NCBI RefSeq assembly: GCF_024198235.1
Contig: NZ_JAKCFB010000027.1
Coordinates: 1-64,000 of the forward strand
DNA length: 64,000 nucleotides
Direction of reading: 5' to 3'
Source of the DNA: Myxococcus dinghuensis
Lineage (GTDB): Bacteria > Myxococcota > Myxococcia > Myxococcales > Myxococcaceae
A program made the translations under genes and the position numbers. The notes under the pieces were generated by a model. The model had not been told where the DNA came from, made no database searches, and worked only from the letters and a program-made list of their open reading frames with translations. Below are positions 1 through 64,000 of this stretch, one piece after another (position 1 is the first letter of the stretch; each line of letters opens with the position of its first letter).

Positions 1-443
1 CGCCGCCCGTGCAGCGCACGCACCAGCCGCCGCCGCCCGCGCCGCCGCCGCCCGCGCCCGTGGCGCGCAAGCCGCCCCCCGCGCCCACCTACTCCGCCGC
101 GGAGTTCGTGGGCCTGGAGCGACGCCAGGACGACCGCATCCACGCGGACGTGAAGGTGTCGATGAAGAACACGGGCATCTTCACGGACCACCGCATCATC
201 AACCTGTCCTCGGGCGGCCTCTTCATCGCCACGGACAAGCCGCTGCGGCTGGGCACCCTGGTGGAGCTGACGTTGCGCTTCGACGAGCCGCCGCGGGTGA
301 TGACCCTGCGCAGCTCCGTCATCTGGGAGAACTCCCTCGACGACGGCAAGAACCCGCGCGGCTACGGGTTGCGGCTCAGCAGCCTCCGCAAGGAGGAGCG
401 GGACTTCATCCAGCAGTTCGTGAGCCGCAAGCCCCCGAAGTAG
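1..443 (+). CDS. PilZ domain protein, 5' end outside the window
   Basis: PilZ domains bind cyclic-di-GMP or act as divergent PilZ adaptors in motility and envelope control. The reading frame is open to the left edge, so the N-terminus is missing; the first in-window start is a GTG at position 9, but it lies inside a Pro/Ala-rich linker and is probably not the real start. The domain begins at ERRQDDRIHADVKV, giving the RxxxR c-di-GMP-binding element, and continues to NLSSGGLF, the (D/N)xSxxG element. The layout of a low-complexity proline linker followed by one C-terminal PilZ domain resembles the TIGR02266 family that is abundant in myxobacteria. It is convergent with the small peptide gene at 485-595. 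Ligand binding is inferred from motifs only. Confidence 0.85.
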   Translation, partial: PPVQRTHQPPPPAPPPPAPVARKPPPAPTYSAAEFVGLERRQDDRIHADVKVSMKNTGIFTDHRIINLSSGGLFIATDKPLRLGTLVELTLRFDEPPRVMTLRSSVIWENSLDDGKNPRGYGLRLSSLRKEERDFIQQFVSRKPPK

Positions 444-448
444 CCGTC

Positions 449-471
449 GGGGGCGCGCCGGACGCGCCCCC
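449..471. terminator. G+C-rich hairpin between convergent genes
   Basis: There is a perfect 9-bp inverted repeat (gggggcgcg / cgcgccccc) with a 5-nt loop, 5 nt after the PilZ stop codon and 13 nt after the stop of the minus-strand peptide gene. It has no U-tract, so it is a probable rather than a canonical bidirectional terminator. Confidence 0.55.
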
Positions 472-484
472 AGGGAGACGCGTG

Positions 485-595
485 CTACAGGAGCTGGCCG
501 AGCAGGACGGCTCCGGTCATCACGAAGGTGGCCATCACCGCCACCACCGCCTTGAGCTCCAAGTCATCCTGGCCCATCACGTTCATGAAGTTCAT
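485..595 (-). CDS. Small hydrophobic peptide, 36 aa, unknown function
   Basis: A 36-codon frame starts with MNFMNVMGQDDLELK and continues as one hydrophobic stretch (AVVAVMATFVMTGAVLLG), ending QLL. This predicts a single transmembrane helix. The ATG is preceded by a strong ribosome-binding site, AGGAGG, 7 nt upstream. The gene sits between a PilZ gene (convergent) and a histidine kinase gene (divergent, start 643), and a hairpin lies just past its stop. I recognise no family. The strong ribosome site, the clean hydrophobic segment and the fit into the gap argue for a real gene; its length means automatic callers usually skip it. Confidence 0.6.
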   Translation of the reverse strand: MNFMNVMGQDDLELKAVVAVMATFVMTGAVLLGQLL

Positions 596-642
596 CGCGC
601 AGCCTCCTGAGAGCATGACACCCTCCGCCCCTTCCTACGGGG

Positions 643-2346
643 GTGGGGGGATCCGATTGCATCGCGCCCTCCGCCCCTCTGGGCCCCGCCCCGCAGCAGC
701 CCTGGACGCCCCCCGTGCCCGCTGACGCCCCCGCCGCGCCACCCGACTACTGGCTGCTCGCCCGGCTCCCCACCCCCGCGTCGGTCATCCGGGGGGAGAA
801 GGTGCTCCTGGCCAACGAGGCCATGGCCTCGCTGCTGGGCATCTCCCTCGAGGAGGTGTGCTCGACCCCCGTCTCGACGCTCATCGCCCGCTTCGTCCCG
901 GAGGAGCGGGCCTGGGTGGAGACGTTCCACGAGACGCTCAACCAGGGCGGCCTGCGTCCGGAGCGGCCCCTGTGGCTGCGCCTGCGCCGCGCGGACGGCC
1001 AGCAGCGCGTGGTGACGGCGACGTACGCGCAAGGCGCCTCGCCGGAGGAGACGGTGGTGCTGATGAACGACGCGGAGGGCGAGGGCGCCGCGCGGCGCCT
1101 CACGCGCGCGCTGGGCGCCGCCGCCGCGGACATGTTGCACAGCCGTGACGAACGGCAGGTGCTGGAGACGGCGGTGGAGGCCGTGCACCAGCAAGGCTTC
1201 TTCGTGGCGGTGCTCCTCATCGACGGGGACAGCTTCCGCCACGGCCCCATGCGCCAGCAGGCCCGCGTCGTCGCGGAGGCCGAGCGGCAGTACGGCATGC
1301 CCCTGGCCGAGGTGCGCTTCCCGCGCGCCATGCTGCCGCACCTGGAGGAGGTGCTCTCCCAGGGCAAGGCGGCCTTCCACCAGGACGCGCTCGGGGTGGC
1401 CCACCGCATCCACTCCAGCCAGGTGTACGAGGACATCCGGCGCGCCTACCCGCCGGGCATCCGCGCGCTGGACGCGCCCATCCTCGTGGACGGGCAGCCC
1501 TTCGGCGTCCTCGCGGTGCAGGGCGAGGGGCTGACGCCCGCGGGCGCCGGCACGCTGGAGCTGTTCGCGCGGATGCTGGGCGGCGTGCTGGAGAACGTGC
1601 GCCACCACCACAGGGCGGAGGTGCGGCTGGAGGAGGTGTCACGGCTGCAGGAGGAGCTCGTCGCCACCGAACGGCTGACGGTGCTGGGCGAGGCCGCGGG
1701 CGTGGTGGCCCACGAGGTGCGCAACCCCCTGGGCGCCATCCTCAACTCGGTGGCGGTGCTGCGACGCGAGGCGCACCTGGGGCCCACCGGCCAGGCCGCA
1801 GTGGGCATGCTCGAGGAGGAGGTCATCCGCCTGGAGGACATCGTCCGGGACCTGCTGGACGTCGTGCGTCCGCTGGAGCTGCGGCCCCGCTGCGTCCACC
1901 TGGGCGAGCTGGTGCGCCGCGCGCTGGGCCAGCTCCACGGCCCGCCGGACGCGCCCACCCTGCGCTTCACCGTGGACGAGGCGCCGGACATGCCGGAGAT
2001 GGAGGGCGACGAGACGCTGCTCCAGCTCGCCGCGACCCACCTGGTGCGCAACGCCGTGCAGGCCTCTCCCGCGGGGGGCCGCGTGAAGGTGAGCGTGGAC
2101 ACGGTGCCCGAGGGCGTGCGCCTGGTGGTGGAGGACGAGGGCCCGGGCATCCCGGACGTGGACCCTCGCCGCATCTTCGAGCCCTTCTTCCTCACCCGCG
2201 CCAATGGCCGCGGGCTGGGCCTGGCCATCGTCAAGCGCGTGGTGCTGGCGCATGGCGGGCAGGTGCGCGCCGGCGGGAGGCCCCGCCGCGGCGCGCGCTT
2301 CGAGGTGGTGCTGCCGCTGACGCCTACCCGTAGGTCTCCCGCTTGA
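643..2346 (+). CDS. PAS-GAF sensor histidine kinase
   Basis: This is a 567-aa soluble two-component sensor kinase; no signal peptide or membrane helix is visible. Domains in order: a Pro/Ala-rich N-terminus, a PAS domain (about 33-130), a GAF-like domain (about 145-310), a HisKA dimerisation domain with the phospho-acceptor in AHEVRNPLGA (His357), and a HATPase_c domain with N box LVRNAVQAS (Asn470), G1 DEGPGIPD (about 499) and G2 GRGLGLAIV (about 523). It has no receiver domain and no response-regulator gene is adjacent, so it is an orphan kinase whose partner lies elsewhere. The start is GTG 643, the first start after an in-frame stop at 616; GTG 715 is a possible shorter start. Neither has a clear ribosome site. 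Its 3' end overlaps the convergent reductase gene by 23 bp. Confidence 0.9.
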   Translation: MGGSDCIAPSAPLGPAPQQPWTPPVPADAPAAPPDYWLLARLPTPASVIRGEKVLLANEAMASLLGISLEEVCSTPVSTLIARFVPEERAWVETFHETLNQGGLRPERPLWLRLRRADGQQRVVTATYAQGASPEETVVLMNDAEGEGAARRLTRALGAAAADMLHSRDERQVLETAVEAVHQQGFFVAVLLIDGDSFRHGPMRQQARVVAEAERQYGMPLAEVRFPRAMLPHLEEVLSQGKAAFHQDALGVAHRIHSSQVYEDIRRAYPPGIRALDAPILVDGQPFGVLAVQGEGLTPAGAGTLELFARMLGGVLENVRHHHRAEVRLEEVSRLQEELVATERLTVLGEAAGVVAHEVRNPLGAILNSVAVLRREAHLGPTGQAAVGMLEEEVIRLEDIVRDLLDVVRPLELRPRCVHLGELVRRALGQLHGPPDAPTLRFTVDEAPDMPEMEGDETLLQLAATHLVRNAVQASPAGGRVKVSVDTVPEGVRLVVEDEGPGIPDVDPRRIFEPFFLTRANGRGLGLAIVKRVVLAHGGQVRAGGRPRRGARFEVVLPLTPTRRSPA

Positions 2347-3214
2347 TGCGCTTGTCCTCGATGCCCAGCGCGTGCAGGTGGCCGAGCGTCGTCTCGATGA
2401 AGCGCGGCGTGGCGGGGGTGCGCGTCTCCAGGGCCTTGCGCCGGTCCCACGGCGTAATCGCGGGGCCACACGCGTAGACGAGGCACGCGCCCGGGTCCGG
2501 GATGAGCTCCTCCAGGAGGGACTGGTGCACGCGCCCCTTGCGCACGTGCGGGCCGAAGCGCCCCTCGTCCGTCTCGCGGGTGAGGGTGTGCACCACGCGC
2601 ACCCGGTCCGGGTGCTGGTGCTCCAGCGCCTCCAGCTCCTCCCGGTAGAGCACGTCGCTCCACGTCTTGTTGGAGAAGAGGAAGGTGTGGCGCGGCTTCA
2701 GCCCCCGGTGGAGCGCGTCCTTGAGGATGGCGAAGTTGGGCACCGCGCCGGAGCCGGCGACCAGGTGGACGATGTGGTCGGTGCGCTGCTCCACGTCGTC
2801 CGGCAGGACGTACGGGCCCATGAAGCCCGTCACCTTGAGGCGCGCGCCGGTGAGCCGCCCGTGGACGAGGAAGGGCGACAGCAGCGGCGGGTAGCGGGTG
2901 AGGCCCGGGATGAACTCCTCGTCCTTCACGGTGATGGCCACGTGCCGCTCGTGGGGCGCGGAGGCCAGCGAGTACGAGCGCTGCGGCTCCTTGCGCCCCT
3001 TCTGCTCCTGCAGGTAGGCGGACAGGCGCCCGAGTGCGGAGAACTGGTGCGGGTCGATGTTGAGGAACTGCCCGGCCTTGTACTCGGGCGGGGCGTCTCC
3101 GAAGTCGAGGAACAGCGTCGCCGTGTCGTGCGTGTCCATCCGCACGCGGTCGACGGTGACCTCGTATTCCACGGGCTTCCTGCTGCGCGAGGGGGCGGCT
3201 TCAGCGGCGCTCAT
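2324..3214 (-). CDS. Ferredoxin reductase-type FAD/NAD(P)-binding oxidoreductase
   Basis: The 296-aa protein is of the ferredoxin-NADP+ reductase superfamily, which moves electrons between NAD(P)H, flavin and a redox partner. The N-terminal FAD domain carries the RSYSLASAP flavin-binding motif, and the NAD(P) domain has VAGSGAVPNFAILKDAL followed by the C-terminal VYACGP. No 2Fe-2S ferredoxin domain is attached, so the acceptor is a separate protein. The start at 3214 (MSAAEAAPSR) is preferred because GGGGAGGG lies just upstream; a frame extending to 3262 has no ribosome site. The electron partner and physiological substrate are not indicated by the neighbours. Confidence 0.85.
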   Translation of the reverse strand: MSAAEAAPSRSRKPVEYEVTVDRVRMDTHDTATLFLDFGDAPPEYKAGQFLNIDPHQFSALGRLSAYLQEQKGRKEPQRSYSLASAPHERHVAITVKDEEFIPGLTRYPPLLSPFLVHGRLTGARLKVTGFMGPYVLPDDVEQRTDHIVHLVAGSGAVPNFAILKDALHRGLKPRHTFLFSNKTWSDVLYREELEALEHQHPDRVRVVHTLTRETDEGRFGPHVRKGRVHQSLLEELIPDPGACLVYACGPAITPWDRRKALETRTPATPRFIETTLGHLHALGIEDKRIKRETYG

Positions 3215-3529
3215 GCCCTCCCCATAGCGCAACCCGGGCTCCAAGCCGATGACCTGGCGCACGGCGTGGACGGCCGGCGCTCGACACCGACGCGTGACGG
3301 AGCCCGGCGCGCCCCACCCCGCAGTCGCCCCGGAGCGTTGGCTGCACGACGGGACGGCATGCGGGCGGGGAGCCCCCGCGACACGGGCGCTGACCTCGGC
3401 GCGTCATGGAACTACATCTTCTGGGGGCCAGTGGCGGCGCTCACGCCCTGGCGACAACCGGCCGGATGCCCCCTCCATCGGTCGGTCCATGCTCCCGGGT
3501 CGGCCCCTCGAGGTGGAGGAGATACTCGC
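3215..3529. other. Divergent intergenic region, no gene seen
   Basis: This 315-bp stretch separates the reductase (minus) from the PlsC-type gene (plus) and must hold both promoters. I see no credible coding sequence, strong hairpin or recognisable operator. The last bases hold the GGAGGAG ribosome site of the acyltransferase. Confidence 0.4.
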
Positions 3530-4279
3530 GTGCTCCGCATTCTCTTCGCGCTGATGGACAGGTTGCCGGACAGTGCCCGTCGTCAGGTCGTGCGCATGCT
3601 GATGGACGGCGTCTGGGACGCGCTGGCGGACGAGGTGGTGGAGGGCAAGGGCCTGCTGCCGGACGGCCCCTGCCTCTTCATCTGCAACCACCTGTCGAAC
3701 GCGGACGGCTTCACGCTGGACCGCGCCTTCCGGCCCCGGAGCCCCGTGTTCCTGGCGGGCGTGAAGCTGCAGAGCACGGTGATGACGCGGCTGGCGTCGG
3801 AGACGATGGAGACCATCGCCATCAAGCCCAACTCGCCCGACATCGAGGCGATGCGCCGCGCGGTGGAGACGCTCAAGGGTGGCCGCTCCGTGCTCATCTT
3901 CCCGGAGGGCGGGCGCAGCCGGACGGCCGCGCTGCAGCAGGCGAAGAAGGGCGTGGCGCTCATCGCCAAGCGCGCGGGCGTCCCGGTGGTGCCGGTGGCG
4001 CTGACGGGCACGGAGAAGCTGATGCCCATCAACGACCGGGACATGGGAGGCGAGCGGCTCTTCGAGGCCCACGTCCGCGTGCGCATGGGCCCGGCGTTCC
4101 GCATCGAGGACCTGGAGTCGGAGGTGGCCGGAGCGGAGGACCCGCGCCAGGCCCTGGTCGACGCGATGATGCGGCGGGTGGCCCGGCTGCTCCCCGTCTC
4201 CTACCAGGGCGTCTACGCGGAGCCCCCGCCCTCCCGCCTCCCCTTCGCCGCGGACCCGCCCGCGGTGCCCTCGCCGTGA
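3530..4279 (+). CDS. PlsC-family lysophospholipid acyltransferase
   Basis: The 249-aa protein belongs to the 1-acyl-sn-glycerol-3-phosphate acyltransferase superfamily, which transfers acyl groups to lysophospholipids or related acceptors at the inner membrane. It has the catalytic HX4D motif in NHLSNAD (His54, Asp59), the phosphate-binding FPEGGRSR motif (about 124-131) and a later PVVPVAL block. The start is GTG 3530, chosen because GGAGGAG lies about 8 nt upstream. The frame is open further upstream, but that extension has unlike composition and no ribosome site. Acceptor specificity cannot be told; PlsC, an ornithine-lipid acyltransferase or a related enzyme are all possible. An RNA methyltransferase gene follows after 56 bp. 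Confidence 0.85.
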   Translation: MLRILFALMDRLPDSARRQVVRMLMDGVWDALADEVVEGKGLLPDGPCLFICNHLSNADGFTLDRAFRPRSPVFLAGVKLQSTVMTRLASETMETIAIKPNSPDIEAMRRAVETLKGGRSVLIFPEGGRSRTAALQQAKKGVALIAKRAGVPVVPVALTGTEKLMPINDRDMGGERLFEAHVRVRMGPAFRIEDLESEVAGAEDPRQALVDAMMRRVARLLPVSYQGVYAEPPPSRLPFAADPPAVPSP

Positions 4280-4335
4280 GGGGACCCGCGCGCCGGCGTC
4301 ACTGAGTCGTTGCGGTCGCCACCGGAGCGCGGACA

Positions 4336-5472
4336 ATGGGGCGCCCCGTGATGACCACCCGCGCCGAAGAGCACCTCTACGTCTCCACCCTCCCCGGCCT
4401 CGAGCCCGCGCTGGAGCAGGAAGCCACCCTGCTCGGCTGGCGCCCCCGGCGCGTGGAGGGCGGCGTGGAGGTGTCCGGCCCGGCCGGGCTGCACCAGGAG
4501 GCCAACCTGCGGCTGCGCACCGCCAGCCGCGTGCTGTGGCGCGTGGGCACCTTCCACGCCACCGACGTCGCGTCGCTGACGCGGGGGCTGGCCGCGTTGA
4601 AGCTGTCGCACCTGTGGGCGGGCCGCGCGCCGCCGCGGCTCGCGGTGGTGCTCAAGCGCGCGGACGTGCCCCATCAGGACGTGGTGCTGACGGCCGCCGC
4701 CAGGGCCTGGAACCTGGCCTCGGTGGAGAAGGCGGGGCCGCTCGACGAGGAGGGCGGACCGGGCCTCACGCTGCTCGTCCGCGTCGAGGGAGACGCCTTC
4801 ACCGTCAGCGCGGACACCAGCGGCGAGCCGCTGCACCGCCGGGGCTACCGCCAGGAGGTGAGCCGCGCGCCGCTGCGCGAGACGCTCGCCGCGGGAATCC
4901 TCCTGCTCGCCGGCTACGACGGGGTCGAGCCGCTGGTCGACCCGATGTGCGGCTCGGGCACGTTCCTGGTGGAGGGCGCCTGGATGTCCATGCGTCACGC
5001 GCCGGGGCTGCGCGAGGGCTTCGCCTTCGAGTCCTTCCCCGGCTTCGACGCGAACGCCTGGAGCACGCGCAAGAAGAAGGCGCAGGACGAGGCCCTGGCC
5101 ACGCCCCGGTCCGCGCTGCGCGGGTTCGACATCAACGCGGGCTCGCTGGGCACGGCCCGGCGCAACGCGCGCCGCGCGGGCGTGACGCTCACGCTGGAGC
5201 GCCAGGACGTGCGCGCGCTGATGGCGCCCCCCGGAGGTCCGGGCCTGCTCGTGGCCAATCCGCCCTACGGCAAGCGCGTGGGCGAGGCCGAGGACCTGCC
5301 CGGCCTCTATCGCGCGCTCGGCACCACGCTCCGCCACGGCTTCCCGGGCTGGCGCGCCGCCCTCCTCGTGCCGGACGACGCGATGCTCATCAGGGCGCTC
5401 GCGCTGCCGGACGCGCGCGGCCTGCCGGTCCGCAACGGCGGCCTGCGCTGCCGGCTCCTTCTCACCCGCTGA
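4336..5472 (+). CDS. THUMP-domain class I RNA methyltransferase (RlmL/Trm14-like)
   Basis: The 378-aa protein resembles the family that makes N2-methylguanosine in rRNA or tRNA (N-terminal half of RlmL; Trm14/TrmN). The N-terminal part (STLPGLEPALEQEA onward, to about 165) is the ferredoxin-like/THUMP RNA-binding region. The C-terminal Rossmann domain has the SAM-binding motif VDPMCGSGTFLVEGA near residue 200 and the amino-methyltransferase motif NPPYGKRV (Asn308-Pro-Pro-Tyr), typical of methylation on an exocyclic amine. GGAG lies 8 nt before the ATG at 4336; ATG 4351 is an alternative. The RlmK half found fused in gammaproteobacteria is absent. The exact target base is not determined. Confidence 0.85.
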   Translation: MGRPVMTTRAEEHLYVSTLPGLEPALEQEATLLGWRPRRVEGGVEVSGPAGLHQEANLRLRTASRVLWRVGTFHATDVASLTRGLAALKLSHLWAGRAPPRLAVVLKRADVPHQDVVLTAAARAWNLASVEKAGPLDEEGGPGLTLLVRVEGDAFTVSADTSGEPLHRRGYRQEVSRAPLRETLAAGILLLAGYDGVEPLVDPMCGSGTFLVEGAWMSMRHAPGLREGFAFESFPGFDANAWSTRKKKAQDEALATPRSALRGFDINAGSLGTARRNARRAGVTLTLERQDVRALMAPPGGPGLLVANPPYGKRVGEAEDLPGLYRALGTTLRHGFPGWRAALLVPDDAMLIRALALPDARGLPVRNGGLRCRLLLTR

Positions 5473-5685
5473 AACAACGCGGGACTCGCCCCACACCTCT
5501 TGCTCCGGTGAAACACCCGTGAGCGCAACCCGAGAGGGAGCCAAGACCGGTCCCCCCGCGACTGGGGCGACCCGCACCCATGCGACAATTTCGATGTGTT
5601 TCGGGACAACCCAGACACGAAACCGTAAATCATGTCTTCCGTGGGGTTGTTGACGTTCGTGCGGAGACAGGTGTTTCCTGAACGC

Positions 5686-7008
5686 ATGGCAAGCACCTCT
5701 TTGTCCGCGCCAGCCGAAGGCGTTGCCAGTCACGCCAGCCCGGTCGACGTCACCGAGCGGCTCACGCTCATCGACGCCTTGCGCGGCTTCGCCCTGTGCG
5801 GAGTCCTCGTCGCCAACAGCTTCGTCTGGTTCAGCGGTCGCGCGCTCATCCCCCCGGCGCGGGCGGAGGCGCTCGCGGGGCCACCGCTGGAGAAGGTGGT
5901 GAGCAATCTCTTCCAGCTCTTCGTGCACCAGAAGTTCCTGGCCATCTTCGCGTTCCTCTTCGGCCTGGGCTTCTCCATCCAGTTGACGCGCGCCGAGGCC
6001 CGCGGGGCCTCCATCGTCCCGCTCTACACGCGGCGCCTGCTGGTGCTGCTGGGCTTCGGGCTGGTCCACCTGTTCGCGCTGTGGTCGGGGGACATCCTCC
6101 ACACGTACGCCATCGCGGGCTTCCTGCTGCTCGCCTTCCGCCAGCGCGACAACCGCACCCTCGTCCTGTGGGCGGTGGCGCTGTTGGGCGTGGCGCCGCT
6201 GCTCATCCCCGCCCTCCAGCGCTTCGTGCCGGTGTGGCTGCACGGGGAACAGGCGGCGGAGGTCCTCAAGGAGGCCGCCCAGACGGAGGAGGCCACCCAG
6301 CGCGCCGACCTGTTGGCCGCGCTCTCCAGCGACTCGTTCTGGACGTCCCAGTCGGGCAACGCGCGCTACAGCCTGGAGACGTTCTTCCGCTCCAACCGGG
6401 CGCTCGTCTTCAGCCTCATCGTGGGCCGCTTCCTGCTGGGCCTGCTCGCGGGGCGGTTGCGCGTCCTCCACGACGTGGAGCGCCACCGGAAGTGGCTGCG
6501 CCGGACGTGGGTGGGGGGGCTCGTCCTGGGCCTGCTCATCACCCTGCCGGGGCTGGTGGTGATGCGCCTGAAGAACGCGCGCATCTGGACGCCGCCGGAC
6601 GACGTGGGGATGTTCCTGCTCAACAACCTCCAGGACGTGGGCTACCTGTTCCTGAGCGCCGCCTTCGTCTCCCTCTTCGCGCTCCTGTTCCAGCGCCCCT
6701 TCTGGCGGCGCGTGCTGGGGCTGCTCGCCCCGGTGGGCCGCATGGCCCTGAGCAACTACCTGGCGCAGACGCTGATCTGCATCGCCATCTATGACGGCTG
6801 GGGCCTGGGGCTCGTCGGCAACACCCCCGCGTCGCTGAGCGTCGCCATCGCCCTGGGCATCTTCGCGGCCCAGGTTGTCTTCAGCCACCTGTGGTTCAAA
6901 TCCTTCCGCTTCGGCCCCGCCGAGTGGCTGTGGCGTGTCCTCACCTATGGCGGATTGCAGCCCATCCACCATGAGTCACACGAGACCACGGCGCCTGTAT
7001 CGACTTGA
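5686..7008 (+). CDS. DUF418 family membrane protein
   Basis: The protein has about 440 aa and roughly eight predicted membrane helices. It begins with the motif LIDALRGFALCGVLVAN and ends with the DUF418 hallmark PVGRMALSNYLAQT, followed by FGPAEWLWRVLTYG. DUF418 proteins (YeiB-like) are widespread inner-membrane proteins of uncertain function, distantly related to heparan-alpha-glucosaminide/acyltransferase-3-type membrane proteins. The start is uncertain: ATG 5686 places the conserved region about 25 residues in; ATG 5632 would add 18 residues, and neither has a strong ribosome site. The 213 bp upstream are comparatively A+T-rich around 5580-5660, the likely promoter region. Confidence 0.8.
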   Translation: MASTSLSAPAEGVASHASPVDVTERLTLIDALRGFALCGVLVANSFVWFSGRALIPPARAEALAGPPLEKVVSNLFQLFVHQKFLAIFAFLFGLGFSIQLTRAEARGASIVPLYTRRLLVLLGFGLVHLFALWSGDILHTYAIAGFLLLAFRQRDNRTLVLWAVALLGVAPLLIPALQRFVPVWLHGEQAAEVLKEAAQTEEATQRADLLAALSSDSFWTSQSGNARYSLETFFRSNRALVFSLIVGRFLLGLLAGRLRVLHDVERHRKWLRRTWVGGLVLGLLITLPGLVVMRLKNARIWTPPDDVGMFLLNNLQDVGYLFLSAAFVSLFALLFQRPFWRRVLGLLAPVGRMALSNYLAQTLICIAIYDGWGLGLVGNTPASLSVAIALGIFAAQVVFSHLWFKSFRFGPAEWLWRVLTYGGLQPIHHESHETTAPVST

Positions 7009-7046
7009 TGCAGATGTGACGTCATGGCGGCCCGCGTCAGGGGCGG

Positions 7047-7075
7047 TTGACCCAGCGAGCGGGCCTATGTCATAT
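7047..7075 (+). promoter_or_regulatory. Possible sigma-70-type promoter for the ABC operon
   Basis: In an A+T-rich patch upstream of the ABC transporter genes there is TTGACC, a 17-bp spacer and TCATAT. The -35 is good, the -10 is weak (3 of 6). It lies 89 bp before the start codon at 7164. It is a candidate only. Confidence 0.3.
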
Positions 7076-7163
7076 TTCAAACACAGGGCCTTTTTCCGGT
7101 ATCGCGGGAAGTCCTCATCGCAAACCGACCCGCGGCTCGAGCGCCCCAAAGGTTCATCAGCCC

Positions 7164-7907
7164 ATGGAGCAGCCACCTCCGTCCTCGACGGGCGTCGCCG
7201 CGCGTTTGCAGCAGGTGACGAAGCAATATCAACTCGGGAAGACCACGGTTCACGCGCTGCGTGGCATCGACCTGACGATAGCCATTGGCTCGTACACGGT
7301 GATTTGCGGCCCGTCCGGCAGCGGCAAGAGCACCGCGCTGCAACTGCTCGGATGTCTGGACATGCCGACGTCCGGGACGCTGGAGATCGCCGGGCAGGAT
7401 GTCATTGCGCTGAGTGACGCGGCACGGACGACGTTCCGCGCGCAGCACCTGGGGTTCGTGTTCCAGAACTTCAACCTGCTCCCGGTCCTGACGGCGCTGG
7501 AGAACGTGGAGTATCCGTTGCAGCTCACCGTCCGCGACCCGGCGGAGCGGCGCGAGCGCGCCCGGGCCATGCTCACCGCGGTGGGGCTGGGGGACCTGCT
7601 GCACCGGCGTCCCGCGGAGCTGTCCGGTGGCCAGCGGCAACGCGTCGCCGTGGCGCGGGCCATGGTGAAGCGGCCCCGGCTGGTGCTGGCGGACGAGCCC
7701 ACCGCCAACCTGGATCGCCGCACGGGCGCGGAGCTCATCGCGCTGATGCGCGCCATGCAGCGCGAGCACCAGACCACCTTCATCCTCTCCTCCCACGACC
7801 CCCAGATGATCGAGGACGCCGACGAGCGCATCCTCATCGAGGACGGCCGGGTCGTGGAGAGCACCCGTCGCCAGGCGCCCCTCGCGCCGGCCCAGGGGGT
7901 GTCATGA
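7164..7907 (+). CDS. ABC transporter ATP-binding protein (MacB/LolD type)
   Basis: The 247-aa ATPase subunit carries Walker A GPSGSGKST (from about residue 49), signature LSGGQRQRVAVARAM (from 153), Walker B LVLADEPTANLD and the H-loop LSSHDPQ. The spacing and the FQNFNLLPVLTALENV block place it in the LolD/MacB subfamily, which powers mechanotransmission from the cytosol to periplasmic processes (lipoprotein release or extrusion of compounds) rather than classic membrane pumping. The ATG at 7164 is preceded by AAAGG. The stop overlaps the next start (ATGA), so it is translationally coupled to the permease. Confidence 0.93.
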   Translation: MEQPPPSSTGVAARLQQVTKQYQLGKTTVHALRGIDLTIAIGSYTVICGPSGSGKSTALQLLGCLDMPTSGTLEIAGQDVIALSDAARTTFRAQHLGFVFQNFNLLPVLTALENVEYPLQLTVRDPAERRERARAMLTAVGLGDLLHRRPAELSGGQRQRVAVARAMVKRPRLVLADEPTANLDRRTGAELIALMRAMQREHQTTFILSSHDPQMIEDADERILIEDGRVVESTRRQAPLAPAQGVS

Positions 7908-9298
7908 ACATCGTCGCACTGGCTTCGCGCAACGTGTTGCGCAACGCGCGCCGCTCCGCCCTCACGGTGGTGGCGCTCGTCGTCGGCACCCTGGCCATCC
8001 TGGTGTTCGGCGGGTACGTCAACGACAACGTCCAGGGGTTGCAGACCATCACCGTGCGCCAGCACGGCCATCTGCAGCTCGTCCGCAAGGACTACCTCGA
8101 CTTCGGCCGCGGGGACGTGGGGCGCTTCTCCATCCGCGACTACGAGACGCTGCTCGCCACGCTGCGGAGCGACCCCGTCCTCGCGCCCATGCTCGCCGTC
8201 GCCACGCCGGTGCTCAACGTGGAGGGCACGGCGGGCAACTTCTCCGCCGGGGCCTCCAGCAGCTTCTCCGGCAAGGGCGTCATCCCCTCCGAGTACCTGT
8301 CCCTGCTGGCGTGGGATGGGTTCGGCGTGCGCATCCCCCCGGGCCGGTCGGCGCTGAAGGCCGAGCTCCCGGACGGCGGCATCATCGGCTTCCGGATGGC
8401 GCAGCTGCTGGCCCTGTGCGGCCCGCTGGGGCTCAAGGACTGCAAGACGCTGCCCCCGCGCCGCGTCGCCAGCGCCCAGGAGGAGTCCCTCCCCGAGGAC
8501 ATCGCGGCGCTGGGCCTGGCCGAGCAGCCCACCGCTCCCGAGGGAGACGCCAAGGCTCCGGCGACCATCGAGCTGCTGGCCGCGTCGCCTGGCGGGCTGC
8601 CCAACGTGGTGCGCATGTCCGTCCTCCAGGCGGAGCGGCAGGTCATCCGGGACATCGACGCCATCTACGTGGCCATGCCGCTGTCCCTGGCGCAGCGGCT
8701 GGTGTTCGGCCCGGACGAGCACGCCGTCTCCGCCATCGTCATCCAGTTGAAGCGGACGGACCTGATGGAGGCCGCGCGCGCCCGGGTGAGCGAGCTGGTG
8801 AAGGGCTCCGGAGACCTGGAGGTGCTGACGTTCTTCCAGGTGAGCCCGGTCTACGAGCAGATCGTCGCCAGCTACACGTCCGTCTTCACCTTCATCGCGG
8901 TGCTGATGGGCTTCATCGCCCTGTTCTCCATCGCCAACGCCATCAACATGGCGGTGGGCGAGCGCATCGGAGAGATCGGGACGCTGCGCTCCCTGGGCTT
9001 CCAGCGGGGCACCATCCGGGGAATCTTCGTCCTCGAGGGCGCGCTGCTCGGCCTGTTCGGCACGCTCATCGGCGCGGGGGTGTCCATCCTCGTGCAGGTG
9101 GGGCTGCATGCCGGCCGCTTCACGTGGACGCCTCCGGGCCGCTCCTCGCCCATCCCGCTGCGCGTGGACGTGCTGGGCAACCCCACGCTGATCCTCGCGA
9201 CGGTGGTCGGGCTGTCGCTGGTGGCCTGCCTGTCCGCGCTGTGGCCCGCGAACCGCGCGGCGCGGATGGAAGTCACGGAGGCGCTGCGCCATGCGTGA
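7904..9298 (+). CDS. FtsX/MacB-like ABC transporter permease
   Basis: The 464-aa permease has the MacB/LolCE architecture: one N-terminal helix (about 15-38), a large periplasmic domain (about 40-320) and three C-terminal helices within the FtsX domain (about 325-350, 375-400, 425-450), including GEIGTLRSLGFQRGTIRGIF, a typical FtsX stretch. It overlaps the ATPase gene by 4 bp and the LolA-like gene by 8 bp. With only one permease gene the transporter would be a homodimer, as in MacB. Substrate unknown; a lipid, lipoprotein or small product is plausible. Confidence 0.88.
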   Translation: MNIVALASRNVLRNARRSALTVVALVVGTLAILVFGGYVNDNVQGLQTITVRQHGHLQLVRKDYLDFGRGDVGRFSIRDYETLLATLRSDPVLAPMLAVATPVLNVEGTAGNFSAGASSSFSGKGVIPSEYLSLLAWDGFGVRIPPGRSALKAELPDGGIIGFRMAQLLALCGPLGLKDCKTLPPRRVASAQEESLPEDIAALGLAEQPTAPEGDAKAPATIELLAASPGGLPNVVRMSVLQAERQVIRDIDAIYVAMPLSLAQRLVFGPDEHAVSAIVIQLKRTDLMEAARARVSELVKGSGDLEVLTFFQVSPVYEQIVASYTSVFTFIAVLMGFIALFSIANAINMAVGERIGEIGTLRSLGFQRGTIRGIFVLEGALLGLFGTLIGAGVSILVQVGLHAGRFTWTPPGRSSPIPLRVDVLGNPTLILATVVGLSLVACLSALWPANRAARMEVTEALRHA

Positions 9299-10073
9299 GG
9301 CCCTGCTGCGTGCCGCCACCGCGGCGCTGCTCGTCCTGGTCGCGACGCCTGCCCTGGCGGCGGAGTCCGCGCAGGAGCTGCTCGCGCGCGCCGACGCCGT
9401 CCGCAACCCCGACCGCGACTTCTCCGTCACCACCACGCTGACGGAGTACCGCGCGGGCAAGCGCGTCGACACCTCCACGCTCGTCGTCTACTCGAAGTTC
9501 GCGGCGGACAACGCGCAGTACAACAGCCTCATCCGCTACACCCAGCCCCGCCGCGACCTGGGCAAGCTCATCCTGCGCAACGGCATGGAGGTCTGGTTCT
9601 ACGACCCCGCCAGCAAGGCGAGCGTCCGCGTGTCGCCCCAGGCCCGCTTGCTGGGACAGGCGTCCAACGGCGACGTGATGAACACGAACCTCGCCAAGGC
9701 CTACACCGCCGAGGCCGTGGGGCGCGAGACGCTCGAGGACGACACGAAGCAGAAGCGCACGTGCGTGAAGCTCAAGCTCGTCGCGCAGCGCAAGGACGTG
9801 GCCTACGCCCGGGTCGACTACTGGGTCGACGAGGAGAACGGCCGGCCCCTCAAGGCCCAGTTCTTCACCACCGAGGGACGGCTCCTGAAGACGGCCTTCT
9901 TCCGCAAGTTCGAGACGGCGCTGGAGCGCGAGCGTCCCACGGAGACCGTCATCATCGACGGGCTCGACACCCAGTGGATCACCGTCATGCGGGCGTCGAA
10001 CTTCCAGTGGCGCGAGATTCCGAAGACCTGGCTCCAACGCGACTACCTGCCTCGCTTCCGAGGAGAAGAGTAG
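9291..10073 (+). CDS. LolA-like outer membrane lipoprotein-sorting family protein
   Basis: The 260-aa protein starts with a signal peptide (MREALLRAATAALLVLVATP then ALA) and is predicted periplasmic. The body (YNSLIRYTQPRRDLGKLILR, WFYDPASKASVRVS, VDYWVDEENGRPLKAQFF) matches the LolA_like family (PF17131-type), a half-barrel fold that can carry acyl chains or lipids across the periplasm. It overlaps the permease by 8 bp and is followed after 8 bp by a predicted outer-membrane barrel. Such proteins often sit beside RND or FtsX-type transporters plus an outer-membrane barrel, so I infer a periplasmic shuttle for this system. Confidence 0.82.
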   Translation: MREALLRAATAALLVLVATPALAAESAQELLARADAVRNPDRDFSVTTTLTEYRAGKRVDTSTLVVYSKFAADNAQYNSLIRYTQPRRDLGKLILRNGMEVWFYDPASKASVRVSPQARLLGQASNGDVMNTNLAKAYTAEAVGRETLEDDTKQKRTCVKLKLVAQRKDVAYARVDYWVDEENGRPLKAQFFTTEGRLLKTAFFRKFETALERERPTETVIIDGLDTQWITVMRASNFQWREIPKTWLQRDYLPRFRGEE

Positions 10074-10081
10074 CCCTGGCC

Positions 10082-11728
10082 ATGCGCGGCGACACCGTGA
10101 CAACCGCGCGCCCGACGCGCACGCTGCGGACGCTCCCCTGCGTCGCGCTCCTCCTGCTCGCCACGCCCGGCGACGCGCAGGACACGGCCCGCACCGCCTC
10201 GCCCGCCACGAACGCGTCGCCAGCGTTCTCCTCGCTGAACGCGCAGCCCGCATTCTCCGCACCGAACGGCACGCAGGTGCCGCCCACCACGGACGGAGCT
10301 CCCGTGCTCTCATCCACGGGCGGCGTCCCTGAGCTTCCCTCCACAGACGGGGCACCTGAGCTGCCCGCCACGGACGGAATGCCTGAGCTGCCCGCGACGG
10401 ACGCGATGCCCGAGCTGCCCGCGACGGACGGTATGCCGGAGCTGCCGGTGACGGACGCGATGCCCGAGCTCCCGCCTGGGCTCGACCTCCCGCCGGAGGT
10501 GCCGGACCTCCCCCCCGCCGACGAGGACGCGCCCATCGCCTGGGGGCTCGAGGCGCAGCTCTGGCTCCAGCGCCTCACCCAGCGCCCCACGCCCATCTCC
10601 GAGGACACCCGCGCCGCGCACGTCGGGCGCGTGGTGCTCGACTTCCGCCGGGAGTGGCAGCCGGGACGTCGTTGGACCGTGGGCCTGTCGAACCAGTGGC
10701 AGGGCACGCTCGGCCTGCGCGCCGGGGACGAGGGCCGCGACTTCGACAGCGCGCTCAACAACCTGCGCGAGCTGTGGGTCCGCTGGCAGGTGGGCGACGA
10801 CGCCCATCCGCTCTTCTTCGACGTCGGACGCGTCAACATCCGCAATGGCGTGGGCAGCGGTTACAGTCCCACTGACTTTTTCAAAGCAGGCGCTGTCCGC
10901 CAACCTCTCTCGTTGGATCCAAACGCCTTCCGGCTGAACCGGCTGGGCACCGTGGTGGCGCTGGCGCAGTACCTCCACGAGAGCGGCGCGTGGACCGCCG
11001 CGCTCGTGCCGCCGCTGAGCACGCAGGACCCGATGCTGGAGGGTCCCTGGTATTCGCCGGCGCTCCACCGCACGAATCGGGACGCGGCCTTCTACGCGAA
11101 GTGGGCGCCCCAGGTGCGCGAGTGGCTGTCGCTCGACGTGCTCCTGCTCGCCCGCGTGGAGGAGCGTCCGCGACTCGGCGTCAACCTGTCCGCGCTGCTC
11201 GGGGATGCCTGGGTGTTCAACGCCGAGGGACTCGTCGGGGGCTGCCACCGGCTCGGAGGCCCCGACACACCCGACCTCGGCTACGGCTGGTGCACGCGGT
11301 GGGCCGCGAACGTGATGTGGACACTGCCGCTGGGCATCGAGCTGACGGTGGAGCAGCAGTTCGCCAGCGACGCGCTCGGCGCGGACGCATGGCGCCAATG
11401 GCGGGGCGTCGCCGACGCGCGGCTGCGGACACTGGCGGGCATGCGCGCGCAGCGCTCGTTCGAGCTGGAGCCGATGCTGCGCCACGGGTCCTTCGCGCGG
11501 CTCGCGTGGCGCGACGCCTTCGACGTCCGGGGCCTGGAGCTGTCGAGCTTCGTCCAGGTCAACAACCTCGATTGGAGCGGGCTCACACAGCAGGCGGTGT
11601 CCTGGAGCCCGTGGACCGACTGGTCCGTGGGCGGGCAGTTCCAGCAGTACTTCGGAGCACGAGACAGCGAGTACGGCTCGGCCTCGACCACGAGCCGGCT
11701 GAGCCTGTTCCTGAGCAGACGGCAGTGA
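10082..11728 (+). CDS. Predicted outer-membrane beta-barrel protein with PELP repeats
   Basis: The 548-aa protein has an N-terminal signal peptide (TLPCVALLLLATPGDAQ), a low-complexity region (about 35-145) including seven 9-residue repeats of the type ATDGMPELP, and a C-terminal region of alternating polar/hydrophobic strands rich in W, Y and F (LEAQLWLQRLTQRP, FQQYFGARDSEYGS, ending LSLFLSRRQ) that looks like a porin-type barrel. The strands resemble DUF1302-like proteins that accompany LolA-like/transporter genes. The start ATG 10082 is chosen for the signal peptide and the upstream GGAGAAGAG. I do not recognise a specific family; the barrel call rests on pattern and context. Confidence 0.65.
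   Translation: MRGDTVTTARPTRTLRTLPCVALLLLATPGDAQDTARTASPATNASPAFSSLNAQPAFSAPNGTQVPPTTDGAPVLSSTGGVPELPSTDGAPELPATDGMPELPATDAMPELPATDGMPELPVTDAMPELPPGLDLPPEVPDLPPADEDAPIAWGLEAQLWLQRLTQRPTPISEDTRAAHVGRVVLDFRREWQPGRRWTVGLSNQWQGTLGLRAGDEGRDFDSALNNLRELWVRWQVGDDAHPLFFDVGRVNIRNGVGSGYSPTDFFKAGAVRQPLSLDPNAFRLNRLGTVVALAQYLHESGAWTAALVPPLSTQDPMLEGPWYSPALHRTNRDAAFYAKWAPQVREWLSLDVLLLARVEERPRLGVNLSALLGDAWVFNAEGLVGGCHRLGGPDTPDLGYGWCTRWAANVMWTLPLGIELTVEQQFASDALGADAWRQWRGVADARLRTLAGMRAQRSFELEPMLRHGSFARLAWRDAFDVRGLELSSFVQVNNLDWSGLTQQAVSWSPWTDWSVGGQFQQYFGARDSEYGSASTTSRLSLFLSRRQ
10286..10474 (+). repeat. Seven tandem 27-bp coding repeats
   Basis: Seven imperfect in-frame 27-bp units encode 9-residue repeats with consensus (S/A/V)TDGxPELP, inside the N-terminal region of the barrel protein. 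The fourth to seventh copies are the most alike (ATDGMPELP, ATDAMPELP), which suggests recent slippage or unequal exchange. They probably form an extended periplasmic or surface linker. Confidence 0.8.
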
Positions 11729-11761
11729 GGTCGGCATGAGCGCGGACAGCGGAGCATCGAG

Positions 11762-12688
11762 ATGATTGGGATTGCTGCGACGGCCTACGCCCTGGCGAAG
11801 ACGGCGGACACGGTGGACGCGTGGTGCACCTCGCTCGCGGTGGACGAGGAGCGCCGACAGACGCTCCTGCGCAACGGCGCCAACCACTTCCACCGCGCCG
11901 AGCACGACGGGCTCGTCGACCTGGGGCGTGACGCCATCTCCCGCGCGCTCGCGGCGGGCGGCGTCGAGGCCCGGGAGGTGGACGCGCTCGTCGTCTGCCA
12001 CACCTCGCCGCTCAGCTCGATGCCCATGCCGTACACCCTGGCGGGCACGCTGAGGAAGGCGTGCGGCCTGTCCCGTGCCTACGCGCTGGGCATCACCCAG
12101 CAGCAGTGTGTCTCCTCCCTGCACGCGCTGCGGGTGCTGGACGCGCTGTTCACCCGGCACACCGCGTGGCGCTCCGCGCTGGTGGTCACCGCGGACATGA
12201 TCGTTCGCGAGGAGTACCGGCTGGTGGGCGACGCGGGCGTCCACTCCGACGCGGCCTCCGCCATCCTCGTGCGCCGGGACGCACCGGGACGCGTGCGCGG
12301 ACTGCAAACCTACAACGACCCGCGCGTGGCGCAGGGCGTGCTGCCGGACTCGCTCTACCGGACGGACACGAACTACGTCTGGACGCTCATCTCCGTCATC
12401 CGGCGCGTGCTCAAGGCCGCGGCGGTGGAGCCCGGGGAGCTGGCCAGCCTCCTGCCCCACAACGTGAACCTCCAGGTCTGGCGGCAGGTGGTGGGCTCGC
12501 TGTCCCTGCCGGAGGACAGGCTCTACGACGGCAACTTCGGCCGCGTGGGCCACGCGTTCGGCTCGGACGCCATCATCAACATCTCCGACGCGGACGTGCT
12601 GCGCCGCCCGGGCCGTCACCTGGTGTTCTCCAGCGGGATCGGCGGCTGCTTCGGAGGCTTCATCCTCGACTCCGGCGGGGCGCCATGA
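11762..12688 (+). CDS. KAS III-like ketoacyl synthase, Cys and His present
   Basis: The 308-aa thiolase-fold enzyme is of the FabH/KAS III group. The nucleophile is Cys116 in GITQQQCVSSLHAL. The His of the triad is probably His233 in LLPHNVNLQVW. The usual Asn motif (GNTSAAS in FabH) is replaced by GHAFGSDAII, with His264, a variant seen in secondary-metabolism KAS III-like enzymes that condense or transfer acyl groups. The protein is short for the family (about 320-340). It is the first gene of the operon, 33 bp after the barrel gene, with CGGAG about 10 nt before the ATG; the stop overlaps the next start (ATGA). It is probably a catalytically active condensing or acyl-transfer enzyme acting on a carrier-bound substrate. 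Confidence 0.82.
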   Translation: MIGIAATAYALAKTADTVDAWCTSLAVDEERRQTLLRNGANHFHRAEHDGLVDLGRDAISRALAAGGVEAREVDALVVCHTSPLSSMPMPYTLAGTLRKACGLSRAYALGITQQQCVSSLHALRVLDALFTRHTAWRSALVVTADMIVREEYRLVGDAGVHSDAASAILVRRDAPGRVRGLQTYNDPRVAQGVLPDSLYRTDTNYVWTLISVIRRVLKAAAVEPGELASLLPHNVNLQVWRQVVGSLSLPEDRLYDGNFGRVGHAFGSDAIINISDADVLRRPGRHLVFSSGIGGCFGGFILDSGGAP

Positions 12689-13347
12689 ACACGCCCCCGG
12701 TCCCTACCCTCCCGGGCACGCGGCTGCCCCGGATGGAGCTGCTGCGCTTCACGTCGGAGCACCTCGACGCGGTCGGCGCGTGGATGACCCCGCCGGGTGT
12801 GCGCTGCTGGCTGGACTTCGGCAACGGGCGACAGGAGCTGTCGCGCCGGGAGCTCTTCCTGCTGCTCACCAGTCCCCGCGTGTACGCCCGGCTGTTCCGG
12901 CTGCCCGGCGAGGGCGCCCCGCTGGGCCTCGTCTGCCTGAACAACATCGACGACCAGATGGGCGCGATGGAGGTGTGGGTCGTGCGCGACGGGACGGTGC
13001 GGCGCACGGTCCGCAACGACGTGGCGGGCGCCATCATCGGGGTGATGGCGTCGGGGTTCCTGGACCATGGCCGGCAGGTGGCCAACTCCTGGGTGGTGGC
13101 GTCGAACCGCGCGTCCATCTACCTGCACAACGTGGTGGGGATGCGCCGCTCCGGCGTCCAGCGCTCGCGCCACGTCGTCGACGGGCAACGCCAGGACCGC
13201 TGGACCTACGACATGACGCTCGCCGATTTCGGGGAGCTGTATCCCGACGTCGTCTCCGAGCAGGGCAGGACGTTCCGGGGCCTCCAGGCCGCGCCCACGC
13301 CCGCCCTCCCATCCACGCACGGCGCGCCGGAGGCCGCCCATGACTGA
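12685..13347 (+). CDS. GNAT-family N-acetyltransferase-like protein
   Basis: The 220-aa protein shows a GNAT-like pattern: an N-terminal strand and helix (LRFTSEHLDAVGAWM), a central conserved region (RNDVAGAIIGVMASGFLDHG) and the C-terminal helix/strand VVASNRASIYLHNVVGMRRS that resembles the NxxAIxLYxxxGF segment of GNATs. The Q/RxxGxG/A acetyl-CoA loop is not obvious, so the donor could be a different acyl thioester, possibly acyl-ACP, and activity is inferred. It overlaps the first KAS III gene by 4 bp and the second by 8 bp, so it belongs to the pathway. It may acylate an amine in the product or intermediate. Confidence 0.7.
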   Translation: MNTPPVPTLPGTRLPRMELLRFTSEHLDAVGAWMTPPGVRCWLDFGNGRQELSRRELFLLLTSPRVYARLFRLPGEGAPLGLVCLNNIDDQMGAMEVWVVRDGTVRRTVRNDVAGAIIGVMASGFLDHGRQVANSWVVASNRASIYLHNVVGMRRSGVQRSRHVVDGQRQDRWTYDMTLADFGELYPDVVSEQGRTFRGLQAAPTPALPSTHGAPEAAHD

Positions 13348-14329
13348 GCAGACATCCCCCACGCCGGTGGGCATCACGGACGCCGCCTACCACCTGCCGG
13401 GTCCCGCCATCGACATCGTCGAGTGGGCTTCCTCGCGAGGCGTCGACCCGCAGCTCGTGCAGGAGCTGCTCGCCAACGGGTGCCGCTACTTCCACGAGGG
13501 CCCCGAGCACTCCGACGCGGAGCTCATCGCCGGAGCCATCGACCAGCTCGCGGCGAGGGGCGCGCGCCTCTCCGACGTGCGCTACCTCGTGCACGCGCAC
13601 ACCCAGGCCTTCAGCATGCCGGCGCCCCCCAGCTCGCTGCTCACGGAGCTGGTGCGGCGCTACGGCATGTCGCCCCGCCTGTGCTTCTCCGTAGGCCACA
13701 TCGCCTGCGCGGGCGTGGTGGGCGCGATGGACTGGGCCGCGCGGTTGCTCGCGGACGACGACGACGCCCGCTACGCGCTGGTCGTCACCTCCGACCGCGT
13801 CTTCGGCAAGGCGAAGCACCGCATCCGCCAGGACGCGGGCATCCAGAGCGACGGCGCGTCCGCGGTGCTGCTCGCGAAGGAGGACCTGCGCTGCCGCGTC
13901 GGAGCCGTCAGTTACAAGAACTTCGCCGAGCTCCACGAAGGGCCGAGCAATCCCAGGACGACGGAGATGATTGGCCGCTACACGTGGCTGCACACGAAGC
14001 TGCTCTTCGAGGAGCACAGCCAGGCCACGGGCATCCCCCTGCGGGAGTACGGCCAGTTGCTGCCCATCAACGCCGACCGGCACTACTGGGTGCAGATCGC
14101 CGACACGCTGGGCCTGCCCGACACCGCGTTCTTCCTGGAGAACATCCGCGAGCGCGGTCATGCCTGCTCGAACGACTTCGCGGTGAACCTCGTCGACCGG
14201 GGCTTCCCGCTGCTGGCCCAGGGGCGCGCGGTCGCCTCGTGCGGACAGTCCAACGTGGGCGCCTACGCGGTCATCACGCTGCTGCCCCCGTCCCACGGGG
14301 CGACGGCGCAGGGAGCGGGCACGCCATGA
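13340..14329 (+). CDS. KAS III-like protein, Cys present, His replaced
   Basis: The 329-aa thiolase-fold protein is a paralogue of the gene at 11762. The nucleophile region reads SVGHIACAGVVGAMDW, giving Cys123. In the region that matches LLPHN of the first paralogue it reads LLPINADRHYW, so the usual catalytic His appears as Ile243 (my alignment by eye). The later RGHACSNDFAVNL keeps the His of the GHAFGSD variant. A Cys without the His might still accept an acyl group but would be a poor decarboxylative condensing enzyme, so acyltransfer or non-decarboxylative chemistry is possible. It overlaps both neighbours (8 bp and 4 bp). Confidence 0.78.
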   Translation: MTEQTSPTPVGITDAAYHLPGPAIDIVEWASSRGVDPQLVQELLANGCRYFHEGPEHSDAELIAGAIDQLAARGARLSDVRYLVHAHTQAFSMPAPPSSLLTELVRRYGMSPRLCFSVGHIACAGVVGAMDWAARLLADDDDARYALVVTSDRVFGKAKHRIRQDAGIQSDGASAVLLAKEDLRCRVGAVSYKNFAELHEGPSNPRTTEMIGRYTWLHTKLLFEEHSQATGIPLREYGQLLPINADRHYWVQIADTLGLPDTAFFLENIRERGHACSNDFAVNLVDRGFPLLAQGRAVASCGQSNVGAYAVITLLPPSHGATAQGAGTP

Positions 14330-15417
14330 AGCACGTCCTCCGCATCGCCTCGCTGGGGGTCTTCATCCCCCCGAGCGCCGACCACACGAACCTGCTCGGG
14401 ACCACGCTCCACACGGGCTACCGGCAGTTGCTCGACGCCGCGGGCTCGCGCTCGCGCCCGCCCACCGTGCGACGCGGCGGCACGCTCATCCTGGGCGAGC
14501 GCTACTCCGCGCCCACCGCCGCCGCCGAGAAGGAGCGCAGCAGCGAGCTGGCCTCGCGGGCCGTGGGGGACGTGCTCACCGCGGAGCCGTCCACCGCGCC
14601 CCATGTCCGCTCCATCCTCCATGCGCAGTGCTCGCTGGACCAGCAGGTGCTGGGCTCCGCCTGCCTGCGCGTCGAGCACGACCACTTCCGCCACGCGAAG
14701 CGGGCGATGAGCATCGGCCAGCTCGGCACCGCGGGCGTGCCGACGGTGTTCCAGCTCGCGGCCATGGACACCCGGGCGGGCCACCTCGCGTGTGTCTCCG
14801 CCTCCGACAAGTGGATCGCGCCGTTCTTCCGACGTGTCCCGGGGCTCGCCACCTACGCGGACGCCTCGGCCGCCAGCATCGTGGCCGCCAACGGCCTCGT
14901 GGCCGCGCCCATCGCCGAGGTCGAGGACCTCGTCGCCTCCTGCCGACCACCTGGGCACGACCTGTGGACGGCGCCCGCGCCGCAGCAACTCGAGCACGTG
15001 CGCGCCCACGCCGAGCAGTGCATCCACCAACTGCTCTCGCGGCACCCGGACGTGGAGCGCGCGGCGCTGTCGCTCGCGGGAGACACCTTCGAGCAGGACC
15101 TGAACACGCGGCTGGCCGAGGCCTCGGGAATCGGCGGGGTGCTCGAGGCCCCCGTCCCGGGCATCCACCTGTCGAGCGCCTCGCCCCTCGTGGCGCTGCG
15201 TTCCGCCATCGCGCAAGCCGTGAAGGCAGGCACATCCCGGCGGGTCGTCATCTGGACGGCGTCACCGGCGGGGCATGCCGGCGCGATGCTGGTCCGCTGC
15301 GCGCCGGACGCCGTCGCGACACCGACGGGCTGGACGAGCCGCCTCTCCTTCCCATCCACCGCGGACCACGGGGGCGTCGCCCACGCGGGTCAGGCCATTT
15401 CCGGGAGTGTGTCATGA
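14326..15417 (+). CDS. KAS III-like protein without the catalytic Cys
   Basis: The 363-aa protein follows the KAS III layout: SIGQLGTAGVPTVFQLAAMD aligns with the nucleophile loop of the second paralogue, and Thr135 occupies the Cys position. The region matching the catalytic His reads ALSLAGDTFEQD, also without His. It still has the DASAASIVAANG strand typical of the thiolase fold. It is thus probably a non-catalytic partner, as chain-length-factor-like subunits are in other ketosynthase pairs, or it has an altered chemistry. It is translationally coupled (ATGA overlaps) to the genes on both sides. Confidence 0.72.
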   Translation: MKHVLRIASLGVFIPPSADHTNLLGTTLHTGYRQLLDAAGSRSRPPTVRRGGTLILGERYSAPTAAAEKERSSELASRAVGDVLTAEPSTAPHVRSILHAQCSLDQQVLGSACLRVEHDHFRHAKRAMSIGQLGTAGVPTVFQLAAMDTRAGHLACVSASDKWIAPFFRRVPGLATYADASAASIVAANGLVAAPIAEVEDLVASCRPPGHDLWTAPAPQQLEHVRAHAEQCIHQLLSRHPDVERAALSLAGDTFEQDLNTRLAEASGIGGVLEAPVPGIHLSSASPLVALRSAIAQAVKAGTSRRVVIWTASPAGHAGAMLVRCAPDAVATPTGWTSRLSFPSTADHGGVAHAGQAISGSVS

Positions 15418-16667
15418 GCAAGATGCTGATCCTCGCGCGGGGAGATGGACGCGCGTTCATCGGACTCCAGGGGCGGTCCATCCTCGAGGGGCTGCCCTTC
15501 CCCGTCGTCGTCTTCGTGGACAAGGCCAACGTGGAATACTTCCCGGGCGTGGACACGGAGGTCGTCCGCTGGCGCAACCCGGATGACATCAGCAAGGCCG
15601 CGGCAAAGCGCCACGCCGAGCACGGCATCTTCGCCGTCGCCACCCTGGACGAGCAGATGGTCGACCTGGCCGCGCGCCTGCGCACCGAGCTGGGCGTCGG
15701 CGGCGCCCGTCCCGAGGAGGCCCGGCGCTTCCGCGACAAGGTCCTGATGAAGAAGCTCCTGCGCGAGGCGGGCGTCCGCGTCCCCGAACACGCGAGCTGC
15801 GCGGACCGGGCCGCCGTCGAGGCGCTGCTGGCGAAGCACCGCCGGCTGGCCCTCAAGCCCGTGGACGGCCAGGGCTCACGAGACGTCTCCTTCGCCGCTT
15901 CGCCGGAGCAGCTCGACGCCTGGTACGCCAAGAACCTCCCGTCCGCGTCGTTCGAGGCGGAGGAGTTCATCGACGGCGTGCTCTACCACGTCAACGCCAT
16001 CGTCCGGGACGGCGTGCCCCTGGTCACCGCGAGCGCACCGTACCTGCCGGGCATGGCCAACATCGACTTCGCCGCCGGCACGCCCTTCGTCAGCGTCATG
16101 CTCACCGAGGGTGAGCTGAAGGAGCGGCTCGAGGCGCTCTCCACGCGCGTGGTGGAGGTGCTGCGGCTCGGCAACGGCGTGACCCACATGGAGTGCTTCG
16201 TCACGGCCCAGGGGGAGATCGTCTTCCTGGAGATCGCCGCGCGGCCCGGTGGCGGCGGCATCGTCCTGATGATGGAGGGGCAGTACGGCGTCAACTACTC
16301 CCAGGCGCTGCTGTTGCTCGAGGGTGGACGTGGCGACCTCATCCCGCCCATCGGGATGAGGGCCGGCCAGACGCACGGGCTGATGGGCTTCCGCCAGCCG
16401 GTCGCCGGCTTCGTCAAGCGCGCGGCGACGCCCGACATGTTCAGCGAGCCGTGGATCCACCACGTGCGCATCGACCTGGAGCTGGAGAAGTTCCAGGCGC
16501 CCGCGTCGCACTGCACGGACTTCACCGGCCTGCTCATCTTCTCCTCCCGCGACACCGCGGAGTTCGACGCGCGCAGGACCGCCCTCTTCGAGCGGTACCA
16601 CGCGGCCCTCGAAATCAAGCCGCTCCAAGCCAGTCCTCCCCCCAACCCGAAGGGACCGAACCCATGA
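15414..16667 (+). CDS. ATP-grasp carboxylate-amine/thiol ligase
   Basis: The 417-aa ATP-grasp enzyme activates a carboxylate as an acyl phosphate and joins it to an amine or thiol. Visible features: an N-terminal pre-ATP-grasp Rossmann-like region (1-100), RFRDKVLMKKLLREAGV (about 103-120), the ATP-binding lysine in LALKPVDGQGSRDVS, the hinge EEFIDGV and the metal-binding signature FLEIAARPGGGGIV (about 265-280). Immediately downstream, with a 4-bp overlap, is an acyl carrier protein, which suggests that the carrier's phosphopantetheine thiol or an amine on it is the acceptor. BtrJ of butirosin biosynthesis is an ATP-grasp that loads glutamate on the carrier BtrI; a similar loading role here is an inference. 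Confidence 0.85.
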   Translation: MSKMLILARGDGRAFIGLQGRSILEGLPFPVVVFVDKANVEYFPGVDTEVVRWRNPDDISKAAAKRHAEHGIFAVATLDEQMVDLAARLRTELGVGGARPEEARRFRDKVLMKKLLREAGVRVPEHASCADRAAVEALLAKHRRLALKPVDGQGSRDVSFAASPEQLDAWYAKNLPSASFEAEEFIDGVLYHVNAIVRDGVPLVTASAPYLPGMANIDFAAGTPFVSVMLTEGELKERLEALSTRVVEVLRLGNGVTHMECFVTAQGEIVFLEIAARPGGGGIVLMMEGQYGVNYSQALLLLEGGRGDLIPPIGMRAGQTHGLMGFRQPVAGFVKRAATPDMFSEPWIHHVRIDLELEKFQAPASHCTDFTGLLIFSSRDTAEFDARRTALFERYHAALEIKPLQASPPPNPKGPNP

Positions 16668-16951
16668 CAACCCAGGCAGACGCAGCGAGCACCCCCTCCG
16701 CGGACGACCTCGTCGACAAGCTCCGAGCCGTGGTCATCGAAGTGCTCAAGCTGGAGATTCCGCCGCAGGAGCTGGCCGGCAACACCAACCTGTACGAGCT
16801 GGGCCTCGAGTCACTGAACGTCGTGGTGCTGCTGTCCGCGCTGGAGAAGGCGTTCGACATCGTCATCGACGTGGAGGACCTGTCCGCGGACCTGTTCGGC
16901 CGCTGGGACGACCTGGTCGCGTTCGTGAGGGGCAAGGTTGATGCCCGCTGA
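16664..16951 (+). CDS. Acyl carrier protein
   Basis: The 95-aa carrier protein has the phosphopantetheine attachment motif LGLESLNVVVLL with Ser50, and the acidic helix II surroundings typical of ACPs. Helix III continues with the segment IDVEDLSADLF. It probably carries the intermediates of this operon. The ATG is preceded by GAAGGGA and overlaps the ATP-grasp stop by 4 bp; its own stop overlaps the next gene by 11 bp. No phosphopantetheinyl transferase is encoded nearby, so activation must use an enzyme encoded elsewhere. Confidence 0.93.
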   Translation: MTTQADAASTPSADDLVDKLRAVVIEVLKLEIPPQELAGNTNLYELGLESLNVVVLLSALEKAFDIVIDVEDLSADLFGRWDDLVAFVRGKVDAR

Positions 16952-18056
16952 AGCGCCTTTGACCCTCACCTGGGCGCGGGTGGTGAGGCCCCCCGACGTG
17001 GTCGACGTGCCCCAGTGGGCGCGCGCGGCCGAGGCCGAGTACGGCACGGCGGAGGTGTCTCCCGACCGCACCACGGCGGAGTTCCTCTATTCGCAGCTCG
17101 GACTCGACGCGAAGGAGCTCTGTGAGCGCGCCGCGGCCCACGCGCCGGAGGGTCGACGCTTCCGCATCTCCCGGTCGGCGACGCAGGCGGAGCTGACCCA
17201 GCAGGCCGTGCTCGCGCTCGCCGAGGCCCTGCCCCTGAAGGACATGGTGGCGCGCTGTGGGCTCGTCGTGTGTTCAGCCAGCTCGCTCGATTCGAGCAGC
17301 GTCTTCCATTCGATGATCGGCGGCGTGACGGGCGCGGTGGGCCTGTCGAAGGTGCCCTACTTCTCCGTGGCCCAGCTCCAGGGGGCTTCGCTCGCGGGCG
17401 CCATCGACATCGTGGACGCCATGCTGACGAAGCCGGGCAGCGGCGCCCTCTTCCTCGCCGTGGAGCGGTGGCCCGTCGCCTTCCCGCGCTACTGGGAGCC
17501 CGCCGTGCCGCTCGGCGACGGCGCGGTGGCGTTCTGGCTCACCCGGGGCGAGGGCCCGGGGCTGCGCTACGTGGGCGGCGCGGTGCGCAGCTTCGACCCG
17601 TTCGTCCGCGAGACGCCCGTCGAGGTCCGCCCCATCCCGCCCATCCAGATGCCCGGGCTCCCCGTGCTCCAGGCACCCGCCCGGGAGCCCGGACGCGCGG
17701 CGCCCACGCCGACCTTCGACACCGAGGCGATGCTCGACGCGGCGACGTCCGTGCTGCGCGACTTCCTCCAGGAGCAGGACGTGTCCGGCAAGGACCTCTC
17801 CGGCTGGGTCGCCTCGGGCCTGCGTCCGGACGTGGACCAGCGGCTGCGGGAGCGACTGGGCATCGAAGCGCCCGTCATCGCGCCGCCGGAGGATGACGGC
17901 TACTGGTGCGCCGCCGCCGCGCCCGCGCTGCTCGCGCGACTGGTGGATGGAGCGCAGAGTCCTGGTGGGCTGTTCCTCTCCTGGGGCATGTCCTACGGCG
18001 GCTCCGTGGGCACCCAGCTCTGGCGCGCGGTGAGCGCGACGGAGGGCCAGGGATGA
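16941..18056 (+). CDS. KAS III-like protein without Cys and His
   Basis: The 371-aa protein has a recognisable thiolase-fold outline: LVVCSASSLDSSSVFHSMIG (first half strand/loop) and FSVAQLQGASLAGAIDIVDA, where Gly148 sits at the nucleophile position. The C-terminal half reads WVASGLRPDVDQ and YWCAAAAPALLARL where the active homologues have the His and the GHAFGSD loop. Both catalytic residues are thus missing. It is probably a structural or substrate-shaping partner of an active KAS III-like enzyme of the operon. The start is ATG 16941 (with TTG 16938 just before), overlapping the ACP gene by 11 bp; the stop overlaps the MATE gene by 4 bp. Confidence 0.7.
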   Translation: MPAEAPLTLTWARVVRPPDVVDVPQWARAAEAEYGTAEVSPDRTTAEFLYSQLGLDAKELCERAAAHAPEGRRFRISRSATQAELTQQAVLALAEALPLKDMVARCGLVVCSASSLDSSSVFHSMIGGVTGAVGLSKVPYFSVAQLQGASLAGAIDIVDAMLTKPGSGALFLAVERWPVAFPRYWEPAVPLGDGAVAFWLTRGEGPGLRYVGGAVRSFDPFVRETPVEVRPIPPIQMPGLPVLQAPAREPGRAAPTPTFDTEAMLDAATSVLRDFLQEQDVSGKDLSGWVASGLRPDVDQRLRERLGIEAPVIAPPEDDGYWCAAAAPALLARLVDGAQSPGGLFLSWGMSYGGSVGTQLWRAVSATEGQG

Positions 18057-19456
18057 CCACGTCCGCGCCAGTGGAAGCGGGGGCTGCTCCCGCGGGAACC
18101 CTCTCCTCGGTCATCCGGGACCTGTCCGTGCTCGCGCTGAAGACGGTCGCGACCCAGGTGGTGCCGGTGTTCGCGAGCCTCTACGTCGCGAGCATCGTCG
18201 CGAAGGAGTCCGCGCTGTCGTTCTCCAGCTTCTCGCTGGTGAACGCCATCAACCTGACCATCTTCCTGGGTGTGTCCGGCTGCCTCCAGGCGCTCTACTT
18301 CGTGGCGGGCCGCGCGCTCGGGCGGAAGGAGCCGGGGATGTACGCGGCGGCCATCGTCGCGGGGCTCGCGCTGTCGTTCGTCTTCGGCGCGGTGATGACG
18401 GGCCTCAGCATCGCCATCGGTCCCATCCTGGGACTGCTCCGGCTGGACGCGGACGTGGCGGCGCTGGCGGGCCCGCTGGGCGTGACCGCGGCGCTGGGCA
18501 TCCTCCCGTCGGTGTGGATGGTCGTCTATCGCGTCCACGCCTCGCTGCGGGAGAAGGCGGGGCTCGTCACCATCATCTACGTGCTGGGCGCGCTGGCCAT
18601 CGTGGTGCTCGCCATGACGACCCAATCCCTCTGGCCCGATCGGCCGGGACGCGCCGCGTTGGGCGTGCTGGGCTCCGTGGCGGCGGCGAACTGGCTCATG
18701 CTGCTCCTGGCCCGGGTGTCGTGGCGTGCCTTGCCCGACCTGCGCTTCACGCCGGAGGTCCTCGCGGAGGCCCAGGTGAAGTGGCGCATCGCCCTGGGCA
18801 TCGTCGTCGCGGTGGGCTGGCCCATCGGCGTCGTCATCCTCCTGGAGTGCCTGGCGCCCCTGGTCAGCTCGCTGCTCATCGGCCGCTACTGGGTGTCCGC
18901 CATGCCGGTGCATTCCGTCGTGCTGCTGTGCGTGTCGCTGGGGCAGGTCATCCCCATCGGCCTCGGGCAGGCGGCGGTGCAGCGGGTCGCCGTGCTGCAC
19001 TCGGCGGGGGACGCGCTCAACCGCAACCGCGTGGCGGTGACGTCGCTGGTGGTGGGCGCGGTGCTGGGCGGGGCCGTCGTCGCGTTGTTCGCGGCGGCCT
19101 CCGCGTCGCTGGGCGCGCTGTTCCTGGGACCCGCGGCCTTCGAGCCCGGGACGCGCCTGCTGCTGGAGCAGCTGATGCTCCCGGGCGGGCTGCTGCTGGC
19201 CATCCAGGGAATCATCTTCATCGGCGCGGCCATCCTGCGTGGCGTGGGCCAGACCCGCGCGCCGCTCGTGCAGTGCCTCATCGGCTATTGCGTCATCGCC
19301 TCGGGAGGACAGGTCCTGCTCGGGCCGGTGCTCGGCCTGGGCGTCCAGGGCGTCTGGTGGGGGCTCATCCTCGGCTTTGGCGCCACCGCGTTGGCGGTGG
19401 TGTGGCGCTGCTTCACCGAACTCCGTTCCGACAACCCGAAGGTGCAACCGACATGA
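18053..19456 (+). CDS. MATE-family efflux transporter
   Basis: The 467-aa membrane protein has about twelve hydrophobic segments and the internal two-fold pattern of MATE/MOP-superfamily exporters, which use proton or sodium gradients to expel drugs, metabolites or lipid-linked compounds. Segments such as SSLLIGRYWVSAMPVHSVVL and LGLGVQGVWWGLILGFGATA fit transmembrane helices 7 and 12. It lies in the middle of the biosynthetic operon with 4-bp overlaps on both sides, so it is probably the inner-membrane exporter of the product or an intermediate and may provide self-protection. Confidence 0.85.
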   Translation: MTTSAPVEAGAAPAGTLSSVIRDLSVLALKTVATQVVPVFASLYVASIVAKESALSFSSFSLVNAINLTIFLGVSGCLQALYFVAGRALGRKEPGMYAAAIVAGLALSFVFGAVMTGLSIAIGPILGLLRLDADVAALAGPLGVTAALGILPSVWMVVYRVHASLREKAGLVTIIYVLGALAIVVLAMTTQSLWPDRPGRAALGVLGSVAAANWLMLLLARVSWRALPDLRFTPEVLAEAQVKWRIALGIVVAVGWPIGVVILLECLAPLVSSLLIGRYWVSAMPVHSVVLLCVSLGQVIPIGLGQAAVQRVAVLHSAGDALNRNRVAVTSLVVGAVLGGAVVALFAAASASLGALFLGPAAFEPGTRLLLEQLMLPGGLLLAIQGIIFIGAAILRGVGQTRAPLVQCLIGYCVIASGGQVLLGPVLGLGVQGVWWGLILGFGATALAVVWRCFTELRSDNPKVQPT

Positions 19457-19755
19457 GTACCATCAACCTCAACGACGCCGTCCACAAGATCGAAGCCTCG
19501 GACTCCGACCTGGCCACCAGCACGTTCGAGGACGTGCGGCTGACGGGCAGCACCTTCGCGGAAGTGGCCCTGTCGCAGTCGAGCTTCACCAACGTCCTCT
19601 TCGACGGCAGCACCATCAAGCAGGCCAGCTTCGTGGGCGTGGCCATCACGGACTCCACCTACGACGGGATGACCATCGACGGCATCGACGTGAAGGCGCT
19701 CTTGGAGACGTACCGGGCCGCGCAGGGCACCGCCGGGCAGAAGAGCAGCCCATGA
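19453..19755 (+). CDS. Short pentapeptide-repeat protein
   Basis: The 100-aa protein consists mainly of about eleven pentapeptide units, visible as ATSTFEDVRLTGSTFAEVAL, SQSSFTNVLF, KQASFVGVAI and DSTYDGMTID, which should form about three turns of a right-handed quadrilateral beta-helix. The tail GIDVKALLETYRA is common at the end of such small proteins. Larger relatives (McbG, Qnr, AlbG) protect DNA gyrase from inhibitors; this one is short for that job. Embedded with 4-bp overlaps between an exporter and a dehydrogenase, it may be a scaffold or an immunity factor. Function not assigned. Confidence 0.8.
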   Translation: MSTINLNDAVHKIEASDSDLATSTFEDVRLTGSTFAEVALSQSSFTNVLFDGSTIKQASFVGVAITDSTYDGMTIDGIDVKALLETYRAAQGTAGQKSSP

Positions 19756-20933
19756 GGATCGACCCCGAGGCGGTGTTGGAGGAGATACGCCGAGACGACC
19801 CGGAGTCGTGGCCGCTGTTCGAGGCGATGCAGCGCCACATCCCACCCATCGCCGCCCGGGCCGACGCGGACGCGGAGATTCCCCCCGAGTTCTGGCCGCT
19901 GGTGCCGGTGGACCTCCAGAACCGGGTGAACATGCCGCCCCAGTACGGGGGCGTGGTGCTCACCGCCACGGCGGTGCGCCGGGCGGTGGTGTTCGAGCGC
20001 ATCGGCCGGCTGTGTCCGGCGCTGCCCATCGGCCTGCCGGGGCCCGGCCTGTCCGCGCCGCCCGTGCTCGCGCTGGGCACGGAGGAGCAGAAGGTCGCGT
20101 ACTTCAACCGCTTCCTCGGGCAGACGCGGCCCGTCTGGGGCGCGTTCGCCATCACCGAACCCCAAGGCGGCTCGGACGCCGCCGCCATGCGCACGGTGGC
20201 CACGCGCGACGGCACGGACTACGTGCTCAACGGCACCAAGTGCTTCATCACCAGCGGCGGGCGCGCGGACGTGGTCGTCGTGTTCGCGTCGCTGGACCCC
20301 AACAAGGGGCGGTTCGCCATCCGCGCCTTCGTGGTGCCTCGCGACACGCCCGGCTTCGCGGTGGACCGCTGCGAGGACATGATGGGCTTGCGCGCCAGCC
20401 AGCTCGCGACGCTGTCGTTCACCGACTGCCGCCTCCCCGCGTCGAGCATGCTCGGCCACACCGGCAAGCGGGGCCCGCACGTGGATGCGTTCACCGGCGC
20501 GCAGGCGTCGTGGGACTACATGCGCCCGGTGCTCTCCTCGCTCATCAACGGCGGATGCCTGGGCATGGTGGAGTACGCGGAGCAGTGCCTCGCGGAGGGC
20601 GAGGCGGAGCTTCCCCGGGCGAAGGTGGAGCAGGCGCGCGAGGAGCTGGGCGTGTTCCGTGCCCGCATCAGCTCGTCGCAGATGCTCGCGTTGCGCGCGG
20701 CGTGGAAGTTCGACGCGGGAGGGCGTGCGTCGACGGACGCGTCGCTCGCCAAGGCGTTCGCCTCCACCGTCTCCATGGAGCTGGCCCACAAGCTGGCGGC
20801 GATGTTCCCCGTGAAGGCGGCCACGGCGGGAGACCGCATCGAGAAGTTCTACCGGGACGCGAAGGCCTTCGACATCCTCGAGGGCACCGGCGACATGCAG
20901 CGGCTGATGATCGCCAGGGCCTACGAACACTGA
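19752..20933 (+). CDS. Acyl-CoA dehydrogenase family flavoenzyme, catalytic Glu present
   Basis: The 393-aa acyl-CoA dehydrogenase-fold protein oxidises an acyl thioester at the alpha-beta position with FAD. It contains FAITEPQGGSDAAAMRTVA (FAD/substrate loop), YVLNGTKCFITSGGRADVVV and, at the C-terminus, FDILEGTGDMQRLMIAR, where Glu377 matches the catalytic base of medium-chain-type dehydrogenases. In carrier-protein pathways such enzymes desaturate acyl- or aminoacyl-ACP. It starts with a 4-bp overlap with the pentapeptide gene. The next gene, 23 bp on, is a divergent homologue that lacks the base, so the two may form a heteromer. Confidence 0.88.
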   Translation: MRIDPEAVLEEIRRDDPESWPLFEAMQRHIPPIAARADADAEIPPEFWPLVPVDLQNRVNMPPQYGGVVLTATAVRRAVVFERIGRLCPALPIGLPGPGLSAPPVLALGTEEQKVAYFNRFLGQTRPVWGAFAITEPQGGSDAAAMRTVATRDGTDYVLNGTKCFITSGGRADVVVVFASLDPNKGRFAIRAFVVPRDTPGFAVDRCEDMMGLRASQLATLSFTDCRLPASSMLGHTGKRGPHVDAFTGAQASWDYMRPVLSSLINGGCLGMVEYAEQCLAEGEAELPRAKVEQAREELGVFRARISSSQMLALRAAWKFDAGGRASTDASLAKAFASTVSMELAHKLAAMFPVKAATAGDRIEKFYRDAKAFDILEGTGDMQRLMIARAYEH

Positions 20934-20956
20934 GCGCGTCGGACACGACGTGTTGA

Positions 20957-21958
20957 ATGTCTTTCGTGGAGACACACGTGACTTCTCTCGATTCCTCTCC
21001 TTCGCCCGTGGACTTCCGGTGTGCGCCCGTCGTCGAGCCCTTCCTGGGGGCCGCTCGGCCCATCGCGTCCGCCATCCGTGACATCGGCGGCGCGGAGGCC
21101 GTCTCGCACATCCAGCAACTGGAGCTCGCGAGCGTGCTGCCGGAGCTGGAGCGCCGCGCCGACGCACCGGTGCTGCTGTTCCATCTGGCCGAGCTGCTCG
21201 GGCACGCGAACCTGGCGGCGGCGTGGCAGGGCCTCTCCGGCATCCCGGCTCGCGCGGCGGAGCTCCCGGCCTCCGTCGACCTCGCGGCCCTCCCCGACGC
21301 AACCGGGACGCGGTGGACGGCGTGGCTGCCCGTGGTCGACGCGGCCCGGCCTCCTTCTTTGGCGCTCGCGGGACCGCGAGGATGGGCACCGCTGCCCGCC
21401 CAGGGCCTCACCCACTCCCGCGTGAGCGGCCTGCTGGGCTTTGCTCGAGGCGAGGTGCTCACCTGGAGCACGGAGCCCTCCGTGACACCGGAGGAACTCG
21501 GCGTGCAATCGCTGGCACCGGAGTCCTGGTCCGCGCTGGTCCGCGCGCAGCTCGCGCTCCTGTCGGGCCTGCTGGTGGGAGCGACGCGCAGGCTCGTGGA
21601 CGAGGCGTACGCCTACGCGAAGACGCGGCAGTCCGCGGGCAAGAGCATCAACCAACATCAGGCCGTCGCGCTGCGCCTGGCGGACCTGGCGCTGCACCAG
21701 GAGGCGCTCTCGCTGTATCTGACGGCGCGGGTGGAGGAGTGCCGGCCACCCGGGATGCGCGGCGGCCCCGAGTCCCTCAGCGCCGGCTATGTCGTCGAGC
21801 TGGCCTTCCGCATCGCCCGCGATGCCGTGCAGACGGCGGCGGGGCACGGCTACGTCGAAGGCCTGCCCTTCCGGCGCCTGTTCGAGCAGGTCCGAACCCT
21901 CACCGTCATGCTCCAAGGGACGAAGGCCGCCGCCGAGCCCGTGTCCCCCGTTCCCTGA
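20957..21958 (+). CDS. Divergent acyl-CoA dehydrogenase-like protein lacking catalytic Glu
   Basis: The 333-aa protein is clearly acyl-CoA dehydrogenase-like in its C-terminal helical domain (YAKTRQSAGKSINQHQAVAL, LADLALHQEALSLY, AGHGYVEGLPFRRLFEQVRT). The N-terminal half is shortened and degenerate. Where the active homologue has LEGTGDMQR this one has LQGTKAAAE, so Gln320 replaces the catalytic Glu. Such proteins are known as the non-catalytic beta partner in alpha2-beta2 dehydrogenases of steroid degradation in actinobacteria (FadE/ChsE pairs). Its position next to a catalytic paralogue supports a subunit role. It is separated from the ligase gene by 18 bp. Confidence 0.75.
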   Translation: MSFVETHVTSLDSSPSPVDFRCAPVVEPFLGAARPIASAIRDIGGAEAVSHIQQLELASVLPELERRADAPVLLFHLAELLGHANLAAAWQGLSGIPARAAELPASVDLAALPDATGTRWTAWLPVVDAARPPSLALAGPRGWAPLPAQGLTHSRVSGLLGFARGEVLTWSTEPSVTPEELGVQSLAPESWSALVRAQLALLSGLLVGATRRLVDEAYAYAKTRQSAGKSINQHQAVALRLADLALHQEALSLYLTARVEECRPPGMRGGPESLSAGYVVELAFRIARDAVQTAAGHGYVEGLPFRRLFEQVRTLTVMLQGTKAAAEPVSPVP

Positions 21959-21976
21959 CTCCACCGAGGTGCCCCC

Positions 21977-23632
21977 ATGCCCGCGCCCTTCCTCCTCCAC
22001 CACCTCATCGACCTGTCGGCCGGGAGAACCCCGGACGCGGAGAGCCTGAAGCACCGAGGGCACTCCCTCACGTACGCGCAGCTGGCATCACTCCAGGACC
22101 GCGTGGCGCGCGGGCTGGAGCTGCTCGGGCTCGAGCGCTCCTCGCGCGTCGGCATCTACCTGTCGAAGTGCCACGAGGGGGTCGCCACCGCGTTCGGCGC
22201 GACGAAGGCGGGGCACTGCTTCGTCCCCATCAACCCGGTCCTCAAGGCCGCCCAGGTCGAGCACATCCTCCGCGACTGCGACGTGCGGGTGCTCGTCACC
22301 TCGCGTGAGCGTTACCTGGCGCTGAAGGAGACGCTGCCGGACTGCCCGTCGCTGCGCCGGGTCGTCCTGACCGCCGAGAGCTGCCCTCCCCAGCCCGAGG
22401 ACGCGAAGTACTCGCTCGGGACCTGGGCTGAGTTCGTCGCGGACGAGGCCCCGCCCACCTCGCCCCGCATGGCGGACGTGGACATGGCGGCCATCCTCTA
22501 CACGTCGGGCAGCACGGGGAAGCCCAAGGGCGTGGTCATCAGCCACCGCAACCTCGTGTCGGGCGCGGCGAGCGTCTCCACCTATCTGGAGAACCGCGCG
22601 GATGACCGGCTGCTGGCGGTGCTGCCGCTGTCGTTCGACGCCGGCTTCTCGCAGCTCACGACGGCGTTCACCGTGGGCGGCAGCGCGGTCCTCCTGGACT
22701 ACACGATGCCCATGGAGGTGTTGAAGACGCTCGCGCGTGAGCGCATCACCGGGCTGACGGCGGTGCCTCCGCTGTACATCCAGTTGGCGGAGCTGGACTG
22801 GCCGGAGAAGCTCGACGAGCACCTGCGCTACTTCGCGAACACGGGCGGGAAGATGCCGCGCGAGACGCTCGCGCGGTTGCGAGCCCGCGTCCCGGCGGCG
22901 AAGCCCTACCTCATGTACGGCCTGACGGAGGCGTTCCGCTCCAGCTTCTTGCCGCCAGCGGAGGTGGACCGACGCCCGGACTCCATCGGGCGCGCCATCC
23001 CCAACCAGGAGCTGCTGGTGCTGCGGCCGGATGGGACCCCGTGCGAGCCGAACGAGCCGGGCGAGCTGGTCCACCGAGGGTCGACGGTCAGCCTCGGGTA
23101 CTGGAACGACCCGGAGAAGACCGCGGAGCGCTTCCGCCTGCTGCCCCGGCGCATCCAGGGGCTGGTGCTGCCGGAGATGGCGGTGTTCTCCGGCGACACG
23201 GTGCAGATGGACGAGGAGGGGTTCCTCTACTTCATCGGACGCAACGACGAGATGCTCAAGTCCTCGGGCTATCGCATCAGCCCGGTCGAAATCGAGGAGG
23301 CCCTCTACTCGACGGGCCTCGTGGCGGAAGCGGCCGCCGTGGGCCTGCCGGACGAGCGGCTGGGCCATCGCATCGCGGTCATCCTGCAACCCCGGGAGCC
23401 CGCGAGCTTCAGCGCCGACGTGCTCCTGCGCGCGCTCCAGAAGTCGGTGCCGCCGTACATGGTCCCCCACCGCGTGGAGGTCCGACAGGCGAGCCTGCCT
23501 CGCAACGGCAACGGGAAGATCGACCGCAAGAGCCTCCTGAAGGAGCTGCTCGACATGGAGGCGGCGGGTCCCGCGCTCGCCGTTCCACCGGAGGCCGCCG
23601 CGAGCGTGGCCAGCCAGAGCCGCGCCCACTGA
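21977..23632 (+). CDS. AMP-forming acyl/aminoacyl ligase
   Basis: The 551-aa ANL-superfamily ligase adenylates a carboxylate and transfers it to CoA or a carrier thiol. Motifs: YTSGSTGKPKGVVISHRNL (A3, about residue 175), YGLTEAFRSSFLPP (A5), DEEGFLYFIGRNDEMLKSSG (A7-A8) and NGNGKIDRKSL with the catalytic lysine (A10, about 516). The A8 region GRNDEMLKSSGYRISPVEIE and the pairing with a downstream PLP decarboxylase resemble the exosortase-A-associated ligase family (TIGR03098-type), but no exosortase is seen here. The substrate is unknown. It could activate an acyl or amino-acid unit for the operon's ACP. Confidence 0.88.
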   Translation: MPAPFLLHHLIDLSAGRTPDAESLKHRGHSLTYAQLASLQDRVARGLELLGLERSSRVGIYLSKCHEGVATAFGATKAGHCFVPINPVLKAAQVEHILRDCDVRVLVTSRERYLALKETLPDCPSLRRVVLTAESCPPQPEDAKYSLGTWAEFVADEAPPTSPRMADVDMAAILYTSGSTGKPKGVVISHRNLVSGAASVSTYLENRADDRLLAVLPLSFDAGFSQLTTAFTVGGSAVLLDYTMPMEVLKTLARERITGLTAVPPLYIQLAELDWPEKLDEHLRYFANTGGKMPRETLARLRARVPAAKPYLMYGLTEAFRSSFLPPAEVDRRPDSIGRAIPNQELLVLRPDGTPCEPNEPGELVHRGSTVSLGYWNDPEKTAERFRLLPRRIQGLVLPEMAVFSGDTVQMDEEGFLYFIGRNDEMLKSSGYRISPVEIEEALYSTGLVAEAAAVGLPDERLGHRIAVILQPREPASFSADVLLRALQKSVPPYMVPHRVEVRQASLPRNGNGKIDRKSLLKELLDMEAAGPALAVPPEAAASVASQSRAH

Positions 23633-23674
23633 CGTCCCCCTTCCGCGTCACGCGGCCCAGGAGCCATCCGCACC

Positions 23675-24925
23675 ATGAAAGCAGCCGACGCCGTATCGAG
23701 CCCCCCCTCCGAGAGCGGGACCTGGAGCGACTGGCCCCAGGACACGCGAGGAGAGTTCCTCGTGGGAGGACAGCCGCTGTCCCAGGTGGTCGACGCCGCG
23801 GGGGGAACGCCCTGCTATCTCTATGACCGGCAGCGGCTCACCGACCGGGTCCGCCGGCTGCGCGGGGCGCTGTCGCCCGCCGTGCGCATCCACTACGCCA
23901 TCAAGGCCAACCCCATGCCGGCGCTGGTCTGCCACATGGCGCGGCTGGTGGATGGGTTGGACGTGGCCTCCTCGGGTGAGCTGCGCGTCGCGCTCGACTC
24001 CGGCATGGCGCCCGAGCACATCAGCTTCGCGGGCCCCGGCAAGGGCGAGCACGAGCTGAAGCAGGCACACGCGGCGGGCATCCTCGTCAACGTCGAGTCC
24101 TTCCGCGACGTGCGGCTCCTGGCCGCGCTGTCCCGGGCGACGGGCCGGCCCGCGCGCGTCGCCATCCGGGCGAACCTGCCGTTCTCGCTCCGGGCCTCTG
24201 GCATGAAGATGACCGGCGGAGCGCAGCAGTTCGGCGTCGACGCCGAGCAGGTGCCGGAGCTCGTCGCCGAAATCCAGCGCGCGGGGTTGACGCTGGAGGG
24301 CTTCCACCTGTTCGCCGGCTCCCAGAACCTGCGCGCGGACGCCATCATCGAGGCGCAAGCGCGCAGTTGCGAGCTGGCCCTGGAGTGGACGGAGAAGCTG
24401 AAGGTCCCCTTGCGCTCGCTGAACCTGGGTGGCGGGTTCGGAATTCCCCACACGCCGAGCGACAAGCCGCTGGAGGTGGGCCCGGTGCTGGAGCACCTGA
24501 ACACGCTGGCCGGGCGCGTGCGCGCGGAGCGACCGGAGACGGAGGTGGTCATCGAGCTGGGGCGCTACCTCGTGGGCGAGGCCGGCCTGTACGTGTGCCG
24601 CGTGCTCGACCGGAAGCTGTCGCGGGAGCAGGTGTTCCTCGTGACGGACGGCGGCATGCACCAGCACCTCGCCGCTTCCGGGAACTTCGGACAGGTGATT
24701 CGCAAGAACTACCCCGTGGCCGTCAACGGCGCGCCGACGGAGGCGGAGGTCGCGAGCGTCGTCGGCCCGCTGTGCACGCCGCTGGACCTGCTGGCGGACA
24801 AGGCGCGCCTGGGCGCGGCGAAGGAAGGGGACCTCGTCGTGGTCTTCCAATCAGGCGCCTACGGGCGCACCGCCAGCCCGCGAGACTTCCTGGGCCACCC
24901 GGAGCCCCGGGAGGCGCTCGTCTAG
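23675..24925 (+). CDS. PLP-dependent decarboxylase (alanine-racemase fold, BtrK-like)
   Basis: The 416-aa fold-type III PLP enzyme resembles diaminopimelate/ornithine decarboxylases. Lys77 in IHYAIKANPMP is the Schiff-base lysine, LNLGGGFGIPH binds the phosphate, and VGPLCTPLDLLADK is the C-terminal active-site Cys region. The closest family feel is the exosortase-A-associated decarboxylase (TIGR03099-type) and BtrK, which removes CO2 from glutamate attached through its side-chain carboxylate to an ACP; the ending FQSGAYGRTASPRDFLGHP is typical of that group. It is the last gene of the core operon, 42 bp after the ligase. Decarboxylation of an ACP-bound amino acid is an inference. Confidence 0.87.
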   Translation: MKAADAVSSPPSESGTWSDWPQDTRGEFLVGGQPLSQVVDAAGGTPCYLYDRQRLTDRVRRLRGALSPAVRIHYAIKANPMPALVCHMARLVDGLDVASSGELRVALDSGMAPEHISFAGPGKGEHELKQAHAAGILVNVESFRDVRLLAALSRATGRPARVAIRANLPFSLRASGMKMTGGAQQFGVDAEQVPELVAEIQRAGLTLEGFHLFAGSQNLRADAIIEAQARSCELALEWTEKLKVPLRSLNLGGGFGIPHTPSDKPLEVGPVLEHLNTLAGRVRAERPETEVVIELGRYLVGEAGLYVCRVLDRKLSREQVFLVTDGGMHQHLAASGNFGQVIRKNYPVAVNGAPTEAEVASVVGPLCTPLDLLADKARLGAAKEGDLVVVFQSGAYGRTASPRDFLGHPEPREALV

Positions 24926-25011
24926 CTTGGGGTGGGCGAGCACGGCTCCCGGTGAATTCGCGGATTCATCGCGCCTGTGCTCCAGTGGGACCCTCCTCCC
25001 ACACCCCTCCC

Positions 25012-26328
25012 ATGACCACCGGAACCGACTCGACTCCCCAAGACCTGGGCATGCGGCGCGCCGTGTCGCGCTGGGAACTCGTAGGTTTCTCCATCAACGA
25101 CGTCATCGGCAGTGGCGTCTACCTGCTGCCGGCGGCGGCCGCCGCGAACCTGGGCTCGGCCAGCACGGGCGCCGTGGTGCTCGCGGGGCTGGCGGTGTTG
25201 CTGCTCGTGCTCTGCTTCGCGGAGGCGGCCAGCTACTTCGACAAGCCCGGCAGTGCCTATCTCTACACGCGCGAGGCGTTCGGCGAGCTGGTGGGCTTCC
25301 AGGTCGGCTGGATGACGTGGCTGGCGCGTGTCTCCTCCGTGGCCTCGCTGTCCGTGGGCTTCTCCCGCGCGCTGGGGTTCTTGTGGCCGGGCGCGAACGA
25401 GGGCCTGGGTCAGGGGTTGGCCATCGCGCTGCCGCTGCTCGCGTTGACCGCCATCAACGTCGTGGGGGTGAAGGGTGGCGCGCGCACCGCCGTGTTCCTC
25501 GCCATCACCAAGACGGTGCCGCTGCTGGTGTTCATCGCCGTCGGCGTCTTCTTCGTGTCCGTGCCGCTGGCGACCTCCGTGACGCCCAGGGATGGCGGCA
25601 ACCTGGGGTCCGCGGTGCTGCTGCTGCTGTTCGCCTACGCCGGCTTCGAGAACACGGCGGCGCCGGCCGGTGAGTTCAAGAACCCACGCCGCGACGTGCC
25701 GTTCGCGCTCGTGGTGCAGATTGGCATCGTCACGCTCATCTACACGGCGGTGCAGTGGGTGGCGCTGGGGACGTTGCCCGGGGTCGTGGACGCGAAGACG
25801 CCGCTCGCGGACGCCGCCATGCGGTTCCTCGGAAGTGGAGGTGGGCTCCTCATGACGGTGGGTGGGGTGCTCTCCATCCTCGGGACCAACAGCAACACCG
25901 TGCTCGCCGGGCCGCGCTACCTGTACGCGCTGGCGCAGGATGGCTTCGGCCCCGCGGCGCTCGCGACGCTGCACCCGCGCTACCGCACGCCGACCGTCGC
26001 CATCCTCGCGCAGACGGCCATCGCGCTGCCGCTGGCGTTCTCAGGCTCGTTCGAGGTGCTCGCCACGCTGTCCGTGGTGGCGCGGCTGGCCACGTACTTC
26101 GGCACGGCCGTGGCGGTGCCGGTGCTGCGCCGCAAGCTCCAGCAGCCCGCGAACGCGTTCCGGATTCCCGGGGGGCCGGTGATTCCCCTCGCCGCCGCCT
26201 CGCTGTGCGTCGTCTTCGCGCTGAGCGCGGAGCAGAAGAACCTCTTCGCCGGGGCCATCGCGCTCGCGGTGGGGTTCGTGTTGTACCGGTTCCAGCGCAG
26301 GCCGGCTGGGAAGGCGGCGCTCGGATAG
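25012..26328 (+). CDS. APC-superfamily amino acid permease
   Basis: The 438-aa protein has twelve predicted membrane helices and belongs to the amino acid-polyamine-organocation superfamily: helix 1 contains FSINDVIGSGVYLLP with the unwound GSG substrate-binding motif, and FAYAGFENTAAPAGEFKNPR (helix 6 and loop) and RYLYALAQDGF are typical of this group. Transport is driven by a cation gradient or by exchange. It follows the decarboxylase by 86 bp, a gap holding a short GTGGGA/TCCCAC inverted repeat (24985-25002), so it may be a separate unit. Co-location with an amino-acid decarboxylase suggests supply of a precursor or antiport of an amine, but this is only contextual. Confidence 0.85.
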   Translation: MTTGTDSTPQDLGMRRAVSRWELVGFSINDVIGSGVYLLPAAAAANLGSASTGAVVLAGLAVLLLVLCFAEAASYFDKPGSAYLYTREAFGELVGFQVGWMTWLARVSSVASLSVGFSRALGFLWPGANEGLGQGLAIALPLLALTAINVVGVKGGARTAVFLAITKTVPLLVFIAVGVFFVSVPLATSVTPRDGGNLGSAVLLLLFAYAGFENTAAPAGEFKNPRRDVPFALVVQIGIVTLIYTAVQWVALGTLPGVVDAKTPLADAAMRFLGSGGGLLMTVGGVLSILGTNSNTVLAGPRYLYALAQDGFGPAALATLHPRYRTPTVAILAQTAIALPLAFSGSFEVLATLSVVARLATYFGTAVAVPVLRRKLQQPANAFRIPGGPVIPLAAASLCVVFALSAEQKNLFAGAIALAVGFVLYRFQRRPAGKAALG

Positions 26329-26390
26329 CGCGGGGAGGGCTCGGCTCCTGGGCCACCCCCGTCGCCCGGGTTTCGTGCTAGCGGTGGGAC

Positions 26391-28337
26391 GTGGACGCGC
26401 GCGTCACGCCAATGGAGTCGGAGCGGGACCTCCCCGATGACGCGGGGAGCCTGCCGAGTCCGTTCGACGAGCTGGGCCCCTCGGCCTTGGCTCGACGGGC
26501 GGCGGAGGTGCTCCAGGCGGATTTGCGGACGGGCCACATCGCGCCCGGGCTCTCCACGTCGCTCCTGGATGACGCCGAGGGCGGCAAGATGTTCGGCGTG
26601 CTGGTGGTGCGGCGACCGGAGGGTGGGCTCGGGTTCTTGCGCGCCTTTTCCGGGATGCTCGCCGGACGCTGGGACGTGGAGGGGTACGTCCCGCCGCTGT
26701 TCGACCGCGAGCTGCGCGAGCGACTGGAGCCCGAGGGCGAAGTCACGGTGAAGTCCCTCACCGTGCGCACGGAGGCAGCGAGGACCGCGACCGAGTACGT
26801 GGCACTGCGCGCGGAGAGCGAGGCCCTCGCGGAACGACAGGGCCAGGAGCTGGTCGCGCTGAAACAGAAGCACGAAGCCCGGCGACAGGAGCGCCACGCG
26901 CGTCGGGCGGCGCTGAAGGAATCAACCACGACGCCCCTGCCGGGTGCGCCGCGAGCAGAGGGGCCGCCGGTCTCTGCCCACTCGATGGGGCCTCGCGCCA
27001 TGGTCGAGCGAGGGGGTTCCGGCCGCGCAAGCCACGAGGACACCGAGGAGGCGAATCAGCAAGGCCCCCACCCTCGCCCCAGCAGCGACGCCCAGCAACT
27101 GCGCGCAGCCGAGCGCCAAGGCCTCGCCCCCGAGCAGAGAGGCCCCTCTGGCGTCATGACAACGGAGCGGCTCGAGGCCGACCCGTCACGAGAGGACGAC
27201 GCCCGGCAACGGCTCGCTGCCGCGCTCCACTCCCTCGACCAGGAGAGTCGAGGCGACAAGGCCGAGCGGCGTCGATTGGACGCGGCCCACGCGGACGAGC
27301 GTCAGCGCATCCACCCCAGGCTCGCGCGGCTGGAGCGACGCCTCCGCGCGCTGGAGCGCCTGCGCCACGCGGTGAGCCGCGCCCTCATGCGCCGCATCCA
27401 CGACACGTACGAAGTCCCCAACGCGCGTGGAGCGCGCCGCCTCCTCCGCACCCTGTTCACACCAGGAGAGCCACCGTCCGGCGCCGCCGACTGCGCCGCG
27501 CCCAAGCTGCTCGCCCACGCCTACGCCCTGGGCCTGCGTCCCGTCGCGCTCGCGGAGTTCTGGTGGGGCGCGCCACCTCCCGCCGGAGGCCGCGTCTCCG
27601 GCGCGTTCTATCCCGCATGCCGCGACAAGTGCGGCCCCCTGCTCCCGTTCATGCTGGAGGGCCTGCACGTCGCGCCCCCACGCATCTTCACGCCGCCTCC
27701 GCCGCCCGCGCGGGACCTGCGAGTCCTCTTCGAGGACGCGTCCCTCGTCATCGTCGACAAGCCGCACGGCCTGCTGTCGGTCCCCGGCCGCGAGGCATCC
27801 CTGTCCGACTCCGTGCTCACCCGGCTGCGCGCCCGCCATCCGCGCGCCACGGGGCCGCTGCTCGTCCACCGACTGGACCTGGACACCTCGGGCCTGCTCG
27901 TCGCCGCGCTCGATGCCCGGACCCACGCCGCGCTCCAGCGCCAGTTCGAGCAGCGCCAGGTCCACAAACGCTATGTCGCCTGGCTCGAGGGCCGCGTCGA
28001 AGCGGAGCACGGCCGCATCGACCTCCCCATCCGCGTGGACCTGGACGACCGGCCCCGCCAGATTCACGACCCCGTCCACGGCAAGCCCGCCGTGACGGAG
28101 TGGCGCGTCCTCGAGCGTCGGGGCGCGCGCACCCGCGTGGCCTTCTTCCCGCACACGGGCCGGACGCACCAACTGCGCGTCCATGCCTCCCATCCGCTCG
28201 GGCTCGGAGCCCCCATCGTCGGAGACCGCCTCTACGGCCGCGAGGACGAGCGCCTCATGCTCCACGCGGAGTCGCTCACCTTCGAGCATCCGGAGACGGG
28301 CCGCCCCGTCACCTTCGAGTGCCCGGCTCCGTTCTGA
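26391..28337 (+). CDS. RluA-family RNA pseudouridine synthase with long N-terminal extension
   Basis: The 648-aa protein has its catalytic domain in the C-terminal 220 residues: PHGLLSVPGR, then VHRLDLDTSGLL with the catalytic Asp496, and the C-terminal VAFFPHTGRTHQLRVHASHP. It isomerises uridine to pseudouridine in rRNA or tRNA. The first about 430 residues contain FLRAFSGMLAGRWDVEGYVP, then a long charged, Arg/Glu-rich segment (about 130-330) likely to form coiled coil. Similar long RluA members (about 550 aa) occur in gammaproteobacteria. The start is GTG 26391; ATG 26412 is possible, with no strong ribosome site for either. The target site is unknown. Confidence 0.85.
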   Translation: MDARVTPMESERDLPDDAGSLPSPFDELGPSALARRAAEVLQADLRTGHIAPGLSTSLLDDAEGGKMFGVLVVRRPEGGLGFLRAFSGMLAGRWDVEGYVPPLFDRELRERLEPEGEVTVKSLTVRTEAARTATEYVALRAESEALAERQGQELVALKQKHEARRQERHARRAALKESTTTPLPGAPRAEGPPVSAHSMGPRAMVERGGSGRASHEDTEEANQQGPHPRPSSDAQQLRAAERQGLAPEQRGPSGVMTTERLEADPSREDDARQRLAAALHSLDQESRGDKAERRRLDAAHADERQRIHPRLARLERRLRALERLRHAVSRALMRRIHDTYEVPNARGARRLLRTLFTPGEPPSGAADCAAPKLLAHAYALGLRPVALAEFWWGAPPPAGGRVSGAFYPACRDKCGPLLPFMLEGLHVAPPRIFTPPPPPARDLRVLFEDASLVIVDKPHGLLSVPGREASLSDSVLTRLRARHPRATGPLLVHRLDLDTSGLLVAALDARTHAALQRQFEQRQVHKRYVAWLEGRVEAEHGRIDLPIRVDLDDRPRQIHDPVHGKPAVTEWRVLERRGARTRVAFFPHTGRTHQLRVHASHPLGLGAPIVGDRLYGREDERLMLHAESLTFEHPETGRPVTFECPAPF

Positions 28338-28349
28338 CGCGGCCTGGCC

Positions 28350-28946
28350 CTATTCCGCGCGACTCGCGGCCCGCGCGGCGGCGAGCACCGCCTCGAGCCG
28401 GACCCGCACCTGCGACAGGTTCGTGCCGTCGTAGCGGACCGCGTTCGGATGGGAGAAGCCCTCGTTCCACGGCTGCGCGGGGACGATGACGAGCCCCCGG
28501 GGACGCCACGTGAGCCAGCGCAGGATGTACTCCGGCCAGTCGTCCACGAGCACCTTCCCGTAGACCAATCCCTTGTCCATGGTGACGGTGACACGCGCGT
28601 CCGGCACGTGCTGCTGGCACCACTGGAGCTTCTCCGCCCACGCGTTCGTCGAATGGATGGGCCCCTTCGTGAGCACGTGCAGCTCGAACTCCAGGGCCCG
28701 CAGCTCCGCGAGCACGTCGAAGCCCGCCTGCCAGCGCTCCAGCCGCGTCCACCAACCCGGCTGGCTCCGGATGAGGTCCTGACGCGCCCGCATCCACGGC
28801 GTGTCATCCAGCTCCGCCCCGAGCGGAGGCTCGGACGGGCCTCGCAGCCGCTCCAAGTCCCGGAGCATCGCCCCCTGGTAGTCGCAGAGCGTCCCGTCCA
28901 TGTCGACCAGCGCCACCAGCTCCGACCGCTTCACCGTCTCCGCCAT
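28350..28946 (-). CDS. HAD-family 5'-nucleotidase-like phosphatase (NT5C type)
   Basis: The 198-aa HAD-superfamily hydrolase starts VALVDMDGTLCDYQG, motif I with the nucleophile Asp and general acid Asp. Motif II is HVLTKGP, and motif III/IV residues appear as MDKGLVYGKVLVDDWPEYIL. The order and length fit the 5'(3')-deoxyribonucleotidase group (NT5C), which dephosphorylates nucleoside monophosphates. It is convergent with the pseudouridine synthase gene, 12 bp away. The substrate is inferred from family resemblance only. Confidence 0.8.
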   Translation of the reverse strand: MAETVKRSELVALVDMDGTLCDYQGAMLRDLERLRGPSEPPLGAELDDTPWMRARQDLIRSQPGWWTRLERWQAGFDVLAELRALEFELHVLTKGPIHSTNAWAEKLQWCQQHVPDARVTVTMDKGLVYGKVLVDDWPEYILRWLTWRPRGLVIVPAQPWNEGFSHPNAVRYDGTNLSQVRVRLEAVLAAARAASRAE

Positions 28947-28994
28947 GGCACCGTTCTACTCCAGGGCCTCCGGAGGAACACCGGAGGCCCCGCG

Positions 28995-29909
28995 TCACTC
29001 CACGGAGGTCGACGGCTCCTCGGCGGCCACCGGGGCCTCGGGGAGCACCTCCGCGGGCGCGCCGGCGACGAGCGCCGCGGGCTTCACGCCCAGCTCTCGC
29101 GTCAGCTTCGGACTCACGCCCGTCTCCGCCAGCAGCCGCTCCAACTGCACGCGGGCCCGCCGGTTCTCCCGGTGCACCCGGCGCGCCAGGATGAGCTCGT
29201 TCTTCAGCGAGTGCTCCCAGCCCGTCAGCTCCGTCACCGTCACCTGGTAGCCGAACGACTCCAGCGTGAGCGCCCGGATGACGTTGGTCAGGTGCGAGCC
29301 GAACTCGCGCCGGTGCCACGCGTGCGCGTACAACAGCGGCATCGAGCCGTGCCCCGCCTGCCGCCGCTCCTTGAGCTGGGCGGCGACCTCCGCCTGACAG
29401 CAGGGCACCACCGCCACGTGGTCCGCGCCGTGACGGATGGCCGCGAGGAGCGCGTCGTCCGTCGCCGTGTCACACGCGTGCAGGGCCATCAACAGGTGGA
29501 TGCGTTCGGGGTACTCGGCCGCGTCGATGTGCGCGGTCTGGAACCGCATGCGCGAGAAGCCCAGCCGCTCGGCGCGGACCTTCGCCCGCTCCGTCAGCTC
29601 CGGCCGCCCCTCCACGGAGAGCAGCGTGCCCGCCTCCGCGTCCTTCAGGTACAGCTCGTAGAGCACGAACCCGAGGTACGCGTTGCCGCTGCCCGCATCC
29701 ACCATGACCGGGGACGGGTGACGCGCGCGCACGTCCTCGACGGCCGGACGCAACAGCCCCATCAGGTGGTTGACCTGCTTGAGCTTGCGCAGCGCGTCCG
29801 CGTTGAGGTGGCCCTCGCGCGTCAGCAGGTGCAGCTCGCGCAGGAGGGCCTGGGACTGGTCCGGCAGGAGCTCCCGCCGGACCTGGGATGCCTTGACGTT
29901 GCGCCTCAG
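28995..29909 (-). CDS. SAM-dependent methyltransferase, probable CTG start
   Basis: The class I methyltransferase has the SAM motif PVMVDAGSGNAYLGFVLYE, then LLSVEGRPEL (acidic ribose-binding residue), HIDAAEY and the motif LLMALHACDTATDDALLAA, similar to a family of RNA/protein methyltransferases with a VVPCCQAE segment. The first ATG is 29762, but the same frame stays open and codon-biased upstream, encoding a plausible helical segment (SQALLRELHLLTREGHLNAD, then ALRKLKQVNHLMGLL). The only start that fits is CTG at 29909, overlapping the TGA of the nfu gene as CTGA, with GAGGTGG 7 nt upstream. With it the protein is 304 aa; from ATG 29762 it is 255 aa. The C-terminus is Ala/Pro/Glu-rich. 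Confidence 0.75.
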   Translation of the reverse strand: MRRNVKASQVRRELLPDQSQALLRELHLLTREGHLNADALRKLKQVNHLMGLLRPAVEDVRARHPSPVMVDAGSGNAYLGFVLYELYLKDAEAGTLLSVEGRPELTERAKVRAERLGFSRMRFQTAHIDAAEYPERIHLLMALHACDTATDDALLAAIRHGADHVAVVPCCQAEVAAQLKERRQAGHGSMPLLYAHAWHRREFGSHLTNVIRALTLESFGYQVTVTELTGWEHSLKNELILARRVHRENRRARVQLERLLAETGVSPKLTRELGVKPAALVAGAPAEVLPEAPVAAEEPSTSVE

Positions 29910-30469
29910 ACGGACACCACCTCGAGAACCTCCGGGATGATCTCCCGCAGGCGCGACTCGATGCCCATCTTCAGCGTCGCCGTGGACGACGGGCAGCCAG
30001 CGCAGGAGCCCTTCATGTGCAGGTAGACGATGCCCTCCTCGAAGCGATCCAGGGTGATGTCGCCACCATCCATGGCCACCGCCGGGCGGATCTCCGCGTC
30101 CAGGATTTCGCGGACGCGCGCCTCCACCGAACCCCCGGCCTCCACCGCCACCTGACGCGCCGCGGCCACCGCCGCCTCGTCCACCACCGGCTCATTGGCG
30201 GTCAGGTGCGTGTCCAGCGTCTCCATCACCTGGTCGTTCAGCTCGTCCCACTCGCCCTCGTCGCCCTTGGTCACCGTCACGAAGTTGGTGCCGATCATCA
30301 CCGCCGTCACGCCGCGCACGTCCATCAGCTTGCGGGCCAGCGGAGACTTCGCCTGGGCATCCTCCGGGTTCGTGATACTGACCGCGCCACCCGCCAACAG
30401 CCTCCGGTCCACCACGTACTTCAGTGTGCTCGGGTTGGGGGTCCATTCCAGCTGGATGTTCACCGACAT
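29906..30469 (-). CDS. Nfu/NifU-type iron-sulfur cluster scaffold or carrier
   Basis: The 187-aa protein has the two-domain Nfu layout: the N-terminal Nfu_N domain (MSVNIQLEWTPNPSTLKYVV, then GVTAVMIGTNFVTVTK) and the C-terminal NifU-like domain with MDGGDITLDRFEEGIVYLHM and the cluster-binding GSCAGCPSSTATLK (CxxC). It assembles or delivers 4Fe-4S clusters to apoproteins in the cytosol. The start ATG 30469 has GGAG 7 nt upstream; frames further upstream lack support. Its stop overlaps the probable CTG start of the methyltransferase gene. Confidence 0.92.
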   Translation of the reverse strand: MSVNIQLEWTPNPSTLKYVVDRRLLAGGAVSITNPEDAQAKSPLARKLMDVRGVTAVMIGTNFVTVTKGDEGEWDELNDQVMETLDTHLTANEPVVDEAAVAAARQVAVEAGGSVEARVREILDAEIRPAVAMDGGDITLDRFEEGIVYLHMKGSCAGCPSSTATLKMGIESRLREIIPEVLEVVSV

Positions 30470-30669
30470 GCAGATCTCCTCGGTCCTCTCCTGTAAGGCG
30501 CTCGCGGCCCCATAGCAACCCGAGCCTCGGGGAATCAAACGGCCCCGCGCCACCCCGTCACGTCCCGCGCAGGCGCACGGCGTCAAAACCGAGAAGACCT
30601 GTAATTCGCGGTCATTTCCGAACTTCGGTAAGGTGGGCGGACCTCCGCTCCCAGGGGAACACCCCTTCC

Positions 30670-31239
30670 ATGGCCATCACGCCTCTGCGCCGTCCCGTCG
30701 AGCAGCCCCCACCCCTTCCCCGCGTGAGCAGCAGCGTGCTGGAGGGGCTGTTCGTGCGGGGCCTGAAGGCGGACGACCGGCTCCTGAGGGAGCTGGAGGC
30801 CCTGGGCTACGACGTGCGCCGGCCGGAGGTGGACTACCCGATTCCGGTGTGGCAGCGGGCGGTGACGCTGGCGCGCGAGCACGTCTTCGCGACCCTGGGC
30901 GACGAGGAGGCCTACCGGCAGTTGGGGCGCACCGTGGTGGAGGGCTTCGCGCAGACGCTGCTGGGGCGGGTGGCGGCGGTGGCGCTGCCCATGATTGGCC
31001 CGGCGCGCGCCATCGAGCGCATCCCCCGTTACCTGGGGATGATGGGCCGCCCGGACATCGAGGTGACGACCACCTCCGTGGGGGAGCGGGGCCGTCGCCT
31101 GACGCTCACGGACCGCTACAACCGGCCGGACCTCATGGCCGGTGGCCTGGAGCGGATGATGGAGCTGGCCAACGCCCAACCACGAATCACCGTGGAGGAG
31201 CGCAGCCCCGAGGGCTACCGTCTGCTCGTGCGCTGGTAG
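30670..31239 (+). CDS. DUF2378 family (TIGR02265-type myxobacterial paralogue)
   Basis: The 189-aa protein fits the DUF2378/TIGR02265 family, a paralogous set expanded in myxobacteria and of unknown function. Typical segments: SSSVLEGLFVRGLKADDRLL near the start, DYPIPVWQRAVTLAREHVFA, LGRTVVEGFAQTLLGRVAAV and RAIERIPRYLGMMGRPDIEV. No catalytic motif is visible. The sequence is mostly soluble with one hydrophobic patch (about 100-115). The 200-bp divergent gap before it, toward nfu, contains an A+T-rich patch around 30590-30625 and the short palindrome ccgaacttcgg, likely promoter territory. Confidence 0.85.
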   Translation: MAITPLRRPVEQPPPLPRVSSSVLEGLFVRGLKADDRLLRELEALGYDVRRPEVDYPIPVWQRAVTLAREHVFATLGDEEAYRQLGRTVVEGFAQTLLGRVAAVALPMIGPARAIERIPRYLGMMGRPDIEVTTTSVGERGRRLTLTDRYNRPDLMAGGLERMMELANAQPRITVEERSPEGYRLLVRW

Positions 31240-31255
31240 CCCACCGCCCGGTGGG
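31240..31255 (+). terminator. Short G+C hairpin after the DUF2378 gene
   Basis: CCCACC and GGTGGG flank a 4-nt loop directly after the DUF2378 stop codon. The stem is short and there is no U-tract, so it may attenuate rather than end transcription. Confidence 0.35.
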
Positions 31256-31286
31256 TCGCAGTCCCCCGCCTTGGACGGAGCACCGC

Positions 31287-31727
31287 ATGTCCTACCCTCC
31301 CCGACTCGCCCATCTCGCCACCCGCGCCGTGGTGGTGGCGAAGCTCGCTCCGACGTATGCCCAGGCGCACCGGCTCGACGAGGAGGAGGCGGCGCAGCGG
31401 CTCTCGTCCGCCCTGTCCGGTCGGATGCTCGGCTCGCTGCTGGAGGCGACGTGGACCACCCTGCTCGGGTCGACGAAGCGTCTGAAGGAGGACGGTCTGC
31501 TGGAGAAGGTGGCCACCACGCTGTCGGACCGGCCCCTGCGGCCCGGACGCGTGGCGCCCCTCACGCCCGCATGGAGCGCGTTCCTCGTGCTCGCAGACCT
31601 GGAGGCCGGCATCGCCAGTGACGCGGCCCGCCGGGTCATGGAGACCGACGATGGACGACGTCGCGGCGCCGAGGGACTGGCGGAGGCTGGACGCTTCCTC
31701 GCCGCCGAGCTGACTCGCGGAAGGTAG
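31287..31727 (+). CDS. Hypothetical protein, 146 aa
   Basis: I do not recognise this soluble, Ala/Leu/Arg-rich protein. It begins MSYPPRLAHLATRAVVVAKL and continues with helical stretches (LDEEEAAQRLSSALSGRMLG, RLKEDGLLEKVATTL, TPAWSAFLVLADLEAGIAS). No signal peptide or motif is visible. The ATG has GGAC-GGAG 7 nt upstream. It lies 47 bp after the DUF2378 gene in the same direction and may be co-transcribed with it. The G+C at third codon positions supports real coding. Confidence 0.65.
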   Translation: MSYPPRLAHLATRAVVVAKLAPTYAQAHRLDEEEAAQRLSSALSGRMLGSLLEATWTTLLGSTKRLKEDGLLEKVATTLSDRPLRPGRVAPLTPAWSAFLVLADLEAGIASDAARRVMETDDGRRRGAEGLAEAGRFLAAELTRGR

Positions 31728-31795
31728 CGGCCGGCCGGCCATGGCAAGGGGGGCCCAGCATCGTTATAGGCTGCCGCCCAGCCCCGCCGCGCACG

Positions 31796-32962
31796 ATGCC
31801 GATGTCCACCTCGCCGCACACCACCCTGCGCATCCTCCCCTCCATCCACGAGGTCCCCAGGGCCGCGTGGGATGGGCTCGTGGACGAGGCGGCCGTGCCC
31901 TTCCTGGAGTGGGCCTTCCTGGCGGCGCTGGAGGACAGCGGCAGCGCGGTGCCCGAGCACGGCTGGCACCCGCGCCACCTGACGCTGTGGCGCGGCCCCA
32001 CGCTGGTCGCCGCCGCCCCCGCCTACATCAAGGACGACAGCCAGGGGGAGTTCGTCTTCGACACGCACTGGGCCACCGCCGCCGAGCGCGCCGGCGTGCG
32101 CTACTACCCGAAGCTGGTGGTGGCCGTGCCCTTCACCCCGGCCACCGGCCGCCGCGTGCTGGTGGCCCCGGGCGAGGACCGCGCCGCGCTCGAGGCGGAG
32201 CTCTACGCGGGCGCGCTGGAGTTCGCCCGCGCCGAACAGCTCTCCGGCATCCACGTGCTGTACCCCACCGAGGAGGAGCTGCCGGTGCTGGAGGCGCGCG
32301 GCTTCGCCATGCGCCTGGGCGTGCAGTACCAGTGGCGCAACGCCGGCTACCGCACGCTGGAGGACTTCCTCGCCCGCTTCCACGCCAAGCGCCGCAACCA
32401 GGTCCGCCGCGAGCTGCGCGCCCCCCAGGAGCAGGGCATCCACGTGCGCACCCTGCGCGGCGACGCGCTGGCGGACGTGGACCCGGACACCGTCTACCGT
32501 CTGTACGCCTCCACGGTGGACAAATACCCGTGGGGTTCCCGCCTGCTGACGCGGGACTTCTTCGCGCGGATGCTGTCCTCGTTCCGCCACCGCTGCGAGC
32601 TGGTGGAGGCCCGGCGCGGGGAGTGCCTCGTCGCCGGCGCGTTCAACTTCCGCGCGGCCCACGTGCTGTACGGCCGTTATTGGGGGTGCTTCGAGGAGCA
32701 CCCCTTCCTGCACTTCAACGTCTGCCTGTATCACCCCGTGGCGGAGGGCATCGCCGGGGGCCTGTCGCGCTTCGAGCCGGGAGCGGGGGGCGAGCACAAG
32801 CTCACCCGGGGTTTCGAGCCCCAGCTCACGTATAGTGCCCACCTGCTCCTCCACCCGGGCCTCGAGCGGGCCGTGCGTGGCTTCCTGGAGCACGAGCGGG
32901 CGGCCGTCCGGGGTGGACTGCCACAGTGGCGGGCGGAGACGGGTTTCAAGGGAGAGGCATGA
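31796..32962 (+). CDS. GNAT-superfamily protein of the DUF482/COG3146 (FemX-like) type
   Basis: The 388-aa protein matches the family annotated as peptidoglycan biosynthesis/recognition or GNAT DUF482. Visible family segments: VPFLEWAFLAALEDSGSA near the N-terminus, RYYPKLVVAVPFTPATGRRV, FHAKRRNQVRRELRAPQEQG, LYGRYWGCFEEHPFLHFNVC and FEPGAGGEHKLTRGFEPQLT. Such proteins have two GNAT-like halves as in FemXAB, so an aminoacyl- or acyl-transfer role is possible but unproven. ATG 31796 or 31802 may start it. The clpS gene begins 43 bp after its stop. Confidence 0.82.
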   Translation: MPMSTSPHTTLRILPSIHEVPRAAWDGLVDEAAVPFLEWAFLAALEDSGSAVPEHGWHPRHLTLWRGPTLVAAAPAYIKDDSQGEFVFDTHWATAAERAGVRYYPKLVVAVPFTPATGRRVLVAPGEDRAALEAELYAGALEFARAEQLSGIHVLYPTEEELPVLEARGFAMRLGVQYQWRNAGYRTLEDFLARFHAKRRNQVRRELRAPQEQGIHVRTLRGDALADVDPDTVYRLYASTVDKYPWGSRLLTRDFFARMLSSFRHRCELVEARRGECLVAGAFNFRAAHVLYGRYWGCFEEHPFLHFNVCLYHPVAEGIAGGLSRFEPGAGGEHKLTRGFEPQLTYSAHLLLHPGLERAVRGFLEHERAAVRGGLPQWRAETGFKGEA

Positions 32963-33005
32963 AACGACCTGCTCCCCTGGTCATCAAAGGGAGTCCGAGA
33001 ACCCC

Positions 33006-33329
33006 ATGTCGCAGAAGCACGAGCATGATGGCTCCGTCGTCACGGAGACCGTTCCCAAGCAGAAGCTCAAGAAGCCCCCGCTCTACAAGGTGCTTCTCCA
33101 CAACGACAACTACACCACCCGCGAGTTCGTGGTCGCCGTGCTGAAGGAGGTCTTCCACAAGTCGGAGTCGGATGCTGTGCAGATCATGCTGCACGTTCAT
33201 TACAACGGAGTCGGAGTGGCCGGCGTCTATACGTTCGAGGTCGCCGAGACGAAGCTCAAGACGGTGGAAGCCGCCGCGCGGGACAATGGGTTCCCGCTGC
33301 GGCTCTCCATGGAACCCGAGGAAGGCTGA
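33006..33329 (+). CDS. clpS: ATP-dependent Clp protease adaptor ClpS
   Basis: The 107-aa adaptor hands N-end-rule substrates to ClpAP. It has a flexible polar N-terminus, then YKVLLHNDNYTTREFVVAVL, whose Asn-Asp pair recognises the N-terminal residue, and the C-terminal strand GVYTFEVAETKLKTVEAAA. The ATG at 33006 gives a normal family length; AGGGAG lies about 10 nt upstream. The clpA gene starts 3 bp after the stop codon, the usual clpS-clpA operon. Confidence 0.96.
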   Translation: MSQKHEHDGSVVTETVPKQKLKKPPLYKVLLHNDNYTTREFVVAVLKEVFHKSESDAVQIMLHVHYNGVGVAGVYTFEVAETKLKTVEAAARDNGFPLRLSMEPEEG

Positions 33330-33332
33330 ACC

Positions 33333-35633
<2,301 letters not shown>

Positions 35634-35667
35634 GCCCCGAGGGCCGCCGCCAGTCGCTGGACACGAC

Positions 35668-35702
35668 GAGGCCCCGATTCCCCTCACGGGAGTCGGGGCC
35701 TC
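35668..35702. terminator. Strong bidirectional hairpin terminator
   Basis: A 15-bp stem (gaggccccgattccc / gggagtcggggcctc, one G-U pair) with a 5-nt loop lies between the convergent clpA and MCP genes and is followed by ggtgttt on the plus strand. It is the best terminator in the window. Confidence 0.8.
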
Positions 35703-35736
35703 GGTGTTTCACGGGAGCGGCCCGGGCGCCGGGCGA

Positions 35737-37353
35737 CTACTCGACGCGGTAGCTCTTCACCGCGCTGGAGAGCTGCTCGGAGATGATCTGCAGCGTGGTG
35801 GCCGCCTCGCCCGTGGAGCCGATGCGGGCCACCGTCTCGTCCATCATCTTCGAGAGGTCGTTCACCGCGAGGGTGATTTGGTTGATGCCCACGTTCTGCT
35901 GGCTCACCGCCGCGGCGATCTGCCGGACGGCCGCGGCGTTGTCCTGGACGATGGAGGACAGCTCCCGCAGGTTCTGCCCGCTGGTGCGCACCTGGGCGAG
36001 CCCCGCCTCCATGCGCTCGGCGCCGCGCTCCGTGATTCGCACCGCCGCCGTCACCGAGTTGGCGATGTCGTCCAACAGCTCCCGCACCCGCGTGGTCGCC
36101 TGGATGGACTGGTCCGCCAGCGCGCGAATCTCCCGCGCCACCACGCCGAAGCCCTTGCCGTGCTCGCCCGAGCGCACCGACTCGATGGCCGCGTTGAGCG
36201 CCAGCATGTTGGACTGGTCCGCCAGGTCCTTCACCGTCTGGGTGATGCCGCCAATCTGCTGCGTGCGCTCGCCCAGCTCGAGGATCTTCTGGGCGATCTC
36301 CCCCACCTGGACGCGGATGTCGTTGAGGCCCGCCATCGTCTGCTCGATGGCCGCCTCGCCCGAGCGCGCCAGCGCGTCCGCGCGCTCCGCCACCGACAGC
36401 ACGCTCTCCGCCTTCTGCGCGGCCAGCATGGAGGTCTGCTTGATCTCCTGCGCCGTCACCTGCGTCTCCTGGAGCGCGGCGGCCTGGCGGGAGATGGTCT
36501 GCGCCTGGTCCGTGGAGGACGTGTTCAGGTGCTCGGTGGACTGGGTGAGGGCCAGGGCCGCCTGCTGGAGGTTGAGCGTCACCTCGCGCAGCCGGGCCAC
36601 CATCTGCCCGAAGGAGTTGGACAGCCGCCCCACCTCGTCGCCGCTCTTCACCTGGATGGGCCGGGTGAGGTCGCCGGACTCGACGATGTGGCCCGCCACC
36701 TCCGTCAGCTCGCGCAGGGGCCGGACGATGCTGCGCCCGAAGGCCGCCGCCACCGCCACGCCCAGCGCCACCAGCAGCACGGCGAAGCCCGTCATGCGCC
36801 AGCGCAGGCCGCTCACCAGCGTGTCGATGTGGTCGCGGGAGATGCCCACGTGGACCGCGCCCAGCCGGCCCCCCGCCACCGGCGCCACCACGTTCATGGC
36901 GCGCAGCACCTGGCCCTCCGTCTCCACCTCCAGCACCGGGCCCCAGCCCGTCTCGGCGCTCACCTCGCCCTGGCCCGCGGTCGCCGCCTTCAGGCGCTCC
37001 GGGAAGGCGCCCTTGAGGCTGTGCGCCACCACGTTGCCGGCGACGTCCGTGAGGAAGACGTACGTCATGTCCTCGTTGGAGCTCGTGACGTCCATCATGG
37101 GCTGGAGGATGTTGGAGCCCGCCGTCACCGTCTGCTCGACGGCCACCGCGAGGCTGCGCGCCAGGAGCTGGCCCTCGCCCATGTGGCTGTCGACGAGGTC
37201 GCTCTCCAGCTGGCGCGTGGCCGTGGCGGTGAGGATGGCGGCCACGGTGGCGCTGACCAGCGTGGTGACGAGGACGAGCTTGGGGGCCAGCCCGAGCGAC
37301 TGACGGAACTGTTGGCCGAGCTGCGTGGCGAAGGAGGCGTGGGGCAGGCTCAC
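35737..37353 (-). CDS. Methyl-accepting chemotaxis protein
   Basis: The 538-aa transmembrane receptor is the last gene of the chemosensory operon. It has an N-terminal helix ([16 protein letters not shown]), a periplasmic sensor region of about 150 residues resembling a single-Cache/PAS-like fold ([18 protein letters not shown]), a second helix ([16 protein letters not shown]), a HAMP domain ([20 protein letters not shown]) and a long cytoplasmic coiled coil with the signalling tip [20 protein letters not shown], then [15 protein letters not shown]. The start is set at GTG 37353 ([12 protein letters not shown]); a TTG at 37413 would add 20 residues. It lies 73 bp after cheB. Confidence 0.93.
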
Positions 37354-37426
37354 GGAATCACCCGGAGGACTTCGAGACGACGCGCGCGCGGGCACGACGC
37401 GCGGGCAAGGCAATCACGGGAAGGCA

Positions 37427-38497
37427 TCATCGGCCAGGGCCTCCCTCACCGCGGGCGTTCGCGCGGTAGGACTGGGGCGTGCAGCTCTGGAGGATGAGCT
37501 CCGGCAGCGCGGAGAGGGGCACCCCCTGCTCCGTGGCGCGCAGCTCCAGCGCCGCGCGGGGCATGCCGTAGACCACGGACGTCGCCTCGTCCTGGGAGAA
37601 GGTGACGCCGCCGGCGTTGCGGATGGCCAAGAGGCCCCGCGCGCCGTCCTCGCCCATGCCGGTGAGCACCACGCCGCCGCTGCGGCGGCCGAACGCGGAG
37701 GCCAGCGAGGCCAGCAGCACGTCGCCGTTGGGGCACGGACCGCCCCGGCTGCGCTGCAGGCGCGCCATGCCCCCTGCGTCCACGAGCAGGTCGTGGCCGT
37801 CCAGGGGGAAGTACACCCGGCCCGGCTCCAGGCGCTCGCCGTCGCGGGCCACGTCCACCGCGAGCGACGTCACCTGGGACAGCCAGCGCACCATGCCCTG
37901 GGTGAAGCCCACGGTGATGTGCTGCGCGACCAGCAGCGGCACCGGCAGGTCCTTGGGCAGCTTCGACAGCAGGTCCGCCAGCGCCGGCGGGCCGCCCGTG
38001 GAGGCCACCACGCCGAAGACGTCCACCCGCGCGCCCGTGGGCGGCGGCGTCACGGAGCCCGCGCGCGCGCGGCGGGAGATGACGGGCACCTCCGCCATCA
38101 GGCACACCGAGTGGGCCAGGTCCCGGCCCCAGCGGCGCAGCTCCTCCACGTTGGTGACGTTGGGCTTGCCGATGAGCTCCAGCGCTCCGGCGCTCATCGC
38201 CTGGAAGCCCAGGTCCACGCCGCGCTCCTCGGCCACCGCGCTCACCACCAGCACGCGCGCGGGCGCCTGCTGCATGATGGCCGCGATGGCCGCCGGCCCG
38301 TCCAGGCCCGGCAGCAGCAGGTCCATGGTGATGACGTCCGGGCGCAACAGCCGCGCCAGTTGCACGGCGCGGTTGCCGTCCCCCGCCCGGCCGACGACCT
38401 CGATGCGAGGCTCCTCGGTCAGGAGCGCGGTCAGCGTGTTCGCCATGGTGGGCGAGTCGTCCACCACCAGCACGCGGATGGGTCGGCGGGTGTTCAC
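37427..38497 (-). CDS. cheB: Chemotaxis response regulator protein-glutamate methylesterase CheB
   Basis: The 356-aa two-domain enzyme has a receiver domain (RVLVVDDSP; phospho-acceptor in VITMDLLLPGLDG) and a C-terminal methylesterase with the catalytic Ser in VVASTGGPPAL, His in LLVAQHITVGFTQGM and Asp in LTGMGEDGARG. It removes methyl groups from receptor glutamates when phosphorylated by CheA. The GTG start overlaps the cheA stop (GTGA), so the two are translationally coupled. No deviation from the family is seen. Confidence 0.95.
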   Translation of the reverse strand: MNTRRPIRVLVVDDSPTMANTLTALLTEEPRIEVVGRAGDGNRAVQLARLLRPDVITMDLLLPGLDGPAAIAAIMQQAPARVLVVSAVAEERGVDLGFQAMSAGALELIGKPNVTNVEELRRWGRDLAHSVCLMAEVPVISRRARAGSVTPPPTGARVDVFGVVASTGGPPALADLLSKLPKDLPVPLLVAQHITVGFTQGMVRWLSQVTSLAVDVARDGERLEPGRVYFPLDGHDLLVDAGGMARLQRSRGGPCPNGDVLLASLASAFGRRSGGVVLTGMGEDGARGLLAIRNAGGVTFSQDEATSVVYGMPRAALELRATEQGVPLSALPELILQSCTPQSYRANARGEGGPGR

Positions 38498-40668
38498 GCG
38501 CGCCCTCCCCTACGACTCATCACGTCCAACACCTCCGCGAGCAACCGTCCAGCGGCGCACTCGCGCTTGCTCAAATATCCATCCGCGCCCGCCGCCAGGC
38601 CACGCTCGCGGGCCGGGGCGCTGTCGTGCGCGGAGACGAGGATGACGGGCAGCGTGGCCGTCTCCGGCTTCGCGCGCAGGCGCGCGATGAGCTGGGTGCC
38701 GTCCATCTCCTCCATGTCCAGGTCGCAGATGACGACGTCGTAGGTGTCCGTCGCCAGCCGCTCCAACGCCCGGGCGCCGCTGGCCGCCAGGTGCACGCTG
38801 AAGCCGCCGGCCTCCAGCATGGCCCGGTGCAGCGCGCGCGCGGTGAGCGAGTCGTCCACCACCAGCGCCCGCCGCTGCGCGGCCACCGTCAGCTGGCCGG
38901 ACTCCGTCACCAGCCAGTCCGGCCGGCAGATGAGCAGCAGCTCGCCCCGGCTGAGCGTCGCCGCGCCCTGCCACGCCGGCACGTCCCGCACCTCCGACGG
39001 CAGGGGCCGGATGACCAGGTCCCGGTCCCCCACCACCGCGTCCACGCCCAGCGCCACGCGCTTGCCGCCGCTCTGCACGATGAGCAGCGGCTGGCCCTCC
39101 GCCGGCGGCGCCAGCGCGCGCAGGCCCAGCCGCGCGCCCACGTCCACCACCGGCAGGAGCTGCCCCTGGTATTCCAGGTGCGCCTTGCGCTTGCCGATGC
39201 GCAGCGAGTCCGCGCGCGCCAGTTGCGTCGCCTCCACCGCCAGCATGGGCAGGCCCACCAGCTGCTCCAGCGCGCGCACCACCAGGACGGGCGAGCTGCC
39301 CAGGTCCACCGGCAGCGTCATCACGAAGCGCGTGCCCTGGCCCGGCGTGCTGTTGACCTCGATGCGGCCCTGCATCGCCTCCACGGAGGCGCGCACCGCG
39401 TCCAGGCCCACGCCGCGCCCGGAGGTGTCCGTCACGTCCGTGCGCGTGCTGAAGCCCGGGCGGAAGATGAGGTCGCGGATCTGGTTCTCGTTGAAGCGCG
39501 ACACCTCGTCCGAGGTGACGACGCCGCGCGACTCCGCCACCTTGCGCACCCGCGCCAGGTCGATGCCCGCGCCGTCGTCCGAGCACTCCAGGAACAGGAG
39601 GTTGCCCTGCTGCTCCACGCGCAGCGTGAGCGCGCCCTCGTGGTGCTTGCCGGCCCGCTCGCGCTCGGACGGCATCTCCAGGCCGTGGTCCACCGCGTTG
39701 CGCAAGAGGTGCACCAGCGCGCCCTGGAGCTTCTCCAACAGGCGCCGGTCCAGCGACAGCTCCGACCCCACCACCGACAGCCGCGCCTCCTTGCCCAACT
39801 GGCGCGACAGGTCGCGCACCATGCGCTGGAGCGGGTCCAGGATGGTGCGCACCGGGCGCGTGGTGATGGCCTTGAGGCCCTCCTCCAGCGCGTCCACGAT
39901 GTCGCTCGTCTCCTCGCCGTCGGTGCGCAGCAGCCGCCCGGTGCCGGCCAGCAGCGTGCGCGCCTCCGCCGTCTCCGCCAGCAGCCCCTGCTTGGCGAGC
40001 ACGCCCACCACGCGCTCCAGCTCGCGCCCCCGCTCCTCCACGCGCAGGCGGACCTCGCGCAGCCGCTCCACCTCGCGCATCAGCGCCGTCACCTGCCGCA
40101 CGCTCACGCGCCAGCCGGCGTCCGCCGACTCCGGCAGCGACTCCTGCGCCAGCAGCGCGGCGGCCTCCGACGCCAGCGTGGCCTCCTCCACCGGCTCCGG
40201 GACGTGGCCGGCCGTGGCGGCCGGCGCCTGGGGGGGGGGGACCCTGGTCGCGACCGACTCCGGCGCGGGCCCGTCCGCCACCAGCTGGGCCAGGGCGGCG
40301 GCGGGGTCCGGCAGCGCGTCCCCGCGCCCGTCCGCGTGCGCCTGGGCGCGCAGCATGAAGAGGTCCAGGCCGTGCAGCAGCACGTCCACCACCGGCCGGG
40401 GCATCTTCTGGGGGTTGGCCTTCAGCGGCGCGAGCGCGTCCTCCAGCTTGTGGGCGATGTCGCCCAGGTCCTGCAGGCCCAGGCTGGCCGCGCTGCCCTT
40501 GAGGGTGTGGAGGTGGCGACCCAGCCGGACGTAGAGCCTGGTGAGCGCCGCGGGCTCCAGGCCCTCGCGCTCCAGCTCCAGCAGGTCCATGGTGACCTTC
40601 TGGATGACTTCCTGGGCCTCGACGGCGAAGCCCGCCACCAGCCCTTGCAGCATCGGGTCAACGGGCAT
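38494..40668 (-). CDS. cheA: Hybrid CheA histidine kinase with C-terminal receiver
   Basis: The 724-aa kinase has an HPt domain (phospho-acceptor His54 in RHLHTLKGSAASLGL), a Pro/Ala-rich linker where the P2 CheY-binding domain is not evident, the dimerisation helices, a HATPase_c domain with N box LVHLLRNAVDHGLE and GRGVGLDAVR, a CheW-like P5 domain and a C-terminal receiver (RALVVDDSLTARALHRAML, DVVICDLDMEEMDG). Fused receivers of this kind are common in accessory myxobacterial Che systems and can act as phosphate sinks or as the output. It overlaps cheW by 11 bp. Confidence 0.94.
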   Translation of the reverse strand: MPVDPMLQGLVAGFAVEAQEVIQKVTMDLLELEREGLEPAALTRLYVRLGRHLHTLKGSAASLGLQDLGDIAHKLEDALAPLKANPQKMPRPVVDVLLHGLDLFMLRAQAHADGRGDALPDPAAALAQLVADGPAPESVATRVPPPQAPAATAGHVPEPVEEATLASEAAALLAQESLPESADAGWRVSVRQVTALMREVERLREVRLRVEERGRELERVVGVLAKQGLLAETAEARTLLAGTGRLLRTDGEETSDIVDALEEGLKAITTRPVRTILDPLQRMVRDLSRQLGKEARLSVVGSELSLDRRLLEKLQGALVHLLRNAVDHGLEMPSERERAGKHHEGALTLRVEQQGNLLFLECSDDGAGIDLARVRKVAESRGVVTSDEVSRFNENQIRDLIFRPGFSTRTDVTDTSGRGVGLDAVRASVEAMQGRIEVNSTPGQGTRFVMTLPVDLGSSPVLVVRALEQLVGLPMLAVEATQLARADSLRIGKRKAHLEYQGQLLPVVDVGARLGLRALAPPAEGQPLLIVQSGGKRVALGVDAVVGDRDLVIRPLPSEVRDVPAWQGAATLSRGELLLICRPDWLVTESGQLTVAAQRRALVVDDSLTARALHRAMLEAGGFSVHLAASGARALERLATDTYDVVICDLDMEEMDGTQLIARLRAKPETATLPVILVSAHDSAPARERGLAAGADGYLSKRECAAGRLLAEVLDVMSRRGGRA

Positions 40669-41203
40669 TGCGGCCTCCCGTGGCGCGCATGGCGAACAGG
40701 CGCTTGAGGTCGATGAGGTGGATGAGCTGGCGGTCCTGGGTGAAGACCTCCATCACCGGCCCCTCGGCGCGCGTGCGCGCGGTCTCCACCGCGCTCATGG
40801 GCAGCGTGGTGGGCCGGGGGATGGCCTCGCAGTCCAGCGCGCACAGCTCGCCGTCGCCGCGGTCCACCACCAGCAGCACCGCCGGGTCCTGGCGCCAGCC
40901 GTGGCCTCCGAGCATGGACGCCAGGCTGAGCGCGGACACCACCTGGCCCTGGAAGCGCAGCACGCCCACGACGTGCGGGGCGGACAGCGGCACCGGCGTC
41001 ACCATCTTCAGGGGCAGCGCCGCGCGCAGCATCTCCAGCGACAGCGCGTAGCGCTCCTCGCCCAGCGGGAACTCGGCGATCCAATGCACCGCCTCCTCGA
41101 CGGTGGTCTCGCCCTGCTCCCGCAGCCGCGACGCGCGCCGCTCGAGCAGCTCCGCCGCCTCCTGCTCCTGAGCCTCCTCCATCGTCCGAGGAAGGATCTT
41201 CAT
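40658..41203 (-). CDS. cheW: CheW chemotaxis coupling protein
   Basis: The 181-aa coupling protein links the receptor tip to CheA. After an Arg/Glu-rich N-terminal helix (about 1-45; ELLERRASRLREQGET) comes the CheW domain: EFPLGEERYALSLEMLRAAL, VGVLRFQGQVVSALSLASML, and near the end EVFTQDRQLIHLIDLKRLF. The N-terminal extension is longer than in E. coli CheW (167 aa) and predicted coiled. It overlaps both cheR (ATGA) and cheA (11 bp). Confidence 0.92.
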   Translation of the reverse strand: MKILPRTMEEAQEQEAAELLERRASRLREQGETTVEEAVHWIAEFPLGEERYALSLEMLRAALPLKMVTPVPLSAPHVVGVLRFQGQVVSALSLASMLGGHGWRQDPAVLLVVDRGDGELCALDCEAIPRPTTLPMSAVETARTRAEGPVMEVFTQDRQLIHLIDLKRLFAMRATGGRNAR

Positions 41204-42435
41204 TCCAGCGCCCCCAGGTTGAGGTAGGCGTCAGCCGACGCCTGATAGAACCGTGCCGGCAGCGCCTCCGGCCCGTCGACGAGATGGTCCGGCGGCAGCC
41301 GCTCCGCGCGCGAGCGCAACGCGCGCATCAGCGGCATCGCCGCCTCGCGCGCCCCGGAGCGCTCGCGCAGGAGCGCCAGCTCCAGCAGGCCCGGCAGGTA
41401 GTCCGGCGCCTGCCGCACCAGCGACTCCAGCATCGTGGACGCGCGCTCCACGTCCCCCTCCTCGATGCGCTCCAGCGCCTGCAGGTGCAGCCGCGCGGGC
41501 GTCGGGGGCGGCACCACCGCGGGGGCCTGCTCGGGCATCACCAGCTTGGGGCGGCGCACCGGGAGGATGGGCTTGAACTCCAGCGCGCGCTCGAGCGGCC
41601 GCGGCGCCGGGGCGGGCGCCACGTCCTCGCCCGGCCCCAGGCGGCGGAAGGTCTGCAGCTCCGGCGCGCCCTCGCGCACCACGCCCGCGGGCACCTTGTC
41701 CGCCTCGACCGCGCCCAGGAAGAGCAGCCCCCCGGGGTTGAGCGCGCGCACGAGCAGCGCGATGGCCGCCTCGCGCGCGGTCATGGAGAAGTACGTCAGC
41801 ACGTTGCGGCAGAGGATGAAGTCGAACTGCCCGAAGCGCTCCGGCAGCGACGCCAGCAGGTTGTGCTGCGCGAACGAGGTGATGCGCCGCACGGCGGGGA
41901 GGATGGTCACCTGCCGCTCGCCGCTCTCCTGGTACAGCGGGAAGAGCCGCGGCGCGGACTCGCGCCGGGACCAGGTGCCGTAGGTGGCCCGCCGCGCCGT
42001 CTCCAGGCTGGCCTCGTGCAGGTCCGTGCCCATCACCTCCACCGGGTAGCCGTGCGGCACGGAGGCCAGCAGGCACGCGGCCAGCGAGTACGCCTCCTCC
42101 CCGCTGGCGCAGCCCGCGCTCCACCCTCGCAGCGCGAGCGCGCCCCGGCGCAGCGCCGTGGGCACGCCCACCTGCGCGATGCAGCGGAAGTGCTCCGCCT
42201 GGCGGAAGAAGTACGTCTCGCCCACCAGCGCCGCGCGCACCAGCGTGCCGGACAGCGGGGACTGGGGATACAGCAGCTCCCCGAGCAGGTCCGCCGGCGT
42301 GCGCCCGCGCGCCAGCTCCGTGCGCACCACGCGCTCCATGGCCTCGGGGGCGATGGCGTCGTCGCGGAAGCCGGTGATGGAAGACACCACTTCCCGCGCT
42401 CGGGTCAGAAGCCGCGGGTCGAGCTCCACGCTCAT
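41200..42435 (-). CDS. cheR: CheR methyltransferase with C-terminal helical extension
   Basis: The 411-aa protein methylates receptor glutamates with SAM. Its N-terminal domain (VVSSITGFRDDAIAPEAMER) precedes the SAM-binding domain with LRGWSAGCASGEEAYSLA, EVMGTDLHEASLETAR and FILCRNVLTYFS, then LNPGGLLFLGAVE. Beyond residue about 290 there is a Pro-rich linker and helical repeats (LHLQALERIEEGDVERASTM, LPGLLELALLRERSGAREAA) resembling TPR, as in other CheR-TPR proteins that bind partner proteins. It is coupled by 4-bp overlaps to the REC-CheW gene and to cheW. Confidence 0.92.
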   Translation of the reverse strand: MSVELDPRLLTRAREVVSSITGFRDDAIAPEAMERVVRTELARGRTPADLLGELLYPQSPLSGTLVRAALVGETYFFRQAEHFRCIAQVGVPTALRRGALALRGWSAGCASGEEAYSLAACLLASVPHGYPVEVMGTDLHEASLETARRATYGTWSRRESAPRLFPLYQESGERQVTILPAVRRITSFAQHNLLASLPERFGQFDFILCRNVLTYFSMTAREAAIALLVRALNPGGLLFLGAVEADKVPAGVVREGAPELQTFRRLGPGEDVAPAPAPRPLERALEFKPILPVRRPKLVMPEQAPAVVPPPTPARLHLQALERIEEGDVERASTMLESLVRQAPDYLPGLLELALLRERSGAREAAMPLMRALRSRAERLPPDHLVDGPEALPARFYQASADAYLNLGALE

Positions 42436-43298
42436 GCGCTCCGCCTGGCCTCCGCGGCCTCCAGCATCGCCGGCAGCTCCCGCAGGAGCCCCCGCGCGAC
42501 GAACACCCGCGGCTCCAGGATGGGGAGCATCCGGCCTCCGGCGCGCAGCATGCCGATGAGCCCCTCGCGCAAGGGCCCGTGGTCCGCCCCACCCACCTGC
42601 TCGCGCCGGTCGATGTCCGCCGCCCCGTACTCCTCCGGGTCCTTCACCGTGTCCACCGACAGCGCCAGCGCCACCCCGTCCACCTGGATGACCACCAGCA
42701 TGCGCTCCACGCGCGCCAGCTTGTGCTCGACGCTCAGCCGGCGCGCCACGTCCAGCACGCACAGCGCCTCGCCCCGGACCTCCACGTACTCGCGCAGGTA
42801 CGACGGCGCGGTGGGCAGGGGCCGCGTCGCCGGGTGCAGCAGCACCTCGCGCACCGCGTCCAGCGGCACGGCGAACTCCAGCTCCCCCACCGTCACCCGC
42901 AGCACCAGGAGCGAGCCGGTGCGCGCGCGGCGGCGCGCGGTGGCCAGCGCGTCCCCCACCGCCACCAGCAGCTCGTCCGCGCGGAAGGGCTTGGCCAGGA
43001 ACGTCTCCGCGCCCAGCCCCAGGCACGCCTCCGCGCGCGACTTCTCCGAGGAGATGATGATGACCGGGATGTCGGAGGTGGACGGGTCCGACTTCATCCG
43101 CTGGAGCACCTCGTCCCCGTCCATCTCCGGCATGGACAGGTCCAGGAGCACCGCGGCGGGCTTGAGCCGCGCCACCTTCTCCAGCGCCTCGCGGCCGTTG
43201 CTGGCCGTGTGGATGGTGTAGTGGCCGGAGAGGATGGCCCGCTCCAGCGCCAGGATGGCGTCGCTGTCGTCGACGAGCAGCAGGGACGGCAGGCTCAC
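42432..43298 (-). CDS. REC-CheW fusion protein (inverted CheV order)
   Basis: The 288-aa protein has a receiver domain at the N-terminus (SLLLVDDSDAILALERA; phospho-acceptor in AVLLDLSMPEMDGDEV; Lys in ETFLAKPFRADELL) and a CheW-like domain in the second half (RVTVGELEFAVPLDAVREVL, YVEVRGEALCVLDVARRL, VVIQVDGVALALSVDTVKD). CheV proteins have the same two domains in the opposite order. It could couple a receptor to CheA in a phosphorylation-dependent way. It lies 4 bp after the cheY-like gene and overlaps cheR by 4 bp. Confidence 0.9.
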   Translation of the reverse strand: MSLPSLLLVDDSDAILALERAILSGHYTIHTASNGREALEKVARLKPAAVLLDLSMPEMDGDEVLQRMKSDPSTSDIPVIIISSEKSRAEACLGLGAETFLAKPFRADELLVAVGDALATARRRARTGSLLVLRVTVGELEFAVPLDAVREVLLHPATRPLPTAPSYLREYVEVRGEALCVLDVARRLSVEHKLARVERMLVVIQVDGVALALSVDTVKDPEEYGAADIDRREQVGGADHGPLREGLIGMLRAGGRMLPILEPRVFVARGLLRELPAMLEAAEARRSA

Positions 43299-43302
43299 GG
43301 CG

Positions 43303-43689
43303 TCAGGCCTTGGACAGGAACTGACGGACGGTCTCCGTCAGCTCGTGATGGGACACCGGCTTCTGGATGAACGCGTTCGCGCCCGCCTCCGTGCCGCGCT
43401 GGCGCAGGTCCACGTTCTTCTCCGCCGTCAGGAGCAGGATGGGCACCGAGCGCAGCTGGGCGTTGCGGCTGGCGCGCACCTCCTTCACGAAGGTGATGCC
43501 GTCCATCCCCGGCATGTTGATGTCCGCGATGACCAGATTCACCGGCACGAGCTGAAGGATCTTCAGCGCGCGGGCGGCATCATCCGCCTCCAGCGTCTCC
43601 ACCCGAAGGTTCATCAGGTAGATCTTGACGATGTTCCGAACGGTCGGGCTGTCGTCCACCAGCAAGACCTTGGTGCTGTTGGTGCTCAC
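43303..43689 (-). CDS. CheY-like single-domain response regulator
   Basis: The 128-aa stand-alone receiver has VLLVDDSPTVRNIVKIYLMN, phospho-acceptor Asp in NLVIADINMPGMDGITF, the Thr in ILLLTAEKN and the Lys in NAFIQKPVSHHEL. There is no output domain. As first gene of the chemosensory operon it is the probable CheY of this pathway. The likely promoter lies in 43690-43851. Confidence 0.93.
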   Translation of the reverse strand: MSTNSTKVLLVDDSPTVRNIVKIYLMNLRVETLEADDAARALKILQLVPVNLVIADINMPGMDGITFVKEVRASRNAQLRSVPILLLTAEKNVDLRQRGTEAGANAFIQKPVSHHELTETVRQFLSKA

Positions 43690-43789
43690 GGTGCCACGGC
43701 TCCTGCGCAGGAGTCCGCGACGCGCGGAAACAGCCTGCGAAACGTTCGAGAGTCTACCGTGAGGGCTCCCACGGGAGAAAGCGGGGGGG

Positions 43790-43816
43790 GCCTGCCCTTC
43801 GTCCTGGAGGGCAGGC
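43790..43816 (-). terminator. Hairpin downstream of the enoyl reductase gene
   Basis: A perfect 9-bp inverted repeat (gcctgccct / agggcaggc) with a 9-nt loop lies 36 bp downstream of the fabI-like stop codon and upstream of the cheY-like start. It is a plausible terminator for the minus-strand reductase gene; no U-tract. Confidence 0.45.
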
Positions 43817-43851
43817 AGGTGTCGGATGGACCCGGAAGGGGCGACGGGAGC

Positions 43852-44679
43852 CTACTCGGCCACCGGCTTGGCCCCGGACGGCTCGGCGGCCTCCGCCTGG
43901 AGGTCCACCGGGGGGGCGCCGATGGCGTGGTAGCCACCGTCCACGTGGATCATTTCGCCCGTGGTGGAGGGGAGCCAGTCCGAGAGCAGCGCGCAGGCCG
44001 TCCTCGACACCATGTCGTGGCTGTCCTTGGAGCTCCAGCCCAGTGGGGCCTGACGACCCCAGCCCTGCTCCAGGGCCTTGAATCCGGGGATTCCCTTGGC
44101 AGCCATGGTGGAGAGGGGGCCGGCGGCGAGCGCGTTGACGCGGATGCCCTTGGGCCCCAGGTCGCGGGCCAGGTAGCGCACGGTGGCCTCCAGCGCCGCC
44201 TTGCACACGCCCATCCAGTCGTAGATGGGCCAGGCCACCCGGTTGTCGAAGTCCAGGGTGACGATGGAGCCGCCCGCCGTCATCAGGGGCGCGCACGCCA
44301 CGGCCAGCTCCTTGAGGGAGTACGCGGAGATGCGGAACGCGGTCTGCACGCTCTCCCAGGGCGTGTTGAGGAAGTTGCCCCCCAGCGCGTCGTCCGGCGC
44401 GTAGGCGATGCCGTGGAGCACCCCGTCCACCCGGCCCCAGCGCTGCTGGAGCGACTGCGTGAGCGCGGCGAAGTGGGCGGTGTTGGTGACGTCCAGCTCC
44501 AGCACCTCGATGCCCGGCTTGAGCCGCTTGGCGCTGCGCTCCGTCAGCGACTTCGCCCGGCCGAAGCCGGTGAGGATGATTTCCGCGCCCTGCGCGAGGG
44601 CGTGCTCGGCGATGCCGAACGCGAGGGACTGGGGGGTGAGCACCCCGGTGATGAGCAGCTTCTTGCCCTGGAGCAGCAT
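43852..44679 (-). CDS. fabI: Enoyl-ACP reductase, InhA-like FabI
   Basis: The 275-aa SDR-fold NADH-dependent enoyl-acyl carrier protein reductase completes the fatty-acid elongation cycle. Cofactor loop: ITGVLTPQSLAFGIAEHALA. Catalytic residues: ISAYSLKELA (first Tyr) and WPIYDWMGVCKAALE with the YX6K pair. The sequence is closer to mycobacterial InhA than to E. coli FabI: ILTGFGRAKSL, LDFDNRVAWPIYDWM, GWGRQAPLGWSSKD and CALLSDWLPSTTGEMIHVDG all read like InhA. The C-terminal Ala/Glu/Pro tail (about 20 residues) is extra. It is divergent from sucA; the 251-bp gap between them must hold both promoters. Confidence 0.9.
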   Translation of the reverse strand: MLLQGKKLLITGVLTPQSLAFGIAEHALAQGAEIILTGFGRAKSLTERSAKRLKPGIEVLELDVTNTAHFAALTQSLQQRWGRVDGVLHGIAYAPDDALGGNFLNTPWESVQTAFRISAYSLKELAVACAPLMTAGGSIVTLDFDNRVAWPIYDWMGVCKAALEATVRYLARDLGPKGIRVNALAAGPLSTMAAKGIPGFKALEQGWGRQAPLGWSSKDSHDMVSRTACALLSDWLPSTTGEMIHVDGGYHAIGAPPVDLQAEAAEPSGAKPVAE

Positions 44680-44930
44680 GTGCGGCGGCCTCGTGACGGA
44701 GGAAGGGGGGAGGAAAGCGCGCTGTCTAGCACTCCTTTCAGCGAAAACGGGACGAATTGGCCGCGCGCCGTTGGGAGTCCCCCAATCCGCGTCCCCCGAC
44801 TTTTACGGGGCTGGAAACACGGAAGGTGAAGCTGGGCTCAACATCGGCATTAATTGTGCCGCCGGGGCCCAACAAAGATGCCGCGAAAACCCCCCAACGG
44901 GGCGCCCTTCCAGTAAAAGACCACACCGCC

Positions 44931-49014
<4,084 letters not shown>

Positions 49015-49149
49015 CGCACTGCGGCTACCGGCCGGCGGGCAGGCCCGCGTTCATCGCAACTCGGGCTTTCCTGGCCGGCAACTGGACTTCCGGGCAGCCA
49101 TTTCACTACAAAGCGGGACGTCTCCCGGTCGTCGGGGGGCGGGAAGAAC

Positions 49150-49171
49150 GGGCGACTCTCACGCGTCGCCC
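49150..49171 (+). promoter_or_regulatory. 5' untranslated hairpin before the cold-shock gene
   Basis: GGGCGAC and GTCGCCC form a perfect 7-bp stem with an 8-nt loop, about 10 nt before the AGGAAG ribosome site of the cold-shock gene. Cold-shock mRNAs often carry structured leaders that control translation, so it may be regulatory, but no experiment-like signal is visible in sequence. Confidence 0.35.
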
Positions 49172-49191
49172 CGCAAGACCAAGGAAGTGCA

Positions 49192-49395
49192 ATGGCAACC
49201 GGTACCGTGAAGTGGTTCAACGACGCGAAGGGCTTTGGCTTCATCACCCAGGACGGGGGTGGTGAGGACGTTTTCTGCCACCACACCGCCATCAACATGG
49301 ACGGATTCCGCACCCTGGCCGAAGGCCAGAAGGTGGAGTTCGAGGTCACCCGCGGCCCCAAGGGCCTGCAGGCACAGAACGTCCGCGCCGCTTGA
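49192..49395 (+). CDS. CspA-family cold-shock protein
   Basis: The 67-aa OB-fold protein binds single-stranded RNA/DNA and melts RNA secondary structure. It holds RNP1 KGFGFITQ and RNP2-like DVFCHHTAI (usually VFVHFSAI), then [20 protein letters not shown] and AQNVRAA. The FCHH variant of RNP2 is unlike the E. coli protein but seen in other deltaproteobacterial-type copies. The ATG has AGGAAG 5 nt upstream. It is followed by two hairpins at 49411-49474. Confidence 0.95.
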
Positions 49396-49410
49396 TGCGT
49401 CGTCGTGACT

Positions 49411-49431
49411 GGCCCTTCCTCGAGAAGGGCC
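49411..49431 (+). terminator. Hairpin after the cold-shock gene
   Basis: An 8-bp perfect stem (ggcccttc / gaagggcc) with a 5-nt loop lies 16 bp after the stop codon. The U-tract is weak (gttgaac), but the position fits a terminator. Confidence 0.55.
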
Positions 49432-49440
49432 GTTGAACGG

Positions 49441-49474
49441 AGGCCCGGTCCCTCGAGCACAGGGAGCCGGGCCT
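49441..49474. terminator. Second hairpin between convergent genes
   Basis: The arms aggcccggtccct and agggagccgggcct pair with one bulge around a 7-nt loop. It sits between the convergent cold-shock and S9 peptidase genes and probably ends transcription from the minus strand and reads as a backup for the plus strand. Confidence 0.6.
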
Positions 49475-49487
49475 CTTGCTGTCCGGA

Positions 49488-51704
49488 CTACAGGTTCTTC
49501 TTGAAGTGCTCCATGACGCGCTCCCACTGCCGCTCCTTCACGAGCGGGTCGGGCACCATGTGCGTCAGGCCGCTGAGCGGCAGCAGGTCGTGCGGCTTGC
49601 CCGCGCGGAACAGCGCGTCGCTGAGCTTGAGCGTGTGGAAGAAGTAGACGTTGTCGTCCGCGGTGCCGTGGATGAGCAGCAGCTTGCCGATGGGCGCCGT
49701 CTTCTTCGCGTAGGTGAGCAGCGACGACACCTCGTACGCCTCCGGGTGCTCCTGGGGGACGCCCAGGTAGCGCTCGGTGTAGTGCGTGTCGTAGTCGAGC
49801 CAGTCCACCACCGGGGCGCCGGCCACCGCGGCCTTGAAGACGTCCGGGCGCTTGAGGGCGGCGAGCGCGGCCATGTAGCCGCCGAAGCTCCACCCCTCGA
49901 TGCCCACGCGGTTCAGGTCCACCTCCGGCACCACCTTGGCCAGCTCCTGGATGGCGGTGACCTGGTCGTCCAGCGCGACGGTGGCGAAGTCGTGCTTCAC
50001 CTCGCGCTCCCACGCGGCGCCGCGCAGCGGGGTGCCGCGCCCGTCGAACTTCACGACGAGGAAGCCCTGGTCCGCCATCCACTGCGTCATCAGGTGCGCG
50101 GCCATGCTGTGGTGCACCACCGTGGTGGTGGGGCCGGCGTACACCTCGACGATGACGGGCAGCTTCTTGCCGGGCTTGAAGTCACGCGGGCGGGTGATGG
50201 AGGCCCAGAAGCCCTTGGGGCCCACCTGGCGCACCTCCACGTTGGGGACGAAGGGCGGCTCCTGCGCCACCTCCGGCAGCTCTCCCAGCTTCGTGCCGTC
50301 CGTGCGCAGCACCTGGGTGCGCGCCATGGACTTCAGGCTGGAGGCGTTGACGACGACGAGCCCGCCGTCCTTGGACGCGAAGCCGTTCTCCAGGCCCTCC
50401 GCCGCGTTGCCCGTGGCCACGCGCTCCGGCGCGCCGTTCGGCTTCACGCGCCACAGCGCGCTCTGCGTGGGGTTGGGGCCGCCGTTGAAGTACAGCGTGC
50501 CGTCCTTCTGGACGTAGCGCGCCAGGCCGCGGAAGCCCGCGTCGGGCTTCACCAGGCTGCGCTCGAGCGAGCCGTCCGCCTTGCGCAGCTCCACCTCCGG
50601 GCCGCCGTTGCGCTCGGTGTACCAGAGGAAGCCCGAGCCATCCTCCTTCCACAGCGGGAAGTCCTGCTCCAGGTTGAGCCAGGCAGGGTCCTTCTCCGCC
50701 AGCAGCTCGCGCGTCTTGCCCGTGGCGGTGTCCACGGCGAGCAGCTGCTGCTCGGTCTGGTTGCGGTTCTGCACCAGGATGGTGAGCGGCCCGCCGCCCT
50801 TGGGCCAGGTGACGGTGGCGAGGTACGGGTACTTCGCCGCGTCCCACTGCACCCACGTCGTCTTCGCGCCCGCCAGCGAGGTGACGCCCAGGCGCACCTT
50901 CGCGTTGTTCTTGCCGGGGCGCGGATAGGCGAACTCCTCGCCGCCGCGCTCGGGGTGCATCACGTCGACGATGGTGAGCTTCTCCACCTCGGAGGTGTCC
51001 GACTCCGTGAACGCGAAGCTCTTCGCGTCCGGGCTCCACCAGTAGCCGGTGAAGCGGCCCATCTCCTCCTGGGCGACGAACTCGGCCACGCCGTGCGTCT
51101 TCGTCGGCGTGCCGCCCTTCGTCACCCGCTGCTCCTTGTTGGCGGCGACGTCGATGCGGTACAGGTCGTTGTCCCGGACGTAGGCCACCTGCTTGCCGTC
51201 CGGGGAGAAGCGCGGATCCAACGTGCCCGCGCCCGTCTTCAGCTCCGTCACCTTCCCGCTGGCGCGCTCCACGACGTAGAGCCGGCCGGACAGCGGCACC
51301 AGCAGGCGCGAGCCGTCCTCGGACACCTGGTAGGTGGTGAAGCCCCGGGCGCTGACGCGCATGCGCTCGCGGCGGGCCTTCTCCTCGGGGGTGAGCGTCT
51401 CCTCGGAGCCCTTGAGGATGGCCTCCGGGGTGAGCACCTCCTGCGTCTGACCGGTGGCCACGTCGAACGCGTACAGCGTCTGCACGTTGGACGTGGGCTG
51501 GGTGCGCAGGAAGAGGACCTGCTTCTCATCCGGGGTGATGCGCACGCCCACGGGGCGGCCGCTGGAGAAGTTTCGCGTCTCCGCGAGCTGTCGCAGGAAG
51601 GTGTCTTGCTTGCGCTCCGAGGGGGACATGGGGAGGGGCTTCTGCTCCTGGGCGAAGGCGGACGCGCTCACGAACAGAAGCGCGGCGGTGAGGACCTGGC
51701 GCAT
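49488..51704 (-). CDS. S9-family prolyl oligopeptidase (dipeptidyl peptidase IV type), exported
   Basis: The 738-aa serine peptidase begins with a signal peptide (MRQVLTAALLFVSASAFAQ), so it acts in the periplasm or outside. The N-terminal eight-bladed propeller region (DPP IV N domain; SFAFTESDTSEVEKLTIVD) precedes the alpha/beta-hydrolase domain with the nucleophile in GIEGWSFGGYMAAL (Ser606), Asp684 in HGTADDNVYFFH and His715 in SGLTHMVPD. DPP IV-type enzymes release Xaa-Pro dipeptides. ATG 51704 is preferred for the signal peptide; ATG 51743 would add 13 residues. The gene is convergent with the cold-shock gene. Confidence 0.92.
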   Translation of the reverse strand: MRQVLTAALLFVSASAFAQEQKPLPMSPSERKQDTFLRQLAETRNFSSGRPVGVRITPDEKQVLFLRTQPTSNVQTLYAFDVATGQTQEVLTPEAILKGSEETLTPEEKARRERMRVSARGFTTYQVSEDGSRLLVPLSGRLYVVERASGKVTELKTGAGTLDPRFSPDGKQVAYVRDNDLYRIDVAANKEQRVTKGGTPTKTHGVAEFVAQEEMGRFTGYWWSPDAKSFAFTESDTSEVEKLTIVDVMHPERGGEEFAYPRPGKNNAKVRLGVTSLAGAKTTWVQWDAAKYPYLATVTWPKGGGPLTILVQNRNQTEQQLLAVDTATGKTRELLAEKDPAWLNLEQDFPLWKEDGSGFLWYTERNGGPEVELRKADGSLERSLVKPDAGFRGLARYVQKDGTLYFNGGPNPTQSALWRVKPNGAPERVATGNAAEGLENGFASKDGGLVVVNASSLKSMARTQVLRTDGTKLGELPEVAQEPPFVPNVEVRQVGPKGFWASITRPRDFKPGKKLPVIVEVYAGPTTTVVHHSMAAHLMTQWMADQGFLVVKFDGRGTPLRGAAWEREVKHDFATVALDDQVTAIQELAKVVPEVDLNRVGIEGWSFGGYMAALAALKRPDVFKAAVAGAPVVDWLDYDTHYTERYLGVPQEHPEAYEVSSLLTYAKKTAPIGKLLLIHGTADDNVYFFHTLKLSDALFRAGKPHDLLPLSGLTHMVPDPLVKERQWERVMEHFKKNL

Positions 51705-51822
51705 GCGTAGTCGAGTTCCCGCCGGCGGCGGGACTCCTTTCATGGAAAGGTGCGGAGCAGCCTACACTCGGCCACGCCGCGGGCTCGGGCCAACACCGAC
51801 CGCGGGGGAGGATTCCCGAGGT

Positions 51823-52599
51823 ATGGAGATGGAAGACGACGCCCTGCGACACCTGCGCCTGGCGGGGGTCATCCGCGTGGGGTTGGGAGGAGGCAGGGGG
51901 CCGAGCGACGCCTACGTCTTCGACCCCCACCGGCTCGCCCTCCCCGCCTGGGCCTTCGCGCTGGGCCCGGACGGGCCCCCGGCCCTGCTGGTGACGCTGG
52001 ACCGGCACCTGGACGTGGTGGTGCCCCGACACCCGGAGGCCGTGCCGGACCGCTCGGCGGGACTGCGGGTGCTGGACGAGTACACCCGCTGGTCGCTCGA
52101 CGTGCGCAACTACGACCACATCCTCGCGGCCATGGAGGCGGGGCTGGTGGGGGACGCACTGCTCGTGGCGCGGGCCCGGCCCCGGGGCGCCTTCACGGGC
52201 GACACGTACGTGGACACGCGGGGCCGGTCCCACCGGCTGGTGGTGGTGCCCACCGTGGACCGCGCCGCGGAGGCGTGGAACCACCCCGCCCCGGGGGACG
52301 CGGTGCGGGACGTGCTGGAGGGCGCCTCGCGGGTGCTGCTGGACGTGGACCTGGACTGCTTCACGTCGCTGAGCGACGCGGACCCGACCACGGTGCTGCC
52401 CTGGCCTCGCCCCATCATCCGCGAGTTCCTGCTGCCGGACGGCTCCGGCCCCTTCTGGGACGCGGTGCTGGAGCGCACGGTGGCGCTCACCCTGGCCCGC
52501 GAGCCCCACCATTGCGGCGGGCTGCTCGCGTCCGGTGAGCTGTTCCGCGACGCGGCGGAGGTGCTGTTCCGCGAGCTGTTGCGCGTCGAGCCTCCGTGA
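51823..52599 (+). CDS. UPF0489 family protein
   Basis: The 258-aa protein resembles the UPF0489 family (PF12640-type), which shares a distant arginase/deacetylase-like fold with Asp/His metal-binding positions. Supporting stretches: ALLVTLDRHLDVVVPRHPEA near residue 50 and VLLDVDLDCFTSLSDADPTT near 175, with PHHCGGLLASGELFRDAAEV at the C-terminus. The role is unknown. ATG 51823 has GGGGGAGG 11 nt upstream; ATG 51829 is alternative. Divergent from the S9 peptidase with 118 bp between, and it ends 23 bp before the convergent barrel gene. Confidence 0.75.
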   Translation: MEMEDDALRHLRLAGVIRVGLGGGRGPSDAYVFDPHRLALPAWAFALGPDGPPALLVTLDRHLDVVVPRHPEAVPDRSAGLRVLDEYTRWSLDVRNYDHILAAMEAGLVGDALLVARARPRGAFTGDTYVDTRGRSHRLVVVPTVDRAAEAWNHPAPGDAVRDVLEGASRVLLDVDLDCFTSLSDADPTTVLPWPRPIIREFLLPDGSGPFWDAVLERTVALTLAREPHHCGGLLASGELFRDAAEVLFRELLRVEPP

Positions 52600-52622
52600 G
52601 GAGCCCGCGGGGGCGCGAGCGG

Positions 52623-54683
52623 CTACAGCGGCGAGTCGAGGAAGCCGGGGCGCAGGTCCGTGACCTGGCCGCCCGCGAGCGAGAAGCGGCTGCCGATGGG
52701 CGGCCGGTCGCCGTTGAGCACGTAGCCGAAGTCGAGCCGGAACGGCACGACGTTGAACTGGGGGAACAGCACGCGCAGGCCCACGCCCACGGACGTCACC
52801 ATGTCCGGCTGGTCGTCGAACGCGCTGCCCGAGTCGACGAACAGCACGCCGCCCACGTGCACCGTCTTGATGACCACGGGCGCGGTCCGGTACTCCACGT
52901 TGAACAGCAGCATGCGCTTGCCGGAGTACTCGTCCGCGGGCGCGCCGCGCAGGCCGTTGCCACCGCCGAGCAGCGTGATGCGGTCGAACAGGTCGTCGAT
53001 GTTCACGTCGAGCACGCCGCGCGCGACGAACCGGCCCCCGAGCACCTTGGGTGACACCTGCGCCAGCTCCGCCGCCCAGTGGCGGTTGGTCCACGTCGCG
53101 CCCCTGCCCAGTTGGCGACGGATGGCGCCCGCCGCGGACACGGTGGTGAGCGCCTCGCCCAGCCGCAGCCGGTAGCGCGCGGCGAGGCCCAGCTCCGCGA
53201 AGTGGGCGTTCTCGTCGAACACGGGCGGGGCGTAGCGCAGCGTCGCGGAGAGCCAGTGCCCCATCTGGTAGTCCTCCGACAGCGCGTACGAGTCCACGTC
53301 GCGGAGCACCTCGTAGCGGGCCTCGAACGCACGCAGGAAGAGGGACGCGTAGCCCGCGTCCTCCGCGCGCGGCAGGTAGTTGCGACGGAACCAGGCGAGC
53401 TGCTCCTCGGTGAGCATCGACGAGGAGGGAGGCGTGTACGAATAGCGGTAGGCGCCCAGCGAGCTGCCCACGTTCCACTTGTAGCGCAGGCCGAACGAGC
53501 GCGTGTACGAGGCCGAGCCCGCGACCTCCTCGGTCCGGTAGACGTACGGCACCGGCTCGCCGTCGGGGAACGGCAACTGCCAGATGTCCGCGCCGCGGTA
53601 GACGCGATTGGTCTCCACGTTCCACGCGACGGAGGTGCTCATGCTCCACGGCGTCGACAGCGAGTACAGCGGGCGGCTGACGGAGAGACTTCCTCGCGAG
53701 CCCTCGGCCTTGCCGCTCTCGCGACCGATGATGAGCGCGGCGGACTCGCTCAGGGACCAGCGACTGCCCAGCACCCGCGGGTCGGTGTAGCTCTGCCCCA
53801 GGCTGAGCGTGTCCAGCCGCAGGATGAAGTCCACCGCGAGCTTCTTGCCCCGGCCCAGGAAGTTCTGCTCCGTGCCCTGCAATCGCAGGTACTGGAGCAG
53901 CGAGCCGACCGCGGAGAAGTCGCTGTTGAGCCGCAGCGACCACAGGTCCTTGGTGACGACGAGCAGCGCCACCGTCCCCGGCTCCGCGCCCTTCAACGGG
54001 ACCAGCCGCACCACGGAGAACAGCCGCAGCCCGCGCAGGTTGCGCGCCGTCTCCTCCGCCAGCCGCTTCGAGTAGGGCTTGCCCTGCGCGAGCAGCACCT
54101 CGCGACGGACGACCTCGTCGCGCGTGCGCACGTGGAAGAGGTTGAGGAAGTTCGGATACGGGTCGCTCTCGGCCACCACGTCCTCGGTATCCACGAGGAC
54201 CTCCACCAGGGGCCTGCCCTCGGGGGACGGCTCGACCTCGCGACCGTGACGGGCGAGCGCCTCCACGACGAGCGCTTCCTCGTAGTTCTCCTGCGACAAG
54301 CCGGGCGTCCGCCCCGACGCGGCGACCTCGCTGCCCGGGGCCTCGGGAGGCGCGCCATCCTGCGCGGGCGATGGAGTCGCGCCTTCCGTGGGTCCACCCA
54401 CGGGCGAGGTCGGCGGCACGTCGTCCCGCGACGCGCCCTCCCCTTCCTGCGCCTCCACGGCGCCATCCGCCACGACCTCGCGCTCGGCTGGTTCGGCGGC
54501 GCCCTCCTGGGACGTTCGCGCCAGCGCGAGGAGCGGACGTGGTGGCCTCACCGAAACACCCGCCGTCGTCCCCGAGGTCAGGCGACCGACCACCTCCGGC
54601 GACGCGACCGACACGGGCGCCGTCCCGGGAAGTGACGCGGTGAGGGGAACGACGACGATGAGGACGAGCAGCGGGAGCGCCAC
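52623..54683 (-). CDS. Omp85/BamA-TamA-like outer-membrane protein
   Basis: The 686-aa protein begins with a hydrophobic export signal (LLVLIVVVPLTASLPG), then a disordered Glu/Ala/Pro-rich region (about 20-125), one POTRA-like domain (YPNFLNLFHVRTRDEVVRRE, VLLAQGKPYSKRLAEETARN, RLFSVVRLVPLKG) and a long beta-barrel (GTEQNFLGRGKKLAVDFILR to the end). GGRFVARGVLDVNIDDLFDR and LLGGGNGLRGAPADEYSGKR match the Omp85 strand region with the VRGF/Y-type motif (here GLRG). The C-terminal residue is Leu, not the usual aromatic. It may be a translocator or a membrane-assembly factor. GTG 54683 is preceded by AGGATGGGGG. Confidence 0.75.
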   Translation of the reverse strand: MALPLLVLIVVVPLTASLPGTAPVSVASPEVVGRLTSGTTAGVSVRPPRPLLALARTSQEGAAEPAEREVVADGAVEAQEGEGASRDDVPPTSPVGGPTEGATPSPAQDGAPPEAPGSEVAASGRTPGLSQENYEEALVVEALARHGREVEPSPEGRPLVEVLVDTEDVVAESDPYPNFLNLFHVRTRDEVVRREVLLAQGKPYSKRLAEETARNLRGLRLFSVVRLVPLKGAEPGTVALLVVTKDLWSLRLNSDFSAVGSLLQYLRLQGTEQNFLGRGKKLAVDFILRLDTLSLGQSYTDPRVLGSRWSLSESAALIIGRESGKAEGSRGSLSVSRPLYSLSTPWSMSTSVAWNVETNRVYRGADIWQLPFPDGEPVPYVYRTEEVAGSASYTRSFGLRYKWNVGSSLGAYRYSYTPPSSSMLTEEQLAWFRRNYLPRAEDAGYASLFLRAFEARYEVLRDVDSYALSEDYQMGHWLSATLRYAPPVFDENAHFAELGLAARYRLRLGEALTTVSAAGAIRRQLGRGATWTNRHWAAELAQVSPKVLGGRFVARGVLDVNIDDLFDRITLLGGGNGLRGAPADEYSGKRMLLFNVEYRTAPVVIKTVHVGGVLFVDSGSAFDDQPDMVTSVGVGLRVLFPQFNVVPFRLDFGYVLNGDRPPIGSRFSLAGGQVTDLRPGFLDSPL

Positions 54684-55018
54684 GCCCCCATCCTGGCATG
54701 CGGCGTCTTCCCGGGGAGCATCTTCATCACCGGAAGCCCGGATTGCCGAGTCCGGGGGGCGGCCGTCATCCCCACCCCAGGGCCCCGGAGGCCCGCGAGT
54801 CTCGCGCGGCCCAGGAGCTCCACGGCCCGCGTCGCGCTCGGGGCTCCCCGCTCCCCGTACATGCCCCCCCTCGACGAGGGACTGTGGGGACGCCATGCCC
54901 CCGGAGCCAGCGAACATGCCCGTCGCGCGTTCTGCCTCCCCCCTGGTCCAGGACGACGCCCCGCGCGCCGCCACATGGGCCACGCCCCTCGGCCCTCGGG
55001 CATCCCCCGCCGACGACG
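54684..55018. other. Intergenic region without identifiable gene
   Basis: This 335-bp stretch lies between two minus-strand genes (the MFS exporter upstream, the Omp85-like gene downstream). I find no supported coding sequence. A short hairpin (cccgga / tccggg, about 54737-54756) may be part of a terminator or leader. Confidence 0.4.
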
Positions 55019-56251
55019 TCACCCCACCGCGGACCGCGCTCTCGCCACCGAGACACGCGTCAGCCCCCAGAACACGAGCGCCACGAGCGCGAGGCCCGCC
55101 CCCTGCGCGCACACGCCGGCCCACCCCGCATGTGCGTAGACCCACGTCGCGCCCAGGGAGCCCGCGCCGCTGCCGATGGAATAGAAGACCATGTAGCCCG
55201 CGACGAGCCGGCTGCGCGCCTCGGGGCGCACCGCGTAGAGCTCGCTCTGGTTGGTGACGTGCAGCGCCTGGACGGCGAGGTCCAGCGCGACGATGCCCAG
55301 CCCCAACGCCCACAGCGACCGCGGCGTCAGCAGCACCGCCCCCCACGACACCAGCAGGATGAGCAGCGCCGCGGTGGTGGTCCGGTTCCCGAGCCCCCGG
55401 TCCGCGAGCCGCCCGGCGCGCGAGGCGGCCAACGCCCCCGCCAGCCCCGCGAGGCCGAACAAGCCAATCTGCGAGTGGGACAGCGAGAACGGCGGCGCGC
55501 CGAGCAGCAGCGCGAGCGGCGTCCACAGCGTGGCGAACGAGGCGAACATCAGCAGCGCCAGCACCGCGCGCACGCGGAGGACCGGCTCCTCCACGAACAA
55601 CGAGAGCACCGAGCGCAACAGCGCCGCATAGGACAACCGCGTGCGCAGCCGCTCGTGGGGGAGCACCCGCCCCAGCGCCAGCGCCACCACCAGCGTCGCC
55701 GCCGAGGAGAAGACATAGACGGAGCGCCACCCCGCCAGGTCCGCCAGCACGCCCGCCACCGTGCGCGCCATGAGGATGCCAATCACCACGCCGCTGGTCA
55801 CCATGCCCACGACCCGCCCCCGCTCGGAGGGCGCGGCGAGCGTCGCGGCGAACGCGACCAGCACCTGCGTCACCACCGCCAGCAGCCCCACCGCCGCCAT
55901 GCCCACGAGCAACACCGCGCTGGAGGGCGCGAACCCCACCACCGCCAACGCCCCCACCGACAGGAACATCTGCCCCGTGACGAGCCGGCGGCGCTCCACC
56001 AGGTCCCCCAACGGCACCAACAACAGGAGCCCCAGCGCATAGCCCGCCTGCGTCACCGTCACCACGACGCCCACCGTCGCCGGGCGCAACCCCAGCTCCA
56101 GCGCCATCGCGTCCAGCAGCGGCTGCGCGTAGTAGACGTTCGCCACCGCCAGCCCACACGCCACCGCGAACAGCCCCGCCACCGCCCGCGACAACGGCTG
56201 CGCGCCCACCGCCCCCACCGACACCCCCCCCGCCCCGCTCGGATGCCCCAT
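55019..56251 (-). CDS. MFS transporter (drug/metabolite exporter type)
   Basis: The 410-aa major facilitator protein has about twelve membrane helices and the motif A-like PLGDLVERRRLVTGQM between helices 2 and 3. Segments VANVYYAQPLLDAMALELGL and GYALGLLLLVPLGDL match the YnfM/NepI-type group of small-molecule exporters. It is divergent from the HxlR regulator at 56351, with a palindrome in the gap, so it is likely the target of that regulator. Substrate unknown. Confidence 0.87.
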   Translation of the reverse strand: MGHPSGAGGVSVGAVGAQPLSRAVAGLFAVACGLAVANVYYAQPLLDAMALELGLRPATVGVVVTVTQAGYALGLLLLVPLGDLVERRRLVTGQMFLSVGALAVVGFAPSSAVLLVGMAAVGLLAVVTQVLVAFAATLAAPSERGRVVGMVTSGVVIGILMARTVAGVLADLAGWRSVYVFSSAATLVVALALGRVLPHERLRTRLSYAALLRSVLSLFVEEPVLRVRAVLALLMFASFATLWTPLALLLGAPPFSLSHSQIGLFGLAGLAGALAASRAGRLADRGLGNRTTTAALLILLVSWGAVLLTPRSLWALGLGIVALDLAVQALHVTNQSELYAVRPEARSRLVAGYMVFYSIGSGAGSLGATWVYAHAGWAGVCAQGAGLALVALVFWGLTRVSVARARSAVG

Positions 56252-56270
56252 GCACCGCCTGCCCGGAAAT

Positions 56271-56289
56271 TGGTTTCAAAATGAAACCA
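56271..56289. promoter_or_regulatory. Palindromic operator candidate for the HxlR regulator
   Basis: A perfect 8-bp inverted repeat, TGGTTTCA-AAA-TGAAACCA, lies in the A+T-rich core of the 99-bp gap between the divergent MFS and HxlR genes, 62 bp before the HxlR start. Winged-helix dimers of this family bind such palindromes; it is probably the auto-regulatory and MFS-controlling site. Confidence 0.65.
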
Positions 56290-56350
56290 CCCAGGATTAA
56301 CGAAGGAGGTCTAGAGTCGCAACCCGGCCCCAGGGCCACGAGAGCGGGAC

Positions 56351-56821
56351 ATGGCCAAGCGAGCGAGCCACGACAAGGCGGAGTGCCCCGTCGCGAGGAC
56401 GGTGGACATCATCGGGGACGAGTGGTCGCTGCTCATCCTCCGCGACGCCTTCGACGGGCTGCGCCGCTTCGGCGAGTTCCAGAAGAACCTGGGCCTGGCG
56501 AAGAACATCCTCGCCACGCGGCTGCGCCACCTCGTCGCCCACGGCATCCTGGAGCACGCCCCCGCATCGGACGGCAGCGCGTTCCACGAGTACGTCCTGA
56601 CGGACAAGGGACGCGACCTGTTCCACGTCCTCGTGGGCCTGAGACAATGGGGCGAGCACCACTGCTTCCAACCGGGCGAGCCCCACTCCGTCCTGGTGGA
56701 CGCGCAGAAGGGCCAGCCGGTGAGGCCGCTGGAGGTCCACGCCCACGACGGCCGCCGGCTCGACGCCACGGACGCCGTCGTGAAGAAGGTCTCCGAACAG
56801 AAGCCCCGCGCGAAGCGCTAG
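56351..56821 (+). CDS. HxlR-family transcriptional regulator
   Basis: The 156-aa winged-helix regulator has the family core: CPVARTVDIIGDEWSLLILR, DAFDGLRRFGEFQKNLGLAK (recognition helix region), NILATRLRHLVAHGILEHAP (wing start) and YVLTDKGRDLFHVLVGLRQW. The Cys in AECPVARTVD is at the position where redox- or aldehyde-sensing HxlR members carry a reactive Cys, so thiol sensing is possible. It is divergent from the MFS exporter and probably regulates it and itself through the palindrome at 56271-56289. Its stop overlaps the convergent osmC-like stop by 4 bp. Confidence 0.9.
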   Translation: MAKRASHDKAECPVARTVDIIGDEWSLLILRDAFDGLRRFGEFQKNLGLAKNILATRLRHLVAHGILEHAPASDGSAFHEYVLTDKGRDLFHVLVGLRQWGEHHCFQPGEPHSVLVDAQKGQPVRPLEVHAHDGRRLDATDAVVKKVSEQKPRAKR

Positions 56822-57264
56822 CCCGCGAGCACCTCGATGGTGGGCACCATCTCCACCTCGGCCTTGAGGCTCTGGCCGATGAAACAATACTTGTGCGCCT
56901 TGAAGAACATCTCGCGCACCTTCTCCACGTCCGTGCCGGGCGCGACGCGGATGCGCGGCGACAGCCGGATGCGCCCCACGCGCTTCACCTTCTCCACCGT
57001 CTCGAGGAACACCGTCACCTCGTCCTCGTACGCGCGCACGTCCAGCCGCAGCTTGCGCGCCAGCGCCAGGAACGTGAGCAGGTGGCAGTTGGCCAGCGAG
57101 GCGCCGAGCAGGTCCTCGGGATTCCAGCGCGAGTCATCCCCGCCATAGCCCGACGCCGCGCTCACCAGCAGCTCCGGCTTGTTCCCCGTACTGGCCACGG
57201 CGTTCCGGTCGTACTCGCTCGCCGTCGAACCCTCCCAGCGCAGCCGCAGCGGAAACCCTTCCAC
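56818..57264 (-). CDS. OsmC family peroxidase-like protein
   Basis: The 148-aa protein has the OsmC/Ohr fold with two reactive Cys in SLANCHLLTFLALARK and YCFIGQSL, which reduce organic hydroperoxides. Family segments: WNPEDLLGASLANC and LSPRIRVAPGTDVEKVRE. GTG 57264 is supported by GGGAGG 7 nt upstream; a GTG at 57318 would add 18 residues without support. It is convergent with the HxlR gene, whose stop it overlaps. Confidence 0.88.
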   Translation of the reverse strand: MEGFPLRLRWEGSTASEYDRNAVASTGNKPELLVSAASGYGGDDSRWNPEDLLGASLANCHLLTFLALARKLRLDVRAYEDEVTVFLETVEKVKRVGRIRLSPRIRVAPGTDVEKVREMFFKAHKYCFIGQSLKAEVEMVPTIEVLAG

Positions 57265-57360
57265 GTCACACCTCCCTGGATGCGCACTCCTGTAGCGCGC
57301 CGGGGCGACCGCCGCCACTCCTCCTCCGGGGGAGGTCCCCTGTCGCTCCGCGTGCGGCCC

Positions 57361-58224
57361 TCACGCCCCGCGCAGGTCCGCGCCCCGGGGCACCGGCAGC
57401 TTCTCGCCCCGCGCGATGGCGCCCACGATGCGCGCCAGCCGGTCCACCCCGTCCGACAGCGCCGCCGGGCCCGGCTGGAGGATGTAGCTGCTCTTCACCT
57501 CGTAGAGCTGGTCGTCCACCACCGCGCGCACCGTCTCCCAACCCGGCCGCGCGGCGATCTTGTCCCGCTTCGCCTTGCGCCCGCACCAGCTCGCGATGAC
57601 GCCGTCCGGATTCCTACGCGCCACCTCCTCCGGCGTGAAGATGCGGCCCTGCGCCCCGTGCGACGCGCGCGACTCGCGGCAGACGTCCTCGCCGCCCACC
57701 AGCTCCACCAGCTCCGAACACCAGCGGATGCCGGAGATGAGCGGCTCGTGCCACTCCTCGAAGAAGATGCGCGGCCTGCGCGGCAGCGCCTCCGCCGCCT
57801 CCGCGTGGCGCTCCAGGTTCGCCGTCAGCTCCGCCGCCAGCGCGTCCGCCGCCTCCGCGCGCCCCACCAGCGCGCCCGTCAGCCGCACCGCCTGCAATAT
57901 CTCCGCGACCGAGCGCTGGTTGAACAGGTACACGGGCACCCCGCGCTTGCACAGCTCGCGGCCCAGGTCCGCCTGCAGGTCGGAGAAGCCCAGGACCAGA
58001 TCCGGCTTCAGCTCCAGGATGCGCTCGAAGTTGGCGTCCAGGAACGACGACACCCGCGGCTTCTTGCGCGCCTCCGGCGGCCGCACCGTGAAGCCCGACA
58101 CCCCCACCACCAGCTCCCCCGCCCCGATGCGGTAGAGCACCTCGGTCGTCTCCTCCGTCATGCACACCACCCGCCGCGGATACGGCGGCGCGGACGACAG
58201 GAGCTCGCTCAAACGGCCATTCAT
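57361..58224 (-). CDS. BtuF/FhuD-like ABC substrate-binding protein without signal peptide
   Basis: The 287-aa protein has the two-lobe fold of the cobalamin/siderophore/heme-binding group (COG0614): RRVVCMTEETTEVLYRIGAG at the N-lobe start, LELKPDLVLGFSDLQADLGR, IFFEEWHEPLISGIRWCSEL and IASWCGRKAKRDKIAARPGW. It starts without a signal peptide, so export is not evident; either it is a cytoplasmic homologue (as used for corrinoid handling or regulation) or the true start lies differently. ATG 58224 has AGGGTGG about 5 nt upstream; GTG 58233 is also possible. No permease or ATPase genes are nearby. Confidence 0.8.
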   Translation of the reverse strand: MNGRLSELLSSAPPYPRRVVCMTEETTEVLYRIGAGELVVGVSGFTVRPPEARKKPRVSSFLDANFERILELKPDLVLGFSDLQADLGRELCKRGVPVYLFNQRSVAEILQAVRLTGALVGRAEAADALAAELTANLERHAEAAEALPRRPRIFFEEWHEPLISGIRWCSELVELVGGEDVCRESRASHGAQGRIFTPEEVARRNPDGVIASWCGRKAKRDKIAARPGWETVRAVVDDQLYEVKSSYILQPGPAALSDGVDRLARIVGAIARGEKLPVPRGADLRGA

Positions 58225-58233
58225 GTCCGCCAC

Positions 58234-58541
58234 CCTAACCCGGGCTCCACGCCCCCGGACCGCGCTCCCGCCCCACCCGCGCGACGCCGCCCACCAGACC
58301 CGTCACGCCGCCCCTCGCACTCGCAGTCACTGCCGGCTCATGCTGTCCATCCCATTCGACCGGCGCTCCTCCTCGCGCGGATGTCCGTTGCTCGACTTTG
58401 CGCCGCGCGAGCCGGTTTCTCGGCCGTTGATGCACTGCGCCAACCTGGCAGGTTGCTTGGGGAGTGGACGATTGCGGTGTTAGCATTCCGTCTCATGTTC
58501 GACCGGAGCGTCGCGTGCCTTCCCGGTCGGTGGGGGCAGTC
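58234..58541. other. Divergent intergenic region, no gene seen
   Basis: These 308 bp separate the binding-protein gene (minus) from the kinase operon (plus). No coding sequence is supported. An A+T-richer patch at about 58440-58500 (with TTGCTT and TGTTAGCAT) may hold the kinase promoter, but the spacing fits no standard consensus. Confidence 0.4.
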
Positions 58542-60134
58542 ATGATCGAAAGCAACGCCCCGACGAATGGCGCCCCACCACCCGACATGGTGGACCCGCT
58601 GCTGGGCCGGGTCCTCAACGAGCGCTTCCGCATCCTGGAGACCCTGGGCGCCGGAGGCATGGGCCGCGTGTACAAGGCCGTCCAGGCGCCGCTGGACCGC
58701 CTGGTCGCCCTGAAGGTCCTCAATCCGCATTACAACGACGAGGGCAAGGACCCGGGCTTCCAGAAGCGCTTCTTCCTGGAGGCGAGCGTCACCGCGAAGC
58801 TGCGCCACCCCAACACCGTCACCGTCATCGACTACGGCAAGACGGAGGATGGCATCTACTACATCGCGATGGAGTACCTGGACGGGCTGACGCTCAGCCA
58901 GTTGCTCACGCAGGTGGGCCCGCTGCCGTGGGCGCGCGCGCTCAACATCACGCAGCAGGTGGCGCGCTCGCTGCGCGAGGCGCACAAGGTCGGCCTCATC
59001 CACCGCGACCTGAAGCCCGCCAACGTCATGGTCCTCAACCAGGAGACGGACCACGACATCGTCAAGGTGCTCGACTTCGGCCTGGTGAAGTCGTTCATCG
59101 GCGACGCGGACGTCCCGCAGGACACGTCGCTCACGCAGGCGGGCATCATCCTCGGCTCGCCGCAGTACATGGCGCCGGAGCAGGCGCGCAACGTCGCCGA
59201 CCCGCGCAGCGACGTGTACAGCATGGGCGTGGTGCTCTATCAGATGCTGATGGGCCGGCCGCCCTTCCTGGCGCAGCAGAGCATCGACGTCATCGTCAAG
59301 CACATCAACGAGCCGCCCCCCGCCTTCGGCGCCATCTGGCCCGGCCACGGCGTCCCCGCGGAGGTCGAGGCGCTGGTGATGAAGTGCCTCGCCAAGGTCC
59401 CCGTGGACCGCTACCAGTCCATGGACGAGGTGCTGGACGCCATGCGCCGCGTGGCCCACGCGGTGGGCGTCAGCGGCGTCTTCAGCGGCGCGCGCCTGAC
59501 CGGCGCCGGCAGCGGCCCGCGCAGCGGCCCCATCAGCACGAGCGCGGTCGGCTCCGGCCCCAGCACCATGGCGCTGGACATCTCCGTGGAGGAGGCGCCG
59601 CCCAAGTCGAAGCGCACCCTGATGCTCGGCCTGTTCGGCGGCGCGCTGCTGCTGGGCGGCGTCGCGGCGGCGGTGCTCGCCACGCGCCCGTCCTCGCCCC
59701 GTCCCCTGCCCGCGTCGGCCGTGGCGCCGGGCACGCCCGCGCCCCAGGCCCCCACGCCTCCGGCGGTGGCGACGAAGACCGCGCCCGCCCCGACCTCCAG
59801 CGCGGAGGACGACGAGCTGGCGCTGGCGCCGCTGGTGCGGCCCACGGGCCCCTCCGTGCGCTTCACCATCGAGAGCGAGCCGGCCGGCGCCCGCGTGAAG
59901 TACCGGGGGCGGGACGTGGGCGCCACGCCCGTCGACCTCGACGTGGCCACCGAAGAGGATGGCCGCGCGCGCGCCGAGCTGACCCTCAGCCTGGACGGCT
60001 ACGTCACGCAGACCACCACCGCCGTGGGGACGGGCTCCTCGAAGAACGTCCTCCTCCGGCTCAAGAAGAAGCCGAGCCCGCGACCGACCAAGGCGCCCGA
60101 CTCGAGCGATAAATTCAAGGACAACCCCTACTAG
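58542..60134 (+). CDS. Hanks-type Ser/Thr protein kinase with PEGA tail
   Basis: The 530-aa kinase has an N-terminal cytosolic catalytic domain: glycine loop LGAGGMGRVYKA, VALKVL with the ATP lysine, HRDLKPANVM with catalytic Asp156, DFGLVKS and PQYMAPEQARN. A hydrophobic helix follows (LMLGLFGGALLLGGVAAAVL, about 365-385), then a Pro/Ala-rich stretch and a PEGA domain (FTIESEPAGARVKYRGRDVG) at the periplasmic side. It probably signals envelope state. ATG 58542 is preferred (GGGGGCAG upstream). The stop overlaps the start of the next gene by 1 bp (TAGTG), so they are coupled. Confidence 0.93.
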   Translation: MIESNAPTNGAPPPDMVDPLLGRVLNERFRILETLGAGGMGRVYKAVQAPLDRLVALKVLNPHYNDEGKDPGFQKRFFLEASVTAKLRHPNTVTVIDYGKTEDGIYYIAMEYLDGLTLSQLLTQVGPLPWARALNITQQVARSLREAHKVGLIHRDLKPANVMVLNQETDHDIVKVLDFGLVKSFIGDADVPQDTSLTQAGIILGSPQYMAPEQARNVADPRSDVYSMGVVLYQMLMGRPPFLAQQSIDVIVKHINEPPPAFGAIWPGHGVPAEVEALVMKCLAKVPVDRYQSMDEVLDAMRRVAHAVGVSGVFSGARLTGAGSGPRSGPISTSAVGSGPSTMALDISVEEAPPKSKRTLMLGLFGGALLLGGVAAAVLATRPSSPRPLPASAVAPGTPAPQAPTPPAVATKTAPAPTSSAEDDELALAPLVRPTGPSVRFTIESEPAGARVKYRGRDVGATPVDLDVATEEDGRARAELTLSLDGYVTQTTTAVGTGSSKNVLLRLKKKPSPRPTKAPDSSDKFKDNPY

Positions 60135-62647
60135 TGAAAGCCTTCAAGACCCTCGAACGAGCGGGCGTGCTCGCGCTGTGCCTTTGCGCGTCGCAGGCCC
60201 TCGCGGATGCGCGCCTGGAAGCGCGGCGCCACTTCCGCTCCGGCATGAGCCTCATCGCCCAGAAGCAGTACGACGAGGGCATCGCGGAGCTGGAACAGGC
60301 CTACGCCATCAAGCCGCACCCCAACGTCCTCTTCAACATCGCGCGCGCCTACCAGGACGCGGGCCGGGTGCCGGAGGCGCTGGACACCTACCGCCGCTAC
60401 GTGGCCTCGAGCCCCGCGGACGCCCCCACGGTGGAGGCGACCATCGCCGCCCTCGAGGAGAAGGTGAAGGCGGCGGAGGCCGTGGCGGAGACGGACAAGT
60501 CCGCGCTGCCCATGCCGCCGCCCCCCGCCAGCGTCCAGTCCCAGCAGCAGCTCGGCGCGCTGCTGGAGCGGCTGGAGAAGGCCATCGAGCGGGCGGAGTC
60601 CATGCCCACCGGCGGCGCGAGCGCGGCCACGTCCTCCACGTACATCCCCTCCGTGCTGCCGGGCGTCTCCGAGACGGCGGGCGCGGACGACGGCGCGGTG
60701 CCCTACGAGGAGCGCGTGGTGACGGCCAGCCGCCGCGCCCAGTCCTCGCTGGAGGCGCCCAACGCCACCACGGTCATCACCGCCGAGGACATCCGCCTGT
60801 CGGGCGCCACCAGCCTGCCGGAGCTGCTGCGGCGCGTGCCCGGCGCGGACGTCATGTCGCTGGGCGTGGGCAGCGCCAACGTGTCGCTGCGCGGCTTCAA
60901 CCAGCGCATCGCCAACAAGGTGCTGGTGCTGGTGGACGGCCGCACGGAGTACCAGGACTTCCTCGGCCTGACGCTGTGGTCGTCCATCCCCATCGGGCTG
61001 GATGAAATCGAGCGCATCGAGGTCATCCGTGGCCCGGGCAGCGCGCTGTACGGCGCCAACGCCATGCTCGGCGTCATCAACATCATCACCCAGGCCCCGG
61101 GCAGCGGCCCGCGCGCGCGCTTCAACGTCAGCGGCGGCACCGGCAACAGCGTGGCGGGCTCCTTCCAGAGCCACGGCAACTCCGGCGCCCTGCGCTACCG
61201 CGCGGCGGTGGCCTACACGCAGGCGGACAAGTGGAGCCGCGACTACGCCAGCGGCCGTCCGGACATCGTCCTGCGCGACCCGGACCCGGACATCGGCATG
61301 CGCGGCGCGCGCGGCACCCTCGCGACGACGTACACCTTCGCCGAGGGCCGCACGGTGGGCCTGTCCGGCGGCGTGCACCGGTACGCGACGGAAATCTATC
61401 CGCTGGGCCTCTTGCGCAACTACTTCATGGACGGCCTCAACGCGTACGTGAAGGGCGACGTGGAGCTGGGCCCGCTCAAGCTCAAGACGTTCTGGAACCA
61501 CATCTCCGGCCACGCCGGGCCGCAGTACGAGGCCATCGGCCAGCGCTCGCTGGGCACGGACATCAGCTCCAACCTGTTCAACGCCGAGCTGCTCTTCGCC
61601 CGCGCCTTCCAACTGGCGGGCGAGCACCAGCTCAACGTGGGCGTGGAGGGCCGCCTCAAGCGCGTGGCCTGGGACTACCTGGGACCGCTGCGCGAGGAGC
61701 TGCACGCCGCGGCCTTCGTGCAGGACGAGTGGCGGCTGGCGGAGCCGCTGCGCCTGGTCGCCAGCTACCGCGTGGACCGGCACCCGCTGCTCGACAACGG
61801 CACGCCGGGCCTGGCGCACTCGCCGCGCATCTCCGCGCTCTACATCCCCATCGAGGGCCACGCCTTCCGCATCAGCGCGGCGTCCGCCTTCCGCGAGCCC
61901 ACGTTCCTGGAGAGCTACACCCGGCTGCTGGTCCCCGTGCAGGGCGTCAACGGCGCCAGCGCGATGACCACCGGCAACACGTCCCTGCGCCCCGAGCGCC
62001 TCACCGCCTTCGAGCTGGGCTACCGCGGCGAGTTCGCGGAGCTGGGCATGGACTGGGACGTGGCGCTGTACCAGAACCGCGTCAAGGACCTCATCGTCCT
62101 GTCCGCCTTCGAGCGGCTGCCGGCGAACGAGTCCTACGACCCGGCCACCGGCAACTACCTGGTGGGCCGCTCGCGCTTCCAGAACGAGGACTCCATCTAC
62201 ACCGCGCGCGGCGTGGAGGCCGGCATCACCCTGGCGCCGGTGGATGGCCTGGGCCTGAAGGCCAGCGCGGCCGTCCAGAACGTGTCCTCCGACCTGGAGG
62301 ACAAGGAGGACTGCGGCCCGTGCAGCCAGGCGCCGCAGCTCAAGCTCTACGGCGGCATCACCTACCGCACCAAGGTGGACCTGGAGTTCGGCGTGGACGC
62401 GGCCTTCACCTCGTCCACGACGTGGATCGAACGCGAACCGAACGCGACGGACCCCACCATCCTGGAGCCCCACGCCAACGCGCTGGGCGCCTACACCATC
62501 GTCAACGCGCGCGTCGGCTACACCGCCGTGAAGAACACGGTGGACGTCGCGCTCATCGGCAGCCAGCTCGGCGCCGCGCACTCCCAACACCCCTTCGGCA
62601 ACCGCATCGAGCGGCGCGTCTATGCCACGCTGACGGTGACTCCATGA
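60134..62647 (+). CDS. TonB-dependent receptor with N-terminal TPR region
   Basis: The 837-aa outer-membrane protein has a signal peptide (AGVLALCLCASQALA), a TPR-like segment (about 30-105; YDEGIAELEQAYAIKPHPNV, LFNIARAYQDAGRVPEALDT), a charged linker (about 105-190), the plug domain (ASRRAQSSLEAPNATTVITA, LLRRVPGADVMSLGVGSANV, IEVIRGPGSALYGANAMLGV) and a 22-strand-type barrel. The TPR insertion before the plug is unusual and could bind a periplasmic partner. GTG 60134 overlaps the kinase stop. A TonB box was not recognised. Confidence 0.88.
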   Translation: MKAFKTLERAGVLALCLCASQALADARLEARRHFRSGMSLIAQKQYDEGIAELEQAYAIKPHPNVLFNIARAYQDAGRVPEALDTYRRYVASSPADAPTVEATIAALEEKVKAAEAVAETDKSALPMPPPPASVQSQQQLGALLERLEKAIERAESMPTGGASAATSSTYIPSVLPGVSETAGADDGAVPYEERVVTASRRAQSSLEAPNATTVITAEDIRLSGATSLPELLRRVPGADVMSLGVGSANVSLRGFNQRIANKVLVLVDGRTEYQDFLGLTLWSSIPIGLDEIERIEVIRGPGSALYGANAMLGVINIITQAPGSGPRARFNVSGGTGNSVAGSFQSHGNSGALRYRAAVAYTQADKWSRDYASGRPDIVLRDPDPDIGMRGARGTLATTYTFAEGRTVGLSGGVHRYATEIYPLGLLRNYFMDGLNAYVKGDVELGPLKLKTFWNHISGHAGPQYEAIGQRSLGTDISSNLFNAELLFARAFQLAGEHQLNVGVEGRLKRVAWDYLGPLREELHAAAFVQDEWRLAEPLRLVASYRVDRHPLLDNGTPGLAHSPRISALYIPIEGHAFRISAASAFREPTFLESYTRLLVPVQGVNGASAMTTGNTSLRPERLTAFELGYRGEFAELGMDWDVALYQNRVKDLIVLSAFERLPANESYDPATGNYLVGRSRFQNEDSIYTARGVEAGITLAPVDGLGLKASAAVQNVSSDLEDKEDCGPCSQAPQLKLYGGITYRTKVDLEFGVDAAFTSSTTWIEREPNATDPTILEPHANALGAYTIVNARVGYTAVKNTVDVALIGSQLGAAHSQHPFGNRIERRVYATLTVTP

Positions 62648-63894
62648 GCCGCCCCACGACACCTTCCTGGAAGCGGACGCTGGGAGGCGTCCTGCTCGCA
62701 GCCCTGCTGACCACCGGCTGCGAGTCCCCCTCCGTGGTCCCCACCGCGGACGGACGGCAGAACCTCCACACCGCGCGCATCGAGGGCACCCTCGTCGTCC
62801 AGTCGAAGGCGCGCGGCAACGCGGTGGTCTTCCTCTACGACGTGGCCCGGCCGCCGCCCCCCGCGGGCACCGGCCGGCCCATCGCCTTCACCGTCATCCC
62901 CGCCGAGCAGCTGTTCGGCCCGGCGCTCACCACGGACACGCTGGGACCCTTCACCGCGCCCTTCACGCTCAGCCTGGTGCCGGCGGGCACGTACCTCCTG
63001 CGCGGCTTCATCGACGCGGACACCTGCCGCTCCGGCGCGCAGCCCTGCCGCCCGTCCGACTTCAACCCCTGGTACGGCGTCACCAGCGAGCCCAACGCGG
63101 GCGACGTGGGCGGCGGCGCGGTGGACCCCACCACGGGCGCCACGCTGGCGCTGACCGTCACCGAGGACGCGGACGGCAACCCGCTGCCGCTCACCAACGT
63201 CAGCGTGAGCTTCTCCGACACCGCGCGCGTCCCCCTGGACCGGCCCGCCTTCCAGGTGAGCGTGCTCGTCGGCGGTGACCATGTCGTGACGACGGGCGGC
63301 GGCACCAAGGTGCTGCGCCTGACGCCCCAGACGATTCGTGGCGGCGCGGTCGACCAGGCCCCACCGGGCTTCCTCGTCAGCTACGTGGACGCCAACAAGG
63401 ACGGCGTGCCGGACGACGCCAACAAGGACGGCATCCCCGACGTCTGGCCGCGGGTCGTCGTGCGCAAGCTGGCGAACGTGCCGGGTCTGCTCGAGGACAA
63501 CGACCTGGACCGCAACGGCATCCTGGACCCGGACGGCATCGACTATCCGCGCGCGGGGAGCGGGCGCGACGGCCAGCCGGACCTGGTGGTGCTGGCCGCG
63601 GGGCTGGTGATGGACCCCATCCTCTCCGCGCTCACCGACGAGAGCGGCAACCCGAGGATGACCCCGGTGGTCATGCCGGAGCTCCAGGTCGCCGTCCGGC
63701 CGCTGGCGCTCGACGCGCGCGACGCCGCGGCGCCGGCCCCGCTGGAGGGCCTGCCGCAGGGCCGTTACACGGTCGTGCTGATCCAATCCACCGGCCAGAC
63801 CTGGCGGGTGCCGAACGAGCTGGCACCCGCCTTCGCGCCCGCCGCCGGACTCACCCCCGTGGAGAGTCAGGCGTTCACCCTCGAGGTGCCCTGA
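62644..63894 (+). CDS. Lipoprotein with Ca2+-binding Asp-rich repeats
   Basis: The 416-aa protein has a lipobox LAALLTTGC (Cys26), so it is lipid-anchored. The body shows beta-strand-rich segments (TARIEGTLVVQSKARGNAVV, LVPAGTYLLRGFIDADTC) and an Asp-rich calcium-type block of the thrombospondin type 3 style (VDANKDGVPDDANKDGIPD and NDLDRNGILDPDG, about residues 250-300). It overlaps the receptor gene by 4 bp (ATGA), so the two probably form a surface complex. I do not recognise a specific family. Confidence 0.8.
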   Translation: MSRPTTPSWKRTLGGVLLAALLTTGCESPSVVPTADGRQNLHTARIEGTLVVQSKARGNAVVFLYDVARPPPPAGTGRPIAFTVIPAEQLFGPALTTDTLGPFTAPFTLSLVPAGTYLLRGFIDADTCRSGAQPCRPSDFNPWYGVTSEPNAGDVGGGAVDPTTGATLALTVTEDADGNPLPLTNVSVSFSDTARVPLDRPAFQVSVLVGGDHVVTTGGGTKVLRLTPQTIRGGAVDQAPPGFLVSYVDANKDGVPDDANKDGIPDVWPRVVVRKLANVPGLLEDNDLDRNGILDPDGIDYPRAGSGRDGQPDLVVLAAGLVMDPILSALTDESGNPRMTPVVMPELQVAVRPLALDARDAAAPAPLEGLPQGRYTVVLIQSTGQTWRVPNELAPAFAPAAGLTPVESQAFTLEVP

Positions 63895-63898
63895 GGAC

Positions 63899-63929
63899 GG
63901 GTGCCGCGCGCCACGGGTGTGCGGCGCCC
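63899..63929 (+). terminator. Possible terminator after the kinase operon
   Basis: The arms gggtgccgc and gcggcgccc form a 9-bp stem (one G-U) around a 13-nt loop, 4 bp after the lipoprotein stop. No U-tract, so it is tentative. Confidence 0.35.
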
Positions 63930-64000
63930 CACATTGGAAAAAGAAGAGGAAGGACGGTGCTTTGACTTCGCCATGTCCTTCCGTCAACATGCTCAGGTCA

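Follow-up and report, generated by a model that had tools for sequence, protein, structure and literature searches.

Four KAS III-like proteins encoded in one operon of Myxococcus dinghuensis divide into two with a complete candidate catalytic centre (KS1 and KS2, here called live) and two without one (KS3 and KS4, here called dead). We propose, with a probability of about 0.58, that KS1 and KS2 are catalytic and that KS3 and KS4 are their pseudoenzyme partners, forming two KAS III-like heterodimers (KS2 with KS3 and KS1 with KS4) in an afc-like pathway. Homology, catalytic residues, conservation of the operon, co-occurrence, gene coupling and the pattern of conserved segments were observed; the dimers, their pairing, the chemistry and the product are inferred. 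The operon spans positions ~7173–24925 of the window, the 64-kb stretch of contig NZ_JAKCFB010000027.1 that we analysed, and is also found in its entirety in Hyalangium versicolor (Table 1). On a broader proposal our judgement is evenly divided: that KAS III-like acyltransferases evolved their own KS/CLF principle, in which an old live/dead heterodimer, duplicated to two pairs per operon, transfers acyl or aminoacyl chains from a carrier protein within a peptide pathway that has no condensation domains and is common to myxobacteria and Burkholderia, with AfcO/AfcR as a further, unrecognized pair.

Table 1 Genes of the M. dinghuensis operon, with positions in the window
Feature	Position	Strand	Basis
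ABC transporter ATPase, shared export module	7173..7907	+	78% identity to Hyalangium syntenic operon; 45% to Burkholderia afc ABC ATPase
FtsX/MacB-like permease	7904..9298	+	Hyalangium 75%; afc loci 40% over a segment
LolA-like outer-membrane lipoprotein-sorting protein	9291..10073	+	Hyalangium 78%; afc loci 27%
Outer-membrane beta-barrel-like protein, start codon uncertain	10070..11728	+	Hyalangium 64% (C-terminal 443 aa); 31% to Burkholderiaceae L082/L085
KS1, predicted catalytic KAS III-like enzyme, C116/H233/H264/D269	11762..12688	+	FabH structures matched by phmmer and by profile
Acetyltransferase-like (GNAT-like) protein	12685..13347	+	Hyalangium 62%; Burkholderia four-KS operons 33%
KS2, predicted catalytic KAS III-like acyltransferase, AfcO relative, C123/H274/D279, I243	13340..14329	+	PF08545; 36% to AfcO; alignment
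KS3, degenerate KAS III-like, AfcR relative, T135/H281/S286	14326..15417	+	ChlB3 profile match, E = 1e-14
ATP-grasp ligase, likely amide-forming	15414..16667	+	PF02655/PF13535; weakly similar to BacD and to the dapdiamide synthase DdaF
Acyl/peptidyl carrier protein	16664..16951	+	PF00550, E = 4e-12
KS4, degenerate KAS III-like, G148/Y321/A326	16941..18056	+	FabH-structure profile match, E = 7e-25
MATE-family exporter	18053..19456	+	PF01554, TIGR00797
Pentapeptide-repeat protein	19453..19755	+	PF13576; Hyalangium 66%
Acyl-CoA dehydrogenase-like protein 1	19752..20936	+	Hyalangium 83%; Burkholderia four-KS operon 44%
Acyl-CoA dehydrogenase-like protein 2	20957..21958	+	PF00441; Hyalangium 63%
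AMP-forming ligase, VinN/AfcQ type	21977..23632	+	TIGR03098 above cut-off; 46–52% to AfcQ
PLP-dependent decarboxylase, DapDC fold type	23675..24925	+	TIGR03099 above cut-off; Hyalangium 80%; AfcP 24–27%

Fold and catalytic residues of the four KS proteins

Profile searches placed all four proteins in the KAS III (FabH) fold (E = 3e-19 for KS1 and KS2; KS3 and KS4 in Table 1) and outside the KAS I/II branch of KS/CLF. The profiles also aligned the catalytic columns with those of solved KAS III chains; the best match of KS3 was ChlB3, whose HLGASD aligns with HLGAAD of the KS3 profile. Against the KS1 family, the KS3 and KS4 families scored 99% and 98% in hhalign. Searched alone, KS3 and KS4 of the window had no relevant match in Pfam, in NCBIfam or, as single sequences, in the PDB, so their assignment by eye in the earlier note was a good one. 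AlphaFold models of the two were poor (pLDDT 35 and 43; shallow alignment). Foldseek with the KS4 model ranked FabH and type III PKS at the top, but only at TM ~0.25 with this low-confidence model; the family call for KS4 therefore rests on profiles. PDB alignments served as the reference, and the genome's own FabH-like protein was set aside as a non-canonical relative.

The residues reported previously (C116 and H233 in KS1, C123 and I243 in KS2, T135 in KS3 and G148 in KS4) are all at their given positions, and C116, C123, T135 and G148 fall into a single column when the proteins are aligned jointly with relatives. That earlier reading followed the FabH His244 position only, which Ile243 occupies in KS2. 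At the FabH Asn274 position, KS1 and KS2 have His (H264 and H274), with Asp five residues further on (D269 and D279). KS1 (116/264/269) and KS2 (123/274/279) hence carry the Cys-His-Asp arrangement of ChlB3 and CerJ, which KS3 and KS4 lack; in ChlB3 the triad is Cys113/His296/Asp301 and the pocket has Phe266 (PMC9573744). A FabH-type Cys-His-Asn triad is found in none of the four: where FabH has Asn, KS4 has Tyr and the other three have His, and KS2 also lacks FabH His244. The PqsC-type pair of Cys with His at the His244 position occurs in KS1 (H233) and is missing from KS2, which has Ile.

ChlB3 also lacks a His at the position of Ile243. The earlier picture of a graded loss, with KS2 missing its catalytic His, is wrong because KS2 retains that His (Cys123/His274/Asp279); a half-dead KS2 was ruled out by alignment with ChlB3 and AfcL. 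The claim that the third and fourth proteins lack the His holds for KS4, which has Tyr321 and Ala326 at the His and Asp positions, and needs refining for KS3, which has H281 at the Asn274 position and lacks the acid, having Ser286 in its place. Judged from these alignments, two members are live and two are dead, with no gradient. Cys, His and Asp are present in the KS1 columns of every aligned KS1, KS2, AfcO and AfcL sequence and are invariant across 14 KS1 orthologues. In relatives of KS3 and KS4, the Cys column holds T/S/G and G/D/S/N/L, respectively. The centre of KS1 and KS2 is that of the acyltransferase branch (ChlB3, CerJ and AfcL), which predicts acyl transfer through a Cys thioester.

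KS3 might instead be catalytic, with Thr135 as nucleophile, leaving only KS4 dead and every protein in its own homodimer. Thr135 and His281 are indeed retained, and the nucleophile of DpsC is Ser. AfcR has Thr/His/Glu, and the two KAS III homologues of the bol cluster have Ser (BolM) and Thr (BolP) at the Cys position; the afc and bol authors regard all three as possible catalysts (PMC12186527, PMC7756342). Against this, the window protein lacks the acid, its catalytic segments are relaxed (see below) and 13 of 16 Burkholderiaceae KS3 proteins have Gly at the Cys position, with Tyr or Asn in place of the partner His in several. We consider a catalytic KS3 rather unlikely.

Conservation and gene order of live and dead members

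The variability of dead proteins exceeded that of live ones by −0.05 bit in N-terminal interface segments, against 0.80 bit in C-terminal catalytic segments (P = 3e-7); interface segments were set from ChlB3/FabH by sequence, with boundaries chosen by the analyst. KS3 and KS4 thus appear to retain N-terminal segments that are thought to form the dimer interface, with relaxed C-terminal catalytic segments. PqsB, which is part of a proven heterodimer, has the same pattern, its N-terminal half kept and its C-terminal catalytic part lost (PMC4807248). Mean pairwise identity is 0.47–0.50 for KS3 and KS4 versus 0.62–0.68 for KS1 and KS2, a difference that would also be expected if the dead members were decaying, functionless duplicates; however, their frames are open in all intact four-KS loci and in both myxobacteria, and their N-terminal segments are strongly conserved. 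We rejected decay on this conservation and regard it as hardly credible. A tree unites KS3, KS4 and AfcR in one group (support 95/86), which could be aided by long branches, and KS3 and KS4 probably trace back to one old live/dead duplication.

The four KS proteins of H. versicolor are 64–77% identical to those of the window and repeat the Ile of KS2, the Thr of KS3 and the Gly of KS4, so the residue pattern is not due to chance or sequencing error. A four-KS set also occurs in 15 Burkholderiaceae loci with a fixed order of ten genes. In all 15, each dead gene lies directly 5′ of a live one (KS4–KS1 and KS3–KS2), with gaps of −14 to +2, mostly −4 (a 4-base overlap). In the window, KS2 and KS3 share a 4-base overlap, and KS1 and KS4 are not adjacent but 4.2 kb apart. 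Live and dead KAS III genes thus lie side by side, as expected for a PqsBC-type heterodimer, in the 15 Burkholderiaceae loci and, in the window, as KS2–KS3. Among 249 Burkholderiaceae genomes, 29 have dead-type genes, and all 29 are among the 30 with live-type genes. The earlier suggestion of active enzymes with inactive partners is well supported by this co-occurrence, by the dead genes standing immediately ahead of live ones and by the two-live/two-dead split in the 15 loci. As a whole, the earlier interpretation is partly supported, given the His retained in KS2 and the limits of the KS/CLF analogy (see below), with physical heterodimers a prediction.

A contig scan restricted to KS1 sequences gave two loci. 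Three loci (L082, L085 and L086) have a single live KS with the dead partner absent from view; because of these, and because AfcL is active alone in vitro, live members can work without a dead partner. Apparent KS gene fusions in two loci were discarded, as their long open frames arise from reading the upstream gene out of frame, and a supposed dead gene far from a live one (L087, G292:C1) carries Cys and HIWSSD and is of the live type.

Some live homologues without dead ones would also fit an arrangement in which KS1 and KS2 are ordinary homodimers and the two dead proteins, paired together or each with itself, serve as non-catalytic scaffolds or docks for carrier proteins. So would the closeness of KS3 and KS4: in profile comparison each is the other's nearest relative (hhalign 100%, E = 1e-40), and both have a W-x-x-P-F-x-R-like motif that KS1 and KS2 lack. 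But in the afc loci (AfcR) and in L083 and L084 a single dead protein is encoded immediately next to a live one; a KS3–KS4 dimer is therefore not general, and gene coupling links dead with live. We view this arrangement as unlikely. Improbable, too, is another live/dead pairing (KS1–KS3 and KS2–KS4) or one larger mixed complex. The distance between KS1 and KS4 in the window and the presence of all four genes in one operon would allow it; the 4-base KS2–KS3 overlap, the KS4–KS1 and KS3–KS2 adjacency in 15 of 15 Burkholderiaceae loci and the correspondence of AfcO–AfcR to KS2–KS3 speak against it.

A putative acyl-peptide pathway

Under the preferred pairing, KS2–KS3 and KS1–KS4 would most likely each join through the FabH-type dimer face, and both heterodimers would act on carrier-bound intermediates in a pathway like that of afc. 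The AMP-forming ligase keeps Arg311 and Lys503 of AfcQ by alignment, including the Arg that selects beta-carboxyl activation in VinN-type ligases; its predicted substrate is Asp, loaded through the beta-carboxylate. Genes for a carrier protein, a PLP decarboxylase and an acyl-CoA dehydrogenase share the operon, although the decarboxylase is only 24–27% identical to AfcP. Judging from neighbouring genes and published relatives, the ligase would place Asp on the carrier protein, the decarboxylase would convert it to a beta-alanyl thioester and the dehydrogenases may take this on to dehydro-beta-alanine. KS2/KS3 would then bind the acyl chain as a cysteine thioester and pass it to an acceptor, an amine or another group; KS1/KS4, in which the extra His is retained, could perform the same transfer or form a C–C bond. 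The role of the dead subunit would be to give the pocket its shape or extra length, or to keep the carrier protein in place. The ATP-grasp ligase would add one further amide, and the MATE and ABC/LolA/outer-membrane proteins would export the product, probably a beta-alanine-type acyl peptide. The GNAT-like protein had no match in Pfam or NCBIfam. A link to exosortases, hinted at by the names of TIGR03098 and TIGR03099, was dropped, as none was found in the genome.

Relation to known systems

The KS/CLF of type II polyketide synthases is also a pair of live and dead ketosynthase-like proteins; CLF belongs to the KAS I/II branch and has a role in carbon-chain length. The analogy with KS/CLF drawn in the earlier note is apt for the arrangement and fails on the branch; moreover, a FabH-like heterodimer was already known in PqsBC (PMC4807248).

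Among characterized clusters, the afc cluster (AFC-BC11) of the Burkholderia cepacia complex holds the closest relatives of KS2 and KS3, namely AfcO and AfcR. The two systems share the VinN-type ligase, the PLP decarboxylase and the ABC/FtsX/LolA genes, whereas KS1, KS4, the ATP-grasp ligase and the MATE exporter set the window apart. Relatives of AfcS (citrate synthase), AfcN and AfcL were absent from the 64-kb window, and AfcA (fatty acyl-AMP ligase) was matched only by the operon's own VinN-type ligase. In vitro, AfcL loads a chain and makes an amide, very likely on Cys111 (PMC12186527). ChlB3 and CerJ share the Cys-His-Asp centre of KS1 and KS2, in which Asp follows His at a distance of five residues (PMC9573744), but ChlB3 is a homodimer that moves an aryl acyl group and has no described dead partner. 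The bolagladin cluster (bol) of Burkholderia gladioli, likened here by description, combines two KAS III homologues with a VinN-like ligase, a carrier protein and a dehydrogenase to give dehydro-beta-alanine and, unlike the window, has a modular NRPS (PMC7756342). The operon points to an uncharacterized family of carrier-protein pathways in two myxobacteria and many Burkholderiaceae, whose products are probably beta-alanine-type acyl peptides.

PqsBC of Pseudomonas aeruginosa, a FabH-like heterodimer of live and dead KAS III-like partners (PMC4807248), is the one example we found in the literature of a live/dead KAS III heterodimer whose structure has been solved. PqsC has a FabH-type Cys-His (H269) and no Asn, whereas KS2 lacks that His and has His and Asp at another site; PqsBC forms a single pair whose substrates are octanoyl-CoA and 2-ABA, whereas the window has two candidate pairs and a carrier protein in one operon. 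If our reading is correct, AfcR and its relatives gain a role, reconstitution of AfcO-type enzymes alone may fail, and the proteins described here form a second set beside PqsBC, with two pairs per operon, making the pseudoenzyme partner a repeated KAS III solution.

Catalytic residues of four KAS III-like paralogues

The earlier note had reported four KAS III-like proteins, KS1 to KS4, with graded loss of catalytic residues. All four are real ORFs in one operon, and the residues it named lie where it had placed them. A single-sequence search placed KS1 among KAS III relatives, and a Pfam match did so for KS2; single-sequence and family searches did not recognize KS3 or KS4 as KAS III. Profiles built with their collected orthologues matched KAS III structures (E 1e-14 for KS3 and 7e-25 for KS4), and profile comparison tied both to the KS1 family (98–99%) and to each other (100%).

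Genes of the tightly packed operon shared by KS1–KS4
Gene	Position	Residues at triad sites
KS1	11762-12688	C116/H264/D269
Acetyltransferase-like	12685-13347	
KS2	13340-14329	C123/H274/D279
KS3	14326-15417	T135/H281/S286
KS4	16941-18056	G148/Y321/A326
Ligase	21977-23632	
Decarboxylase	23675-24925	

The catalytic residues of FabH are Cys112-His244-Asn274. Enzymes of the KAS III acyltransferase branch place their working His where FabH has Asn274 and carry an Asp five positions further on, as in the ChlB3 triad Cys113/His296/Asp301, and CerJ is alike (PMC9573744). Alignment of HLGAAD in the KS3 profile to HLGASD in ChlB3 fixed the register. The Cys-His-Asp triad is present in every aligned KS1, KS2, AfcO and AfcL sequence, the last two being proteins of the Burkholderia cepacia complex afc cluster. 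KS3 and KS4 lack it, and in alignments their Burkholderiaceae counterparts have mostly Gly (KS3) or Gly, Asp or Ser (KS4) at the Cys position. Loss of triad residues holds for KS3 and KS4 but not for KS2, which keeps an acyltransferase-type triad; only the Cys112 and His244 sites had been tracked before. The set very probably comprises two live proteins (KS1 and KS2) and two dead ones (KS3 and KS4).

The FabH His244 site is invariably His in 14 KS1 orthologues and is Ile, Pro, His, Ser, Cys or Met in KS2 sequences; Phe266 is listed in the ChlB3 pocket (PMC9573744). Given these features and its intact triad, KS2 is, as judged from sequence, a good acyltransferase candidate. KS1, with both His residues kept, could also be a condensing enzyme.

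Distribution and pairing of live and dead genes

Hyalangium versicolor H56D21 (G101) has the operon gene for gene, from the ABC ATPase (window 7173) to the decarboxylase (24925), at 59–83% identity; KS3 and KS4 turned up in no other genome among 195 Myxococcota searched. Fifteen Burkholderiaceae loci (L030, L033, L067–L079) carry a ten-gene operon, ACAD1-ACP-KS4-KS1-ligase-decarboxylase-ACAD2-GNAT-KS3-KS2 (ACAD, acyl-CoA dehydrogenase-like; ACP, carrier protein; GNAT, acetyltransferase-like), and the dead-type profile had no match in 368 further genomes spread over the class. The acetyltransferase-like protein, kept in both the myxobacterial and Burkholderia operons, has no family match. In B. 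cenocepacia NCTC13227 (L033, 12574-16303), about 2.4 kb of additional DNA splits the four-KS operon's decarboxylase gene, so this pathway copy is probably interrupted. In B. cenocepacia CMCC(B)23006 (L029), afcQ-like and afcR-like genes (16109-17715 and 17703-18801) are each split across frames, by either real frameshifts or assembly errors.

KS4 lies directly before KS1, and KS3 directly before KS2, in 15/15 Burkholderiaceae loci, with gaps of -14 to +2 (commonest -4) taken to the nearest start codon, which biases them toward small values. A 4-base overlap joins KS2 and KS3 in the window; KS1 and KS4 are not adjacent there. Dead-type matches occur in 29 of 249 Burkholderiaceae genomes, all within the 30 that have live-type matches (Fisher p about 5e-37, kinship ignored). 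Two more divergent clusters (L083, L084) each have one dead-type gene adjoining a live one, and three loci (L082, L085, L086) have a single live gene and no dead one, so live does not require dead. L087, a weak outlier considered as a lone dead-type gene, was rejected on proving to be of the live type. At locus L080 (10195-11804; G307), nothing of the set is left but KS2 and a KS3 truncated at its N-terminus; this is likely a decayed remnant in which the two neighbours have remained together. L083 (G441) holds two AfcL-like genes besides its live/dead pair, which hints at more pathway types from the same parts.

In the tree, KS3, KS4 and AfcR group together (95/86), apart from KS1, KS2, AfcO and AfcL (92/51); this would suit a single ancient divergence of live from dead forms, after which the pair was duplicated, although the long branches call for care. 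Dead proteins are more variable overall than live ones, with an excess of -0.05 bit in the N-terminal segments, which we equate with the dimer face, versus 0.80 bit in the C-terminal catalytic segments (p 3e-7). We put the probability of putative live/dead heterodimers, paired KS2–KS3 and KS1–KS4, at about 0.5–0.6. KS3 and KS4 also contain a motif not found in live types, E/D-K/R-W-x-x-x-F-x-R (window 14806-14835 and 17463-17492, in the forms DKWIAPFFRR and ERWPVAFPRY; mostly W-x-P-P-F-S-R in Burkholderiaceae).

Proposed pathway and product

The window ligase, a VinN/AfcQ relative (46–52% to AfcQ), has an Arg and a Lys matching Arg311 and Lys503, with which AfcQ loads L-Asp via the beta-carboxylate (PMC12186527). 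In the afc pathway, beta-alanine arises when AfcP decarboxylates Asp on the carrier, and dehydro-beta-alanine is thought to come from a dehydrogenase; KAS III-like AfcL takes up the chain in thioester linkage, very likely to Cys111, and forms an amide (PMC12186527). Besides its VinN/AfcQ-type ligase, the window encodes a carrier protein, two dehydrogenases, a decarboxylase and KAS III-like relatives of AfcO and AfcR, together with an ATP-grasp ligase and export genes. It differs from afc in that no relatives of AfcA (its own ligase aside), AfcS, AfcN or AfcL were found within the 64 kb. From these parts we infer a beta-alanine-type acyl-peptide, akin to the afc product but different, and hold this product class at around even odds. 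The decarboxylase is distant from AfcP (24–27%), so its substrate is uncertain. Ligase and decarboxylase score above cut-off to NCBIfam TIGR03098 and TIGR03099, "exosortase A system-associated", but a search of the genome found no exosortase. The VinN-type Arg suggests that the two families may attach an acidic amino acid to a carrier protein and decarboxylate it there.

Relation to known KAS III heterodimers

In the open-access literature searched, we found no report of two live/dead pairs per operon with an acyltransferase-type triad in a carrier-protein pathway common to myxobacteria and Burkholderiaceae, and none that takes AfcR for a partner subunit; papers on the afc and bolagladin (bol) clusters note odd residues without interpreting them in this way (PMC12186527, PMC7756342). 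The live/dead KAS III heterodimer is itself an already known kind, by virtue of the FabH-like PqsBC of Pseudomonas aeruginosa. PqsB, the dead half of that proven heterodimer, has kept its N-terminal half (PMC4807248), and KS3 and KS4 resemble it in retaining the N-terminal part.
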